A stretch of DNA of 38,752 nt. Source: a virus. Location of the stretch: IMG/VR virus record IMGVR_UViG_3300025645_000176, positions 1 through 38,752 of that record; one strand, given 5' to 3'. Every line of letters begins with the position of its first letter. The stretch's first letter is position 1. The notes below the pieces were generated by a model that saw only the letters and a program-made list of their open reading frames with translations, searched no databases and was not told the DNA's origin. Shown in pieces: positions 1 through 38,752 of the stretch. A program made the position numbers and the translations under genes.

Positions 1-1306
1 CAAGAGAATACCCCGAAGTACTTTTTGGGACGATTGTAACAGCGGCGTTATCATAAGCAGTAAGTAACGTAGATGCGTTAGTTGTTCCACCTGTTACTCC
101 GAGTCTGCCGTTTGGAGAAGTCGTGCCAATCCCGACATTCCCACTTGGCTGAATAAGAACAACATCTTCAGCGAATGGCAGAGTACCTGTTGTAACGCCT
201 GTGTTCTTTGTAGCAGCAGTGCCCAGGAAAGTTGAGGTCGTCACAGCACCCCAGCGAATCACGGTAATAACATCAGTCGCAGAGACGACAGCAACAGCCA
301 AGACGATACTGGTGCTGTTGGTTGCTGTGAAGTCGCCTAGGTTAAGCTGAACGCCGTTGTATAAGACCTGAACCAGGCCGACATCGTAAGCGGTTGTAAT
401 GGTGGTCTGCGTTGCGATGTTAGTGTATTCAGTGACGTCATAGACACCTTCAACAACAGTCGTAACCAACTTCCATATAGAACCTGTGTACACCTTCATC
501 GCTGTTTCTGGAGTGCTCCAATAGATAGCACCAGTGAGCAGAGCGTTACCATCATTGTCCAGGGTAGGTTCACTAGACTTCGGTCCGAGGTATCGATCGT
601 CAAACGAATCGTAAGACGCTGCGGCTGCGGCTGCTGAGTTGCTAGACGCTGTGGCTGAACTTGATGCTTCACTAGCTTTAGTTGTTGCTGTGTTGGTCAA
701 GCTAGTAGTGGTAGACACATCATTGCCAGTCGTTACTACGTCTGCATTTGTCAGAACGACATCAGCATGAGTCGTAAGGACATCAGCATTCGTTAGGTCA
801 ACGTCTGCATTCGTTAGAACAACATCAGCGTGTGTAGTCACCACGTCGGCATTAGTTAGTACCAGGTCGGCGGCAGCAGCAGACGCTGAAGATGCAGCAC
901 CTGAGGCTGAAGCCGTTGCAGAGTTCTTAGAAGACGTAGCGCTTGCCTGGGAGGCTGCTGAAGAAGACGCACTAGAAGAAGAGGCTGCTGCCTCATTTGC
1001 AGAGGTAGAGGCACTGGAAGCAGCGTTGCTTTCAGACACACTAGCAGCGCTTGCAGACGCCTCTGATGCATCTTTATTAACAGTGCTTATGAATATACCG
1101 GCATCCAAGTCCTGCTGCCGAGTGGCACTATCAGCATCGGTAGGAGCACCTACTGCGAACGACCCTTCGACACCATGCTTGGCATCAGTACGCTTCGTGC
1201 CTAGGCGATCGAAAGCTTCTTTAATAAGAAGCTGGAAGTCATTAAATGTCTCAGCACGTAAGCGCTCTAACGGGACAAACGTTTTAAATATATCGAAGAA
1301 ACTCAT
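1..1306 (-). CDS. Tail fibre protein, N-terminal part (runs off the left end)
   Basis: The reading frame starts at an ATG (1306-1304) that overlaps the stop of the upstream nozzle gene (ATGA) and stays open for 435 codons to base 1. Residues 1-70 form a compact N-terminal domain (MSFFDIFKTFVPLERLR...) that probably docks the fibre on the tail. An Ala/Ser-rich segment follows, then tandem seven-residue repeats of the type LTNADVV/TTHADVV, a beta-rich stretch, and a GNVGIGTTSP module typical of marine phage fibres. The C-terminal part very probably lies at the right end of the window (37789-38752): both halves have the same style, and the two ends would meet mid-module. A direct join leaves the frames one base apart. 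Fibre identity is confident; receptor specificity cannot be read. Confidence 0.85.
   Translation of the reverse strand, partial: MSFFDIFKTFVPLERLRAETFNDFQLLIKEAFDRLGTKRTDAKHGVEGSFAVGAPTDADSATRQQDLDAGIFISTVNKDASEASASAASVSESNAASSASTSANEAAASSSSASSSAASQASATSSKNSATASASGAASSASAAAADLVLTNADVVTTHADVVLTNADVDLTNADVLTTHADVVLTNADVVTTGNDVSTTTSLTNTATTKASEASSSATASSNSAAAAAASYDSFDDRYLGPKSSEPTLDNDGNALLTGAIYWSTPETAMKVYTGSIWKLVTTVVEGVYDVTEYTNIATQTTITTAYDVGLVQVLYNGVQLNLGDFTATNSTSIVLAVAVVSATDVITVIRWGAVTTSTFLGTAATKNTGVTTGTLPFAEDVVLIQPSGNVGIGTTSPNGRLGVTGGTTNASTLLTAYDNAAVTIVPKSTSGYSL
715..868 (-). repeat. Tandem 21-bp repeats encoding LTNADVV-type heptads
   Basis: About seven imperfect 21-bp units (for example gcattcgttagaacaacatc on the plus strand) encode seven-residue repeats alternating LTNADV and TTHADV. 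The regular heptads suggest a rod or coiled shaft in the tail fibre. Unit number could change by slippage or recombination. Confidence 0.75.
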
Positions 1307-3234
1307 ATGTTACCTCTCGGGTCGAATCGTAGGACGTACCCGTAAAATATAGGTGAAGGAAGGTAGGCGGTTTCTAATCTGAAGCCAGCTCTAAAGTTAA
1401 AACCTGATCCACTGAGTGAGACCTTCGCGCGCTCCATAGGGATGATGTCGTAGAAGGAATCATCATAGGAAGCGATGTCGTAGCCGAAGCCGTACTGGTC
1501 TGTAGGAGAGGCTGTTATGTCTTTTGAATATTCGCTTTTCGCGTAGTCCGTTGAATAGATCAAAGAAATCCCATATGCGGTCTTCGCTTTAAACTCAAGG
1601 AACATATTGCGGTATCGTTTATCCTGGGCAGGGTTCCCTAAGGAGTTAAACTCGTTAAGGAAGAAGCCCATGTAAGATTCTCCGGCAAATGATTCACCGT
1701 AATCCATCTTATATATATGCTCGTCGTCTCCGAAAGTAATATGCGTCTCAGTCCCTGATGCAAATCCTTTAGGAGCTTTACCGAATTCTATTTCAGACCA
1801 ACTAAGGCGTCGGCCTTCACTTTCAAAGATAAGGGTGAGAGATAAGGCGATAGCGCCGAACCAGAAGCGCACCTGTGACATATCCTTATGAACCGTTATG
1901 CCTGTAAAGGCAGGCCTTAGTGTTTTAAAGCGAGCACCGACAGGTGTACTTACAGGCTGCAAGTCGAATCCAGAAGTGGCATCTAAGAGGCTAATGCGAT
2001 GAATTCCTCGGGAGTCGATTGTGTACACGTCATCCAAGTAGCATGAGCCGTTGAGCAAAGCACCTACCGAAGTGCTCACATCGTTTAGTTGGAAGTCACT
2101 CGTGGACCCAGAGAGGACTTGGGTCTTATTCTCTGTGAAGATAAATAACCTACCGTCACCTGTAGTCTGAAGTCCTGTTATAGGAGCGCCGACTTGGATC
2201 TCGACAGCGTATAGACTCCCGTGAAAGCTATAGGGTTCATTAGGCACGGAGAGGATCAATCTGCCATCGTCTGTGCCTACTACTAGGCGGTCCCGGAAAC
2301 GGGCCATGCAGTTTACGGTATTGCCATCGGGTAGATAGATAGGGAGCCATTTGGACTCTGCATTCACCAGAGGGATACCGTTGATCCAGGCGAAGGTCTG
2401 AGGCTTATCTATGTACGTGGTAGTGAACGATCCGTAGCCTATAGAGCCGGAAGTTGCTTCCACCTTTATTGAATCAACTCGCGTCACATCCGCGTGGGTA
2501 AAGCTCTTTGCTGAGGTTAGATAACAGAGGTAGCTGTTCGCTAAAATAGCGCCTCCATCGTAGTCTGACCATATCTCAATAATGTCTACACCAGCCGCTA
2601 AAGTGTCTCCCCGCAAGGGGACGTAGGAGGCTGTTGTAGTGATTCTAACAAGGGCAGGTTGATCAGCTAAAGGGTCTGTGTCTAACGCTCCGTTAAGGGC
2701 GCTCACGTTGCCTGTGAGGGCCTTTCCATCCGAAGATGGGACTATGTTCAAAGGGTTAGATCCGTTGACTAGGGGACGTGCCAGCTCTGGTGATGTTGTC
2801 CCTATGCAGTAGGCAGCGTAGGCATTGATTTTGTCCTGGTTGAATATGGCGAACTCAGTAGGACTGGCGGCATCCTCTTCAATGGAGAAGACCGTAACCC
2901 CTAATTGAGGAAGCCATGTCGTAAGGTCTGACGGGATGCTCTCGTAAGTCACCTTCTTAAAACGAGCGGTCCCACCATTCGCTTCAATGAGCTGATACCC
3001 TGAATAGACATCTCCACTTGCTGAGGCGTAGTCGGTTACGGTTATGACAAAGACGCTCCAATCCGAGAGCACCTTATCTGTAGGCATACTCCGCTGATAG
3101 CCCTGAACTCGTCGGTAGCCTCCTCGGATGTCCTCGTAGATATTCACACCGTTTACGATAGAGCCAGGGTTGACCTCCGTGCTCGGTTTGAACTGATCAA
3201 AGCCTCCTTTGAAGGCTATAAAAGTCTCACTCAT
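1303..3234 (-). CDS. Tail nozzle / tail tubular protein B-like (T7 gp12 position)
   Basis: A 643-residue protein encoded between the adaptor gene and the tail fibre gene, the slot of T7 gene 12 (tail tubular protein B). The start (MSETFIAFKGGFDQFKPS) has the flavour of nozzle proteins: an early KGG followed by a segment on building the tube interior (NIYEDIRGGYRRVQGY). The middle contains propeller-like blades such as FRDRLVVGTDDGRLI and TTGDGRLFIFTENKTQVL, resembling the gp12 beta-propeller. ATGA overlaps with neighbours on both sides indicate translational coupling. The protein is shorter than T7 gp12 (794 residues) and I see no clear linear similarity to it, so the role rests on gene order, size and repeats. 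It could instead be a stopper or hub of another podophage lineage. Confidence 0.6.
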   Translation of the reverse strand: MSETFIAFKGGFDQFKPSTEVNPGSIVNGVNIYEDIRGGYRRVQGYQRSMPTDKVLSDWSVFVITVTDYASASGDVYSGYQLIEANGGTARFKKVTYESIPSDLTTWLPQLGVTVFSIEEDAASPTEFAIFNQDKINAYAAYCIGTTSPELARPLVNGSNPLNIVPSSDGKALTGNVSALNGALDTDPLADQPALVRITTTASYVPLRGDTLAAGVDIIEIWSDYDGGAILANSYLCYLTSAKSFTHADVTRVDSIKVEATSGSIGYGSFTTTYIDKPQTFAWINGIPLVNAESKWLPIYLPDGNTVNCMARFRDRLVVGTDDGRLILSVPNEPYSFHGSLYAVEIQVGAPITGLQTTGDGRLFIFTENKTQVLSGSTSDFQLNDVSTSVGALLNGSCYLDDVYTIDSRGIHRISLLDATSGFDLQPVSTPVGARFKTLRPAFTGITVHKDMSQVRFWFGAIALSLTLIFESEGRRLSWSEIEFGKAPKGFASGTETHITFGDDEHIYKMDYGESFAGESYMGFFLNEFNSLGNPAQDKRYRNMFLEFKAKTAYGISLIYSTDYAKSEYSKDITASPTDQYGFGYDIASYDDSFYDIIPMERAKVSLSGSGFNFRAGFRLETAYLPSPIFYGYVLRFDPRGNI

Positions 3235-3868
3235 AGTAGCCTCCGGTGTGTCGTGTTACTAGGCGATCGAAGATGGCGTTATAGTTTCGGATGGCTTGGT
3301 TGTACAGGTCACCTGCTGAACCGCCTTCGTTTACCGCATAGCACTCAACGGCTTTCCACGTAATCATCTTGTGGAACTCTGTTGGGAGAATAGGGGTATC
3401 CTCGTTAGCTAATAAAGTCACGGGGGAGGAATAGTAGGAGTAGCTTAACGATGACGTAGCGTCGTCTGAAGCAGGGTATAAGATGATGTCCTTCGTCGGG
3501 GAGATGCCAAAGAAAGTAGGCTTCCCAGACTTAGGGGTGAAGGTCCGACTCCGCTTCACATCTTTATACTTAGCCGGAAGGAGTGTAGTAGGGACTCCCT
3601 TGTAGGTGATGACTAGAGAGCTGGGGATGTAAGTCACCCCCTGGGTCTCTGTGAGATTTGCGGCTGTTATGGTGTCCGAAGTCCCACATAGGAAAACACC
3701 TTCAGCATACATAAAGTCCCATAGACGTGCTCGCTGTATTTCCAGCCAGGCATCGCGAATCCATGTAGTAGCTTTCAGCTCATCGTCAGTGCGGTTATTT
3801 ACAGTCGCCATCGAGTCCTTTAAGCCAGACTCTAGTAGTAGATCATTACATAGCTGAAGGTAATTCAT
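3227..3868 (-). CDS. Head-to-tail adaptor / tail tubular protein A-like
   Basis: A 213-residue protein with the usual features of podophage adaptors (T7 gp11 type). It opens with a helical segment, NYLQLCNDLLLESGLKD, followed by WIRDAWLEIQRARLWDFMY, where aromatic residues punctuate a helix. A beta-rich middle (YKGVPTTLLPAKYKDVKR, PTFFGISPTKDIILYPA) comes next, then a closing helical region (HKMITWKAVECYAVNEGG...YNAIFDRLV). It should sit as a ring below the portal and carry the nozzle. It starts two bases after the stop of the preceding gene and its stop overlaps the ATG of the nozzle gene. The assignment is from pattern and gene order. Confidence 0.65.
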   Translation of the reverse strand: MNYLQLCNDLLLESGLKDSMATVNNRTDDELKATTWIRDAWLEIQRARLWDFMYAEGVFLCGTSDTITAANLTETQGVTYIPSSLVITYKGVPTTLLPAKYKDVKRSRTFTPKSGKPTFFGISPTKDIILYPASDDATSSLSYSYYSSPVTLLANEDTPILPTEFHKMITWKAVECYAVNEGGSAGDLYNQAIRNYNAIFDRLVTRHTGGYYE

Positions 3869-3869
3869 T

Positions 3870-4331
3870 CTATTTAGCCTTTTTCTTTTTTTCGCCTTTG
3901 TTTATAAATTCAACAACCTGGAGTGGGTACATTGATTTAGGGATTCGCTTCGACGTGGGGCTATCCGCTGATATTTCTGTACTGAGAACAAAGCCTCGGG
4001 CGTTGCAGTCGACCATGACATTGTAGTGGCCAATAGAGACGACTACTTCCTTCTCTCGCTCGATGGTAATCATGTCACCGTTGAAGCCGACTCGCGCTCC
4101 TCGGTCACCGTTAGCATCAGGGGAGCGAAGAACCTTGAGACGGACATGAGTCGCGTTCTCTTCAGGGCGTACATAAGCCCATGACATAGCTTCGGCAATC
4201 TGAGCGATGATGTAGTTACGACCTGCTCCTTCCTCAAATTCTAATGAGCAATTCTCCTTTGCAAACAGTAAGAGGTCTTCAGTGCTTTGGTCCGCAACAG
4301 ATGATTGAGTAATAGTTTTTTTAATAGCCAT
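3870..4331 (-). CDS. Hypothetical virion-associated protein after the capsid gene
   Basis: A 153-residue protein that I cannot place in a named family. It lies just downstream of the capsid terminator and just upstream of the adaptor gene, where podophages often encode a head-completion, decoration or minor capsid protein. The sequence is mixed alpha/beta without membrane segments. It ends in a strongly basic tail (NKGEKKKKAK), as seen in proteins that contact DNA or the negatively charged head interior. ATG at 4331 has a weak GGA upstream. Being just past a terminator, it should be made at a lower level than the capsid protein. Its function is unknown. Confidence 0.6.
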   Translation of the reverse strand: MAIKKTITQSSVADQSTEDLLLFAKENCSLEFEEGAGRNYIIAQIAEAMSWAYVRPEENATHVRLKVLRSPDANGDRGARVGFNGDMITIEREKEVVVSIGHYNVMVDCNARGFVLSTEISADSPTSKRIPKSMYPLQVVEFINKGEKKKKAK

Positions 4332-4349
4332 TAAGAGGTTCCATAGTTA

Positions 4350-4385
4350 AAGTAAAAGCCTCCCCATAGGGGGCTATAGGGAGGC
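4350..4385 (-). terminator. Rho-independent terminator after the capsid gene
   Basis: On the minus strand, GCCTCCCTATAG pairs with CTATGGGGAGGC around a CCCC loop: 12 bp with one T-G pair. TTTTACTTT follows. It lies 8 bases past the capsid stop codon. This matches the position of T7 T-phi after gene 10, which lets the capsid be made in excess over downstream tail genes. Confidence 0.85.
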
Positions 4386-4392
4386 AGGGGGT

Positions 4393-5352
4393 TTATGCTA
4401 GGACGAACTTGACGTTCACCAGCCAGTCTTGGTTCAAGACAGCTTCAGCGCTATACATCTTGTAACCGACTGAACCAGTCTGACCGAGAGGGTCTGACTT
4501 GGAAGGCTTACCGACAGAGCGGACGACTGGAGTGAAGACACCCGCGCCGGCTAGGTTCAAACAACCATAAGAGTCCTGACCTGTGATAATACAGGTGTAG
4601 GCATCTTTGCTTGAGGCAGCCAAGCCAGCGTCATAGTCCAGGTCAGGCGACGTGATGAAGCGGACGTTCTCGACAGCGCCGAACTCGTGCTGAGAGATAG
4701 TCTGCATGGTGCCGTACTGAGAGACAGGGGTGAAACCAGCCATAGCTCGAATCAACGGCTCTGCATCGGTGTGCAGGTAGGCGATGAATGATGCTTCAAC
4801 AGGCGAGGTATTCACTTTGACGCCACCGGTCACGATAGAGGTTACCTTACGGGCCTTGTTTCGATTCAGTGTCTTCACTGCCGCTTGCAACTCACCGACG
4901 TCTAAGACGCTGTTAGTGGTAACAAGAGAGGCAGCAGCACCAGCGTATTGAACGTTAGTCGCAGCTTTCAGCTTGCCCCATAGGAGAGCTTCTTTAGTTG
5001 CGGCGGCTTGTTCAGCGTTCAGCATGTTGATGTCAGACAGGACTGGAGTGGTATGCAAGTCAACCAGGATGTCAGTGACTTCAGTGTAACCACCGTATTG
5101 CAACAGAGAGATGTCGACTACTTCGTAACGGATGTCAGTAGATGACGGGGGTACACCCTCAGTCAACGGAGTATTCGCTACTGTGTAAGGAATAGCCCGA
5201 CGCATCCGAATCGTATCAGTGTTGTTTTTAGGCAGAGAGAACTTCTTTGCAGAAGTAGAAAGAACCTGGTAGTACTTAGCGTGTTCCAGAGCTTGTTTCT
5301 CTAACTTAGCCGCTACGCTACCAGTAATATCACCAAAAGAATTTAAAGCCAT
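4393..5352 (-). CDS. Major capsid protein, N4-gp56-like family
   Basis: A 319-residue protein encoded directly after the scaffold gene and followed by a strong terminator, as expected for the most abundant virion protein. It lacks the look of T7 gp10 and instead carries the pattern I associate with N4 gp56-type (HK97-fold) capsids: a basic N-terminal helix, KKFSLPKNNTDTIRMRRAIPY, then TPLTEGVPPSSTDIRYEVVD, SLLQYGGYTEVTDI and later EFGAVENVRFITSPD. Start ATG 5352 has AAGGG about 7 bases upstream. A capsid of this type next to a T7-like RNA polymerase and replisome is unusual. Capsid role is near certain from context; the family assignment is from memory of the motif spacing. Confidence 0.8.
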   Translation of the reverse strand: MALNSFGDITGSVAAKLEKQALEHAKYYQVLSTSAKKFSLPKNNTDTIRMRRAIPYTVANTPLTEGVPPSSTDIRYEVVDISLLQYGGYTEVTDILVDLHTTPVLSDINMLNAEQAAATKEALLWGKLKAATNVQYAGAAASLVTTNSVLDVGELQAAVKTLNRNKARKVTSIVTGGVKVNTSPVEASFIAYLHTDAEPLIRAMAGFTPVSQYGTMQTISQHEFGAVENVRFITSPDLDYDAGLAASSKDAYTCIITGQDSYGCLNLAGAGVFTPVVRSVGKPSKSDPLGQTGSVGYKMYSAEAVLNQDWLVNVKFVLA

Positions 5353-5365
5353 TGTGGACCCTTAT

Positions 5366-6133
5366 TTATAATGAGGACTCCCACTCCTGCCGATAAGATT
5401 CATCATCTGATAGCCGACCAGTCGCTCGTGGAGCTGACTGTCGAGAGTTACTAGACGATGAGATCTGTTCTAGGCCAGAAGGGGGTCGAGAGGATTTGTA
5501 CGAAGAAAAGATTTGAATGATTTCTTGAGGGGAATCGCCTTGTACGGCGTCTTGTATGTCGAGTGATTGACCTTTGACCCATGCCGCGAACTCAGGAGAC
5601 CGATAGAGGACTAGAGCGTCTGAGTGAGCAGATAATATCTCTCCCATCGCATTCTCTTCAGCGCCTTTTTTAGCAGCCGTTGCAGCAGCTTGTTCGCGAC
5701 TTTTCATTTCCTTTTGAACACCTGCTGAGACCAACTGCGCGACGTCTTGCGAGTAGTCGGGATGGTCAGTCTCAAAGGATGTTAATCGGCGGGTCTTCTC
5801 TTCTAATTCGGACCGTGTGGTCGCCTCTTGCTCCAAGCTTCGCTGTAGGTCAGCGGCTCGTTTCTCAGCGGCCTTATGACGGCCCTTCATTGAATTGAAG
5901 TCGTTGTTCACTTTCTCATACTGCTCACGAAGGGCTTCTGGAGCTGTGCGCCAAATGTCGTCTTCTACCTGATCCGCATCAGGGGAGGGGACTTCACTCG
6001 GGGTACTTTCAGAATCATCGTAAGTGTTCTCCGAAGACGCGGCTTCTTCTCGGAACGAGGTCGGATTGCCATCGGTATCAGGGATGTCGGAAGACTGCCA
6101 TTCTACGTCGTAGCTATCTTGATCAGTTGTCAT
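5366..6133 (-). CDS. Scaffolding protein
   Basis: A 255-residue, highly charged, Ser/Glu/Asp-rich protein directly upstream of the capsid gene. The first 60 residues are acidic and disordered. Residues about 65-115 form a coiled coil (EQYEKVNNDFNSMKGRHKA, RAADLQRSLEQEATTRSE), followed by more helix and a low-complexity tail ending SYRQEWESSL. This helical, disordered-ended composition and position are typical of podophage scaffolds, which assemble inside the procapsid and leave before DNA packaging. GAGG lies 6 bases before the ATG. No catalytic residues are visible. The assignment is by composition and gene order. Confidence 0.75.
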   Translation of the reverse strand: MTTDQDSYDVEWQSSDIPDTDGNPTSFREEAASSENTYDDSESTPSEVPSPDADQVEDDIWRTAPEALREQYEKVNNDFNSMKGRHKAAEKRAADLQRSLEQEATTRSELEEKTRRLTSFETDHPDYSQDVAQLVSAGVQKEMKSREQAAATAAKKGAEENAMGEILSAHSDALVLYRSPEFAAWVKGQSLDIQDAVQGDSPQEIIQIFSSYKSSRPPSGLEQISSSSNSRQSAPRATGRLSDDESYRQEWESSL

Positions 6134-6148
6134 ATTCGCCTCAGCGTT

Positions 6149-6346
6149 TTAAGTAGAGAGGGACTGGAGCCGACCAGTGGCCAGGTGCAGTATCTCTTTA
6201 GTGGTCTTGTAGCGGACGCGCAGTTCAAGGGTGCGGTCCATTGGAGTTTTAACGTCTAGTATCAGCTCTTGTAGCTCTGTGAGGTGATTCTCTAAATGAC
6301 GGATGTAGCTGGAAGAGTTTTGGGAATCAAAGATAGAGAGCGACAT
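6149..6346 (-). CDS. Small hypothetical protein between portal and scaffold
   Basis: A 65-residue helical protein (MSLSIFDSQNSSSYIRHLEN...). I chose ATG 6346 because it overlaps the portal stop (TGATG); a TTG one codon earlier is also in frame. The middle is amphipathic (YIRHLENHLTELQELILDV), suggesting oligomerisation. Marine podophages commonly carry a short gene at this place, often unannotated. I recognise no family. Co-transcription with portal and scaffold suggests a role in head assembly. Confidence 0.6.
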   Translation of the reverse strand: MSLSIFDSQNSSSYIRHLENHLTELQELILDVKTPMDRTLELRVRYKTTKEILHLATGRLQSLST

Positions 6347-8712
6347 CAAACGCCCTCTTGTCCCGTTGAAATCTTATGGTTAAGCTCTCTTTCATAGAGG
6401 GCTGTATCCCGTGCTTTGATCTCAATCTCTTTCGCCCGGATGGAGTCCTTATAGGAGTCCCCTTCACGTTTCGATTGGATACCAGCGTGTGCAATGTCCC
6501 GATTGGTTGAGTCAGTTTTGTTTAACTTCTCCATATCAACCGAGAGCTTATTCATTACCTCCTCAGCCTTACCTTGCATCTGAGCGACCTTGACCTGCAC
6601 GCTGTCTTGGTGCTTCTGAGACTCTAGGAGAAGCTTCTGCTGTTGCATCTGCGCATCCACCTGGAGACGACTATGCTCCAGCTCGATCTGTGCTTCTTTA
6701 GTGGCGACATCGCGCTCACGAAGCTGAAGCTCTTGCATCTTAAGTTCAAGCTCTTGCTGCTTAAGTTCAAGCTCTTGCTGCTGCATCTGCTGTTCAGGGG
6801 ATACTGCATCCTGGGCGTTAGCAATCCGCATCTCTTCCTCATCCTCAGTCTCAACGAAGCGTCCTTCAGAGAACTGCATGGAAGAAGCAATGGCACGAAG
6901 CAGAGCTAAAGGCTTGACGCCTTGCTCGCTCCCGTTAGAGGTAACCTGGTAGAGTTGCATTAGGTTACTTGCGACTAGCTCTTTCGAGAGCAAGACGGTA
7001 GACCCTCTAGGCTCGATAGCCATGTCTGCTTTAATCTCATCGTCGTCTTCAAATTGCATGAAGAACTCGTAGACTCTTCGAATCAGAGTAGACGTGATTT
7101 GATCATCCCAACGACGTGCCTGGCCTCGACGGCTGACACTGTTATTGTTCTGCACGATCTGTGTGGCACCTAAAGTGACAGGGGCGTTATCAAGGCCTGC
7201 ATTGGCTTTGTTTACGCGGGTAACTCCTGACAGCTCGTAGGCATCATTAGTAGCTTTGTCGATAATGACAAAGAGCTGCTGGATGTCCTGCTGGATGGCC
7301 ATGAGGGCGAAAGGATCTGCTGACCCCTCATTGGAATATTCAGAGCCAGTTCGGAACCACTGCTTACCAGGACGTAGGGTATAGTCTCCTGCTTCGCTAG
7401 GATCTGCCGGTTCAATAGTCTTCTTGTTGATGACGACTTGAGGGATAGCAGCGAGACCTGCGTTGTCCACCGCCATCCGCCAGGCAGAGTTATAGATATG
7501 CTGGGGCTGGTCCATGAGGATCGGTATGCCGTCTCCGAAGATACAGAACGGGTCTTCATCCCAGTTGTAGACGGAGTACATGTGCTCAGGATTCTCATAA
7601 GGACTGAAGACGACATTCAGTACCCGGCTGTTACACATTGTGACGATGCCGTAACCCCCATCAGCGAACTTCTCGGGAACTTCCATAGGAAGGTGTTCGC
7701 ACTGGGTATGGTTCAGCCAGCCATGACGTTCCCAGATGACATAACGGCCTTCAGACCGGAGGGAGTTTAGGCCTCGGGCTGCTCGCGTTTGGTCCCGTAT
7801 GGAACCGTCGGTATCTACTTGGTGGACGCCAGAGGCGAGGAGACGTTCGACTATCTCAGGGTTCCAGCCTTTCTTCTTAGCGTCCTTAGCGAGGTCTTCA
7901 GGATGCAAGTAGCTCCGCTCCCAGATGTAACCAGCTTCATCTAAGTTACTGGCAGACATATCAGGGAAGAAGTCAAAAGGGGAGACGACTTTGACATCAG
8001 GCTCTAGCTTCTCACTCGGGCGCAGCTTCCACTGACCGCCTTTAGCTTTAGCCCATCGACCTAGTGATACTTTACCGGGGATAGGGCCTTTGAGAATGCC
8101 TGTGCCGAAGATGCCTGCATCCCGGATGACTTGACGTGCCTTCTCGGGGTACTTAGCGGCGATGAGTGCGCCATCCATCTTGGTGAACATCCGCTTCACC
8201 TTCCGACGAAGCTTCACTTGTAGACGTTCATAGTATTGCTGATTACTTAACTGATTACCTTCAGCGTCAGTAAGGGCTTCGCCTTTAGCGTCAATTGCCC
8301 CTTCCATAGCAATGGAGACTGGAGGAGGCGTTAGCGGCACCTCCTTCACTCCATAGTTCCTATCATCAGAAGGGAACAACAAGTCCCCTAACTGATTAAC
8401 GCCATCATTCGTAATCTGTCGAGTGATGTTCTGGTATATGACACTTCCTGACGTCGGCTGCGGGATAGACCGCTCGAATGTATCGTTACCGTCAGAGTCC
8501 TTTACGCCGACATACAGATTATAGCTTTTAGAGAGTTTAGCGTGGACTTCAGATTCCACTTGCTGAATTATTCTGGACCGTTCTACATCGAGAGCAGTAG
8601 CGAAGTCTTCTGCATATCGGGCAGCCTTCTGATCGTCCGTTAGATCCTCATCAGGGACATCGGAGTCTCTTGAAAACTCTAAGTCATAGTCTTCTTTTTC
8701 TTTATTAATCAT
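6346..8712 (-). CDS. Portal protein with a long coiled-coil C-terminus
   Basis: A 788-residue protein encoded directly after the large terminase, the portal position. The first 620 residues carry the portal-like body, including an early helical region (LDVERSRIIQQVESEVHAKL), a central aromatic and charged section and ERHGWLNHTQ. This is much longer than T7 gp8 (536 residues). The extra length is a C-terminal tail from about residue 645 to 785, rich in Gln, Glu and Lys (EQQMQQQELELKQQELELKM and onward), predicted to be a long coiled coil. The portal forms the dodecameric ring through which DNA is packaged. The leader GGACTCCTATGATTA is identical to that of the large terminase. Portal identity is well supported by order and size. 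Confidence 0.8.
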   Translation of the reverse strand: MINKEKEDYDLEFSRDSDVPDEDLTDDQKAARYAEDFATALDVERSRIIQQVESEVHAKLSKSYNLYVGVKDSDGNDTFERSIPQPTSGSVIYQNITRQITNDGVNQLGDLLFPSDDRNYGVKEVPLTPPPVSIAMEGAIDAKGEALTDAEGNQLSNQQYYERLQVKLRRKVKRMFTKMDGALIAAKYPEKARQVIRDAGIFGTGILKGPIPGKVSLGRWAKAKGGQWKLRPSEKLEPDVKVVSPFDFFPDMSASNLDEAGYIWERSYLHPEDLAKDAKKKGWNPEIVERLLASGVHQVDTDGSIRDQTRAARGLNSLRSEGRYVIWERHGWLNHTQCEHLPMEVPEKFADGGYGIVTMCNSRVLNVVFSPYENPEHMYSVYNWDEDPFCIFGDGIPILMDQPQHIYNSAWRMAVDNAGLAAIPQVVINKKTIEPADPSEAGDYTLRPGKQWFRTGSEYSNEGSADPFALMAIQQDIQQLFVIIDKATNDAYELSGVTRVNKANAGLDNAPVTLGATQIVQNNNSVSRRGQARRWDDQITSTLIRRVYEFFMQFEDDDEIKADMAIEPRGSTVLLSKELVASNLMQLYQVTSNGSEQGVKPLALLRAIASSMQFSEGRFVETEDEEEMRIANAQDAVSPEQQMQQQELELKQQELELKMQELQLRERDVATKEAQIELEHSRLQVDAQMQQQKLLLESQKHQDSVQVKVAQMQGKAEEVMNKLSVDMEKLNKTDSTNRDIAHAGIQSKREGDSYKDSIRAKEIEIKARDTALYERELNHKISTGQEGV

Positions 8713-8720
8713 AGGAGTCC

Positions 8721-10247
8721 CTAGTAGTTGGTTACTCCGTCTACGAGAGAACGTGTAACGAATGAAGTGTGCTTAACAAGCTCTTTGTATTTCGGGTGAG
8801 CTTCCAAGCAGATGTACTGAAGTCCATCATGAGGATGGGAGAAGTCATTCTTATCGGGGACGTCTTTGTACTGTGCTTCGCCAGTGACCTGCTTACGCTT
8901 ATAGGCGTAGCCAGCGTTAAAGCCTCGACGGAGACGTGAACACTCAGTCTTATCTAAGACGAACTTAGGGTTACCTGCTTCCGTAGTTTCGGAGAGGAAG
9001 AACCGAACCGCATTAAGACGTAGCTCAATGTGGTTAGACTTAGCGGGTCGCGTCTCGAACCAATCAGCGAAGATGCCGTCTTTGGAGTTATTCAAGACGT
9101 CGAAGTAGTTCAGAGAGTCTTTGGATAGACCATGACTTGCTATGCCGGAGGGGTCACCGACAGAGATGATTTCCCACTTAGGACTCGGGTAGTACTTCTC
9201 TAGGTAAGGTCGGACAAAGGTACGAGCAAAGTCATGGAGACCGATGTTGTCAGCGACAATCTCTCGGAGGACTCGCAGTTGACCAGAGTTGGTCTTCTGG
9301 GCAATGATGCAGGCTTCCCCGCCTTTACCCCAATCCCATCCGAGGAGGATCGGATAGCCAGGGACAGCGCCAAGCTTACCGTTGAAGACGTGGACGTCAT
9401 CCATCCATTGGCGACGATAGACAGCCTTGCCATTAGAGGTAACACCGAAGTCACCCATGAAGAGGACTTTGACCTGCTCTTTGGTCATGGCACCTACTTT
9501 GTCCAGGTAGTACTTCTTAGGACCAATGCCTATATAGTCGAAGTTCTCTCCTTTAGGGTTTAGTGCGTAGCCTAGCTCAGAGCTGGGGTCTTCTATCACG
9601 GCCCCTGGTTGTCTCCATAGGTCCCAACCTGGAGGTGGCTGCTTGAACTTCTGAGCCATCCATCCGTCTTCATCCGGCGGGTTAGAGTCAATCAGCAGAG
9701 CCGTTCGAGTAATGGGGTTCTTAACATCGACGGCATCAACGGGAGCAGGGTATCGACCTATACGACTCAATACCGTGGTTACGACGTCGAAGTCCATATA
9801 GCCACCTTCGTTGATAAAGGCACCTGTTAGCTCCAGCGACTTAAGGTTCTCGTAATCCTGAGGTTTACTAATAGCCATGAAGATGAACTCAGCATTCATC
9901 AACGTTCCATCACCGAGTCGGTCAGTCCATCGTATTCTCATAGGAGCCGACTCGGTGTAGCGGCAGGTAGCTTCGTTAGGTTTCAGCCAGAGCTTGAAAG
10001 ACTCCCATACTGTGTTACGAAGCTGAGGGTAGGTCTCTCGGACGATGAGCCATCGAGTAGACCTTTTATTGTACTTGTCAGGTGCCTGGCCAGCAGCGAG
10101 CCGTATCAACTCCAGGATAGACATAGTGGACTTACCGGACCCTACAGGTCCCATCACCATTCGGGTATCAGCGTTGGACATGTGAAATGAATAGGCCGTC
10201 GGTGAGGGGATATAGGTTACTTCAGTGGGACGATGTTCAGTAATCAT
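8721..10247 (-). CDS. terL: Terminase large subunit
   Basis: A 508-residue DNA-packaging ATPase and nuclease. A Walker A motif, MGPVGSGKST, lies at about residues 32-41. A Walker B-like LTGAFINEGG at about 140-149 carries the catalytic acid. The nuclease half starts with LLGWDWGKGG near residue 302, whose Asp is the expected first metal ligand, with ISVGDPSG further on and HPHDGLQY near the end supplying the last acidic site. The length is normal. It docks on the portal, encoded immediately downstream, and pairs with the small terminase encoded about 680 bp upstream on the same strand. A small plus-strand gene sits between the two terminase genes, which is unusual. Confidence 0.92.
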   Translation of the reverse strand: MITEHRPTEVTYIPSPTAYSFHMSNADTRMVMGPVGSGKSTMSILELIRLAAGQAPDKYNKRSTRWLIVRETYPQLRNTVWESFKLWLKPNEATCRYTESAPMRIRWTDRLGDGTLMNAEFIFMAISKPQDYENLKSLELTGAFINEGGYMDFDVVTTVLSRIGRYPAPVDAVDVKNPITRTALLIDSNPPDEDGWMAQKFKQPPPGWDLWRQPGAVIEDPSSELGYALNPKGENFDYIGIGPKKYYLDKVGAMTKEQVKVLFMGDFGVTSNGKAVYRRQWMDDVHVFNGKLGAVPGYPILLGWDWGKGGEACIIAQKTNSGQLRVLREIVADNIGLHDFARTFVRPYLEKYYPSPKWEIISVGDPSGIASHGLSKDSLNYFDVLNNSKDGIFADWFETRPAKSNHIELRLNAVRFFLSETTEAGNPKFVLDKTECSRLRRGFNAGYAYKRKQVTGEAQYKDVPDKNDFSHPHDGLQYICLEAHPKYKELVKHTSFVTRSLVDGVTNY

Positions 10248-10437
10248 AGGAGTCCTTTTGGCTCATGAGTGCGAGAGCAGTTTGTGGGGCTCTAGCAGAG
10301 CTGCAAGGGGTTCGTCAAGGGGACTAAAGTAAATATAACGGCACAAGAGTTAGCGTTAATAGAGTAGACTCCATTTTGACGCCCATCCTATGGAGGATGA
10401 CTGTCGAGGTAGATGTGCCTCTTTAAGGACCATAGAT

Positions 10438-10584
10438 ATGACTAACGATACACCTGGGGAACTAATCGCTTATCTTGTGTTAGAAAGCATCCAAGGCTTA
10501 GACATCGATGCCAGTGCCTATGAGCTTATAAAGAAAGCTATGGCCGAGGAGTTTGATCAGTACGAGGAAGAGAGAGCAAAATAG
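10438..10584 (+). CDS. Small acidic protein, unknown (48 residues)
   Basis: ATG 10438 has AAGGA 8 bases upstream, and a strong terminator follows 30 bases after the stop, so this looks like a complete one-gene unit. An in-frame upstream ATG exists (10390) but lacks the better ribosome site. The protein is helical and acidic (MTNDTPGELIAYLVLESIQG, ending FDQYEEERAK). It lies on the plus strand between the two leftward terminase genes, so late transcription would run across it antisense. I recognise no family. Small acidic phage proteins often bind host enzymes, but that is only a guess here. Confidence 0.55.
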   Translation: MTNDTPGELIAYLVLESIQGLDIDASAYELIKKAMAEEFDQYEEERAK

Positions 10585-10613
10585 CCTGAGGGCGGTCCGT
10601 TAGAGACAAACAG

Positions 10614-10638
10614 AAAGGCTCCTTTAAGGGGCCTTTTT
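10614..10638 (+). terminator. Rho-independent terminator after the 48-residue gene
   Basis: AAAGGCTCC pairs with GGGGCCTTT around TTTAA, followed by TT. A near-copy, including the downstream TTTTTGTTGTCTG, occurs at 13097-13119 after another plus-strand gene. Confidence 0.85.
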
Positions 10639-10929
10639 GTTGTCTGGTGGAAAGACGGGTAGGGGCGCTGATAGCCTCAGACTATGGTTCAGTGTGTATT
10701 TGGTAATATATTTCTAAATAAAATATGGAATAGGTATATTAGAAAGAGCTAATAGGGGTTTCTGAAAATACTGTATGAGCCGCGTAGACCCATGCCAGAG
10801 GCGATGACCTCGCGAGTTCTACGGGGGGTGGGGGGGCTGTATGCCTATCCAGTAGACCTGTATAAGCAACCAGTAGTACACCCCTGGAATGACCCCAACT
10901 GATCCGTAGTCAGCCGCTACCCCTTGCTA
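10639..10929. other. Non-coding stretch beside the small terminase gene
   Basis: There is no convincing gene here. It contains an AT-rich tract (about 10700-10745, with tatatttctaaataaaatat) and a G-run, ggggggtggggggg, at about 10820-10835. It follows the small terminase stop in the late transcript. The position next to terS makes it a reasonable place for a packaging recognition site, but no motif proves that. Confidence 0.4.
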
Positions 10930-11571
10930 TCAGTGACTATCAGGCGTTTGTGGTGCCTCTGATGGTCCCTTTCGGGCGGCTGCTAGTGACGCACTATTGA
11001 TCGGCTGGATCATATCGCCGTCACCTGGTGCTGGCAGCTGCATATTGATGTAAACCGGGGCACCTTTATCAGCGCTTTCGCGGTCCCACTTCATGTAATT
11101 GGCTAGTATTTTAGATGCTGTATTGGCCGCGGTTGTGTCAAAACGGTAGTCTCCCTTGTCCGTAACGGCACCGAGACATAATGCAGGCAGGTAGAACGGA
11201 TCGACCTCATTGGGCTCTTTCGGAACCCTTCTAGTAAACTCCTGGCCCTGGTGGTTATATGTGCGCAGCTTGCTGATGTCATCAGGTGTCGCAGTAGATC
11301 GAGCCATAAGCGTAAGCATCACGTTATTCTTTGACTGTTCCAACTGATGCTTCTTGATGCTCTCTAGCTCACTGATAGCCGCCTGAACTTCCTCCTGCTT
11401 TAATAGACTACTCACCTGCGCAAACCACCTGCGATCTGCATACCCTGCCCGACGTGCTGCATCCTGGCCGTTGTATCGTTCTACATAGTACCGCACGAAC
11501 TGCTGCCTCTGGGCACTAAGCGCATCCAGGTTAGGGGTATTGAATACCTCAGCTATCGAATTGAACATCAT
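10930..11571 (-). CDS. terS: Terminase small subunit
   Basis: A 213-residue protein with the N-terminal DNA-binding pattern of the Terminase_2 family: LSAQRQQFVRYYVERYNGQD, then AARRAGYADRRW and VSSLLKQEEVQAAISELE (residues about 18-70). This helix-turn-helix domain recognises the packaging start. The remainder is an oligomerisation region and a loose C-terminal tail. ATG 11571 has AAGG 9 bases upstream; a second ATG follows directly. It is the first gene of the leftward late block, downstream of two predicted phage promoters (12626 and 13650). An intact T7 gp18 would be far shorter, another sign that the packaging module is not T7-derived. Confidence 0.85.
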   Translation of the reverse strand: MMFNSIAEVFNTPNLDALSAQRQQFVRYYVERYNGQDAARRAGYADRRWFAQVSSLLKQEEVQAAISELESIKKHQLEQSKNNVMLTLMARSTATPDDISKLRTYNHQGQEFTRRVPKEPNEVDPFYLPALCLGAVTDKGDYRFDTTAANTASKILANYMKWDRESADKGAPVYINMQLPAPGDGDMIQPINSASLAAARKGPSEAPQTPDSH

Positions 11572-11619
11572 ACTCTTTGACCTTATTAATTATTTGTTAG
11601 TTATCTATTGACTATTGTG

Positions 11620-11648
11620 TTGACAGGTATCGGGATAGACACTACTAT
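11620..11648 (+). promoter_or_regulatory. Sigma-70-type promoter for the 11685-13074 operon
   Basis: A perfect -35 (TTGACA, 11620-11625) is followed by a 17-bp spacer and TACTAT (11643-11648). TATCGGGATA lies inside the spacer, and CTATCGGT overlaps the -10 and recurs at 11867-11874, suggesting an operator. The first ATG is 37 bases beyond the -10. Confidence 0.7.
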
Positions 11649-11684
11649 CGGTTTATCAACTCAACAACGACAGCGAGGCACAAC

Positions 11685-11840
11685 ATGGACAACCTAGACT
11701 ACCTTAAAGAGTATGACGCTACTGACGCTAACATTGCTTGGCATCTTGAACAGCACGGCATGCCTGGCAGCGAGATGTCAGCGGAGGATCGAGCAGAGAT
11801 CCACACGCTTCACGACCTAGCAAGGTGGCTAGGCTACTGA
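11685..11840 (+). CDS. Small hypothetical protein (51 residues)
   Basis: ATG 11685 lies just downstream of the best host-type promoter in the window and has a GAGG about 6 bases upstream. The product is acidic and helical (MDNLDYLKEYDATDANIAWH, then MSAEDRAEIHTLHDLARWLG). A possible helix-turn-helix-like spacing is present but not convincing. It is the first gene of a plus-strand operon transcribed against the late genes. A role in host takeover or lysogeny control is possible; no family was recognised. Confidence 0.6.
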   Translation: MDNLDYLKEYDATDANIAWHLEQHGMPGSEMSAEDRAEIHTLHDLARWLGY

Positions 11841-11921
11841 TCGACCGTTTTAACTTTAACTAATCACTATCGGTATGAACATAGCGACCGGTAGTGCTCT
11901 CTCTTACATTAGGATTATATC

Positions 11922-12596
11922 ATGGCTAACTTTCACATCACTCGCATAAGCTCGAACAAGAAGACCGGTCCGATCCCTGTAACGACCACATCTAAAGACT
12001 CATGCCCGACTACCTGTCCCCTCATCAATGCAGGCTGCTATGCAGACCTAGGACCGCTTGGGGGTCATTGGAAGAAGGTTAGCGAAGGGGAAAAGAGAGC
12101 TATTGACGAAGGCGCCTTCCTCTCTGCTATCAAAGCATTACCGAAGAAGCAGCTATGGCGGCACAACCAGGCAGGGGATCTGCTGCAGTCGACCCCTGGG
12201 GTTATCGATGTGGGCTTTCTCGGTCGACTAGTGAAGGCCAATAAGAACAAGGCGGGCTTTACATACACTCACCATCTGCTGACCCCTAGTAACGTCCAGG
12301 CTATTCGGTCCGCCAATGCTGCAGGCTTTACAGTCAACCATAGCGCCAATACGAAGCACGAAGCAGTAGCAGCCTTTAAAGAGTTCGGCTTGCCTACTGT
12401 AACTATCCTGGCAATGGATGCACCCAACGTCGAAGTCATCGAAGGGGTAAAGGTCGTCGCCTGTCCTGCAGAGAAAAGCGACCAGGTGAATTGTTCTAAC
12501 TGCGAATTATGCGCCAAGCCTGCCCGAGACTATGTCATAGGCTTTAGGGCTCATGGTACCAGGAAGGCCAAGGCTAATTTGATCGCCGTGGGGTGA
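11922..12596 (+). CDS. Cysteine-rich phage/mobile-element protein of unknown function
   Basis: A 224-residue protein with two cysteine clusters: SCPTTCPLINAGCYAD at residues about 27-42, and ACPAEKSDQVNCSNCELCAK at about 179-199. The first, C-x3-C-x6-CYA, recalls metal- or Fe-S-binding motifs such as those of radical-SAM-like phage proteins, but no standard CxxxCxxC is present. Between them is a probable alpha/beta domain (VTILAMDAPNVEVIEGVKVV). The phrase KTGPIPVTTT at the start matches a family I recall from phages and mobile elements, with no known function. It is the longest gene of the plus-strand operon within the control region. Metal binding is likely from the cysteines; activity is unknown. 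Confidence 0.75.
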   Translation: MANFHITRISSNKKTGPIPVTTTSKDSCPTTCPLINAGCYADLGPLGGHWKKVSEGEKRAIDEGAFLSAIKALPKKQLWRHNQAGDLLQSTPGVIDVGFLGRLVKANKNKAGFTYTHHLLTPSNVQAIRSANAAGFTVNHSANTKHEAVAAFKEFGLPTVTILAMDAPNVEVIEGVKVVACPAEKSDQVNCSNCELCAKPARDYVIGFRAHGTRKAKANLIAVG

Positions 12597-12625
12597 TTTA
12601 GAGCCTAAAAACTCTCCTGCCCCTT

Positions 12626-12648
12626 CTATACTCCCTCTCATAAGGATT
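12626..12648 (-). promoter_or_regulatory. Predicted phage RNA polymerase promoter, leftward copy 1
   Basis: On the minus strand it reads AATCC followed by TTATGAGAGGGAGTATAG. The core CTTATGAGAGGGAGTATAG is identical in three places. The TATAG ending matches the T7 and SP6 promoter class, giving a predicted start at G 12626, followed by AAGG. It directs transcription toward terS and the late genes. On the plus strand, its AAGGA also serves as the ribosome site of the 12656 gene. Confidence 0.7.
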
Positions 12649-12655
12649 CGACACC

Positions 12656-12883
12656 ATGACAACTGCAACTGCAACTGCTACTAAGTCGCACGCTCTAGCT
12701 AAATTCATCAGCGATCCACTAGACCCCAATACGCGACTATATGGGACCACATCCCGGCAATACATTATCAAACGCCGCTTGCTATGTTTCGAGTGTCCCG
12801 AGCTGTCAATCATACGGCCAACCCTATGGGAGCTAAAGGTGGCTATCCGCACCTATATGATCCAGGGAGCAATAGCTGCGTGA
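12656..12883 (+). CDS. Small hypothetical protein (75 residues)
   Basis: ATG 12656 has AAGGA about 9 bases upstream. The first residues are low complexity (MTTATATATKSHALAKFISD), then SRQYIIKRRLLCFECPELSI and LWELKVAIRTYMIQGAIAA, basic and probably helical. It sits in the plus-strand operon behind the Cys-rich gene, and its stop overlaps the GTG of the next gene (GTGA), so the two are probably translated together. I recognise no family. Confidence 0.6.
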   Translation: MTTATATATKSHALAKFISDPLDPNTRLYGTTSRQYIIKRRLLCFECPELSIIRPTLWELKVAIRTYMIQGAIAA

Positions 12884-13074
12884 ACATTCACTCCTATCGT
12901 GCGGAAGCGATCGACCACCTAACACGACTACACGGCGCTATTGAATACAACCCAAGGCTCAATCTATTGTTCGCAGCAGACGGCGAAGCCTTCGAGATCA
13001 GACTAACACCTGGTGGCTACCTGATCGACCGGGTGATGCCTCAGGCGACTAAGGGAGTCTATAAGCATCCCTAG
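12880..13074 (+). CDS. Small hypothetical protein (64 residues)
   Basis: I place the start at GTG 12880, which overlaps the previous stop and follows GGGAG by about 11 bases; longer in-frame upstream starts would lie wholly inside the neighbour. The product (MNIHSYRAEAIDHLTRLHGA..., ending ATKGVYKHP) has a compact alpha/beta look (LNLLFAADGEAFEIRLTPGG). It is the last gene before a terminator 23 bases downstream. No family recognised. Confidence 0.55.
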   Translation: MNIHSYRAEAIDHLTRLHGAIEYNPRLNLLFAADGEAFEIRLTPGGYLIDRVMPQATKGVYKHP

Positions 13075-13096
13075 ACCCCCGCCCACTATCGACTAC

Positions 13097-13119
13097 AAGG
13101 CTCCTAAAGGGGCCTTTTT
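13097..13119 (+). terminator. Rho-independent terminator ending the 11685-13074 operon
   Basis: AAGGCTCC pairs with GGGGCCTT around TAAA, followed by TTT. Nearly identical to the 10614-10638 terminator, including downstream TGTTGTCTG, so the two share an origin or were copied. Confidence 0.85.
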
Positions 13120-13382
13120 GTTGTCTGCCTGTTATCCCCCCGCCATCCTATCGTCGACCCCATAAGCGACCCTATAAGCGCCACTATCCGCCCCTCTGAT
13201 GCATTCCACCAGCTACCCCTAGTACAGCTATAGGTATATAGCACAGATGCCCTCACAGACGCTCCTAGGAGGCCTCAGGCCTATCTGGCAGCTATTGACC
13301 AGGCCTTGTTTTTAGGGGCAGGTCAGGAATTTCAGGGTTTGAGAGGGAGGGTGATCTGAGGGTGATACTGCCTATCTGCCTC

Positions 13383-13451
13383 TTAGAGCGTATCTAGCGG
13401 AGTTGGCTATTAGAGCGTATCTAGACCATTTACCTCTTAGAGCGTATCTAG
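13383..13451 (+). repeat. Three iterons, TTAGAGCGTATCTAG, exactly 27 bp apart
   Basis: Perfect 15-bp copies start at 13383, 13410 and 13437. Copies 1 and 3 also share CTC before and CGG(A/G)GTT after. Each has TAGA/TCTA inverted ends around a GCGTA centre. The constant period suggests a protein array: integrase arm sites, replication-initiator iterons or operators. Confidence 0.85.
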
Positions 13452-13597
13452 CGGGGTTCATTAGCAGCAGCAGAGAAGACTGCTCTATTAGGCTCATCCT
13501 ACGCTGCTGCCTCTACAGTACCTCTACAATATCTAACTGTTCCCTCAGTACCCCATCCTGTATCTAACTCTAACTAAGGAGGTCTCAGCTAGGCAAT

Positions 13598-13627
13598 CTA
13601 TAAGATATCTTATAGTAATCTTATAGT
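13598..13627. promoter_or_regulatory. 18-bp palindrome with an extra half-site (candidate operator)
   Basis: CTATAAGATATCTTATAG (13598-13615) is a perfect palindrome. A further ATCTTATAG copy follows at about 13619-13627, and CTATAAGAT recurs at 13784-13792, overlapping the -10 of a promoter for the MarR-like gene. This fits binding sites of a dimeric regulator, most simply the MarR-like protein itself. Confidence 0.6.
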
Positions 13628-13649
13628 TATCCATCTGCTCTCCATCACC

Positions 13650-13668
13650 CTATACTCCCTCTCATAAG
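13650..13668 (-). promoter_or_regulatory. Predicted phage RNA polymerase promoter, leftward copy 2
   Basis: An exact copy of CTTATGAGAGGGAGTATAG on the minus strand, with predicted start G 13650 followed by GGTGATGG, close to the T7-type +1 GGG. Transcripts run left through the plus-strand operon into the late genes. Confidence 0.7.
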
Positions 13669-13698
13669 AACCCCTTGAATCTAGGGGGCTGTAGCCTA

Positions 13699-13727
13699 TT
13701 GCGTAAAGGTATGTTAATGACTACTAT
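13699..13727 (+). promoter_or_regulatory. Candidate host promoter P1 of the MarR-like gene
   Basis: TTGCGT (13699-13704), 17-bp spacer, TACTAT (13722-13727). The -35 is weak, the -10 matches 4 of 6 and equals that of the 11620 promoter. Confidence 0.45.
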
Positions 13728-13769
13728 GCGCGCCTTACAAATCGATACAGAAATGTACTACTCATAGTC

Positions 13770-13797
13770 TTGCGTTATGTCAACTATAAGATAGAAT
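13770..13797 (+). promoter_or_regulatory. Candidate host promoter P2 of the MarR-like gene
   Basis: TTGCGT (13770-13775), 16-bp spacer, TAGAAT (13792-13797, 5 of 6). The CTATAAGAT half-site overlaps the spacer and -10, so a bound regulator could block it. The gene starts 63 bases downstream. Confidence 0.5.
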
Positions 13798-13859
13798 TAC
13801 TTCTGTAAGGCAGAGTTCTCGGAGTATGTACTCAGGGAATTAATAGAAGGGGCATAATC

Positions 13860-14267
13860 ATGTCAACATCAAACAGCACGAGTAAAGTACGTTATATAAC
13901 TAAGGCTCTAATGAACTTAAGAGAGTCTATGGGTGTCAAATTTGAGCTAGGTCAGCTACTTGTTCTCGCAAAGATCTACGAGAAGGGTGAACGGGGTGTC
14001 CCGATGGTTGATCTAACTAAAGAACTTAAGGTAGGCCACGCATTGATTGGGCGTAACGTTACCTTGTTCTCCGCTGGACCGAATAAAGAGGGGGCTCACC
14101 GCAACATGGTCGAGGTCTTTTATGACCCAGCGCATCCTAGGTCTAAATCTGTTAGAATGACCGAGGAAGGAAAAGAGCTATTATCGGCTTTTTTAGGAGA
14201 CATGCGCCCTTATTATACAGAACCTGTTAAAGTAGAGGCACCATCCGAGGATACAATATCTCGTTAG
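13860..14267 (+). CDS. MarR-like winged-helix transcription regulator
   Basis: A 135-residue protein with the MarR layout. A helical start (KALMNLRESMGVKFE) leads to the first helices (LGQLLVLAKIYEKGE). The recognition helix-turn-helix is MVDLTKELKVGHALIGRNVT, and the wing MVEVFYDPAHPRSKSVRMTE is followed by EGKELLSAF, the typical wing-to-helix signature (D-x-R-x-K-x-V-x-LT-x-x-G). It binds DNA as a dimer. It lies between the control region and attP-integrase, upstream of which are two host promoters and a palindromic half-site over the nearer -10. This makes it the leading candidate for the lysogeny repressor or a switch regulator. A classical phage repressor of CI type was not found. A ribosome site (AAGGGG) precedes the ATG. 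Confidence 0.75.
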   Translation: MSTSNSTSKVRYITKALMNLRESMGVKFELGQLLVLAKIYEKGERGVPMVDLTKELKVGHALIGRNVTLFSAGPNKEGAHRNMVEVFYDPAHPRSKSVRMTEEGKELLSAFLGDMRPYYTEPVKVEAPSEDTISR

Positions 14268-14291
14268 GTCACTGGTAGACATCAACGTACT

Positions 14292-14340
14292 CTGACTTGT
14301 AATCAGTAGGTCCCGAGTTCGACTCTTGGTGTCGGCACCA
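14292..14340 (+). other. Putative attP: 3' half of a tRNA-Thr(UGU) gene
   Basis: The sequence runs from the anticodon arm through the T arm to the CCA end. The loop CTTGTAA has anticodon TGT at 14298-14300 and is closed by CTGA/TCAG. The T arm is CCGAG-TTCGACT-CTTGG (14313-14329), then TGTCGGC, A and CCA. The 5' half is absent: the bases where the acceptor strand GCCGACA should lie do not pair. It sits 90 bases upstream of the integrase. This is what is expected when integration at a tRNA 3' end restores the host gene, so a host tRNA-Thr(UGU) gene is the likely attB. Confidence 0.82.
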
Positions 14341-14429
14341 AACATTGACCTGACAGGTATGTAATTACTAACTTTTAGTCCCTTTTTGAGCATTGTAGAT
14401 GCCAAAAGGGTACTTTTGAGGGTACATAC

Positions 14430-15608
14430 ATGGCCAAGTTCACAGCAGCATACATCAAGACATTAGCCCCCCGTTTAACCCCCTATTTCGTCACTGAAAC
14501 AGACTCACCAGGTTTTAAGCTTAGAGTCTTACCTTCCGGCACACTTAGCTTCTACTTCATCAGCAAGTCTGAAAGCCTAAAACAATCAATTATCCTAGGT
14601 CGCTATCCTGAAGTTTCCATAGCATCTGCTAGAGAAATCTATCGATGCCTAAGAGACAAGTCACTATCGACTAAGAGAGACATCGACAGTATGAATCTGC
14701 TCTCAAATGGTGTAGATTCTGTCGAAACGGCTATTAGACGGTATGAACAGACCGCATTGACCTCCCTACGTGAAAAGACACAGCTTGACTATCGCGGACA
14801 TATCAAATTCCTCCGTAAATTCTTCTTAGAGACTAACTCCAGCACTTCAGCTATCAACGTAGTGTTCACTAGAGCTAATCTCCGCCCCTACATCAAGGAA
14901 ATAGCCCTTCGTCATCCCACTACGGCGAAGCAGAGAGCCGTTGTCCTGAACCGCATTATGGACCCCTACTTAGACTCAGGTGTTATCCTAGAAGACCCCC
15001 TAACACGTCTTAACATCAAAGGGGCCTGTAAGCCTCGTCAGCGCTTCCTAGACAAAGAGGAGCTACGGCTACTGTTCGCAGCAATGGCGACCTCTCAGGC
15101 TCACCCAGCGACGCTCAAAGCTATCCGCTTGCAACTGCTGACAGGTCTCCGCCCAGGGGAAGTATGTCGATTGCAGCGTAAGAACATCGTAGGAGCCTCT
15201 ATCAGCCTCCTGGGGAGTGAAACGAAGTCTAAGCAGCCATTGATGCTTCCTTTGTCTTCCGTCGCTCTCAGCCTCTTACAGGAGCTTACAGAGCCTACTG
15301 GTAAGTCCCAGTATCTACTAAGCACTGACCGTCGCTTTCGGCACCAGCTTTCCCTAGCGACTGTCGAGCAGTGTCTAGAGCGTCTCTGTGTAAGAAGCGG
15401 GATACCTCATGCCACTCCTCATGATCTGCGACGAACAGTAGCAACACACCTAGGTGCTTTGAAGCATAACTCTGCTGTCATCGATGCCGTTTTAAACCAT
15501 GCCCCAGTGGGTGTTACGCAGCGTCACTACAATCACTACGACCATGCGGAAGAGAAGGCCCTAGCCATGGGGGCTGTAGAGGACTTAATGACCTCATTAG
15601 GCCTCTAA
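14430..15608 (+). CDS. int: Tyrosine recombinase integrase (P4-like)
   Basis: A 392-residue site-specific recombinase. The N-terminus (KFTAAYIKTLAPRLTPYFVT, LGRYPEVSIASAREIYRCLR) is the arm-binding domain found in P4-type integrases. A core-binding domain covers about residues 95-195. The catalytic domain shows the full set: R in LLTGLRPGE (about 241), K in SETKSKQ, HDLRR (about 331-335), H in VLNHAPVGVTQRHYNHYD and the nucleophile Tyr in that same stretch. It should exchange strands within the tRNA-Thr-like attP just upstream. P4-type enzymes commonly use tRNA 3' ends. Integrase genes occur in a minority of T7-like phages. No separate excisionase was identified; the MarR-like protein or a small gene could do that job. 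Confidence 0.93.
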   Translation: MAKFTAAYIKTLAPRLTPYFVTETDSPGFKLRVLPSGTLSFYFISKSESLKQSIILGRYPEVSIASAREIYRCLRDKSLSTKRDIDSMNLLSNGVDSVETAIRRYEQTALTSLREKTQLDYRGHIKFLRKFFLETNSSTSAINVVFTRANLRPYIKEIALRHPTTAKQRAVVLNRIMDPYLDSGVILEDPLTRLNIKGACKPRQRFLDKEELRLLFAAMATSQAHPATLKAIRLQLLTGLRPGEVCRLQRKNIVGASISLLGSETKSKQPLMLPLSSVALSLLQELTEPTGKSQYLLSTDRRFRHQLSLATVEQCLERLCVRSGIPHATPHDLRRTVATHLGALKHNSAVIDAVLNHAPVGVTQRHYNHYDHAEEKALAMGAVEDLMTSLGL

Positions 15609-15631
15609 AATCCTTATGAGAGGGAGTATAG
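15609..15631 (+). promoter_or_regulatory. Predicted phage RNA polymerase promoter, rightward copy
   Basis: AATCC followed by TTATGAGAGGGAGTATAG, an exact inverted copy of the 23-bp element at 12626-12648. The predicted start is G 15631, 129 bases before the RNA polymerase gene. If correct, the polymerase transcribes its own gene and everything downstream to 28488. It starts one base after the integrase stop. Confidence 0.7.
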
Positions 15632-15669
15632 ACCTACCAGAGCAAATTGATTTCTTATAGATAACTACC

Positions 15670-15724
15670 AGTCTGCTAAAGGCGGACTTTAAACGCCCTC
15701 CCTGTTCGGTAGCGACAGTGGGGG
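15670..15724 (+). promoter_or_regulatory. Leader stem-loops ahead of the RNA polymerase gene
   Basis: AGTCTGC pairs with GCGGACT (15670-15688, loop TAAAG), followed by TTTAAA, and a second possible stem pairs CCCTGT with ACAG-T-GGGG. They lie between the phage promoter and the RNA polymerase start, so they could act as an attenuator or RNase III site; no strong U-run follows. Confidence 0.35.
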
Positions 15725-15759
15725 ATTACTATGTGTAATTATGATCGGAGTAGTACTGA

Positions 15760-18234
15760 ATGCGATTAACCAATAGCATGAGTGAACAGTTGAGCCTAGA
15801 GACCTGGACCTTGGAGACAAGAGCAGACCACTTAGAGAAGAGCCTATCTAGCAGAGGCGTCTTCGCCCTTGGTGGAGCGAGTGACCTCTTCGGAGATGAG
15901 CTGACAGCCCTTACAGAGACTATCCGAGCCTGGTGTAAAGCTGAGTCAATCAAGCGAGGACAGAAGCATGTTATCTATAAGATGCTTCAGAGCCTTAAGT
16001 ACGACGAAGTAGCTGGTATCGTCGTTAAAACGGTAATTACTAAGGTGTCTGGTAAGGATATGGCCGGTCTTTCCCGCCAGTCGTTGGCCGCTTCTATAGC
16101 TAATTCGTTGCAAAGTCACGTTGCTTATAGCGTTTTAGTGCAGAAAGACGAGAGATTGGCGCAGAAGCTAGCATTTGCCGCCAAAGCAGCGGCGGTCCCT
16201 CAACGCTCCAGGATAGAGCTAGAGATACGCAAAGCCGCGCAGCGTCTGGTTATTAAGGACTGCGGGGATACATTAGGGGCGCTCCTGGGCATCTCCAGCT
16301 CCCCAGCAGAGACAAAACACTACCTACTTCAGGTAGGTCACGCTCTATTAGCGCTCTATGCAACTACCTCTACTCTGTTCACTGAGCAGTACCGAGGCCA
16401 TAAGGACGTTATCCTAGTCAAACCTGCCGATTCCTTCCGAAGCTTTGTGCAGAAGCTGGCAACCGAACAGTTCGCAAGAGCAACAATCGCTCGGTTACCT
16501 ATGGTCGTCGAGCCGTTACCTTGGGACGGTGTGGAAGGTGGCGGTTACCTACTACCGACTTCACGCTACTCACTGATACAAGCACGCTCTGCTAACGCTC
16601 AACAGCAGCTCAATGCCCAGGAGATGCCTGCGTTCTATAACTCCATCAATGCCCTACAAGGGACTAAGTGGTCTGTAAACCGCTCCATCGCCTATGTCTA
16701 TCTACAGCTACTGCGTCAGGATGAAGGCGTTGCTGGGCTTCCTGTGCGGCTTACCAAGAGAGCTGTAGTCCCTTACCTTCCTTGGACAGGGACAGGAATG
16801 GACCATGCTGAGATAGAAGCGTACAAGGAGGCTCATCCTGAAGAGATGCAGGCCCTTAACAAATCAAGAAGAGAAGCACGAGCCACTAACGAGAAGAACT
16901 TAGCGTCGATGGTCCTGGAACAACAGAGACTGGGCGTCCTAAACATCATGAGAAAGTTTGACCACTTCTACTTCCCTTACTTCGCTGACTTTCGGGGTCG
17001 GATCTATGCTGCTGCTACTGTCGGCATCCTCTCCCCTCAAGGTGACGACATCAGCAAAGCACTCCTTCGCTTTGCGGAAGGCAAGCCGATTGGAGAGACA
17101 GGTGCCTTATGGCTAGGTCGCCACGTCTGTGGAACCTGGGGCAACGATAAGACTACTCAGATGAATAAAGACCTATGGGTTGAGTTCAACAGGGACTGGC
17201 TCGTCGCTTGCGCCCGAGACCCACTTAAGAATCGTGAGTGGATGAAAGCTGATAAGCCCTTCCAGTTCCTTGCCGCTATCATTGAGTACGCAGGTTATCT
17301 CGCAGAAGGTCCAGGCTTCGTCAGCCATCTTCCGATCAGCCAGGATGGCTCTTGCTCAGGTCTGCAACACTACGCCGCTATGCTTAGAGACGCTAAGATG
17401 GCAGCCAGTGTCAACGTGAGCCCCTCAGAGGAGCCTCAGGACATCTACAGCGTCGTTCTAGCCGCTTGCCATGCACTTGCTAAGGGTGACACTCAATCGT
17501 TCAAGGAGGAGGCTCTCAGTCGCTTGATCAGGAAGACGATTAAGCAGCCGGTCATGACGACGGCTTATGGCGTTTCCGATGGTGGGGTCCGCAAGCAGCT
17601 GCGGGTCAACATTAAGAAGCTGGTGGACAAAGGGGTAATGAAGGACTTTAAGGACAAGGAGGATTCCGCCCAATGTATTGGTTATCTCACGAGCTTGATT
17701 GCTAGAGCGAAGGGAACGGAGCTAACAGCAGCAATGGATGCTATGGCATGGATGGGAAAAGTGTGTGAGGAAGCTATCGATACAGACACTCCGATCTCCT
17801 GGGTCACCCCTGTCGGGTTCAAGGTAATCCCAGATTATAAGAAGGCGGGAACCAACAAAATCACATTCACATGCAACGGGCTTAAGCAGGAGATGCTCGT
17901 TCAAAAAGGGACTTCTCAGATTGACCGGAAGGCACACGTCCAGTCAATAGCCCCTAACTTCCTACACTCACTCGACGCCGCAGCATTGCAGCTAACCGTA
18001 GACTCTATGCGTGATAAGGGTTTCAAGGCATTTGCTATGATACATGACGACTTCGCTGTCCACGCTTGCGACACCGAGTTACTCAACAAGGTGCTAAGAG
18101 AGGAGTTCGTAAACCTGTATCAAGAGGACGTCTTACAGAACCTGGCAGATGGCCTTAGGGTGCCCCTGTTGGCTCCGAAGAGAGGCACGCTGGATCTAGA
18201 AGGAGTGAAGGATAGTCGCTATTTTTTCGCCTAG
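15760..18234 (+). CDS. Phage single-subunit DNA-directed RNA polymerase
   Basis: An 824-residue T7-type polymerase (T7 gp1 is 883). Key motifs are clear: DFRGRIYAAATVGIL (about residue 410), the first catalytic Asp in LPISQDGSCSGLQHYAAMLR (about 527), the O-helix region RKTIKQPVMTTAYGVSDGG with its Lys and Tyr (about 590-605), the APNFLHSLDAA segment, and the second catalytic Asp in FAMIHDDFAVHACD (about 761). It transcribes phage genes from its own short promoters. The likely ones are the three CTTATGAGAGGGAGTATAG elements; one lies directly upstream, suggesting positive feedback. GGAG lies about 11 bases before ATG 15760; ATG 15778 is a second possible start. In T7 this gene is read from host promoters, and a host promoter for the MarR-integrase transcript may serve here at first. 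Confidence 0.96.
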   Translation: MRLTNSMSEQLSLETWTLETRADHLEKSLSSRGVFALGGASDLFGDELTALTETIRAWCKAESIKRGQKHVIYKMLQSLKYDEVAGIVVKTVITKVSGKDMAGLSRQSLAASIANSLQSHVAYSVLVQKDERLAQKLAFAAKAAAVPQRSRIELEIRKAAQRLVIKDCGDTLGALLGISSSPAETKHYLLQVGHALLALYATTSTLFTEQYRGHKDVILVKPADSFRSFVQKLATEQFARATIARLPMVVEPLPWDGVEGGGYLLPTSRYSLIQARSANAQQQLNAQEMPAFYNSINALQGTKWSVNRSIAYVYLQLLRQDEGVAGLPVRLTKRAVVPYLPWTGTGMDHAEIEAYKEAHPEEMQALNKSRREARATNEKNLASMVLEQQRLGVLNIMRKFDHFYFPYFADFRGRIYAAATVGILSPQGDDISKALLRFAEGKPIGETGALWLGRHVCGTWGNDKTTQMNKDLWVEFNRDWLVACARDPLKNREWMKADKPFQFLAAIIEYAGYLAEGPGFVSHLPISQDGSCSGLQHYAAMLRDAKMAASVNVSPSEEPQDIYSVVLAACHALAKGDTQSFKEEALSRLIRKTIKQPVMTTAYGVSDGGVRKQLRVNIKKLVDKGVMKDFKDKEDSAQCIGYLTSLIARAKGTELTAAMDAMAWMGKVCEEAIDTDTPISWVTPVGFKVIPDYKKAGTNKITFTCNGLKQEMLVQKGTSQIDRKAHVQSIAPNFLHSLDAAALQLTVDSMRDKGFKAFAMIHDDFAVHACDTELLNKVLREEFVNLYQEDVLQNLADGLRVPLLAPKRGTLDLEGVKDSRYFFA

Positions 18235-18342
18235 TCATGATCGTACAGTTGAGTTCGATCGGAAGAGTACGTGAAATAAACTAACGGACAGCAGTCCACA
18301 AGGAAGGAGCATCCCGCTCTTTCAGAACACAGGGGAACCTGT

Positions 18343-18603
18343 ATGCAATTGGAGGATACATCTCTACTAATTAGGTCCGCGATGGAGACTGGCATCTTCA
18401 TCCAAGACTCGCACCCACACGAGGCACCTGAAGGCGCTGAGTATTACTTTGAGGAAGAAGGATATGAATGGACACAAGGCGAAGATGTTACGACGGATGG
18501 TCAGAGAGATGGATTACCCGAAGACCACCGAATATACCGTGAAGGAGACAAAAACTATGTTGATCCCGACGCCTGGGCAATGGAGACCCGTCCCCTTCGT
18601 TAA
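18343..18603 (+). CDS. Small acidic hypothetical protein (86 residues)
   Basis: ATG 18343 follows AGGGGAA by about 6 bases. The protein is strongly acidic, with clusters such as APEGAEYYFEEEGYEWTQGE and GDKNYVDPDAWAMETRPLR, and has no membrane segment. It lies between RNA polymerase and SSB, the T7 region of small host-takeover genes (1.1-2). A DNA-mimic or host-RNA-polymerase inhibitor like T7 gp2 is possible from charge and place, but no similarity is visible. A second gene is nested in another frame over its last part. Confidence 0.6.
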   Translation: MQLEDTSLLIRSAMETGIFIQDSHPHEAPEGAEYYFEEEGYEWTQGEDVTTDGQRDGLPEDHRIYREGDKNYVDPDAWAMETRPLR

Positions 18604-18679
18604 GACAACTTTAATGATGCAACCCTGCGAACGTCTTGGAAACAAGATGATGAAGAAACTATACCTGGAGAAAAACTGA
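18557..18679 (+). CDS. Nested 40-residue protein overlapping two neighbours
   Basis: ATG 18557 has AAGGAG with an 8-base gap, one of the better ribosome sites nearby, and the stop overlaps the SSB start (TGATG). The frame stays open further upstream to 18449, but without an equally good start. The product MLIPTPGQWRPVPFVKTTLM... is basic and ends KKLYLEKN. It would fill the otherwise uncovered 75 bases between the preceding gene and SSB and couple translation to SSB. Unknown family; plausible but unproven. Confidence 0.5.
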   Translation: MLIPTPGQWRPVPFVKTTLMMQPCERLGNKMMKKLYLEKN

Positions 18680-19344
18680 TGGCTGAATTTAAGCGTGTAA
18701 AACTAGAGAAGATCGTAACCCCTGTTGCTGTTGCTGTATGGCCTTGGCTTAACAAGCCGGACACCAAGTTTAATACGGATGGTGAGTACCGTGTGAAGCT
18801 GAAGCTGAATAAGGACGATGACGCCACCTTCCTTGCTACCTTAGAGAAAAAAGCCGATGAGGCTTATGAGGCTGCGATTGCAGAGATGAATGAGAAGGGC
18901 GGTAAGTTCAAGGCGACAGCGAAGGAGATGAAGAAGCACGTCCCTATCGAGCCAGAGTATGACGAAGAAGGCGATGAGACTGGATTCGTCTTTATCACGG
19001 TCAAAGCGAAGGCTTCGGGCACCACTAAGGAAGGCAAGAAGTGGGAACGGAAGTTGAACATCTTCGATGCTAAAGCCGTTGCTATGAAGAACCCCCCAGC
19101 CATCTATGGCGGCAGCCTTCTTAAAGTAGAAGCAGAGATAAGTCCTTTCTCAATGCCCGCGACTAAAACCGCAGGTATCAGCCTCCGTATTAATGCCATC
19201 CAAGTACTTGAACTCTCTTCCGGCTCTGGTGGTGGCACTGCCTCATCTCATGGGTTTGGTGTGGAAGACGATTACGAAGGCCTTAAAGAAGTCGAAGTGC
19301 CTACCGAGATCTTTGAGGACATCGATGAAGATGGTGACTTCTAA
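18679..19344 (+). CDS. Single-stranded DNA-binding protein, T7 gp2.5-like
   Basis: A 221-residue protein following T7 gp2.5 in order and composition. DGEYRVKLKLNKDD and EKKADEAYEAAIAEM parallel the gp2.5 start, GGSLLKVEAEISPFSMPATK followed by INAIQVLEL parallels its OB-fold end, and the acidic tail finishes EDIDEDGDF, the same last five residues (DEDGDF type) as gp2.5, where the final Phe matters for contacts with polymerase and helicase. It coats single strands at the replication fork and aids annealing. The gene sits directly before the resolvase, as in T7 (2.5, 3). The ATG overlaps the stop of the nested gene. Confidence 0.88.
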   Translation: MAEFKRVKLEKIVTPVAVAVWPWLNKPDTKFNTDGEYRVKLKLNKDDDATFLATLEKKADEAYEAAIAEMNEKGGKFKATAKEMKKHVPIEPEYDEEGDETGFVFITVKAKASGTTKEGKKWERKLNIFDAKAVAMKNPPAIYGGSLLKVEAEISPFSMPATKTAGISLRINAIQVLELSSGSGGGTASSHGFGVEDDYEGLKEVEVPTEIFEDIDEDGDF

Positions 19345-19723
19345 GTTTCCCGACACGATAACCCCCTGCATTACTCTCAAGCTCCCCTGGCCACCTTCAG
19401 TCAACAACTACTACGGACGAACACGAACAGGCTCTGTCTTCATTAAGAAAGAAGGCAAGGTCTTTCGTGAGACTGTCGTAGCAGCACTGGCTGAGTTCGT
19501 TCGAGACCGAGAGCCGTTGACTCAGCGGCTTCAGGTTTGGATAGAGGCCTACCCTCCTGACCGACGACGACGAGACCTCGATAACATCCGCAAGGCGCTG
19601 TTTGATGCGCTGACTCATGCTCGTATCTATGAAGATGACTGTCTGATAGATGACGATCGATGTGTTCGCGGTGAGGTCTCTAAGCCAGGTTTCGTGAGAG
19701 TCCACATTGGGATTATGCCTTGA
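19325..19723 (+). CDS. RusA-like Holliday junction resolvase
   Basis: A 132-residue protein with RusA signatures: LPWPPSVNNYYGRTRTG near the start, and RRRDLDNIRKALFDALTHA followed by YEDDCLIDDDRC, which carries the conserved acidic residues and Lys for metal-dependent cleavage of four-way junctions. Start ATG 19325 follows GAGGA by 5 bases; ATG 19331 is an alternative. It overlaps the end of the SSB gene in another frame. It occupies the slot of T7 gene 3 (endonuclease I, also a junction resolvase) but is an unrelated fold, so one resolvase replaced another while gene order stayed. It probably debranches DNA before packaging and may help degrade host DNA. Confidence 0.85.
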   Translation: MKMVTSKFPDTITPCITLKLPWPPSVNNYYGRTRTGSVFIKKEGKVFRETVVAALAEFVRDREPLTQRLQVWIEAYPPDRRRRDLDNIRKALFDALTHARIYEDDCLIDDDRCVRGEVSKPGFVRVHIGIMP

Positions 19724-19730
19724 TCAATTA

Positions 19731-19746
19731 GAGCCCTTCGGGGCTT
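19731..19746 (+). promoter_or_regulatory. UUCG-capped hairpin between resolvase and next gene
   Basis: GAGCCC pairs with GGGCTT around a TTCG loop, a very stable tetraloop. ATAACGG follows, not a U-run, so it is more likely an RNA-processing or stability element than a full terminator. The next ribosome site, GGAG, lies about 6 bases downstream. Confidence 0.5.
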
Positions 19747-19761
19747 ATAACGGAGATCGAA

Positions 19762-19992
19762 ATGAAAACACTTACATGGTCCGACATCACCACTCTTACT
19801 ACCAAAGATGCTGGCGGTCGCTGGCAAGTCAACCCAGGCTCGATTGCTGAGAAGTACATCAACGCTGGCGTTTATAAAGAGCCAACGAGAGCCTATCCGC
19901 ATAGCTACACACGAGTGCTTAGAACTCCACGCTTCTCTGCATACGTTGCGCGACATGACATCACTATGGCACGAGGCTTCGGCCTGACTTAA
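19762..19992 (+). CDS. Hypothetical protein (76 residues)
   Basis: ATG 19762 follows GGAG by about 7 bases. The protein (MKTLTWSDITTLTTKDAGGR...) is basic in its second half, with Arg/Tyr/His-rich TRAYPHSYTRVLRTPRF, which may bind nucleic acid. It lies between the resolvase and the lysozyme-like gene, where T7 carries the short genes 3.x. I recognise no family and no cysteine or metal motifs. Confidence 0.65.
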   Translation: MKTLTWSDITTLTTKDAGGRWQVNPGSIAEKYINAGVYKEPTRAYPHSYTRVLRTPRFSAYVARHDITMARGFGLT

Positions 19993-20007
19993 ATAAAGGA
20001 TTATTAA

Positions 20008-20442
20008 ATGAAACGTAAGCTAAAGAATGCTTCGTTCCTCATCGTCTCCTGCACCAACACCCCCGCAACAAGCACATTCGATCTAGAGCATTTCAGAGCC
20101 GCACGGCTTAAAGAAGGCTTTAGCGATACCGGCTGGCACTACATCATCACTAGAGATGGCGGGGCGTACGCTGACTGTCCTTTGGATGAAGTAGGCACGC
20201 ATACACAAGGCCGTGACAGCGTAAGCGTTGGCGTCTTGTTAGAGGGCGGAGCAGGAGCAGATGGCAAGGTAGAAGCAAACTATACAGCAGCGCAATACGC
20301 GACTCTTAACATCCTGCTGTGGAATGTAAAACAGGTACACCCGCTAATTAATCCTATTGGTCTACATGACGTGAACCCCACGGCTAAACCTCACTTTAAC
20401 GTACTAGATTTCTTTGGAGAACATTATGACAACCCAAGCTGA
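20008..20442 (+). CDS. Inactive T7-lysozyme homologue (pseudo-amidase) in the gene 3.5 position
   Basis: A 144-residue protein with the amidase_2 / T7 lysozyme layout. Compared with the intact paralogue at 27147, the zinc ligands and catalytic residues are gone: FLIVSC has Ser14 in place of the first His, GWHY has Trp43 for the catalytic Tyr, and GLHDVNPTAKPHF replaces GHCDLDSGKTCPNF, so the second His, the Lys and the Cys ligand are not in place (His120 is one position off). The fold core (VSVGVLLEG) is kept. T7 lysozyme also binds and inhibits T7 RNA polymerase, and this gene has exactly the 3.5 slot, between resolvase and primase-helicase. The likely role is RNA polymerase control without cell-wall cleavage. 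AAGGA precedes the ATG. Confidence 0.8.
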   Translation: MKRKLKNASFLIVSCTNTPATSTFDLEHFRAARLKEGFSDTGWHYIITRDGGAYADCPLDEVGTHTQGRDSVSVGVLLEGGAGADGKVEANYTAAQYATLNILLWNVKQVHPLINPIGLHDVNPTAKPHFNVLDFFGEHYDNPS

Positions 20443-20653
20443 ACAGATTATAAGTCACTTCATAAAGCGTCCGCATATCACAGCGTCGGAAGCTATCTCT
20501 CTCTACGGCATCACACGTCTTGCTTCAGTGATTGAACGTCTACGTGCTGATGGTCTTAAAGTAATCCCCGTCTATAAGAAGGGAGTTCGTTGCACTCGTT
20601 ACGCGGAGTATCACATCGATGAGTCAACAAGAGAGCAGCTTCTTACAGCATGA
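20426..20653 (+). CDS. Small helix-turn-helix protein
   Basis: A 75-residue protein; ATG 20426 has GGAGA 5-6 bases upstream and overlaps the end of the previous gene, while a TTG four codons earlier is less likely. The sequence HFIKRPHITASEAISLYGIT, followed by RLASVIERLRADGLKVIP, is a good helix-turn-helix with a basic wing (VYKKGVRCTRYAEYHI), like short phage DNA-binding proteins of the HTH_39 type. Its end overlaps the primase-helicase start. It may regulate transcription or assist replication initiation. Confidence 0.7.
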   Translation: MTTQAEQIISHFIKRPHITASEAISLYGITRLASVIERLRADGLKVIPVYKKGVRCTRYAEYHIDESTREQLLTA

Positions 20654-22232
20654 GCCTTGCCTAGCGTGCGGAAGCACCGATGCAAATTCCCGCTACACCG
20701 ATAACCATACCTACTGCTTCAACTGCAACAACCATGTCCACGGAGACTCTTCCGCCCCCGTCCCTTATAAGGCCCCCAAGATGATAGATCTAATCCCTAA
20801 TGGGGAATATAAAGCGCTCCCGTCTCGGGGCCTTAAAGAAGAGACGCTGAAGAAGATGAGGTACTCGGTCGGAACCTATAGTGGGCAAGCAGCTCACATA
20901 GTGAACATCCCGAACCAGGATGGCGAAGTCGTCGCTCAAAAGATTAGGCTCCCAGGTAAAGTCTTTAAGACACTAGGTGACTCGAAGTCGATGGGCATGG
21001 TCTTCCAGAACATCTGGACTGCTGGTGGTCTTAAGTTAATCATTACAGAAGGCGAGCTGGATGCCTTAAGTGTGTCTCAGGCTCAGGGTAATAAGTACCC
21101 GGTAATCTCACTCCCAAATGGCTCTAGCAATCTCAAGCCGGTCACAGCTAGTTACGATTACATCAACAGCTTCGATGAAATTGTAATCATGTTCGACATG
21201 GATGCGCCTGGGAAAGAAGCTGCAATTAAAGTGGCTTCAATGTTTGGACCGAAGGCTCGGATAGCTCGTCTTATCCATAAGGATGCCAACGAAGAACTTC
21301 TCAAGGAAGGTGCCCAAGCGATTGTTAAAGCGATCTGGAATGCGGAACCGTACCGTCCAGATGGTGTCATCACCTTAAGCTCCATCAAAGAAAAGCTAAA
21401 GGCTCCAGTCACCTATGGACTGCCTTGGATCTACCCCAAGCTTACTAAGCTGACTTACGGACGTCGGCCAGGGGAGCTGATATTCATCGGCGCTGGGTCA
21501 GGTATAGGCAAGACTGACTTCCTCATGCAGCAAGCGAGTGCGGACATCATGTTCGGCCACTCAGTCGCTATGTTCTTCTTAGAGTCATCTGTAGTGGACA
21601 CAGGGAAACGTCTCGCAGGTAAGTATGCGAAGAAGCGCTTCCACGTTCCCGATGCTGGATGGACAGCAGACGAGCTGGACAATGCTGTCGATGACCTAAC
21701 GGGACAAGCAGGCGTCTTCCTGTATGACCATTGGGGTTCTAAAGACTGGGACACTATCCGCGACAACATTCGATTCCTCGCCACTACTTCTGATGTTAAG
21801 CACGTCTACGTCGACCACCTGACCGCTCTAGTAGCACACGCTGTCGATGAACGACGAGAGATCGAACGTATCACAGCAGAGATGGCTTCTCTCGCTGAAG
21901 AGCTGCACATCTACCTCTATGTCGTAAGTCACTTAGCGACACCGGAAGGGGCTCCTCATGAAGAAGGCGGCCAGGTCAGAGCAAAGCATTTCAAAGGAAG
22001 TCGATCGATCATCTATTGGGCTCACTTCATGTTCGGCTTAGAGCGAAACACTCAGGCAGAGGACATCGATGAGCGACATACGACGACGTTCAGAATACTG
22101 AAGGACCGTTATACAGGACAGTCAACGGGCGAGACATTTGCTCTTGGCTACTCCGTCGACGAAGGGACTCTATACGAGCAAGAAGATCAACAAGACGACA
22201 ATCCGTTTGATTCGGGTGAAGACTCATTTTAG
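20619..22232 (+). CDS. Bifunctional DNA primase-helicase, T7 gp4-like
   Basis: A 537-residue replicative protein (T7 gp4 is 566). The N-terminal zinc ribbon has Cys14, Cys17, Cys33 and Cys36 (CLACGSTDANSRYTDNHTYC). The TOPRIM primase core has LIITEGELDALSV (about 143) and EIVIMFDMDAPGKEAA (about 190). The hexameric helicase domain has Walker A FIGAGSGIGKTDFLMQQ (about 290) and Walker B VKHVYVDHLTAL (about 390). It unwinds the fork and lays down primers for the phage polymerase encoded downstream. The zinc domain implies full primase activity, not a helicase-only form. The start overlaps the preceding gene's end. Confidence 0.94.
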   Translation: MSQQESSFLQHEPCLACGSTDANSRYTDNHTYCFNCNNHVHGDSSAPVPYKAPKMIDLIPNGEYKALPSRGLKEETLKKMRYSVGTYSGQAAHIVNIPNQDGEVVAQKIRLPGKVFKTLGDSKSMGMVFQNIWTAGGLKLIITEGELDALSVSQAQGNKYPVISLPNGSSNLKPVTASYDYINSFDEIVIMFDMDAPGKEAAIKVASMFGPKARIARLIHKDANEELLKEGAQAIVKAIWNAEPYRPDGVITLSSIKEKLKAPVTYGLPWIYPKLTKLTYGRRPGELIFIGAGSGIGKTDFLMQQASADIMFGHSVAMFFLESSVVDTGKRLAGKYAKKRFHVPDAGWTADELDNAVDDLTGQAGVFLYDHWGSKDWDTIRDNIRFLATTSDVKHVYVDHLTALVAHAVDERREIERITAEMASLAEELHIYLYVVSHLATPEGAPHEEGGQVRAKHFKGSRSIIYWAHFMFGLERNTQAEDIDERHTTTFRILKDRYTGQSTGETFALGYSVDEGTLYEQEDQQDDNPFDSGEDSF

Positions 22233-22242
22233 GAGATTAATT

Positions 22243-22419
22243 ATGACTGATTTTATTATTGGCTTTGTGGTTTGCCTGTGGGCTTTCTCATTCGGCATTC
22301 ATGTGGAATCCACTTCAAGTTTGAAGAAAGCACTGAAGGGTTCAATTCTAAACTTACACCTGGTCGTCTATGCGCTACTGAAGGAGATCCAAGATGGAAT
22401 ACTACGACGCTTTATGTGA
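22243..22419 (+). CDS. Small membrane protein (58 residues)
   Basis: ATG 22243 follows AGGAG by 7 bases. One strong N-terminal transmembrane segment (FIIGFVVCLWAFSFGIHV) is followed by a basic helix, KKALKGSILNLHLVVYALLK. The overall form resembles T7's small gene 4 region membrane proteins. It overlaps the next gene by 26 bases. Function unknown; anchoring of replication complexes or membrane interference are both conceivable. Confidence 0.7.
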   Translation: MTDFIIGFVVCLWAFSFGIHVESTSSLKKALKGSILNLHLVVYALLKEIQDGILRRFM

Positions 22420-22585
22420 AATGGCGCTGATCTATCTCGTCGGAGCCTCCGTTGTGAACTATTACTATGCGCGTAAGTTAAAGAATACGGACCTGGAAGC
22501 ACAAGAGAACGAGGCCAAGGCCCATGCGTTTATGTCAATGCAAGCTGAGATATGGGAAAGAGGAAATAAGCATGGGAACTCCTGA
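22394..22585 (+). CDS. Small membrane protein (63 residues)
   Basis: AAGGAG lies 8 bases before ATG 22394, an excellent ribosome site inside the previous gene. One membrane segment (ALIYLVGASVVNYYYA) is followed by a charged helix (RKLKNTDLEAQENEAKAHAF). Two adjacent short membrane genes with overlaps suggest a pair. Unknown function. Confidence 0.7.
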   Translation: MEYYDALCEMALIYLVGASVVNYYYARKLKNTDLEAQENEAKAHAFMSMQAEIWERGNKHGNS

Positions 22586-22946
22586 GCAAGATCTATATGA
22601 CATGTTAGAACGTGAAGCTATTGAAGAAGCTGACGAGGATGCTTGCACCGCTTGGGTAGACTATGACGTCATTCCAGAGCTGACTAAGTTCCTCGCGAAC
22701 TTTGAGTATGAGAAGTTTGACGCTGCTGCAAGCTACTTTCGCATTCACTTGGCTCCTGATGAAGGAATCGTAGGATGGCTTAGAGCAGAGATGGCCGATG
22801 ACTGTGATATCCATTGGTCGTTTATGCACAGGAGCAGAGGCTCTACAGACTTCCGTGAGCTGACTCAACTCTACGTGAATGAGTTCGTAATCATCGATAA
22901 CTTCCTTGAATATAACAATGAGGTAGTTTGCAATGAAACAGTATAG
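22572..22946 (+). CDS. Hypothetical acidic protein (124 residues)
   Basis: Start at ATG 22572 with AGAGGA upstream; longer starts fall inside the previous gene. The protein is acidic and mostly helical ([36 protein letters not shown]), without membrane segments or clear motifs. It lies between primase-helicase and thymidylate synthase and overlaps the latter's start by 14 bases. No family recognised. Confidence 0.65.
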
Positions 22947-23784
22947 GGAACTCTGTAAGCGTATTCTAAACAAAGGCGTAATGGTCCACAACGAAAGGAC
23001 TAACAAGGGCGTCTTAACAGTCATTAATGCTGACTTAGAGTACAACGTAGGTGCCGGAGAGTTCCCGCTGGTAACGACTAGGAAGGCGTACTATAAGCCT
23101 GCCATTGCAGAGCTGCTTGGCTACCTAAGAGGGCACGATAACGCCTCTGCCTTTCGAGACTTAGGTACTCAGACGTGGAATGCGAATGCCAACGACAACC
23201 CTGCATGGCTTAAGAATCCCGCTCGCTATGGGGAAGACGACATGGGTCGGGTCTATGGCGTTCAGCTTCGAGAGTGGCGCTCATCTTCGCGGACGGAATA
23301 CGACCAGCTCACTAAGGTCTACAACAACCTGAAGCAGGGTATTGATGACCGTGGTGAGATTCTGATGATGTGGAACCCTGGTGAGTTCGACCTCGGATGT
23401 CTCCGTCCTTGCATGTACGGCTATCAGTTCAGCATCTTAGACGGGACGCTACATCTACACGCCACTCAGCGCTCCTGTGACGTCCCTCTAGGCCTTGTGT
23501 TCAACATGGTACAGGTCTATGCGTTCTTAGCCATCATGGCCCAGATAACAGGACTGAAGCCTGGCATTGCTTACCATAAGATCGTCAATGCTCACATCTA
23601 TGAAGACCAGATTGATCTGATGAAAATGCAGGTCACTCGGACTCCTCATGCCTCACCAAAGTTCAAGATTAACTCTGACATCAAAACGTTAGATGACGTC
23701 CTGACATGGGTGAACGTTGAAGAAGACTTCGAGCTATCTGGCTACACCCACTACCCGGCTATTAAGTATCCCTTCTCCGTATAA
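22933..23784 (+). CDS. thyA: Thymidylate synthase (ThyA type)
   Basis: A 283-residue enzyme that methylates dUMP to dTMP with methylene-tetrahydrofolate, supplying dTTP for phage DNA. The nucleophile Cys is in [12 protein letters not shown] (about residue 160), followed by [20 protein letters not shown], the dUMP- and folate-binding segment, and AHIYEDQID near the C-terminus, with its essential His and Tyr. An Arg loop ([10 protein letters not shown]) and W in QTWNAN are also kept. The sequence ends normally and looks functional. The gene lies in the replication cluster, which suggests a nucleotide need during infection. The ThyA form, not ThyX, fits a proteobacterial host. Confidence 0.93.
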
Positions 23785-23794
23785 GGAAGTAATC

Positions 23795-24040
23795 ATGACA
23801 AGTAAAGTCCTCTTATTCACGTCACCAACATGCAACCCCTGTAAGGCGCTCAAGGCTTATCTAGCAACCAACTCGCACGACGCTGATGAGATCAATATAG
23901 AGTCACCAGCAGGACATCAGCAGTCTCGGCTGTATCGCGTAAGAAGTCTCCCGACACTCGTTCGAGTGGACGACCAAGGAGGTCTTATAGAATCTGTAGT
24001 CGGCTTCAATGTTCCTTCAGTAAAACAATTCTTCTCCTAA
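23795..24040 (+). CDS. Thioredoxin/glutaredoxin-like protein
   Basis: An 81-residue redox protein with FTSPTCNPCKALKAYL: active site C13-N-P-C16 after the first strand, and SLPTLVRV with the expected cis-Pro near residue 53. It is shorter than E. coli thioredoxin and closer to NrdH/glutaredoxin-like minimal folds. Start ATG 23795 follows AAGGAAG. It stands immediately before the T7-type DNA polymerase. T7 polymerase borrows host thioredoxin as processivity factor, so this could be a dedicated partner; it could equally serve reduction of ribonucleotide reductase or thymidylate metabolism. Confidence 0.85.
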   Translation: MTSKVLLFTSPTCNPCKALKAYLATNSHDADEINIESPAGHQQSRLYRVRSLPTLVRVDDQGGLIESVVGFNVPSVKQFFS

Positions 24041-24117
24041 ACTAACTCCTTCTTGTTTTCCTATCTGCTACTGGCAGAGGCTTTCTGTCGCCTGGAATAA
24101 AGAGGGTAAGGATCTAT

Positions 24118-25950
24118 ATGCTTATTTTCGACATCGAGGCAGATGGCCTACTAGACACCGTGACTAAGATTCATTGCATCGTCATCTACGATACAGAGAC
24201 ATCAGAGTATGCACGGTACAACTCAACTACATTGAACAACATCGACGTAGCTGTGAAGCGATTAGAAGAAGCTGATGTACTGCTAGCTCACTTCGGCATT
24301 GGCTACGACTACAAGGCACTGACGTTACTCACAGGCTGGAAGCCTAAAGGTGTCCTCTTAGATAGTGTAGTCATCTCTCGTCTCATCTGGACGAACCTCA
24401 AGGACGACGACTTCACTAAGAGACGCTCTAAGAATCCGAATGATCTGCCAGGGAATCTAATAGGCTCTCATGGCTTGAAAGCCTGGGGGTATCGCTTAGG
24501 AGAATACAAAGGAGACTTCGGAGAGACTGCTGACTGGAGTGAGTGGACCCAAGCGATGGAAGACTACTGTGTACAGGATGTCACGGTAACTCTGAAGCTA
24601 TGGAATCTAATCCAGAAGAAGAACTATTCAGAGACCGCGATAAAACTAGAGCATCAGTTTGCAACTGTGATGAACCGTCAGGAAGACTTTGGATTCTTAT
24701 TCGATCTTAAAGGCGCTCAAGTTCTTCTACAGAAACTTCAGCTTAGGAAGGCAGAGCTAGAGGATAAGCTTCTCGATATGTTCCCGCCTTGGGAGGTCAT
24801 CGTTGACTCTCACTTTGTCCCTAAGGTGAACAACAAGAAGTTGGGCTACGTCAAAGGCGTTCCCTTCGTTAAGAAGAAGACAGTCATCTTCAACCCCGGC
24901 TCTCGTGAGCATATCGCAAGTCGTCTACAAGCTCTCTACGGATGGAAGCCGGAAGCCTTCGGTAACGATGGTAAGCCTTCGGTAGACGACTCGATTCTAA
25001 TGAAACTTACCTACCCCCCTGTGACACTTCTTAGAGAAGCTCTAATGCTTGATAAGAGACTCGGCCAGGTAGCTGAAGGAAAGCAAGCATGGTTAAAACA
25101 CATAAAGGAAGACGGACGAATTCATGGACGTATTAATACTAATGGTGCGGTTACTGGGCGCTGTACTCATAGCCATCCCAATGTCGCTCAAACTCCTTCT
25201 GTCGGTAGCCCTTATGGCGGCGATTGCCGTGCTCTGTTTACTGTGCCTGCTGGTCGGAAACTTGTGGGTGCTGATGCTTCAGGGTTGGAGCTACGTTGTC
25301 TCGCGCACTACATGGCTCGATGGGATAAAGGAGCGTATGGAGAGACGGTAGTCCACGGAGAGTCGTCTAAAGGTACAGACATCCACACAGTCAATCAGAA
25401 GGCTGCTGGATTGCCGGATAGGGACACCGCGAAGACATTTATATACGGCTTCTTATACGGAGCCGGTGACGAGAAGATCGGATCTATCGTCGCTCCAAAA
25501 GCTGGCATCAGAGAGAAGATCAAGAAGGGCAGTGAGCTTCGCTCTAAGTTTCTAAAGGGACTACCTGCTCTCAACTTCTTGATCCAAGCAGTCAAAGCTA
25601 AAGCTAAGAAAGACAAAGCACTCAAAGGACTTGATGGTCGAGTTCTTCACGTTCGATCTGACCACGCCGCCCTCAATACGCTCCTCCAATCAGCAGGGGC
25701 AATCGTTATGAAACAAGCATTAGTTGAACTAGACGAAGCTCTTAAAGCTCTCGGGTACATACCTGGGGATGACTATGAGTTCGTCGCTAATGTCCACGAT
25801 GAGTGGCAGGTAGAGGTCAAGGAAGAACTGGCAGAGAGAGTGGCTATGGAGTCAGAGAAAGCAATGGTCAAGGCTGGAGACTTCTTCAGCTTTAAGTGTC
25901 GTATAGACGGCGAATCGAAGATCGGAAACAACTGGAAGGAAACTCACTAA
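24118..25950 (+). CDS. Family A DNA polymerase, T7 gp5-like
   Basis: A 610-residue polymerase, shorter than T7 gp5 (704). The 3'-5' exonuclease is intact: FDIEADGLLD (Asp5 and Glu7), LLAHFGIGYDYKAL and DYCVQDVTVTLKLW. Polymerase motif A is LVGADASGLELRCLAHY (about 384), motif B is RDTAKTFIYGFLYGAGDEK with the conserved Lys and Tyr (about 432-448), and motif C is ANVHDEWQVEV (about 560). Between the thumb elements, the loop that in T7 binds thioredoxin is shortened: about 43 residues (roughly 217-260) against about 80. The region is AT-poor and shows no frameshift. It copies DNA with the SSB and primase-helicase encoded upstream. An internal start is unlikely; AAGGAT lies 4-5 bases before ATG 24118. 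Confidence 0.96.
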   Translation: MLIFDIEADGLLDTVTKIHCIVIYDTETSEYARYNSTTLNNIDVAVKRLEEADVLLAHFGIGYDYKALTLLTGWKPKGVLLDSVVISRLIWTNLKDDDFTKRRSKNPNDLPGNLIGSHGLKAWGYRLGEYKGDFGETADWSEWTQAMEDYCVQDVTVTLKLWNLIQKKNYSETAIKLEHQFATVMNRQEDFGFLFDLKGAQVLLQKLQLRKAELEDKLLDMFPPWEVIVDSHFVPKVNNKKLGYVKGVPFVKKKTVIFNPGSREHIASRLQALYGWKPEAFGNDGKPSVDDSILMKLTYPPVTLLREALMLDKRLGQVAEGKQAWLKHIKEDGRIHGRINTNGAVTGRCTHSHPNVAQTPSVGSPYGGDCRALFTVPAGRKLVGADASGLELRCLAHYMARWDKGAYGETVVHGESSKGTDIHTVNQKAAGLPDRDTAKTFIYGFLYGAGDEKIGSIVAPKAGIREKIKKGSELRSKFLKGLPALNFLIQAVKAKAKKDKALKGLDGRVLHVRSDHAALNTLLQSAGAIVMKQALVELDEALKALGYIPGDDYEFVANVHDEWQVEVKEELAERVAMESEKAMVKAGDFFSFKCRIDGESKIGNNWKETH

Positions 25951-26606
25951 TGCACACTGAACTAGATCTAGCAGCAGAAGTCCTCGCTTGCACCGAGTCC
26001 TCAGACATCACTCAGTTCGATCAGATGAACTATCTAATCCCTACTATCTACCACGACGAAGAATACGATGTTCATGCTTACGTCACTGAGAAGGTAGTGG
26101 ATAAAGACCACTTCGTCATCGTCGCTTTTAAAGCAGAGAAAGATTCCTCATTGGGCGGGACAAGGATGCACCCTCAGGTAGGCATTAGGAACAACATCTA
26201 CCAAGCCTGGTACAACCTCTGCGACAAGGTAACGACTGACATCTTGGAGCGGACAATGGATGCCGTCCACTACGAAGATTCACAGCCCACTGTCATCGTT
26301 ACTGGTCGAGGTCTAGCAGGACAACTAGCTGCTCTCCAAGCTATCGGGAATAACGCCCATTACCTCTTCACATTCGATACGAAGAACTTCGTCTCAGACT
26401 ACCTCAGACAGGCCTGGGCAGACGGTTCTACCCGAGCCTTCTCGTATCATACGGTTGGCAATAAAGCCTTCCCAGTGTCCTCTAAGGGCGTCCTAGGGGA
26501 CCACATATGGTTCCAGTACAACAAGAAGAAGCTAGACCCATATCGGTTCATCACAGGGGGCCAATGGGATTACTTTAAAGCCTACATGACGGGGAAGGTG
26601 GAGTGA
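25950..26606 (+). CDS. Class-3-lipase-like protein lacking the nucleophile serine
   Basis: A 218-residue protein that starts in the TAATG overlap with the polymerase stop. Its centre follows the alpha/beta-hydrolase pattern of class 3 lipases: HFVIVAFKAE (strand), GGTRMHPQVGIRNN, then TVIVTGRGLAGQLAALQAIG and a later LFTFDTKNF. In active lipases the elbow reads GHSLGG; here it is GRGLAG (residues 119-124), with Gly121 where Ser should be and Arg for His. A Gly-Asp-His (VLGDHIW, about 181-187) follows in the position of the acid/His end. It should not be a standard serine hydrolase and may instead act as a binding fold. Remote, motif-based call; could be an unrelated protein of similar layout. 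Confidence 0.55.
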   Translation: MHTELDLAAEVLACTESSDITQFDQMNYLIPTIYHDEEYDVHAYVTEKVVDKDHFVIVAFKAEKDSSLGGTRMHPQVGIRNNIYQAWYNLCDKVTTDILERTMDAVHYEDSQPTVIVTGRGLAGQLAALQAIGNNAHYLFTFDTKNFVSDYLRQAWADGSTRAFSYHTVGNKAFPVSSKGVLGDHIWFQYNKKKLDPYRFITGGQWDYFKAYMTGKVE

Positions 26607-26935
26607 CAGGTCAGAACCTAAGCCCATGCGTGAAGCTCTGTAAGCTTGAGCTGGGTGTCTGTCGCGGATGCGGTAGGACACTGAACGAGATTCGCCATTG
26701 GTCTACGTCAACACAAGCAGAGCAGCAGACAGTCAGATTAGCTAAAGAGAGGATTGCATTCGAAAAGATCCAGGAACGAATTAGCGAAGAGGTTTTCTGT
26801 ACTAACTCAAGACCAAAATTCATAACAGTAACGCAATCGGAGTGGCGTATTTTACAAGCCGGGAATCTAGATTTTCATGGAAAAAAGGCGAGTGAGTGCA
26901 CCGCGGCAGGAATACCGATGAGGATTTCGGAGTGA
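26603..26935 (+). CDS. DUF1289-type zinc-cysteine protein with extra C-terminal region
   Basis: A 110-residue protein, GTG start overlapping the previous stop (GTGA). Residues about 7-35 read SPCVKLCKLELGVCRGCGRT followed by LNEIRHW, the full signature of the DUF1289 family (four Cys, then R-T-x-x-E-I-x-x-W). Family members are usually short cellular proteins of unknown role; here about 65 residues of charged helix and a Lys/Gln-rich end are added. A zinc or Fe-S site is likely from the cysteines. Function during infection is unknown. Confidence 0.75.
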   Translation: MTGQNLSPCVKLCKLELGVCRGCGRTLNEIRHWSTSTQAEQQTVRLAKERIAFEKIQERISEEVFCTNSRPKFITVTQSEWRILQAGNLDFHGKKASECTAAGIPMRISE

Positions 26936-26937
26936 GC

Positions 26938-27144
26938 ATGATCCACGAAGAGAAGGCGCAGATAGTAAAGAAGCGTGCTGAGATCGAGAGCGCCTTATCA
27001 GCATTATCGTACGAAGAGGACTGCGAGCCTGTCGTTGATTTGGAATATGCCACGAAGGCTCTCAACGATCTGGAGAAGCTAACGCTACTCGCGTTCAATA
27101 GAATTAATCGCAAATTAATACTCAACGAATCAAAACGGAGATAG
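26938..27144 (+). CDS. Small coiled-coil protein (68 residues)
   Basis: I place the start at ATG 26938, two bases after the preceding stop; an earlier in-frame start would overlap that gene heavily. The product is helical and charged (MIHEEKAQIVKKRAEIESAL, DLEYATKALNDLEKLTLLAF) and ends in a basic tail (RKLILNESKRR). Probably oligomeric; no family recognised. Confidence 0.6.
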   Translation: MIHEEKAQIVKKRAEIESALSALSYEEDCEPVVDLEYATKALNDLEKLTLLAFNRINRKLILNESKRR

Positions 27145-27146
27145 AT

Positions 27147-27554
27147 ATGAGATTCTTAGACTTAATAGTAGTGCATTGTTCAGACACACCTTCTGAACGA
27201 ACCGTCACAGTAGACGACATCCGAAAGTGGCATGTCGAAGAGCGAGGCTGGGATGATATCGGATATCATTATGTCATCTACCAGGACGGCTCGGTCCACA
27301 AAGGCAGAGCATTGGATGTCCCCGGTGCTCACGTCAGTGGGCATAATACTCACTCGATAGGAATCTGCTTGATCGGAGGATGGAAAGGGGCAGATGACTA
27401 TTCAGATCTACAGCTACGTTCTCTATCGGAACTGATTAGTAGCCTGAAGGTTTCTCTCCCTGATTCATCTCTTCAGGTTAAAGGTCATTGTGACCTAGAC
27501 AGCGGCAAGACCTGTCCCAACTTCGACGTTAGTGATTGGTGGCAATTCCAGTGA
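27147..27554 (+). CDS. N-acetylmuramoyl-L-alanine amidase (T7 lysozyme family), active form
   Basis: A 135-residue endolysin of the amidase_2 family. All functional residues of T7 lysozyme are visible: zinc ligands His10 (IVVHCS), His114 (VKGHCD) and Cys123 (KTCPNF), catalytic Tyr40 (IGYHYV) and Lys121. The strand SIGICLIGG is conserved. It should cut the amide bond between muramic acid and L-alanine and release progeny. It lies downstream of the polymerase, not in the gene 3.5 slot, which is held by an inactivated homologue (20008). It lacks a signal peptide, so a holin or other route is needed for export; late holin-like genes lie on the other strand. A GTGA overlap links it to the exonuclease gene. 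Confidence 0.92.
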   Translation: MRFLDLIVVHCSDTPSERTVTVDDIRKWHVEERGWDDIGYHYVIYQDGSVHKGRALDVPGAHVSGHNTHSIGICLIGGWKGADDYSDLQLRSLSELISSLKVSLPDSSLQVKGHCDLDSGKTCPNFDVSDWWQFQ

Positions 27555-28300
27555 GGACGCTGTTGATCGATACCGACATCGTTGCTTACAAAGCGGCAGC
27601 CAGAGCTGAGGAGTCAACAGCCTTTGGAGTCGTTGTAGGTGACCTCCAGGAAGCCTGTAACATGGCTGAGGGGGTCATCGAGGAGTATCGTGAGCTCCTG
27701 GAAGCAGATGAGATAATCGTCTGTCTAACGGACACCTGGAACTTCAGGTTAGACGTTGATCCAACCTATAAGGCCAACAGGTCTGGGACTGTTCGCCCTC
27801 AGCTTCTGAAGCCGATCAAGGACTATCTAGCAGAGACCTATCGAAGCTACATTCGTCCTTCATTAGAAGCTGATGATGTCATGGGCATCCTCGCGACTCA
27901 CCCTACGCTTATCCCTGGTGACAAGATCATCGTCAGCGAAGATAAGGACATGCGGACTATCCCTGCAAAGGTGTATCACCCTCATCGTCCTGAGCTGGGG
28001 GTCATGGAAGTCAGTCGGCTGGATGCTGATCGATTCCTCATGTGGCAGACGATCTGTGGTGACGCTACTGATGGCTACCCAGGTGCCAGAGGAGTAGGGA
28101 AGTCTTCAGAGTATGCGAAGGACATCATCTTTACTGATAGAGAAGACCTATGGAATGAAGTGATAGGCGCTTTCGCTTCGGTAGGATTGACTGAAGAGGA
28201 TGCTCTTAGGCAAGCAAGGTTGGCTCGGATACTAAGAGCTGAAGACTATAACTTGAAGGAACGGAAGGTAAACTTATGGACCCCATTAATGCTGCTGTAG
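27551..28300 (+). CDS. 5'-3' exonuclease, T7 gp6-like
   Basis: A 249-residue nuclease of the FEN/5'-exonuclease class. MRTLLIDTDIVAYKAA has the first metal Asp; FRLDVDPTYKANR, the Lys/Arg substrate region; SLEADDVMGILA, the acidic pair; and IVSEDKDMRTI and CGDATDGYPGARGVG, the second metal cluster and helix-hairpin-helix. It removes RNA primers and degrades host DNA, as gp6 does in T7. I chose GTG 27551 because it overlaps the amidase stop (GTGA) and gives a natural N-terminus; a TTG 15 bases upstream is also open. The end overlaps the next gene's ATG by 25 bases. Confidence 0.9.
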   Translation: MRTLLIDTDIVAYKAAARAEESTAFGVVVGDLQEACNMAEGVIEEYRELLEADEIIVCLTDTWNFRLDVDPTYKANRSGTVRPQLLKPIKDYLAETYRSYIRPSLEADDVMGILATHPTLIPGDKIIVSEDKDMRTIPAKVYHPHRPELGVMEVSRLDADRFLMWQTICGDATDGYPGARGVGKSSEYAKDIIFTDREDLWNEVIGAFASVGLTEEDALRQARLARILRAEDYNLKERKVNLWTPLMLL

Positions 28301-28488
28301 ATCATCCCCCTCACTATAAAGCCCACCCTAGCGGAATAGAGTGCATCGAGGTTACTGAATGGATGGGCTTTAATCTCGGGAACGCCATCAAGTACATTTG
28401 GAGGTGTGATGAGAAAGACGCTGATGTCCAGGATCTGGAGAAGGCCATTTGGTATATCCAACGTGAAGTGAAGAAGCGCAAGTTGTAA
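28276..28488 (+). CDS. DUF3310-type small protein (T7 gp1.7-like class)
   Basis: A 70-residue protein with the DUF3310 pattern: DHPPHYKAHPSGIECIEVTE, then WMGFNLGNAIKYIWRCDEKD and DLEKAIWYIQRE. The compact domain occurs in many phages, and in T7 a related segment forms part of the nucleotide kinase gp1.7. A link to nucleotide handling fits its neighbours (exonuclease, polymerase, ThyA upstream). It is the last gene of the rightward block, five bases before a strong terminator. Start ATG 28276 lies inside the exonuclease gene. Confidence 0.85.
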   Translation: MDPINAAVDHPPHYKAHPSGIECIEVTEWMGFNLGNAIKYIWRCDEKDADVQDLEKAIWYIQREVKKRKL

Positions 28489-28492
28489 ACGT

Positions 28493-28537
28493 AAAGCCCT
28501 CTATAGAATCTCTTATGAGACCTATAGGGGGCTTTTT
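28493..28537. terminator. Symmetrical terminator where rightward and leftward blocks converge
   Basis: AAAGCCCTCTATAG (28493-28506) pairs with CTATAGGGGGCTTT (28522-28535), 14 bp with one T-G pair, and is followed by TTT on the plus strand and AAA/TTT on the other. It sits 5 bases after the plus-strand stop and 4 bases past the minus-strand stop. The sequence can stop both strands. Its loop carries CTTATGAGA, the left half of the phage promoter motif. Confidence 0.88.
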
Positions 28538-28540
28538 GGT

Positions 28541-30670
28541 TTAGTCTTCGTATAGTTTTTCCATGAGAGGATCGTAAAGGCCCTCCTGCGCTCCTTGGAA
28601 AAACAGCTCTGAAGCAAGATCTGTATGTCCTAGAAGAGCCGGGGAGTCTCTGTATGTTTTCTTCCAGGCCTCTTTGAACTCCTTCGCATACTGAGCCTTC
28701 GCCGATCCTGTTAGCTCACCCGCTGCCATCTTCCGTGCAGTGCCTTCAAGGCCACGCTTCGCCAAGCTATCAGCTAGTCCTGATGTTATACGGCTCGCTG
28801 CAAAGATCTGAGCGAACTTATTGGTGAAAGATAGACGGGCTGCGGATGCTGCATATCCTATCATAGCATCCGCTGTGTCAGAGTTATTGCTTCCCTTCGG
28901 TTTCACTTTTGGACCCCGAAGTGAAGCAGCTTTGATTAGCGATTGGATGCCCTCTGCTCTCTCCGGGCCAAAGATAATGCCCTGTGCTTCGGGGGAGACC
29001 TTATCAATCATGGTCCTGAAGATGTTCTCATTGAACCGGGCACCGCCTCCTTCAGTGCTAGCCTTCTTAGACGCTTCTATTGCGTTAAGGATTAAGGTTT
29101 CTCCTACGGACTCCCAGGCCACTTTGCCTTCAGTGTCCATCAGCATCCGCTTCTTAATCTCAGCTAAGTCATCTTTATTCTTAGGTGCGAGGATTGCATC
29201 GAAGACTGTCTTGGGGTTATTGAGAAACTCCTTGTTAGCCGGGGTCATGTCAGTCGCTCTCTTAGCCCACTTTAATTCCCAACGAGAATTATAGTCCGCC
29301 ATTGATTTACGCCCTGCTCGATAGACCTCTAAGTCTTCCGCCCCAATGCCAGACTTAGCAACCGCCTCATCTATGTTGCTTTCTAAAGAGGCTCGGACGC
29401 TGCCCCAGAGCTTCTTCTCTGCCCCTGACATAGTTGGTTCATAAAGAGTATTGAGGGCTTGCTCTAGTTTCTTATACTTAACTAAAGTTATCCCCTCCTT
29501 CGTACCAAGCCCCATCACTGATTGCGGCCTGACATTCAGAAGACCAGCAGTCCTGAGATGATTCTGTATATCCTTAGCAGTGCTTCCTACCGCCCCTGAC
29601 ATATTCAAGCTAGGGCCAAGCACATCCTTAAGCCCCTGGTTCATTAGCCGACTTTCAAGTTGAACTGTCCGGGCAGCGTCAGAAGTGCCTTCCCACTTTT
29701 TATACGCCTCGCTTGAAGCCTCCAGGTCTTTACCCCGAACGTCCCGTAAAGTTTTCACGAAGTTATCTTGAGTGGTCTCACGGCTCATAGTAGTGGCGTC
29801 CGTACTGCCTGCTATGAAGCTCTCAGCCTTGTCCACTATCCCTCGTTCAACCGCAGCATCAGCAGCTAAGAGTATCTCTCTAGGCTCCCCACCTCCTGCC
29901 CTTATATTAAGCCTGTCATTGATCTGAGCATCATTGACTAAGGCGTCTCCTGCATTAATCTTATAGCCGCCGAATTCTTCCGTGAATGTCTGGGCCTTGT
30001 CCACAGCAGCTTGAGCAGCGTTAGGACCAATCGATGGGACTTTGTTTCGAGTGAGGTACTTGTTTAAGCCCCGAGACCCTGCCTCAGCTACAGAGCCGAA
30101 AGCTGCTCCTGCAACAGCTCCTCCAGCAGCATTACTAACACGCTCCCCAAAGTCACCTTCCTCAAAGACGCCTCTATAGACGGACTCTTCCAGCGCACCC
30201 GCTGCCATTGCAGCCCTGTATCCCGTCATCCCGGCTTTAGTAACTACAGCGCCTGCTCCTAGACCTAAAGGTACAGCAGGGAGGGTTTCGCCTACGAAGT
30301 TCCCCACGGCAGCCGCTGTTGAGCGGTCCGAGAGTTCTTTGAATTGGGCCTCTCGGGTATCCATACGCCCCTGTAGCATCGATAGGCCGTCATCATTCCC
30401 TGTCGCTCGATAGTACAGATCCTTAACGGCACCTCCGACATTATTAAGGCCGTTTGAGACGCCCTTCATGAACTTCTCGCCACCTCCCATCTGATCGTAG
30501 TGCATGTCATAGACGTTACTCATAGACTCTGCCTGTTGTTGGCTAGCAGTGGCTTGAGTGTTCTGATCTATCTGGGCCAGTTGCGTGTTGAAGTATCTAA
30601 CGGCGTCCTGGTCTTGGGCGGCACCTGCATTCGCTAGCCCAGCTTGGAGTTGTGCTTTAGTATATTTCAC
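28541..30670 (-). CDS. Large internal virion / DNA ejection protein
   Basis: A 709-residue protein, the last gene of the late block; GTG 30670 overlaps the previous stop (GTGA). A Gln/Asp-rich N-terminus (TQATASQQQAESMSNVYDMH) is followed by two Gly/Ala-rich hydrophobic stretches (FVGETLPAVPLGLGAGAVVT, GGAVAGAAFGSVAEAG; residues about 125-200), typical of ejection proteins that cross the membrane or form a channel, then a long helical body. T7 encodes gp14-16 for this role before the fibre; here the corresponding proteins follow the fibre. No muramidase motif is visible. Assignment from size, order and composition. Confidence 0.6.
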   Translation of the reverse strand: MKYTKAQLQAGLANAGAAQDQDAVRYFNTQLAQIDQNTQATASQQQAESMSNVYDMHYDQMGGGEKFMKGVSNGLNNVGGAVKDLYYRATGNDDGLSMLQGRMDTREAQFKELSDRSTAAAVGNFVGETLPAVPLGLGAGAVVTKAGMTGYRAAMAAGALEESVYRGVFEEGDFGERVSNAAGGAVAGAAFGSVAEAGSRGLNKYLTRNKVPSIGPNAAQAAVDKAQTFTEEFGGYKINAGDALVNDAQINDRLNIRAGGGEPREILLAADAAVERGIVDKAESFIAGSTDATTMSRETTQDNFVKTLRDVRGKDLEASSEAYKKWEGTSDAARTVQLESRLMNQGLKDVLGPSLNMSGAVGSTAKDIQNHLRTAGLLNVRPQSVMGLGTKEGITLVKYKKLEQALNTLYEPTMSGAEKKLWGSVRASLESNIDEAVAKSGIGAEDLEVYRAGRKSMADYNSRWELKWAKRATDMTPANKEFLNNPKTVFDAILAPKNKDDLAEIKKRMLMDTEGKVAWESVGETLILNAIEASKKASTEGGGARFNENIFRTMIDKVSPEAQGIIFGPERAEGIQSLIKAASLRGPKVKPKGSNNSDTADAMIGYAASAARLSFTNKFAQIFAASRITSGLADSLAKRGLEGTARKMAAGELTGSAKAQYAKEFKEAWKKTYRDSPALLGHTDLASELFFQGAQEGLYDPLMEKLYED

Positions 30671-32160
30671 GAGCCACCTCCAATGTATTTAAGCGCTGGG
30701 TTAGGTGCGAGGTCTAGTGAGTCCTCAGGCACTGGAGCAGTAGTACCAGAGCCAGGGAAAGGAGTCTTGGGTTTATCGACTGACGGAGTTGCCTCTGCCT
30801 CGCCCATAGCTCTAGGTTTGTAATCAATGCCGGTCCGGGCCTTGGGAGTCATTGCGTTAAAGCCTCCCTGCGACTTTCTGTTAAGCGCTAGTTGATCTAC
30901 GTTACTGTTATAGACACCTACAGCAAGAGTGAGCGACACCCGAACCTGTGCTAGGGACGTCGTGTTGGCCTGCTCACTACTTGGGAACATAAGAAGTACT
31001 TTCTCGTACTCATAGTCCGTAGTGGAGCCGGTAAAGGAACTCAGCTTATCAATAGCTAGCCCAGCACGAAGCATGTCCCATACTGCTTGGACGCTCTGAC
31101 CCTCGTTATAGTCGATGCCTAATTTATTCATTAAGGCACGACCTTGGTTACTGATAATGCCATCGCCTTTCACTTGAGCGAGGAGCATCTGTTCCATCAG
31201 TAGCAGGCCATCGATCCCCTGGAGGGCACCTCGGTTTGCTTCTTGTATCCGTAAGTCTTCCGCAATGATGGCAGGCGAAGCGCCCTTAAGCTCTTGGGCT
31301 GCCAGCTGTTTGTTCTTCTCAAAGATCTCAGCATCGTGGTCGTATTGGAACTGAAGCTGATCTTTATTGAGGGAGCTTAGGTGGATAGACTGCTCTTTAG
31401 TAACAGCGGCCAGAGCTGCGTCTCTCTCCTCTGTATTGAGCTTATTCACCTCTGTCATCGCTAGGTTATACCCGTGGGCGTTCGCCTGCATTGTAGTTGC
31501 GTGGTCCCGGCCAATAGCAGCACCCTCTACGTCCCACTGGTTACGCTGCATCGCTGCATCGCCTAGGGTCTTAGCCAGCGTTTCCGCAGTTTGCCTATCA
31601 GCTTCTACTCTTGCTGTGGCAGCATCGGTGTTGGCATCTATACCAACCTGTTGAGAGGCAGCAGCGGCATCTATACCAACCTGTTGAGAGGTAGCAGCGG
31701 CATCTATGGATGTATCCAGGTTAGTGGCAGTCGCCTTTTGTGCATCTTCCTGAGAGGCAGCAGCAGCGCCTATGGATGTGTCCAGGTTAGTGGCAGTAGC
31801 CTCTATCTGGTTCCTTTGCATGTTGACTGCGTCCAGACCAGACTGTGCCTGCGCTCGCTGTGCCTCAGTAAAACCATTGCCTTGTAGTATTATTTGAAAG
31901 TCATTGGCCGAATTAGCAGCATCCACTTGTCTTTGGTTGGCAATGGTAGCAGCCTTAGTGTTTATAGCAGCTTGGGATTGTCGACCCTCCTCAGCTAAAC
32001 CAGCCGCATGGTCTGCGTCCCCTTGGCGGATAGTAGACTCATACTGAGCAGTCTCTTCCCGCTTCTTAGAGAGGAAGGCTTCCTGCGAGACCATACCAAA
32101 GTACTGAGAACCGGAATGTGCTCCCGCCGCTAATGCAGCGAGTAATGAAGATTTACTCAT
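30667..32160 (-). CDS. Helical internal virion protein with short repeats
   Basis: A 497-residue Ala/Gln-rich, mostly coiled-coil protein. Residues about 110-175 have imperfect repeats of ATNLDTSI-AAA-SQ and QVGIDAAAASQ (DNA about 31620-31830). The N-terminus MSKSSLLAALAAGAHSGSQY is mildly hydrophobic. It resembles podophage ejection proteins that line the head-tail channel. It is coupled to both neighbours by ATGA/GTGA overlaps. The exact T7 counterpart (gp15 or gp14) cannot be assigned. Confidence 0.55.
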   Translation of the reverse strand: MSKSSLLAALAAGAHSGSQYFGMVSQEAFLSKKREETAQYESTIRQGDADHAAGLAEEGRQSQAAINTKAATIANQRQVDAANSANDFQIILQGNGFTEAQRAQAQSGLDAVNMQRNQIEATATNLDTSIGAAAASQEDAQKATATNLDTSIDAAATSQQVGIDAAAASQQVGIDANTDAATARVEADRQTAETLAKTLGDAAMQRNQWDVEGAAIGRDHATTMQANAHGYNLAMTEVNKLNTEERDAALAAVTKEQSIHLSSLNKDQLQFQYDHDAEIFEKNKQLAAQELKGASPAIIAEDLRIQEANRGALQGIDGLLLMEQMLLAQVKGDGIISNQGRALMNKLGIDYNEGQSVQAVWDMLRAGLAIDKLSSFTGSTTDYEYEKVLLMFPSSEQANTTSLAQVRVSLTLAVGVYNSNVDQLALNRKSQGGFNAMTPKARTGIDYKPRAMGEAEATPSVDKPKTPFPGSGTTAPVPEDSLDLAPNPALKYIGGGS

Positions 32161-32723
32161 CGGAGGTATCCTCCCCTTAGTTCTTCTTTAGTGTATTCCT
32201 TAGGACGCGAGCGCATATATGTCTCCGCCGTCTGACTCATAATATCTACCATGTCATCCTGCTCAAAATCAACATCAGGCCGGACCGACTTTGCGTATTC
32301 CGCTAGATCGTCTATGACGTCCATAAGTGTCTCTCCGAGTGCCATAGAATCTGCATCAGGGTTCTTCTTCTCTAGGACAGTCATAATGTCATGAGCAATG
32401 GTGCTGATGACCTTCTTGGGGTTACTACCAGCAGTTAAGGCTTTAGCCAGAGCATCCGCTCCCTCTCCTTCAAACATCATCTTCTTAGACTGGAGCGTTA
32501 GCTTCTTACGCCCCTGCTCTTGTTCAGGAGTTGCTTTCAGATGTTTCACTTCAGACCGGGGAGCGTTCATGAGCAGTTGCTTCCGCTCTTCAGCGTCCTG
32601 AGCTTCCTTCTGAAGTGGCTGAGTAGCATTCTGCTCCTTCATCTTTGTTTCCATATCAGTTTTAACCGTCTGTTGCATCCCTGCATTCTTCTGGTTTATC
32701 TGATCAAGTAGGCCCATTCTCAT
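32157..32723 (-). CDS. Small helical virion-associated protein (188 residues)
   Basis: Start ATG 32723 overlaps the preceding stop; ATG 32717 two codons on is an alternative. Charged and helical throughout (QKNAGMQQTVKTDMETKMKE, QKEAQDAEERKQLLM), with a C-terminal acidic zone (LAEYAKSVRPDVDFEQDDMV). No membrane segment or known motif. Co-encoded with four presumed internal virion proteins, so probably a virion or assembly component. Confidence 0.55.
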   Translation of the reverse strand: MRMGLLDQINQKNAGMQQTVKTDMETKMKEQNATQPLQKEAQDAEERKQLLMNAPRSEVKHLKATPEQEQGRKKLTLQSKKMMFEGEGADALAKALTAGSNPKKVISTIAHDIMTVLEKKNPDADSMALGETLMDVIDDLAEYAKSVRPDVDFEQDDMVDIMSQTAETYMRSRPKEYTKEELRGGYLR

Positions 32724-33487
32724 CGTTGGCTCCAGGCGTTAGTGCTGTAGTCGTAGTAGTTATCCTTCCCGTTGCTATCAGTCGGGCTATAGGAGGACCG
32801 TTGATCGGTCTGTCTGTAATTAGAGCTGGTCTGTTGGCCTGACTGGCGGGATGAGGAGCGATCCATGAGACCTTTAGGGCGTTGGACCTGGGAAGCACTA
32901 GGAGGGGTATATCCTTGAGGGGCCGAATAGCCTCCACGGCTAGCTCCTGCTAGAACACCTGAATTGCGAGAAGCGTTGGCCTCACCTTCAGCCTTTGCAG
33001 CGGCTGCTTCCTTCTCTTTGTTAGCCTGGGCATCCTCTGCCGCTGTCCGTTCAGCCTCTGCCCCGAAGTAGGCACCCGTCATTTGGAGACCGCCAGCCAT
33101 CAATGCGCCACCGCCAGCCGTCGAGAAGAAACCTTCGGCACCAAATGCAGGAGCAGCCCAAGAAGCGGCGGCTTTCGCCCCTCCCCATACCCATGACCCA
33201 GCGGTAGTGACTGCGCTGCCAGCAGTGGACGCTGCGCTTCCGAAGGTAGCATAGGCACCTCCTGCTCCAGCTAGGGCACCTACACTAAGAACAACAACGG
33301 CTGCAACAGCAACGGCTGCGACGATTTTCCAAGAGTTATCTTCCTTTCGCCAGTCTTTAATCTTATCCGCAGTTTTTTCCATCCCAAGGAGACGGGCACC
33401 TCCTTCTACAACGAGAGCGACTGCATCCCCTGTGAATTCGAAGAGCGCTTTAATACCATTACCTAGGTTTTTAAAGAAGTTTTTCAT
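32720..33487 (-). CDS. Membrane-interacting internal virion protein (255 residues)
   Basis: A good ribosome site (AAGGTAAGG) precedes ATG 33487. An amphipathic N-terminus (MKNFFKNLGNGIKALFEFTG) leads to a strong hydrophobic stretch, KIVAAVAVAAVVVLSVGALA (about 54-73), then Gly/Ala/Trp-rich segments, then a charged Ala-Lys-Glu helix and a Ser/Gln/Arg/Tyr-rich loose tail. This is the layout of ejected podophage proteins such as T7 gp14, which enters the outer membrane. A holin is a less likely reading given its size and tail. Confidence 0.55.
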   Translation of the reverse strand: MKNFFKNLGNGIKALFEFTGDAVALVVEGGARLLGMEKTADKIKDWRKEDNSWKIVAAVAVAAVVVLSVGALAGAGGAYATFGSAASTAGSAVTTAGSWVWGGAKAAASWAAPAFGAEGFFSTAGGGALMAGGLQMTGAYFGAEAERTAAEDAQANKEKEAAAAKAEGEANASRNSGVLAGASRGGYSAPQGYTPPSASQVQRPKGLMDRSSSRQSGQQTSSNYRQTDQRSSYSPTDSNGKDNYYDYSTNAWSQR

Positions 33488-33519
33488 GTAAGTACCTTAC
33501 CTTTATATATATATATATG

Positions 33520-34854
33520 TTATCGACGTCTTGGGCCCGAAGGAGCACGCCTGTCGGGAGTACCTACTGCTGGGCCTGCAAGGACGCTAGGGGTCGATGG
33601 GTTGCCGTTTGATTGGGCAATAGCGTCCGCGCGCTGTTGAGCAGCGGCAGCGGCGGCAGCGGCAGCAGCATCGGCAGCAGTAGCAGCAGCAGCATCAGCA
33701 TCCGCAGCAGCATTGGCAGCACTGGCATCAATTGTGGTAGTGATGACCCCTCCTCCCGTCGCTGTGGCAGATAGATCAATACTGCCCTCTGCAATTCCCA
33801 GGAAGGCCAGTCGAGTATCTAAGACGCTTGTTGCCTGCGCGACATACGCTTCATAAACAGCAGTAGAAACTGAAGGGTCGATGTTGTTTATAGCGTTCCC
33901 GTATTGGCTTAGAGCATCGGTAACTAGACCTTGATGTGCCTGTTGGTTACTGGCTAATAAGCGAGCATCTTCGATGGCTATTTGAGTTTCTATAGATAAC
34001 GTATGAGTAGTACTGTTTAACACACGATCAAGCTCATTCTGTGCTGCTTGGAATTCCTCTGCATCAGCGGTAGCCAATGTATCGGCGTCGATTTGAATCT
34101 TCTGCAACTCTCTTTGAAGCTTTGCTCCTTCAAGTTGTAGTTCGAGCTGTGTCTCTCGATCGAGGGCGTTCTCTGCCTCGTTACTGGCAAGTTGATTTTG
34201 CTGAAGGGCCTGCTGAAGGAGACCTTCTTGGTCTGCTAGATCTGCCCGAGCTATTCGTTCTAGATTAGATTCTCCAGCAATGAAGGTTTGCTCGGAGTCC
34301 TGCATAGCTAGTCTGTTCTGTCGTTCTAAATCAGATTCTCCAGCAATGAAGTCTTGCTCAGAGTTCTGCATGTCTATTCGATTCTGTCGTTCTAAAGCAG
34401 TCTCCTCTGAAGTGAAGTCTTGATCAGAGTTCTGCATGTCTATTCGATTCTGACGCTCTAAAGCAGTCTCCCCTGAAGTGAAGGTTTGATCAGAGTCCTG
34501 CATAGCTAGTCTGTTCTGTCGTTCCAAAAGAGATTCATTGGCAGTGCTATTAAGCTGGTTCTGTTGAAGATCCCGCTGGAGAGTCATCTCGTTATTTTGC
34601 AGTTTCTCTTGAGATGCTATAGATTTATCTTGTTGGAAGTTCTCTTTATAAACATTAGCATCGAACTGAGCCATCGACGCTGCTCGATCCAGCAACGCCC
34701 CTTGAGAGGCACCTATAGCTATTGAGGAGTTCCCCAGTCCACGAGACTGAGCCCCCATAGCACCTTGCTTCATTGTTCGTTGATTGGTGGCACTGGACGT
34801 ATCTGTGTACTTTCCCATCTGCCCTGCAATCGTTTGATCATCTAGTAAAGCCAT
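33520..34854 (-). CDS. Internal virion protein with 22-residue tandem repeats
   Basis: A 444-residue protein. After a Gly/Ser-rich start (MKQGAMGAQSRGLGNSSIAI, about 28-47), residues 110-200 hold about four 22-residue repeats built on LERQNR(L/I)(A/D)MQ(D/N)S followed by (D/E)QDF-type segments. Charged helices follow, and an Ala-rich tail (about 385-420) of ADAAAATAADAAAAAAAAAA. The repeats should form a long helical rod. The start overlaps the preceding stop (TAATG). It is probably part of the ejected or tail-interior complex. No named family recognised. Confidence 0.55.
   Translation of the reverse strand: MALLDDQTIAGQMGKYTDTSSATNQRTMKQGAMGAQSRGLGNSSIAIGASQGALLDRAASMAQFDANVYKENFQQDKSIASQEKLQNNEMTLQRDLQQNQLNSTANESLLERQNRLAMQDSDQTFTSGETALERQNRIDMQNSDQDFTSEETALERQNRIDMQNSEQDFIAGESDLERQNRLAMQDSEQTFIAGESNLERIARADLADQEGLLQQALQQNQLASNEAENALDRETQLELQLEGAKLQRELQKIQIDADTLATADAEEFQAAQNELDRVLNSTTHTLSIETQIAIEDARLLASNQQAHQGLVTDALSQYGNAINNIDPSVSTAVYEAYVAQATSVLDTRLAFLGIAEGSIDLSATATGGGVITTTIDASAANAAADADAAAATAADAAAAAAAAAAQQRADAIAQSNGNPSTPSVLAGPAVGTPDRRAPSGPRRR
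34255..34527 (-). repeat. 66-bp tandem repeats inside the 444-residue virion protein gene
   Basis: About four copies, starting at codons 110, 132, 154 and 176, with a partial fifth at 198. The plus strand shows recurring ttctgtcgttc and gagt(c/t)ctgcat. High DNA identity between copies makes expansion or contraction likely. Confidence 0.8.
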
Positions 34855-35030
34855 TAGTTCACCTTGTTAAAAAATCTATCGTAGACTCGGGTAAGCCCCC
34901 AGACGCTGTTTAGTATTATTAGGAAAAGGGTTCCGATGAGGACCCATTCATCTAGCTGGATCCCCATGAAGACAGCACTGCCAACTCCTAAGGAAACTGG
35001 CTGGGTAACTTGCATTATTGTGTCCTTCAT
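34854..35030 (-). CDS. Small membrane protein, holin-like (58 residues)
   Basis: ATG 35030 overlaps the stop of the preceding gene (ATGA); ATG 35015, five codons in, has AAGGA 7 bases upstream and could be a second start, giving two lengths as some holins have. One clear membrane segment, WVLIGTLFLIILNSVWGL, is preceded by a mildly hydrophobic stretch and followed by a basic tail (RVYDRFFNKVN). Its stop overlaps the next gene. Together with the 138- and 53-residue genes it forms a membrane-protein cluster where lysis genes would be expected. Confidence 0.65.
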   Translation of the reverse strand: MKDTIMQVTQPVSLGVGSAVFMGIQLDEWVLIGTLFLIILNSVWGLTRVYDRFFNKVN

Positions 35031-35443
35031 TTAGATGCCGCCTGTTTTGCTTTACGTGCTACTAAAGCACCTACGATAGAAGGGACATTCTCTTTCAGTT
35101 CCGCTACTCCCCATATGCCCGCGAACATATAGAAGAAGAGTTGCATGAACCACTCAGGGACTAGATCTAGGTTAGTCCAAATATCAGCGCCGGAGGAGGG
35201 GCTTATGACGGTGATGATGATAGGGGCTGTGAAGATGAAGAAGCAGAGGACTCGAAGTAATCTGCCTGTTTCTTTTAATGAGGACATTTCCCATGCCGCA
35301 TTGTTAGTCTCTTTGTCAGAAGCTAATCGTGCCTGGTTATTGATTAGGGCTAGGTCTCTAGCATGTTTCGCTAGATTGATCTCTCCGCTATTGGATAACC
35401 ATTTAGTAATAGGGGCTGACAGAGACTGGAGGAGTTTAAACAT
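35027..35443 (-). CDS. Membrane protein resembling 3-TM phage holins
   Basis: A 138-residue protein with two to three hydrophobic stretches: LLRVLCFFIFTAPIIITVIS (about 63-82), WFMQLFFYMFAGIWGVAEL (about 97-115), and a weaker VPSIVGALVA, ending in basic KAKQAASK. The N-terminal half is soluble and basic. It resembles the holin-like 3-TM family found near lysis genes of phages and gene transfer agents. It would let the amidase encoded at 27147 reach the wall. No signal-anchor endolysin is present, so a holin is needed. Confidence 0.65.
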   Translation of the reverse strand: MFKLLQSLSAPITKWLSNSGEINLAKHARDLALINNQARLASDKETNNAAWEMSSLKETGRLLRVLCFFIFTAPIIITVISPSSGADIWTNLDLVPEWFMQLFFYMFAGIWGVAELKENVPSIVGALVARKAKQAASK

Positions 35444-35468
35444 ACCAGTCTCGCTTTATTAGGGGGGT

Positions 35469-35630
35469 TTAGTTGTCGCGTCTGTTGTACAGATCGTAGA
35501 GCACTTTTACTTTCTCTTTAAGTGTCTCGATGTCGGCGTAGCTTTTAGCTAACCAGAATATCAAACCGACGAATGCGACAATCAGGGGCCACAGTGCGGC
35601 TATCAATTCGATAAACTTATAGTCGGTCAT
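35469..35630 (-). CDS. Small single-TM protein (53 residues), possible holin or spanin part
   Basis: A short gene in the 200-base gap between the 138-residue membrane gene and the 103-residue gene. ATG 35630 follows GGGCCACA by a few bases. The sequence has a strong membrane segment, LIAALWPLIVAFVGLIFWLA, followed by a charged helix (SYADIETLKEKVKVLYDLYN), as in an inner-membrane spanin or small holin. No lipoprotein partner was found. Open reading and composition support it as real. Confidence 0.65.
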   Translation of the reverse strand: MTDYKFIELIAALWPLIVAFVGLIFWLAKSYADIETLKEKVKVLYDLYNRRDN

Positions 35631-35656
35631 TGTGGCCCTTTTGGTTTACTGTGTGA

Positions 35657-35968
35657 TTACCACGGGACGCCGGAGGCTTTCACCGGTGCCATTTGTAGAT
35701 CAATGTTAGCCTGCAAGCTTGCCTCTGTAGCTTCCTGATCGATGCCATCTTCAAAGCACCAACCGAGAACAATCTCTTCGGTCAGCTCTGCGTAAGGCAC
35801 GAAGTCGGTAGCCTCTGGATCTGCGCTGAATCCGCAAGTACCATAGCTGCCTGCACTGAACTCGCCAGCGTCATCAGTAGCTGTACAGCGCCAGTGCGCA
35901 GTAATGACAGAGTTGTTTTCTGTCAGGTCGTATTCTAGGGTGGAGATTGTCCAGTTAAATGTAGTCAT
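35657..35968 (-). CDS. Hypothetical marine phage protein (DUF7936-like)
   Basis: A 103-residue beta-rich acidic protein: FNWTISTLEYDLTENNSVIT, AHWRCTATDDAGEFSAGSYG, TCGFSADPEATDFVPYAELT. This pattern (W-x-I at the start, a YGTCGF motif in the middle, LTEE-x-x-LGWC near the end) matches a family I recall from many marine phages beside tail-fibre genes. It lies between the second fibre and membrane genes. Structural or fibre-associated role is possible; function unknown. Confidence 0.65.
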   Translation of the reverse strand: MTTFNWTISTLEYDLTENNSVITAHWRCTATDDAGEFSAGSYGTCGFSADPEATDFVPYAELTEEIVLGWCFEDGIDQEATEASLQANIDLQMAPVKASGVPW

Positions 35969-35969
35969 G

Positions 35970-37448
35970 TTATTTAGCCTCTAGGGTTTCAATGCGAGCG
36001 ATAAGCTCTTGAATAGTTGCAGTTAATAATGGAACCAGCTTGCTTTGGTCAATGCCTTGGTAGTCTGGAACTGAACGCGTAGCCATTACAGCCTCTGTGA
36101 CTAAAACAGATTCGGTAGATTCCTCTACAGCTTCAGTGATAACCACGCCGTCTTCATCCAGAACAGCTTCAACCGCAGGAGTAGTCACATCTTCATAGAC
36201 TGCCGGAGTGACTTCATACTCTTCGTCCATCATTGCGTCTTTAGTGCCTGACGCAGCCTCCGGCACTACTTCTGCCAACTCGTGTGCAAAGAAACCATCG
36301 ACTCGTGAGCCATCAGCTTTCCACGCAAAGTTTATCGGACGCAGTGCTTTTACTCGCTCAGTAGCGCCAGTCATTGGCAAGTCATCTTCTTTCAGGCGGT
36401 AGTCAGATGAAGTGTTATAAGCAACACTAGTGCCAGCAGCAGAAACACGAATTGCACCTGCCGTGCCTAAAGTTGAACTGTAAAACCTAATAACATTGGT
36501 ATCATTTGCACCAACAGCTAAACCAACTGTTTCGTCTGCACCTGATCCTCTAACAAAGAAACGGTGGCTGTAGGCGTTAATAGATCCAAGAGCCAAGTTA
36601 CCATAGCTGTCGATTCTTAGTCTCTCGAGCGCACCAGTAGCAAAGCGCATAAAATCGCTTCCGTGAGAATAGTTAATAAATCCACGGTAAGCTGCATTAC
36701 CAACAGTGCCATCTGCAAAAGCTAAGTATGCCCCACTGGAAACAGAATCAGACGCTATCGTAATGCCGCCCTCATTTGCAGCAGCCACAACTAAATTATC
36801 CATGTAGTATGATGAAGGAGAACTCGTGCCAATCCCGACATTGCCCGCGCTGTCGATTCTTAGCCTCTCCAAGTTAGAAGTAGCAGCACCCGTGCTAAAC
36901 GCTAAAGCACCATATCCAGAAAAAGAGCTTTCATTAACGCTTTCTATTTTACTGACAACACCAGCGCCTTGATCTGATGCATCTTGCTGACTAAACTCAA
37001 TAGATCCAAAACTATCGCCAGTACCTACAACTGTATCTATTCGTTCAAGTCGTATTGAGCCGCCGCCATTAGAATTAATTTGTAAGTTTGTTTGCGGAGA
37101 ACTCGTGCCAATCCCGACATTGCCAGCGCTGTCGATTCTGAATCTTTCTGCGTCATTAACTCGAAAAAGAAGAGAGTTGTCAGAGTGGTCATACTGAATG
37201 CGGCCTACGTTAGAATCGGTTGCATCAGCAAAATTGATTGTACCGTTAGAAATATCGGATGAATTAAATGTAAGGTCTGCATAGCTAGTGTTATCGCCCA
37301 AGCTTACGAGGCTAGACAGTACCGTTATCCCAGCACCATCCACCGTCAAACCATCAGCCGTCACCGTACCCGTTACATCCAAATTACCACTCGCATCAAT
37401 ATCTAACGCAGCTGCGGGAAATTCACCTAAGTCTCTGCTCTTGCTCAT
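35970..37448 (-). CDS. Tail fibre/spike with C-terminal S74 intramolecular chaperone
   Basis: A 492-residue protein. The N-terminus (MSKSRDLGEFPAAALDIDAS) has a short attachment motif and beta-repeats, with several RIDSAGNVGIGTSSP modules, related to the other fibre. About residue 355 begins an S74 domain: NTSSDYRLKEDDLPMTGATE, VKALRPINFAWKADG and FFAHELAEVVPEAA, in which a Ser-Lys pair self-cleaves after helping the trimer fold. The C-terminal 70 residues, rich in Glu/Val, form the removable chaperone (ending QELIARIETLEAK). It overlaps the previous gene by ATGA. A second, separate fibre protein next to the long one suggests either a two-part fibre or two receptor-binding proteins. Confidence 0.85.
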   Translation of the reverse strand: MSKSRDLGEFPAAALDIDASGNLDVTGTVTADGLTVDGAGITVLSSLVSLGDNTSYADLTFNSSDISNGTINFADATDSNVGRIQYDHSDNSLLFRVNDAERFRIDSAGNVGIGTSSPQTNLQINSNGGGSIRLERIDTVVGTGDSFGSIEFSQQDASDQGAGVVSKIESVNESSFSGYGALAFSTGAATSNLERLRIDSAGNVGIGTSSPSSYYMDNLVVAAANEGGITIASDSVSSGAYLAFADGTVGNAAYRGFINYSHGSDFMRFATGALERLRIDSYGNLALGSINAYSHRFFVRGSGADETVGLAVGANDTNVIRFYSSTLGTAGAIRVSAAGTSVAYNTSSDYRLKEDDLPMTGATERVKALRPINFAWKADGSRVDGFFAHELAEVVPEAASGTKDAMMDEEYEVTPAVYEDVTTPAVEAVLDEDGVVITEAVEESTESVLVTEAVMATRSVPDYQGIDQSKLVPLLTATIQELIARIETLEAK

Positions 37449-37744
37449 CCGATCACTCCTGCGTTTTCATTAGCGGCTCGCTGAGCTGCTTTGACTTCCT
37501 CAGTCCAGACCGCTGTAGCGATACCCTGAACCTCAGCAGACTCACCCGAGATGTCTGTGTCGGTGTGCGTCCATGTGCCGTCAGAGTCCTGTGAGGAGCT
37601 TACACAGGTCAATGCGTGGCGGTGGAATGATCGAGACAGCTCTGCGCCGTCTTCGTCGATGACCGTTGCGGTACGGACTTGTATTGCTTTGTAGATGCCA
37701 ACTATCTCGATTTTATCTTCTGATACTGTTTTATTTAAAGCCAT
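37445..37744 (-). CDS. Small protein between two tail fibres (99 residues)
   Basis: ATG 37744 has AGGA with a normal gap. The protein (MALNKTVSEDKIEIVGIYKA, VRTATVIDEDGAELSRSFHR) is beta-rich at the start, and ends helical (WTEEVKAAQRAANENAGVIG). I have seen similar short genes beside fibres of marine phages but know no function. Fibre chaperone or connector is possible. Its stop overlaps the start of the S74 fibre gene. Confidence 0.6.
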   Translation of the reverse strand: MALNKTVSEDKIEIVGIYKAIQVRTATVIDEDGAELSRSFHRHALTCVSSSQDSDGTWTHTDTDISGESAEVQGIATAVWTEEVKAAQRAANENAGVIG

Positions 37745-37763
37745 GTCATTATTTCCTGTCTGT

Positions 37764-37781
37764 GCCCACCGTCCGGTGAGC
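37764..37781 (-). promoter_or_regulatory. Stem-loop between fibre genes
   Basis: On the minus strand GCTCACC pairs with GGTGGGC around GGAC. No U-run follows, so it is probably an RNA stability or processing element, not a full terminator. Confidence 0.4.
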
Positions 37782-37788
37782 GCATGGG

Positions 37789-38752
37789 TTAGTTTGTTTG
37801 ATAAGAGAATCTTATTATCATGTCAGAGTTATTGTTAAAGTCCGAACTTAAAATAGAGGACGATTGTCCGCTTGACGTTACGGCCCTAATATTAATTGAC
37901 GTGTAACCTCCATCAATTGTATTAATAGTATTTCCCATCTTTTCATTTACAAAATTATTAGCATAAGCAGGAGTTCCAACACCATAAGTTCCCCCACCAT
38001 ACCTCGCCGTAAATGGTAGGCCAGTTATTGTTGCTTTGCCTGTTGAGCTACCCTTTGATGTCAATGAGATTCTAAGTGAGCCGGTAACTAGATTGCCAAC
38101 TTTTGTGTACTCACCAGTGTTAGTGGAAGCACTCAGCCCGGAACTAGAACCTCCGAATGCAAGCAAAGGCGTAAAAGTCCCTTCTTCGTAATCGTCAAGC
38201 TTGTTAGCAGCGCCTGTGCCGCCGAGGTAGACACCGCCGGATAGGAAGAGGTCTGAAAAACGTGAAGTACTCCGGCCTATGCCAATAGCACCATCTGAAA
38301 TAGCACCGGCGTTATCGGTAGGGTAAATAAAAGGACCGCCACCACTCAGACCAACCCCGCTAGCCCGTGGGTCGAGAATAATTGTTGATACTAAGCTAGC
38401 TCTTGACTGCCAACTGCCAACGGTTGTGCCATCTTTACTAAAGTTAAGGAGGGTTCCGTCAATGGTATTTCTGTTCACAAACAGAGGTATACCGCTAGTG
38501 CGACTGTGTGCCGCGTACCCTGCCGCACCTATCGAATGGCCAGTATTGGTATTGCCTACACCAACTGCGGCATCGGTGGTACCCACGAGTAAGTTGCCAG
38601 ACTGATCGAGGCGAGCCTTCTCGGTAGCGCCAATATTAAATCGATGCATTGCCGCTACATTTACCGCGTCAACGTAAACTGCACCAGAGCGGCTGTAATG
38701 CTGTATCAAGTTAGATGTTCCAGAGTATGCAGGGCCAAATTCAATGCCGCTT
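37789..38752 (-). CDS. Tail fibre protein, C-terminal part (runs off the right end)
   Basis: The frame is open from base 38751 through 320 residues to a stop; the apparent TTG start at 38709 is just the first possible one in an open frame. The first residues, SGIEFGPAYSGTSNLIQHYS, look like the middle of a fibre, and ARLDQSGNLLVGTTDAAVGV is the same module as in the left-end gene (GNVGIGTTSP). The C-terminus (LDDYEEGTFTPLLAFGGSSS...TITGLPFTARYGG) is the globular tip common in marine phage fibres. It most likely continues the gene at 1-1306; together they would give about 756 residues, with one base missing at the junction. Confidence 0.8.
   Translation of the reverse strand, partial: SGIEFGPAYSGTSNLIQHYSRSGAVYVDAVNVAAMHRFNIGATEKARLDQSGNLLVGTTDAAVGVGNTNTGHSIGAAGYAAHSRTSGIPLFVNRNTIDGTLLNFSKDGTTVGSWQSRASLVSTIILDPRASGVGLSGGGPFIYPTDNAGAISDGAIGIGRSTSRFSDLFLSGGVYLGGTGAANKLDDYEEGTFTPLLAFGGSSSGLSASTNTGEYTKVGNLVTGSLRISLTSKGSSTGKATITGLPFTARYGGGTYGVGTPAYANNFVNEKMGNTINTIDGGYTSINIRAVTSSGQSSSILSSDFNNNSDMIIRFSYQTN

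Follow-up and report, generated by a model that had tools for sequence, protein, structure and literature searches.

Three identical 19-bp elements as predicted promoters of a T7-class RNA polymerase in a two-armed, integrase-bearing virus genome

Results

Organisation of the locus

The window, i.e. the whole stretch of 38,752 nucleotides of viral DNA analysed here, has a two-armed genome, and this architecture is shared by three metagenomic relatives (G12, G22 and G23): the polymerase and replication genes run rightward and the terminase to tail genes leftward. The features around the junction of the arms are compiled in Table 1.

Table 1. Features of the window relevant to the 19-bp elements (strand ".", no direction assigned).
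Feature	Position	Strand	Remarks
Terminase, large (8721-10247) and small (10930-11571) subunit	8721-11571	-	First leftward-arm genes; Terminase_2 8.5e-12; PHROG terminase large 8.8e-29
Host-type promoter-like site TTGACA-17-TACTAT	11620-11648	+	For rightward early genes; 10/12 consensus positions
Early-type genes (DUF7227 protein, small ORFs)	11922-13074	+	Crossed antisense by transcripts from B/C, if made
Copy C of the 19-bp element	12626-12644	-	Exact; second predicted leftward promoter, predicted start 12626
Intrinsic terminator	13097-13116	+	Rightward; closes early genes
Perfect 18-bp palindrome CTATAAGATATCTTATAG	13598-13615	.	Candidate repressor operator; +36 to +53 of copy B
Candidate operator half-site CTTATAGTTATC	13620-13631	.	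+20 to +31 of copy B
Copy B of the 19-bp element	13650-13668	-	Exact; predicted leftward promoter, predicted start 13650; slot of the relatives' leftward elements
Candidate operator half-site	13779-13790	.	Upstream of MarR-like gene
MarR-like winged-helix regulator	13860-14267	+	PHROG 9665 transcriptional regulator, E 2.9e-5; weak similarity and position
attP-like fragment, like 3' part of tRNA-Thr(TGT)	14275-14340	+	Rfam tRNA 26.1 bits, below gathering, E 0.059
Tyrosine integrase (int)	14430-15608	+	Pfam Phage_integrase 2.1e-22; Arm-DNA-bind_3
Copy A of the 19-bp element	15613-15631	+	Exact; predicted rightward promoter of the phage RNA polymerase gene; predicted start G15631
Candidate operator half-site CTTATAGATAAC	15654-15665	.	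+24 to +35 of copy A
T7-class single-subunit RNA polymerase, 824 aa	15760-18234	+	Pfam RNA_pol 1.4e-96; PHROG 414 8.8e-186
Hairpin terminator, probably bidirectional	28489-28541	.	Where the arms converge; -27.2 kcal/mol (+), -23.9 (-), T-rich tails

The 15760 product matched T7 RNA polymerase in the PDB (E 1.3e-82), to which it is about 30% identical, and its AlphaFold2 model (pLDDT 83) superimposed well on that enzyme (VIA Z 47). The catalytic residues D529, K595, Y603 and D763 are intact and invariant across 18 relatives, and the specificity beta-hairpin is predicted at residues 694-721. The 13860 regulator aligned with a G12 protein (29%) and with the MarR protein of phage LUZ100 and the HTH protein of phage Pasto (21-22%), the gene order being the same, while an AlphaFold2 model of the regulator alone was too poor for use (pLDDT 38). 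The TGT anticodon of the attP-like fragment was read by eye; the G12 prophage has a tRNA gene as its integration site, with an att repeat of 47 bp. Host-type promoter-like sites were no commoner in the window than in shuffled sequences.

Copies, placement and layout of the 19-bp element

Allowing up to three mismatches, CTTATGAGAGGGAGTATAG was found three times in the window, on each occasion without a mismatch, while no match was expected by chance (100 dinucleotide shuffles). The original prediction of three identical elements was thus exact in position and strand, and its statement that further perfect copies are lacking was confirmed: a search with zero to four mismatches returned the same three sites only, and after widening to six mismatches the sole addition with five lay at 8351 on the minus strand, within the portal gene. 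Copies A and C have 24 bp, AATCCTTATGAGAGGGAGTATAGA, in common. A directional repeat in three copies outside genes is far above chance.

All three copies fall outside plausible genes. Copy A lies within the 151 bp separating int from the polymerase gene, just where the rightward copy had been predicted, copy B lies within a noncoding stretch of roughly 785 bp, and copy C lies in a 59-bp gap separating two small ORFs (12596/12656). Of the proposed divergent switch, the opposite orientation (one copy rightward, two leftward) holds, but A does not abut B/C: the MarR-like gene, the attP-like fragment and int intervene between B and A.

The 19-mer displays a T7-type layout with AT-rich TTAT at -17 to -14, the block GAGAGGGAG at -13 to -5, TATA at -4 to -1 and G at +1, the putative +1 base of each copy being assigned by analogy. 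Alignment with the elements of LUZ100, G12 and G22 returned the layout of the class, i.e. AT-rich around -17 to -13, recognition at -12 to -5, TATA-like at -4 to -1 and a purine at +1. As in promoters of this class, several near-identical directional copies are oriented with the genes they would serve, and the genome that carries them also codes for a T7-class single-subunit polymerase. T7's own recognition block CGACTCAC is absent from the 19-mer, which carries GAGAGGGAG instead; since the recognition block varies with the polymerase, both in LUZ100 and in the relatives described here, the T7 consensus block is no requirement of the class.

Relatives carry elements of their own

Each of the three relatives has its own repeat, of a different sequence, before the polymerase gene and before the small terminase gene. 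In four of four genomes the longest repeats in the gap before the polymerase gene have their partners in the interval on the small-terminase side (19-38 bp versus about 12 expected), and the four polymerases have differing specificity loops. Counting the window, G12 and G22 together, 10/10 copies point toward the genes they would transcribe. G22 has the one-right/two-left count of the window; its elements end in TATAG or TATAA, and from copy to copy the distance from the recognition block to TATA changes by one base. In a further relative, contig L087, the G12 element AAAGTGCTTGCCTTAAGAAC reappears as AAAGTGCCACCCTTAAGAAC, again ahead of the small terminase gene. The difference is confined to -9 to -7 and thereby falls inside the block from -11 to -7 that is read by the specificity loop of T7 (PMC5937735). 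The pattern AAAGTGCNNNCCTTAAGAAC was found in IMG/VR in the G12 and L087 contigs only.

G12 also contains a second repeated, palindrome-like element adjoining its putative promoter, so that which of the two is promoter and which operator was decided by symmetry, orientation and position. The G12 repeat TACTAATAGTCCACTATAGAGG, which ends in CTATAGAGG, was dropped as promoter, being a near-palindrome downstream of another directional element. AAAGTGCTTGCCTTAAGAAC was preferred because it recurs after the polymerase gene, as in LUZ100; the dyad symmetry of TACTAATAGTCCACTATAGAGG was not significant by shuffling, and the choice of AAAGTGCTTGCCTTAAGAAC is consequently a judgement. The G23 element forms a palindrome in which the extent of the promoter part could not be fixed.

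The exact 19-mer was present in no IMG/VR contig besides the window. A degenerate search (CTTATGAGANNNAGTATAG) gave 33 contigs, none of them with any homologous protein, and was treated as chance; a close relative carrying the same motif was thus not found by exact and degenerate searches. Single-protein searches returned no relatives for int and, for the polymerase, only relatives at 27-37% with another architecture. The terminase search of GTDB genomes yielded one 6.9-kb MAG contig from a genome without a polymerase match.

Comparison with known phages

The closest experimental precedent for a promoter in the int-polymerase gap is the Pseudomonas phage LUZ100 (OP329100; PMC10134795), whose mapped phage promoter phi1 occupies the slot of copy A, as do the private repeats of G12, G22 and G23. 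The gene order is also that of the window: MarR-like regulator, tRNA, integrase, phage promoter, T7-type polymerase, SSB and endonuclease, followed by amidase, primase-helicase, DNA polymerase and exonuclease. Self-amplification under MarR control has been proposed for LUZ100 as well (PMC10134795). Unlike the window, LUZ100 has all genes on one strand, no leftward promoters, T7-type virion and terminase genes, and eight annotated phage promoters of another sequence (ATTACCACACAG..ATGG). T7 itself shares the single-subunit polymerase and the promoter layout (AT-rich, recognition, TATA, +1 G), but it is strictly lytic and has about 17 promoters (TAATACGACTCACTATAG) in one direction only, with another recognition block.

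The integrase-bearing T7-like phages Pasto (Rhizobium) and BB8 (Bordetella) share the integrase-polymerase cassette, which in Pasto also includes an HTH regulator, and homologous replication genes, whereas their genomes are one-directional with T7-type virion genes. Related large terminases (30-33%) occur in Cronobacter phage Ss1, Vibrio phage VA-RY-3, Pasteurella phage Pmp11 and Methylophilales phage MEP301, and in Ss1 and VA-RY-3 the replication and structural arms are oppositely oriented as in the window; no T7-class polymerase match was found in these four. With regard to Autographiviridae, the window has the single-subunit polymerase and T7-type replication genes of this family, but its genome is not one-directional with T7-type virion and terminase genes: the structural arm runs leftward, and within the phage collection its terminase matched only non-T7 podoviruses.

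Discussion

Promoters or other sites

Taken together, the three elements are very probably promoters for the polymerase encoded at 15760. We regard the comparative evidence as decisive for this prediction: relatives with divergent polymerases have different elements in the same slots, and LUZ100 has a mapped promoter between int and the polymerase gene, which supports the original interpretation. T7-class phage promoters are already known; new is that a hybrid phage with an integrase has three copies in a divergent layout.

The flanking of the regulator-int module by the 19-mers, and repeated operator-like sequences at both ends in G12 and G22 too, would also suit operators of the MarR-like repressor or of another phage regulator. 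We consider this unlikely, as the 19-mer lacks dyad symmetry (best 0.33, shuffle p 0.96) and a separate perfect palindrome exists near copy B, while copy C is separated from the regulator gene by 1.2 kb and has no palindrome near it; moreover, the orientation is always toward genes, and position and layout match the mapped LUZ100 promoter. Since an integrase with an arm-binding domain and the attP-like tRNA fragment lie amid the elements, arm-type or other recombination sites around attP were also weighed. Integrase arm sites known elsewhere are found no more than a few hundred bp away from the attP core, whereas the 19-mers are 0.6-1.7 kb from the attP-like core, one of them past the int gene, and G23, without a match to the searched integrases, nonetheless keeps its repeat in the same slots; this explanation is hardly credible. 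Only slightly less remote are conserved sites of another kind, namely a host promoter, a replication origin or a packaging signal. T7-type promoters are able to serve also as replication starts, and iteron-like repeats lie nearby (13380-13451), but no sigma-70-like promoter (-35/-10 hexamers, 16-18 nt spacing) was called at the three sites, and an outward-pointing triple on both strands suits transcription more than packaging.

Candidate operators and a possible mechanism

Rather than the 19-mers alone, the proposed switch probably needs separate operator-like sites (CTATAAGATATCTTATAG and related sequences) close to the gene of the MarR-like repressor. The palindrome CTATAAGATATCTTATAG has the dyad symmetry of a MarR-type operator (dyad fraction 1.0, shuffle p 0.0055), and, for the half-site near copy A, TCTTATAGATAAC is repeated at 15970. 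Tests for inverted repeats, run downstream of all promoters, stood out at copy B and in L087 only; hence we infer, rather than observe, that a MarR-like repressor has such sites shortly after two of the three predicted promoters.

Host RNA polymerase would have to supply the first phage polymerase molecules. Starting at copy A, the polymerase would then produce transcripts of its own gene and of the rightward replication arm (13 kb), while copies B and C would fire leftward, and transcription of the two arms would converge at the terminator near 28.5 kb. The leftward copies had been predicted to drive the packaging and structural genes. Their orientation fits, but the first leftward gene follows 1-2 kb downstream, and transcripts would therefore cross the rightward early genes antisense before the terminase, head and tail genes. 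Host-type promoters such as that at 11620-11648 aside, the sequence would be compatible with three phage promoters running the whole genome. In lysogeny the MarR-like repressor (13860) probably silences A and B via the operator-like sites 20-55 bp downstream. With attP between A and B/C, and judging from the layout of prophage G12, integration would place A and B/C at opposite ends, pointing inward.

Tentatively, and with more doubt than confidence, we propose an integrase-bearing lineage that combines a T7-type transcription and replication arm with a non-T7 virion arm and runs the two arms from a handful of polymerase promoters placed round one regulator-attP-int switch. Late leftward antisense transcription might shut off the early genes, the repressor might block just downstream of the promoters, and the inward-facing promoters of the integrated form might spare the host chromosome from the prophage polymerase.

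T7-type transcription is the textbook case of a one-way, strictly lytic programme; the same kind of polymerase here appears to drive a two-directional, integrase-bearing genome from three promoters only. The silencing of a runaway self-transcribing polymerase in a lysogen becomes directly testable. The relatives provide several diverged polymerase-promoter pairs, useful for studying the co-evolution of specificity loop and promoter and as orthogonal transcription parts, and even distant relatives retain the layout with different element letters.

Promoter-like element and polymerase

The three perfect copies of the 19-bp element CTTATGAGAGGGAGTATAG, which the original prediction had proposed as phage polymerase promoters, were recovered by the motif scan at the predicted positions and strands (copies A, B and C in the table). 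At 1–3 mismatches no copy was present in the window and none is expected in shuffled sequence; a wider scan returned no site at 1–4 mismatches and a single one at 5. All three copies lie outside plausible genes, A and C have 24 bp in common, and the element has no dyad symmetry.

A PDB search matches the product of the gene at 15760 to T7 RNA polymerase (1e-82), in agreement with its Pfam and PHROG assignments, and its catalytic residues are unchanged across 18 relatives. Superposition of its AlphaFold2 model (pLDDT 83) onto T7 RNA polymerase gives Z ~47, and a beta-hairpin (694-721) of the model lies where T7 has its specificity loop (739-770), which reads promoter positions -11 to -7 (PMC5937735).

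In Pseudomonas phage LUZ100, whose promoters were mapped by ONT-cappable-seq, a MarR-like regulator, the integrase, phage promoter phi1 and the polymerase follow each other, and a MarR-controlled self-amplification has been proposed (PMC10134795). In a +1 alignment of our own placement, the window element (TTAT-GAGAGGGAG-TATA-G) has the same layout as those of LUZ100 (AATTA-CCACACAG-GTAT-G), T7 (TAATA-CGACTCAC-TATA-G, consensus as quoted in PMC10134795) and the metagenomic relative G12 (AAA-GTGCTTGCC-TTAA-G).

Genome layout and candidate operators

The window, an entire IMG/VR record of 38,752 bp, has its genes in two arms, which converge at a strong hairpin terminator near 28.5 kb. The tail-fibre reading frame stays open across the joined record ends, albeit only with one base missing, so the record probably represents a circularly permuted phage genome that is close to complete.

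Features of the window
Feature	Position	Strand	Content
Rightward arm	13860 to 28488	+	regulator, int, polymerase, SSB, RusA, primase-helicase, ThyA, DNA polymerase A, exonuclease
Leftward arm	11571 to left end, then right end to 28541	-	small terminase, terminase, portal, scaffold, capsid, tail genes
Copy A	15613-15631	+	CTTATGAGAGGGAGTATAG
Copy B	13650-13668	-	CTTATGAGAGGGAGTATAG
Copy C	12626-12644	-	CTTATGAGAGGGAGTATAG
Terminators	10626-10648, 13107-13129	+	GGGGCCTTTTTGTTGTCTG, near-identical
Repeats	13380-13451		three CTYTTAGAGCGTATCTAG-type, 27-bp period
tRNA-Thr(TGT)-like 3' fragment	14275-14340		between MarR-like gene and int
Amidase_2 genes	20008-20442, 27147-27554	+	two different genes

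A perfect 18-bp palindrome with related CTTATAG half-sites lies ~20-55 bp downstream of copy B; further such half-sites follow copy A by ~25-35 bp, and another related site precedes the MarR-like gene. We regard these as candidate operators, at which binding is inferred. The 13860 protein itself is tentatively classed as MarR-like from a weak PHROG similarity, its alignment and its position.

The two rightward terminators bracket the small terminase and early-gene region. The repeats are iteron-like and fall within the noncoding sequence that separates the early-gene terminator from copy B; the matching interval of the relative G22 holds a different 23-bp tandem repeat (35815-35900). The tRNA-like fragment, whose Rfam score falls just below gathering, is a probable attP.

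Private elements in relatives

Two-armed relatives were obtained by searches with terminase and primase-helicase alignments: G12 (3300029317_000004), a prophage that is integrated in a tRNA gene and has a 47-bp att repeat; G22 (3300002137_000205) and G23 (3300047666_000570), both with direct terminal repeats; and G09 (3300047668_001167), where the control region is absent. Their polymerases have only 32-33% identity to that of the window over the alignment. Since G12 sits integrated, lysogeny does occur in the lineage. The host tRNA gene of G12 (anticodon read as Val GAC) lies beside a threonyl-tRNA synthetase-looking gene.

For each genome the pre-polymerase gap was compared with the whole genome for the longest repeats, which measured 19-38 bp against ~12 expected and had partner copies in the stretch preceding the small terminase. 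G12 carries AAAGTGCTTGCCTTAAGAAC at 1403 (+), 4247 (+), 4319 (+) and 39586 (-, one mismatch); at both ends a second, near-palindromic element follows 20-60 bp downstream. G22 carries (C)AAAAGGTCGAA(C)TATA(G/A) at 38944 (+), 36680 (-) and 36499 (-), one right and two left as in the window. No integrase was detected in G23; its element is palindromic and flanks the polymerase on both sides, with a further copy 53 bp ahead of the small terminase. Another relative's contig, L087, has AAAGTGCCACCCTTAAGAAC at its start, ahead of the small terminase. This sequence departs from the G12 element only at -9 to -7; the joint pattern AAAGTGCNNNCCTTAAGAAC was found in no other IMG/VR contig. Across these private elements, position and orientation are thus conserved and sequence is not, as expected for promoters tracking their own diverged polymerase.

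Predicted consequences and precedents

Leftward transcripts from B and C would cross the rightward early genes (11.7-13.1 kb) antisense, so that early-gene shut-off by transcriptional interference is possible; G12 and G22, unlike G23, should show the same crossing. Once integrated, the phage would have its promoters at opposite ends, pointing inward, as in G12.

Neither T7-class promoters nor the int-promoter-polymerase cassette is new. The divergent three-copy layout was not found in any named phage of our non-exhaustive survey. Six named phages with related large terminases gave no polymerase match, and the named integrase-bearing T7-like phages examined are one-directional.

Among the relatives' early genes, ArdA-like antirestriction proteins were recognized by eye (L100, part of G12, 18346-18999; contig L075, 523-1023), within the stretch that leftward transcripts would cross antisense. 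Furthermore, a 6.25-kb contig (L074, 3300006850_000452) encodes proteins 100% identical to the terminase-to-capsid block of the window and is probably the same phage.
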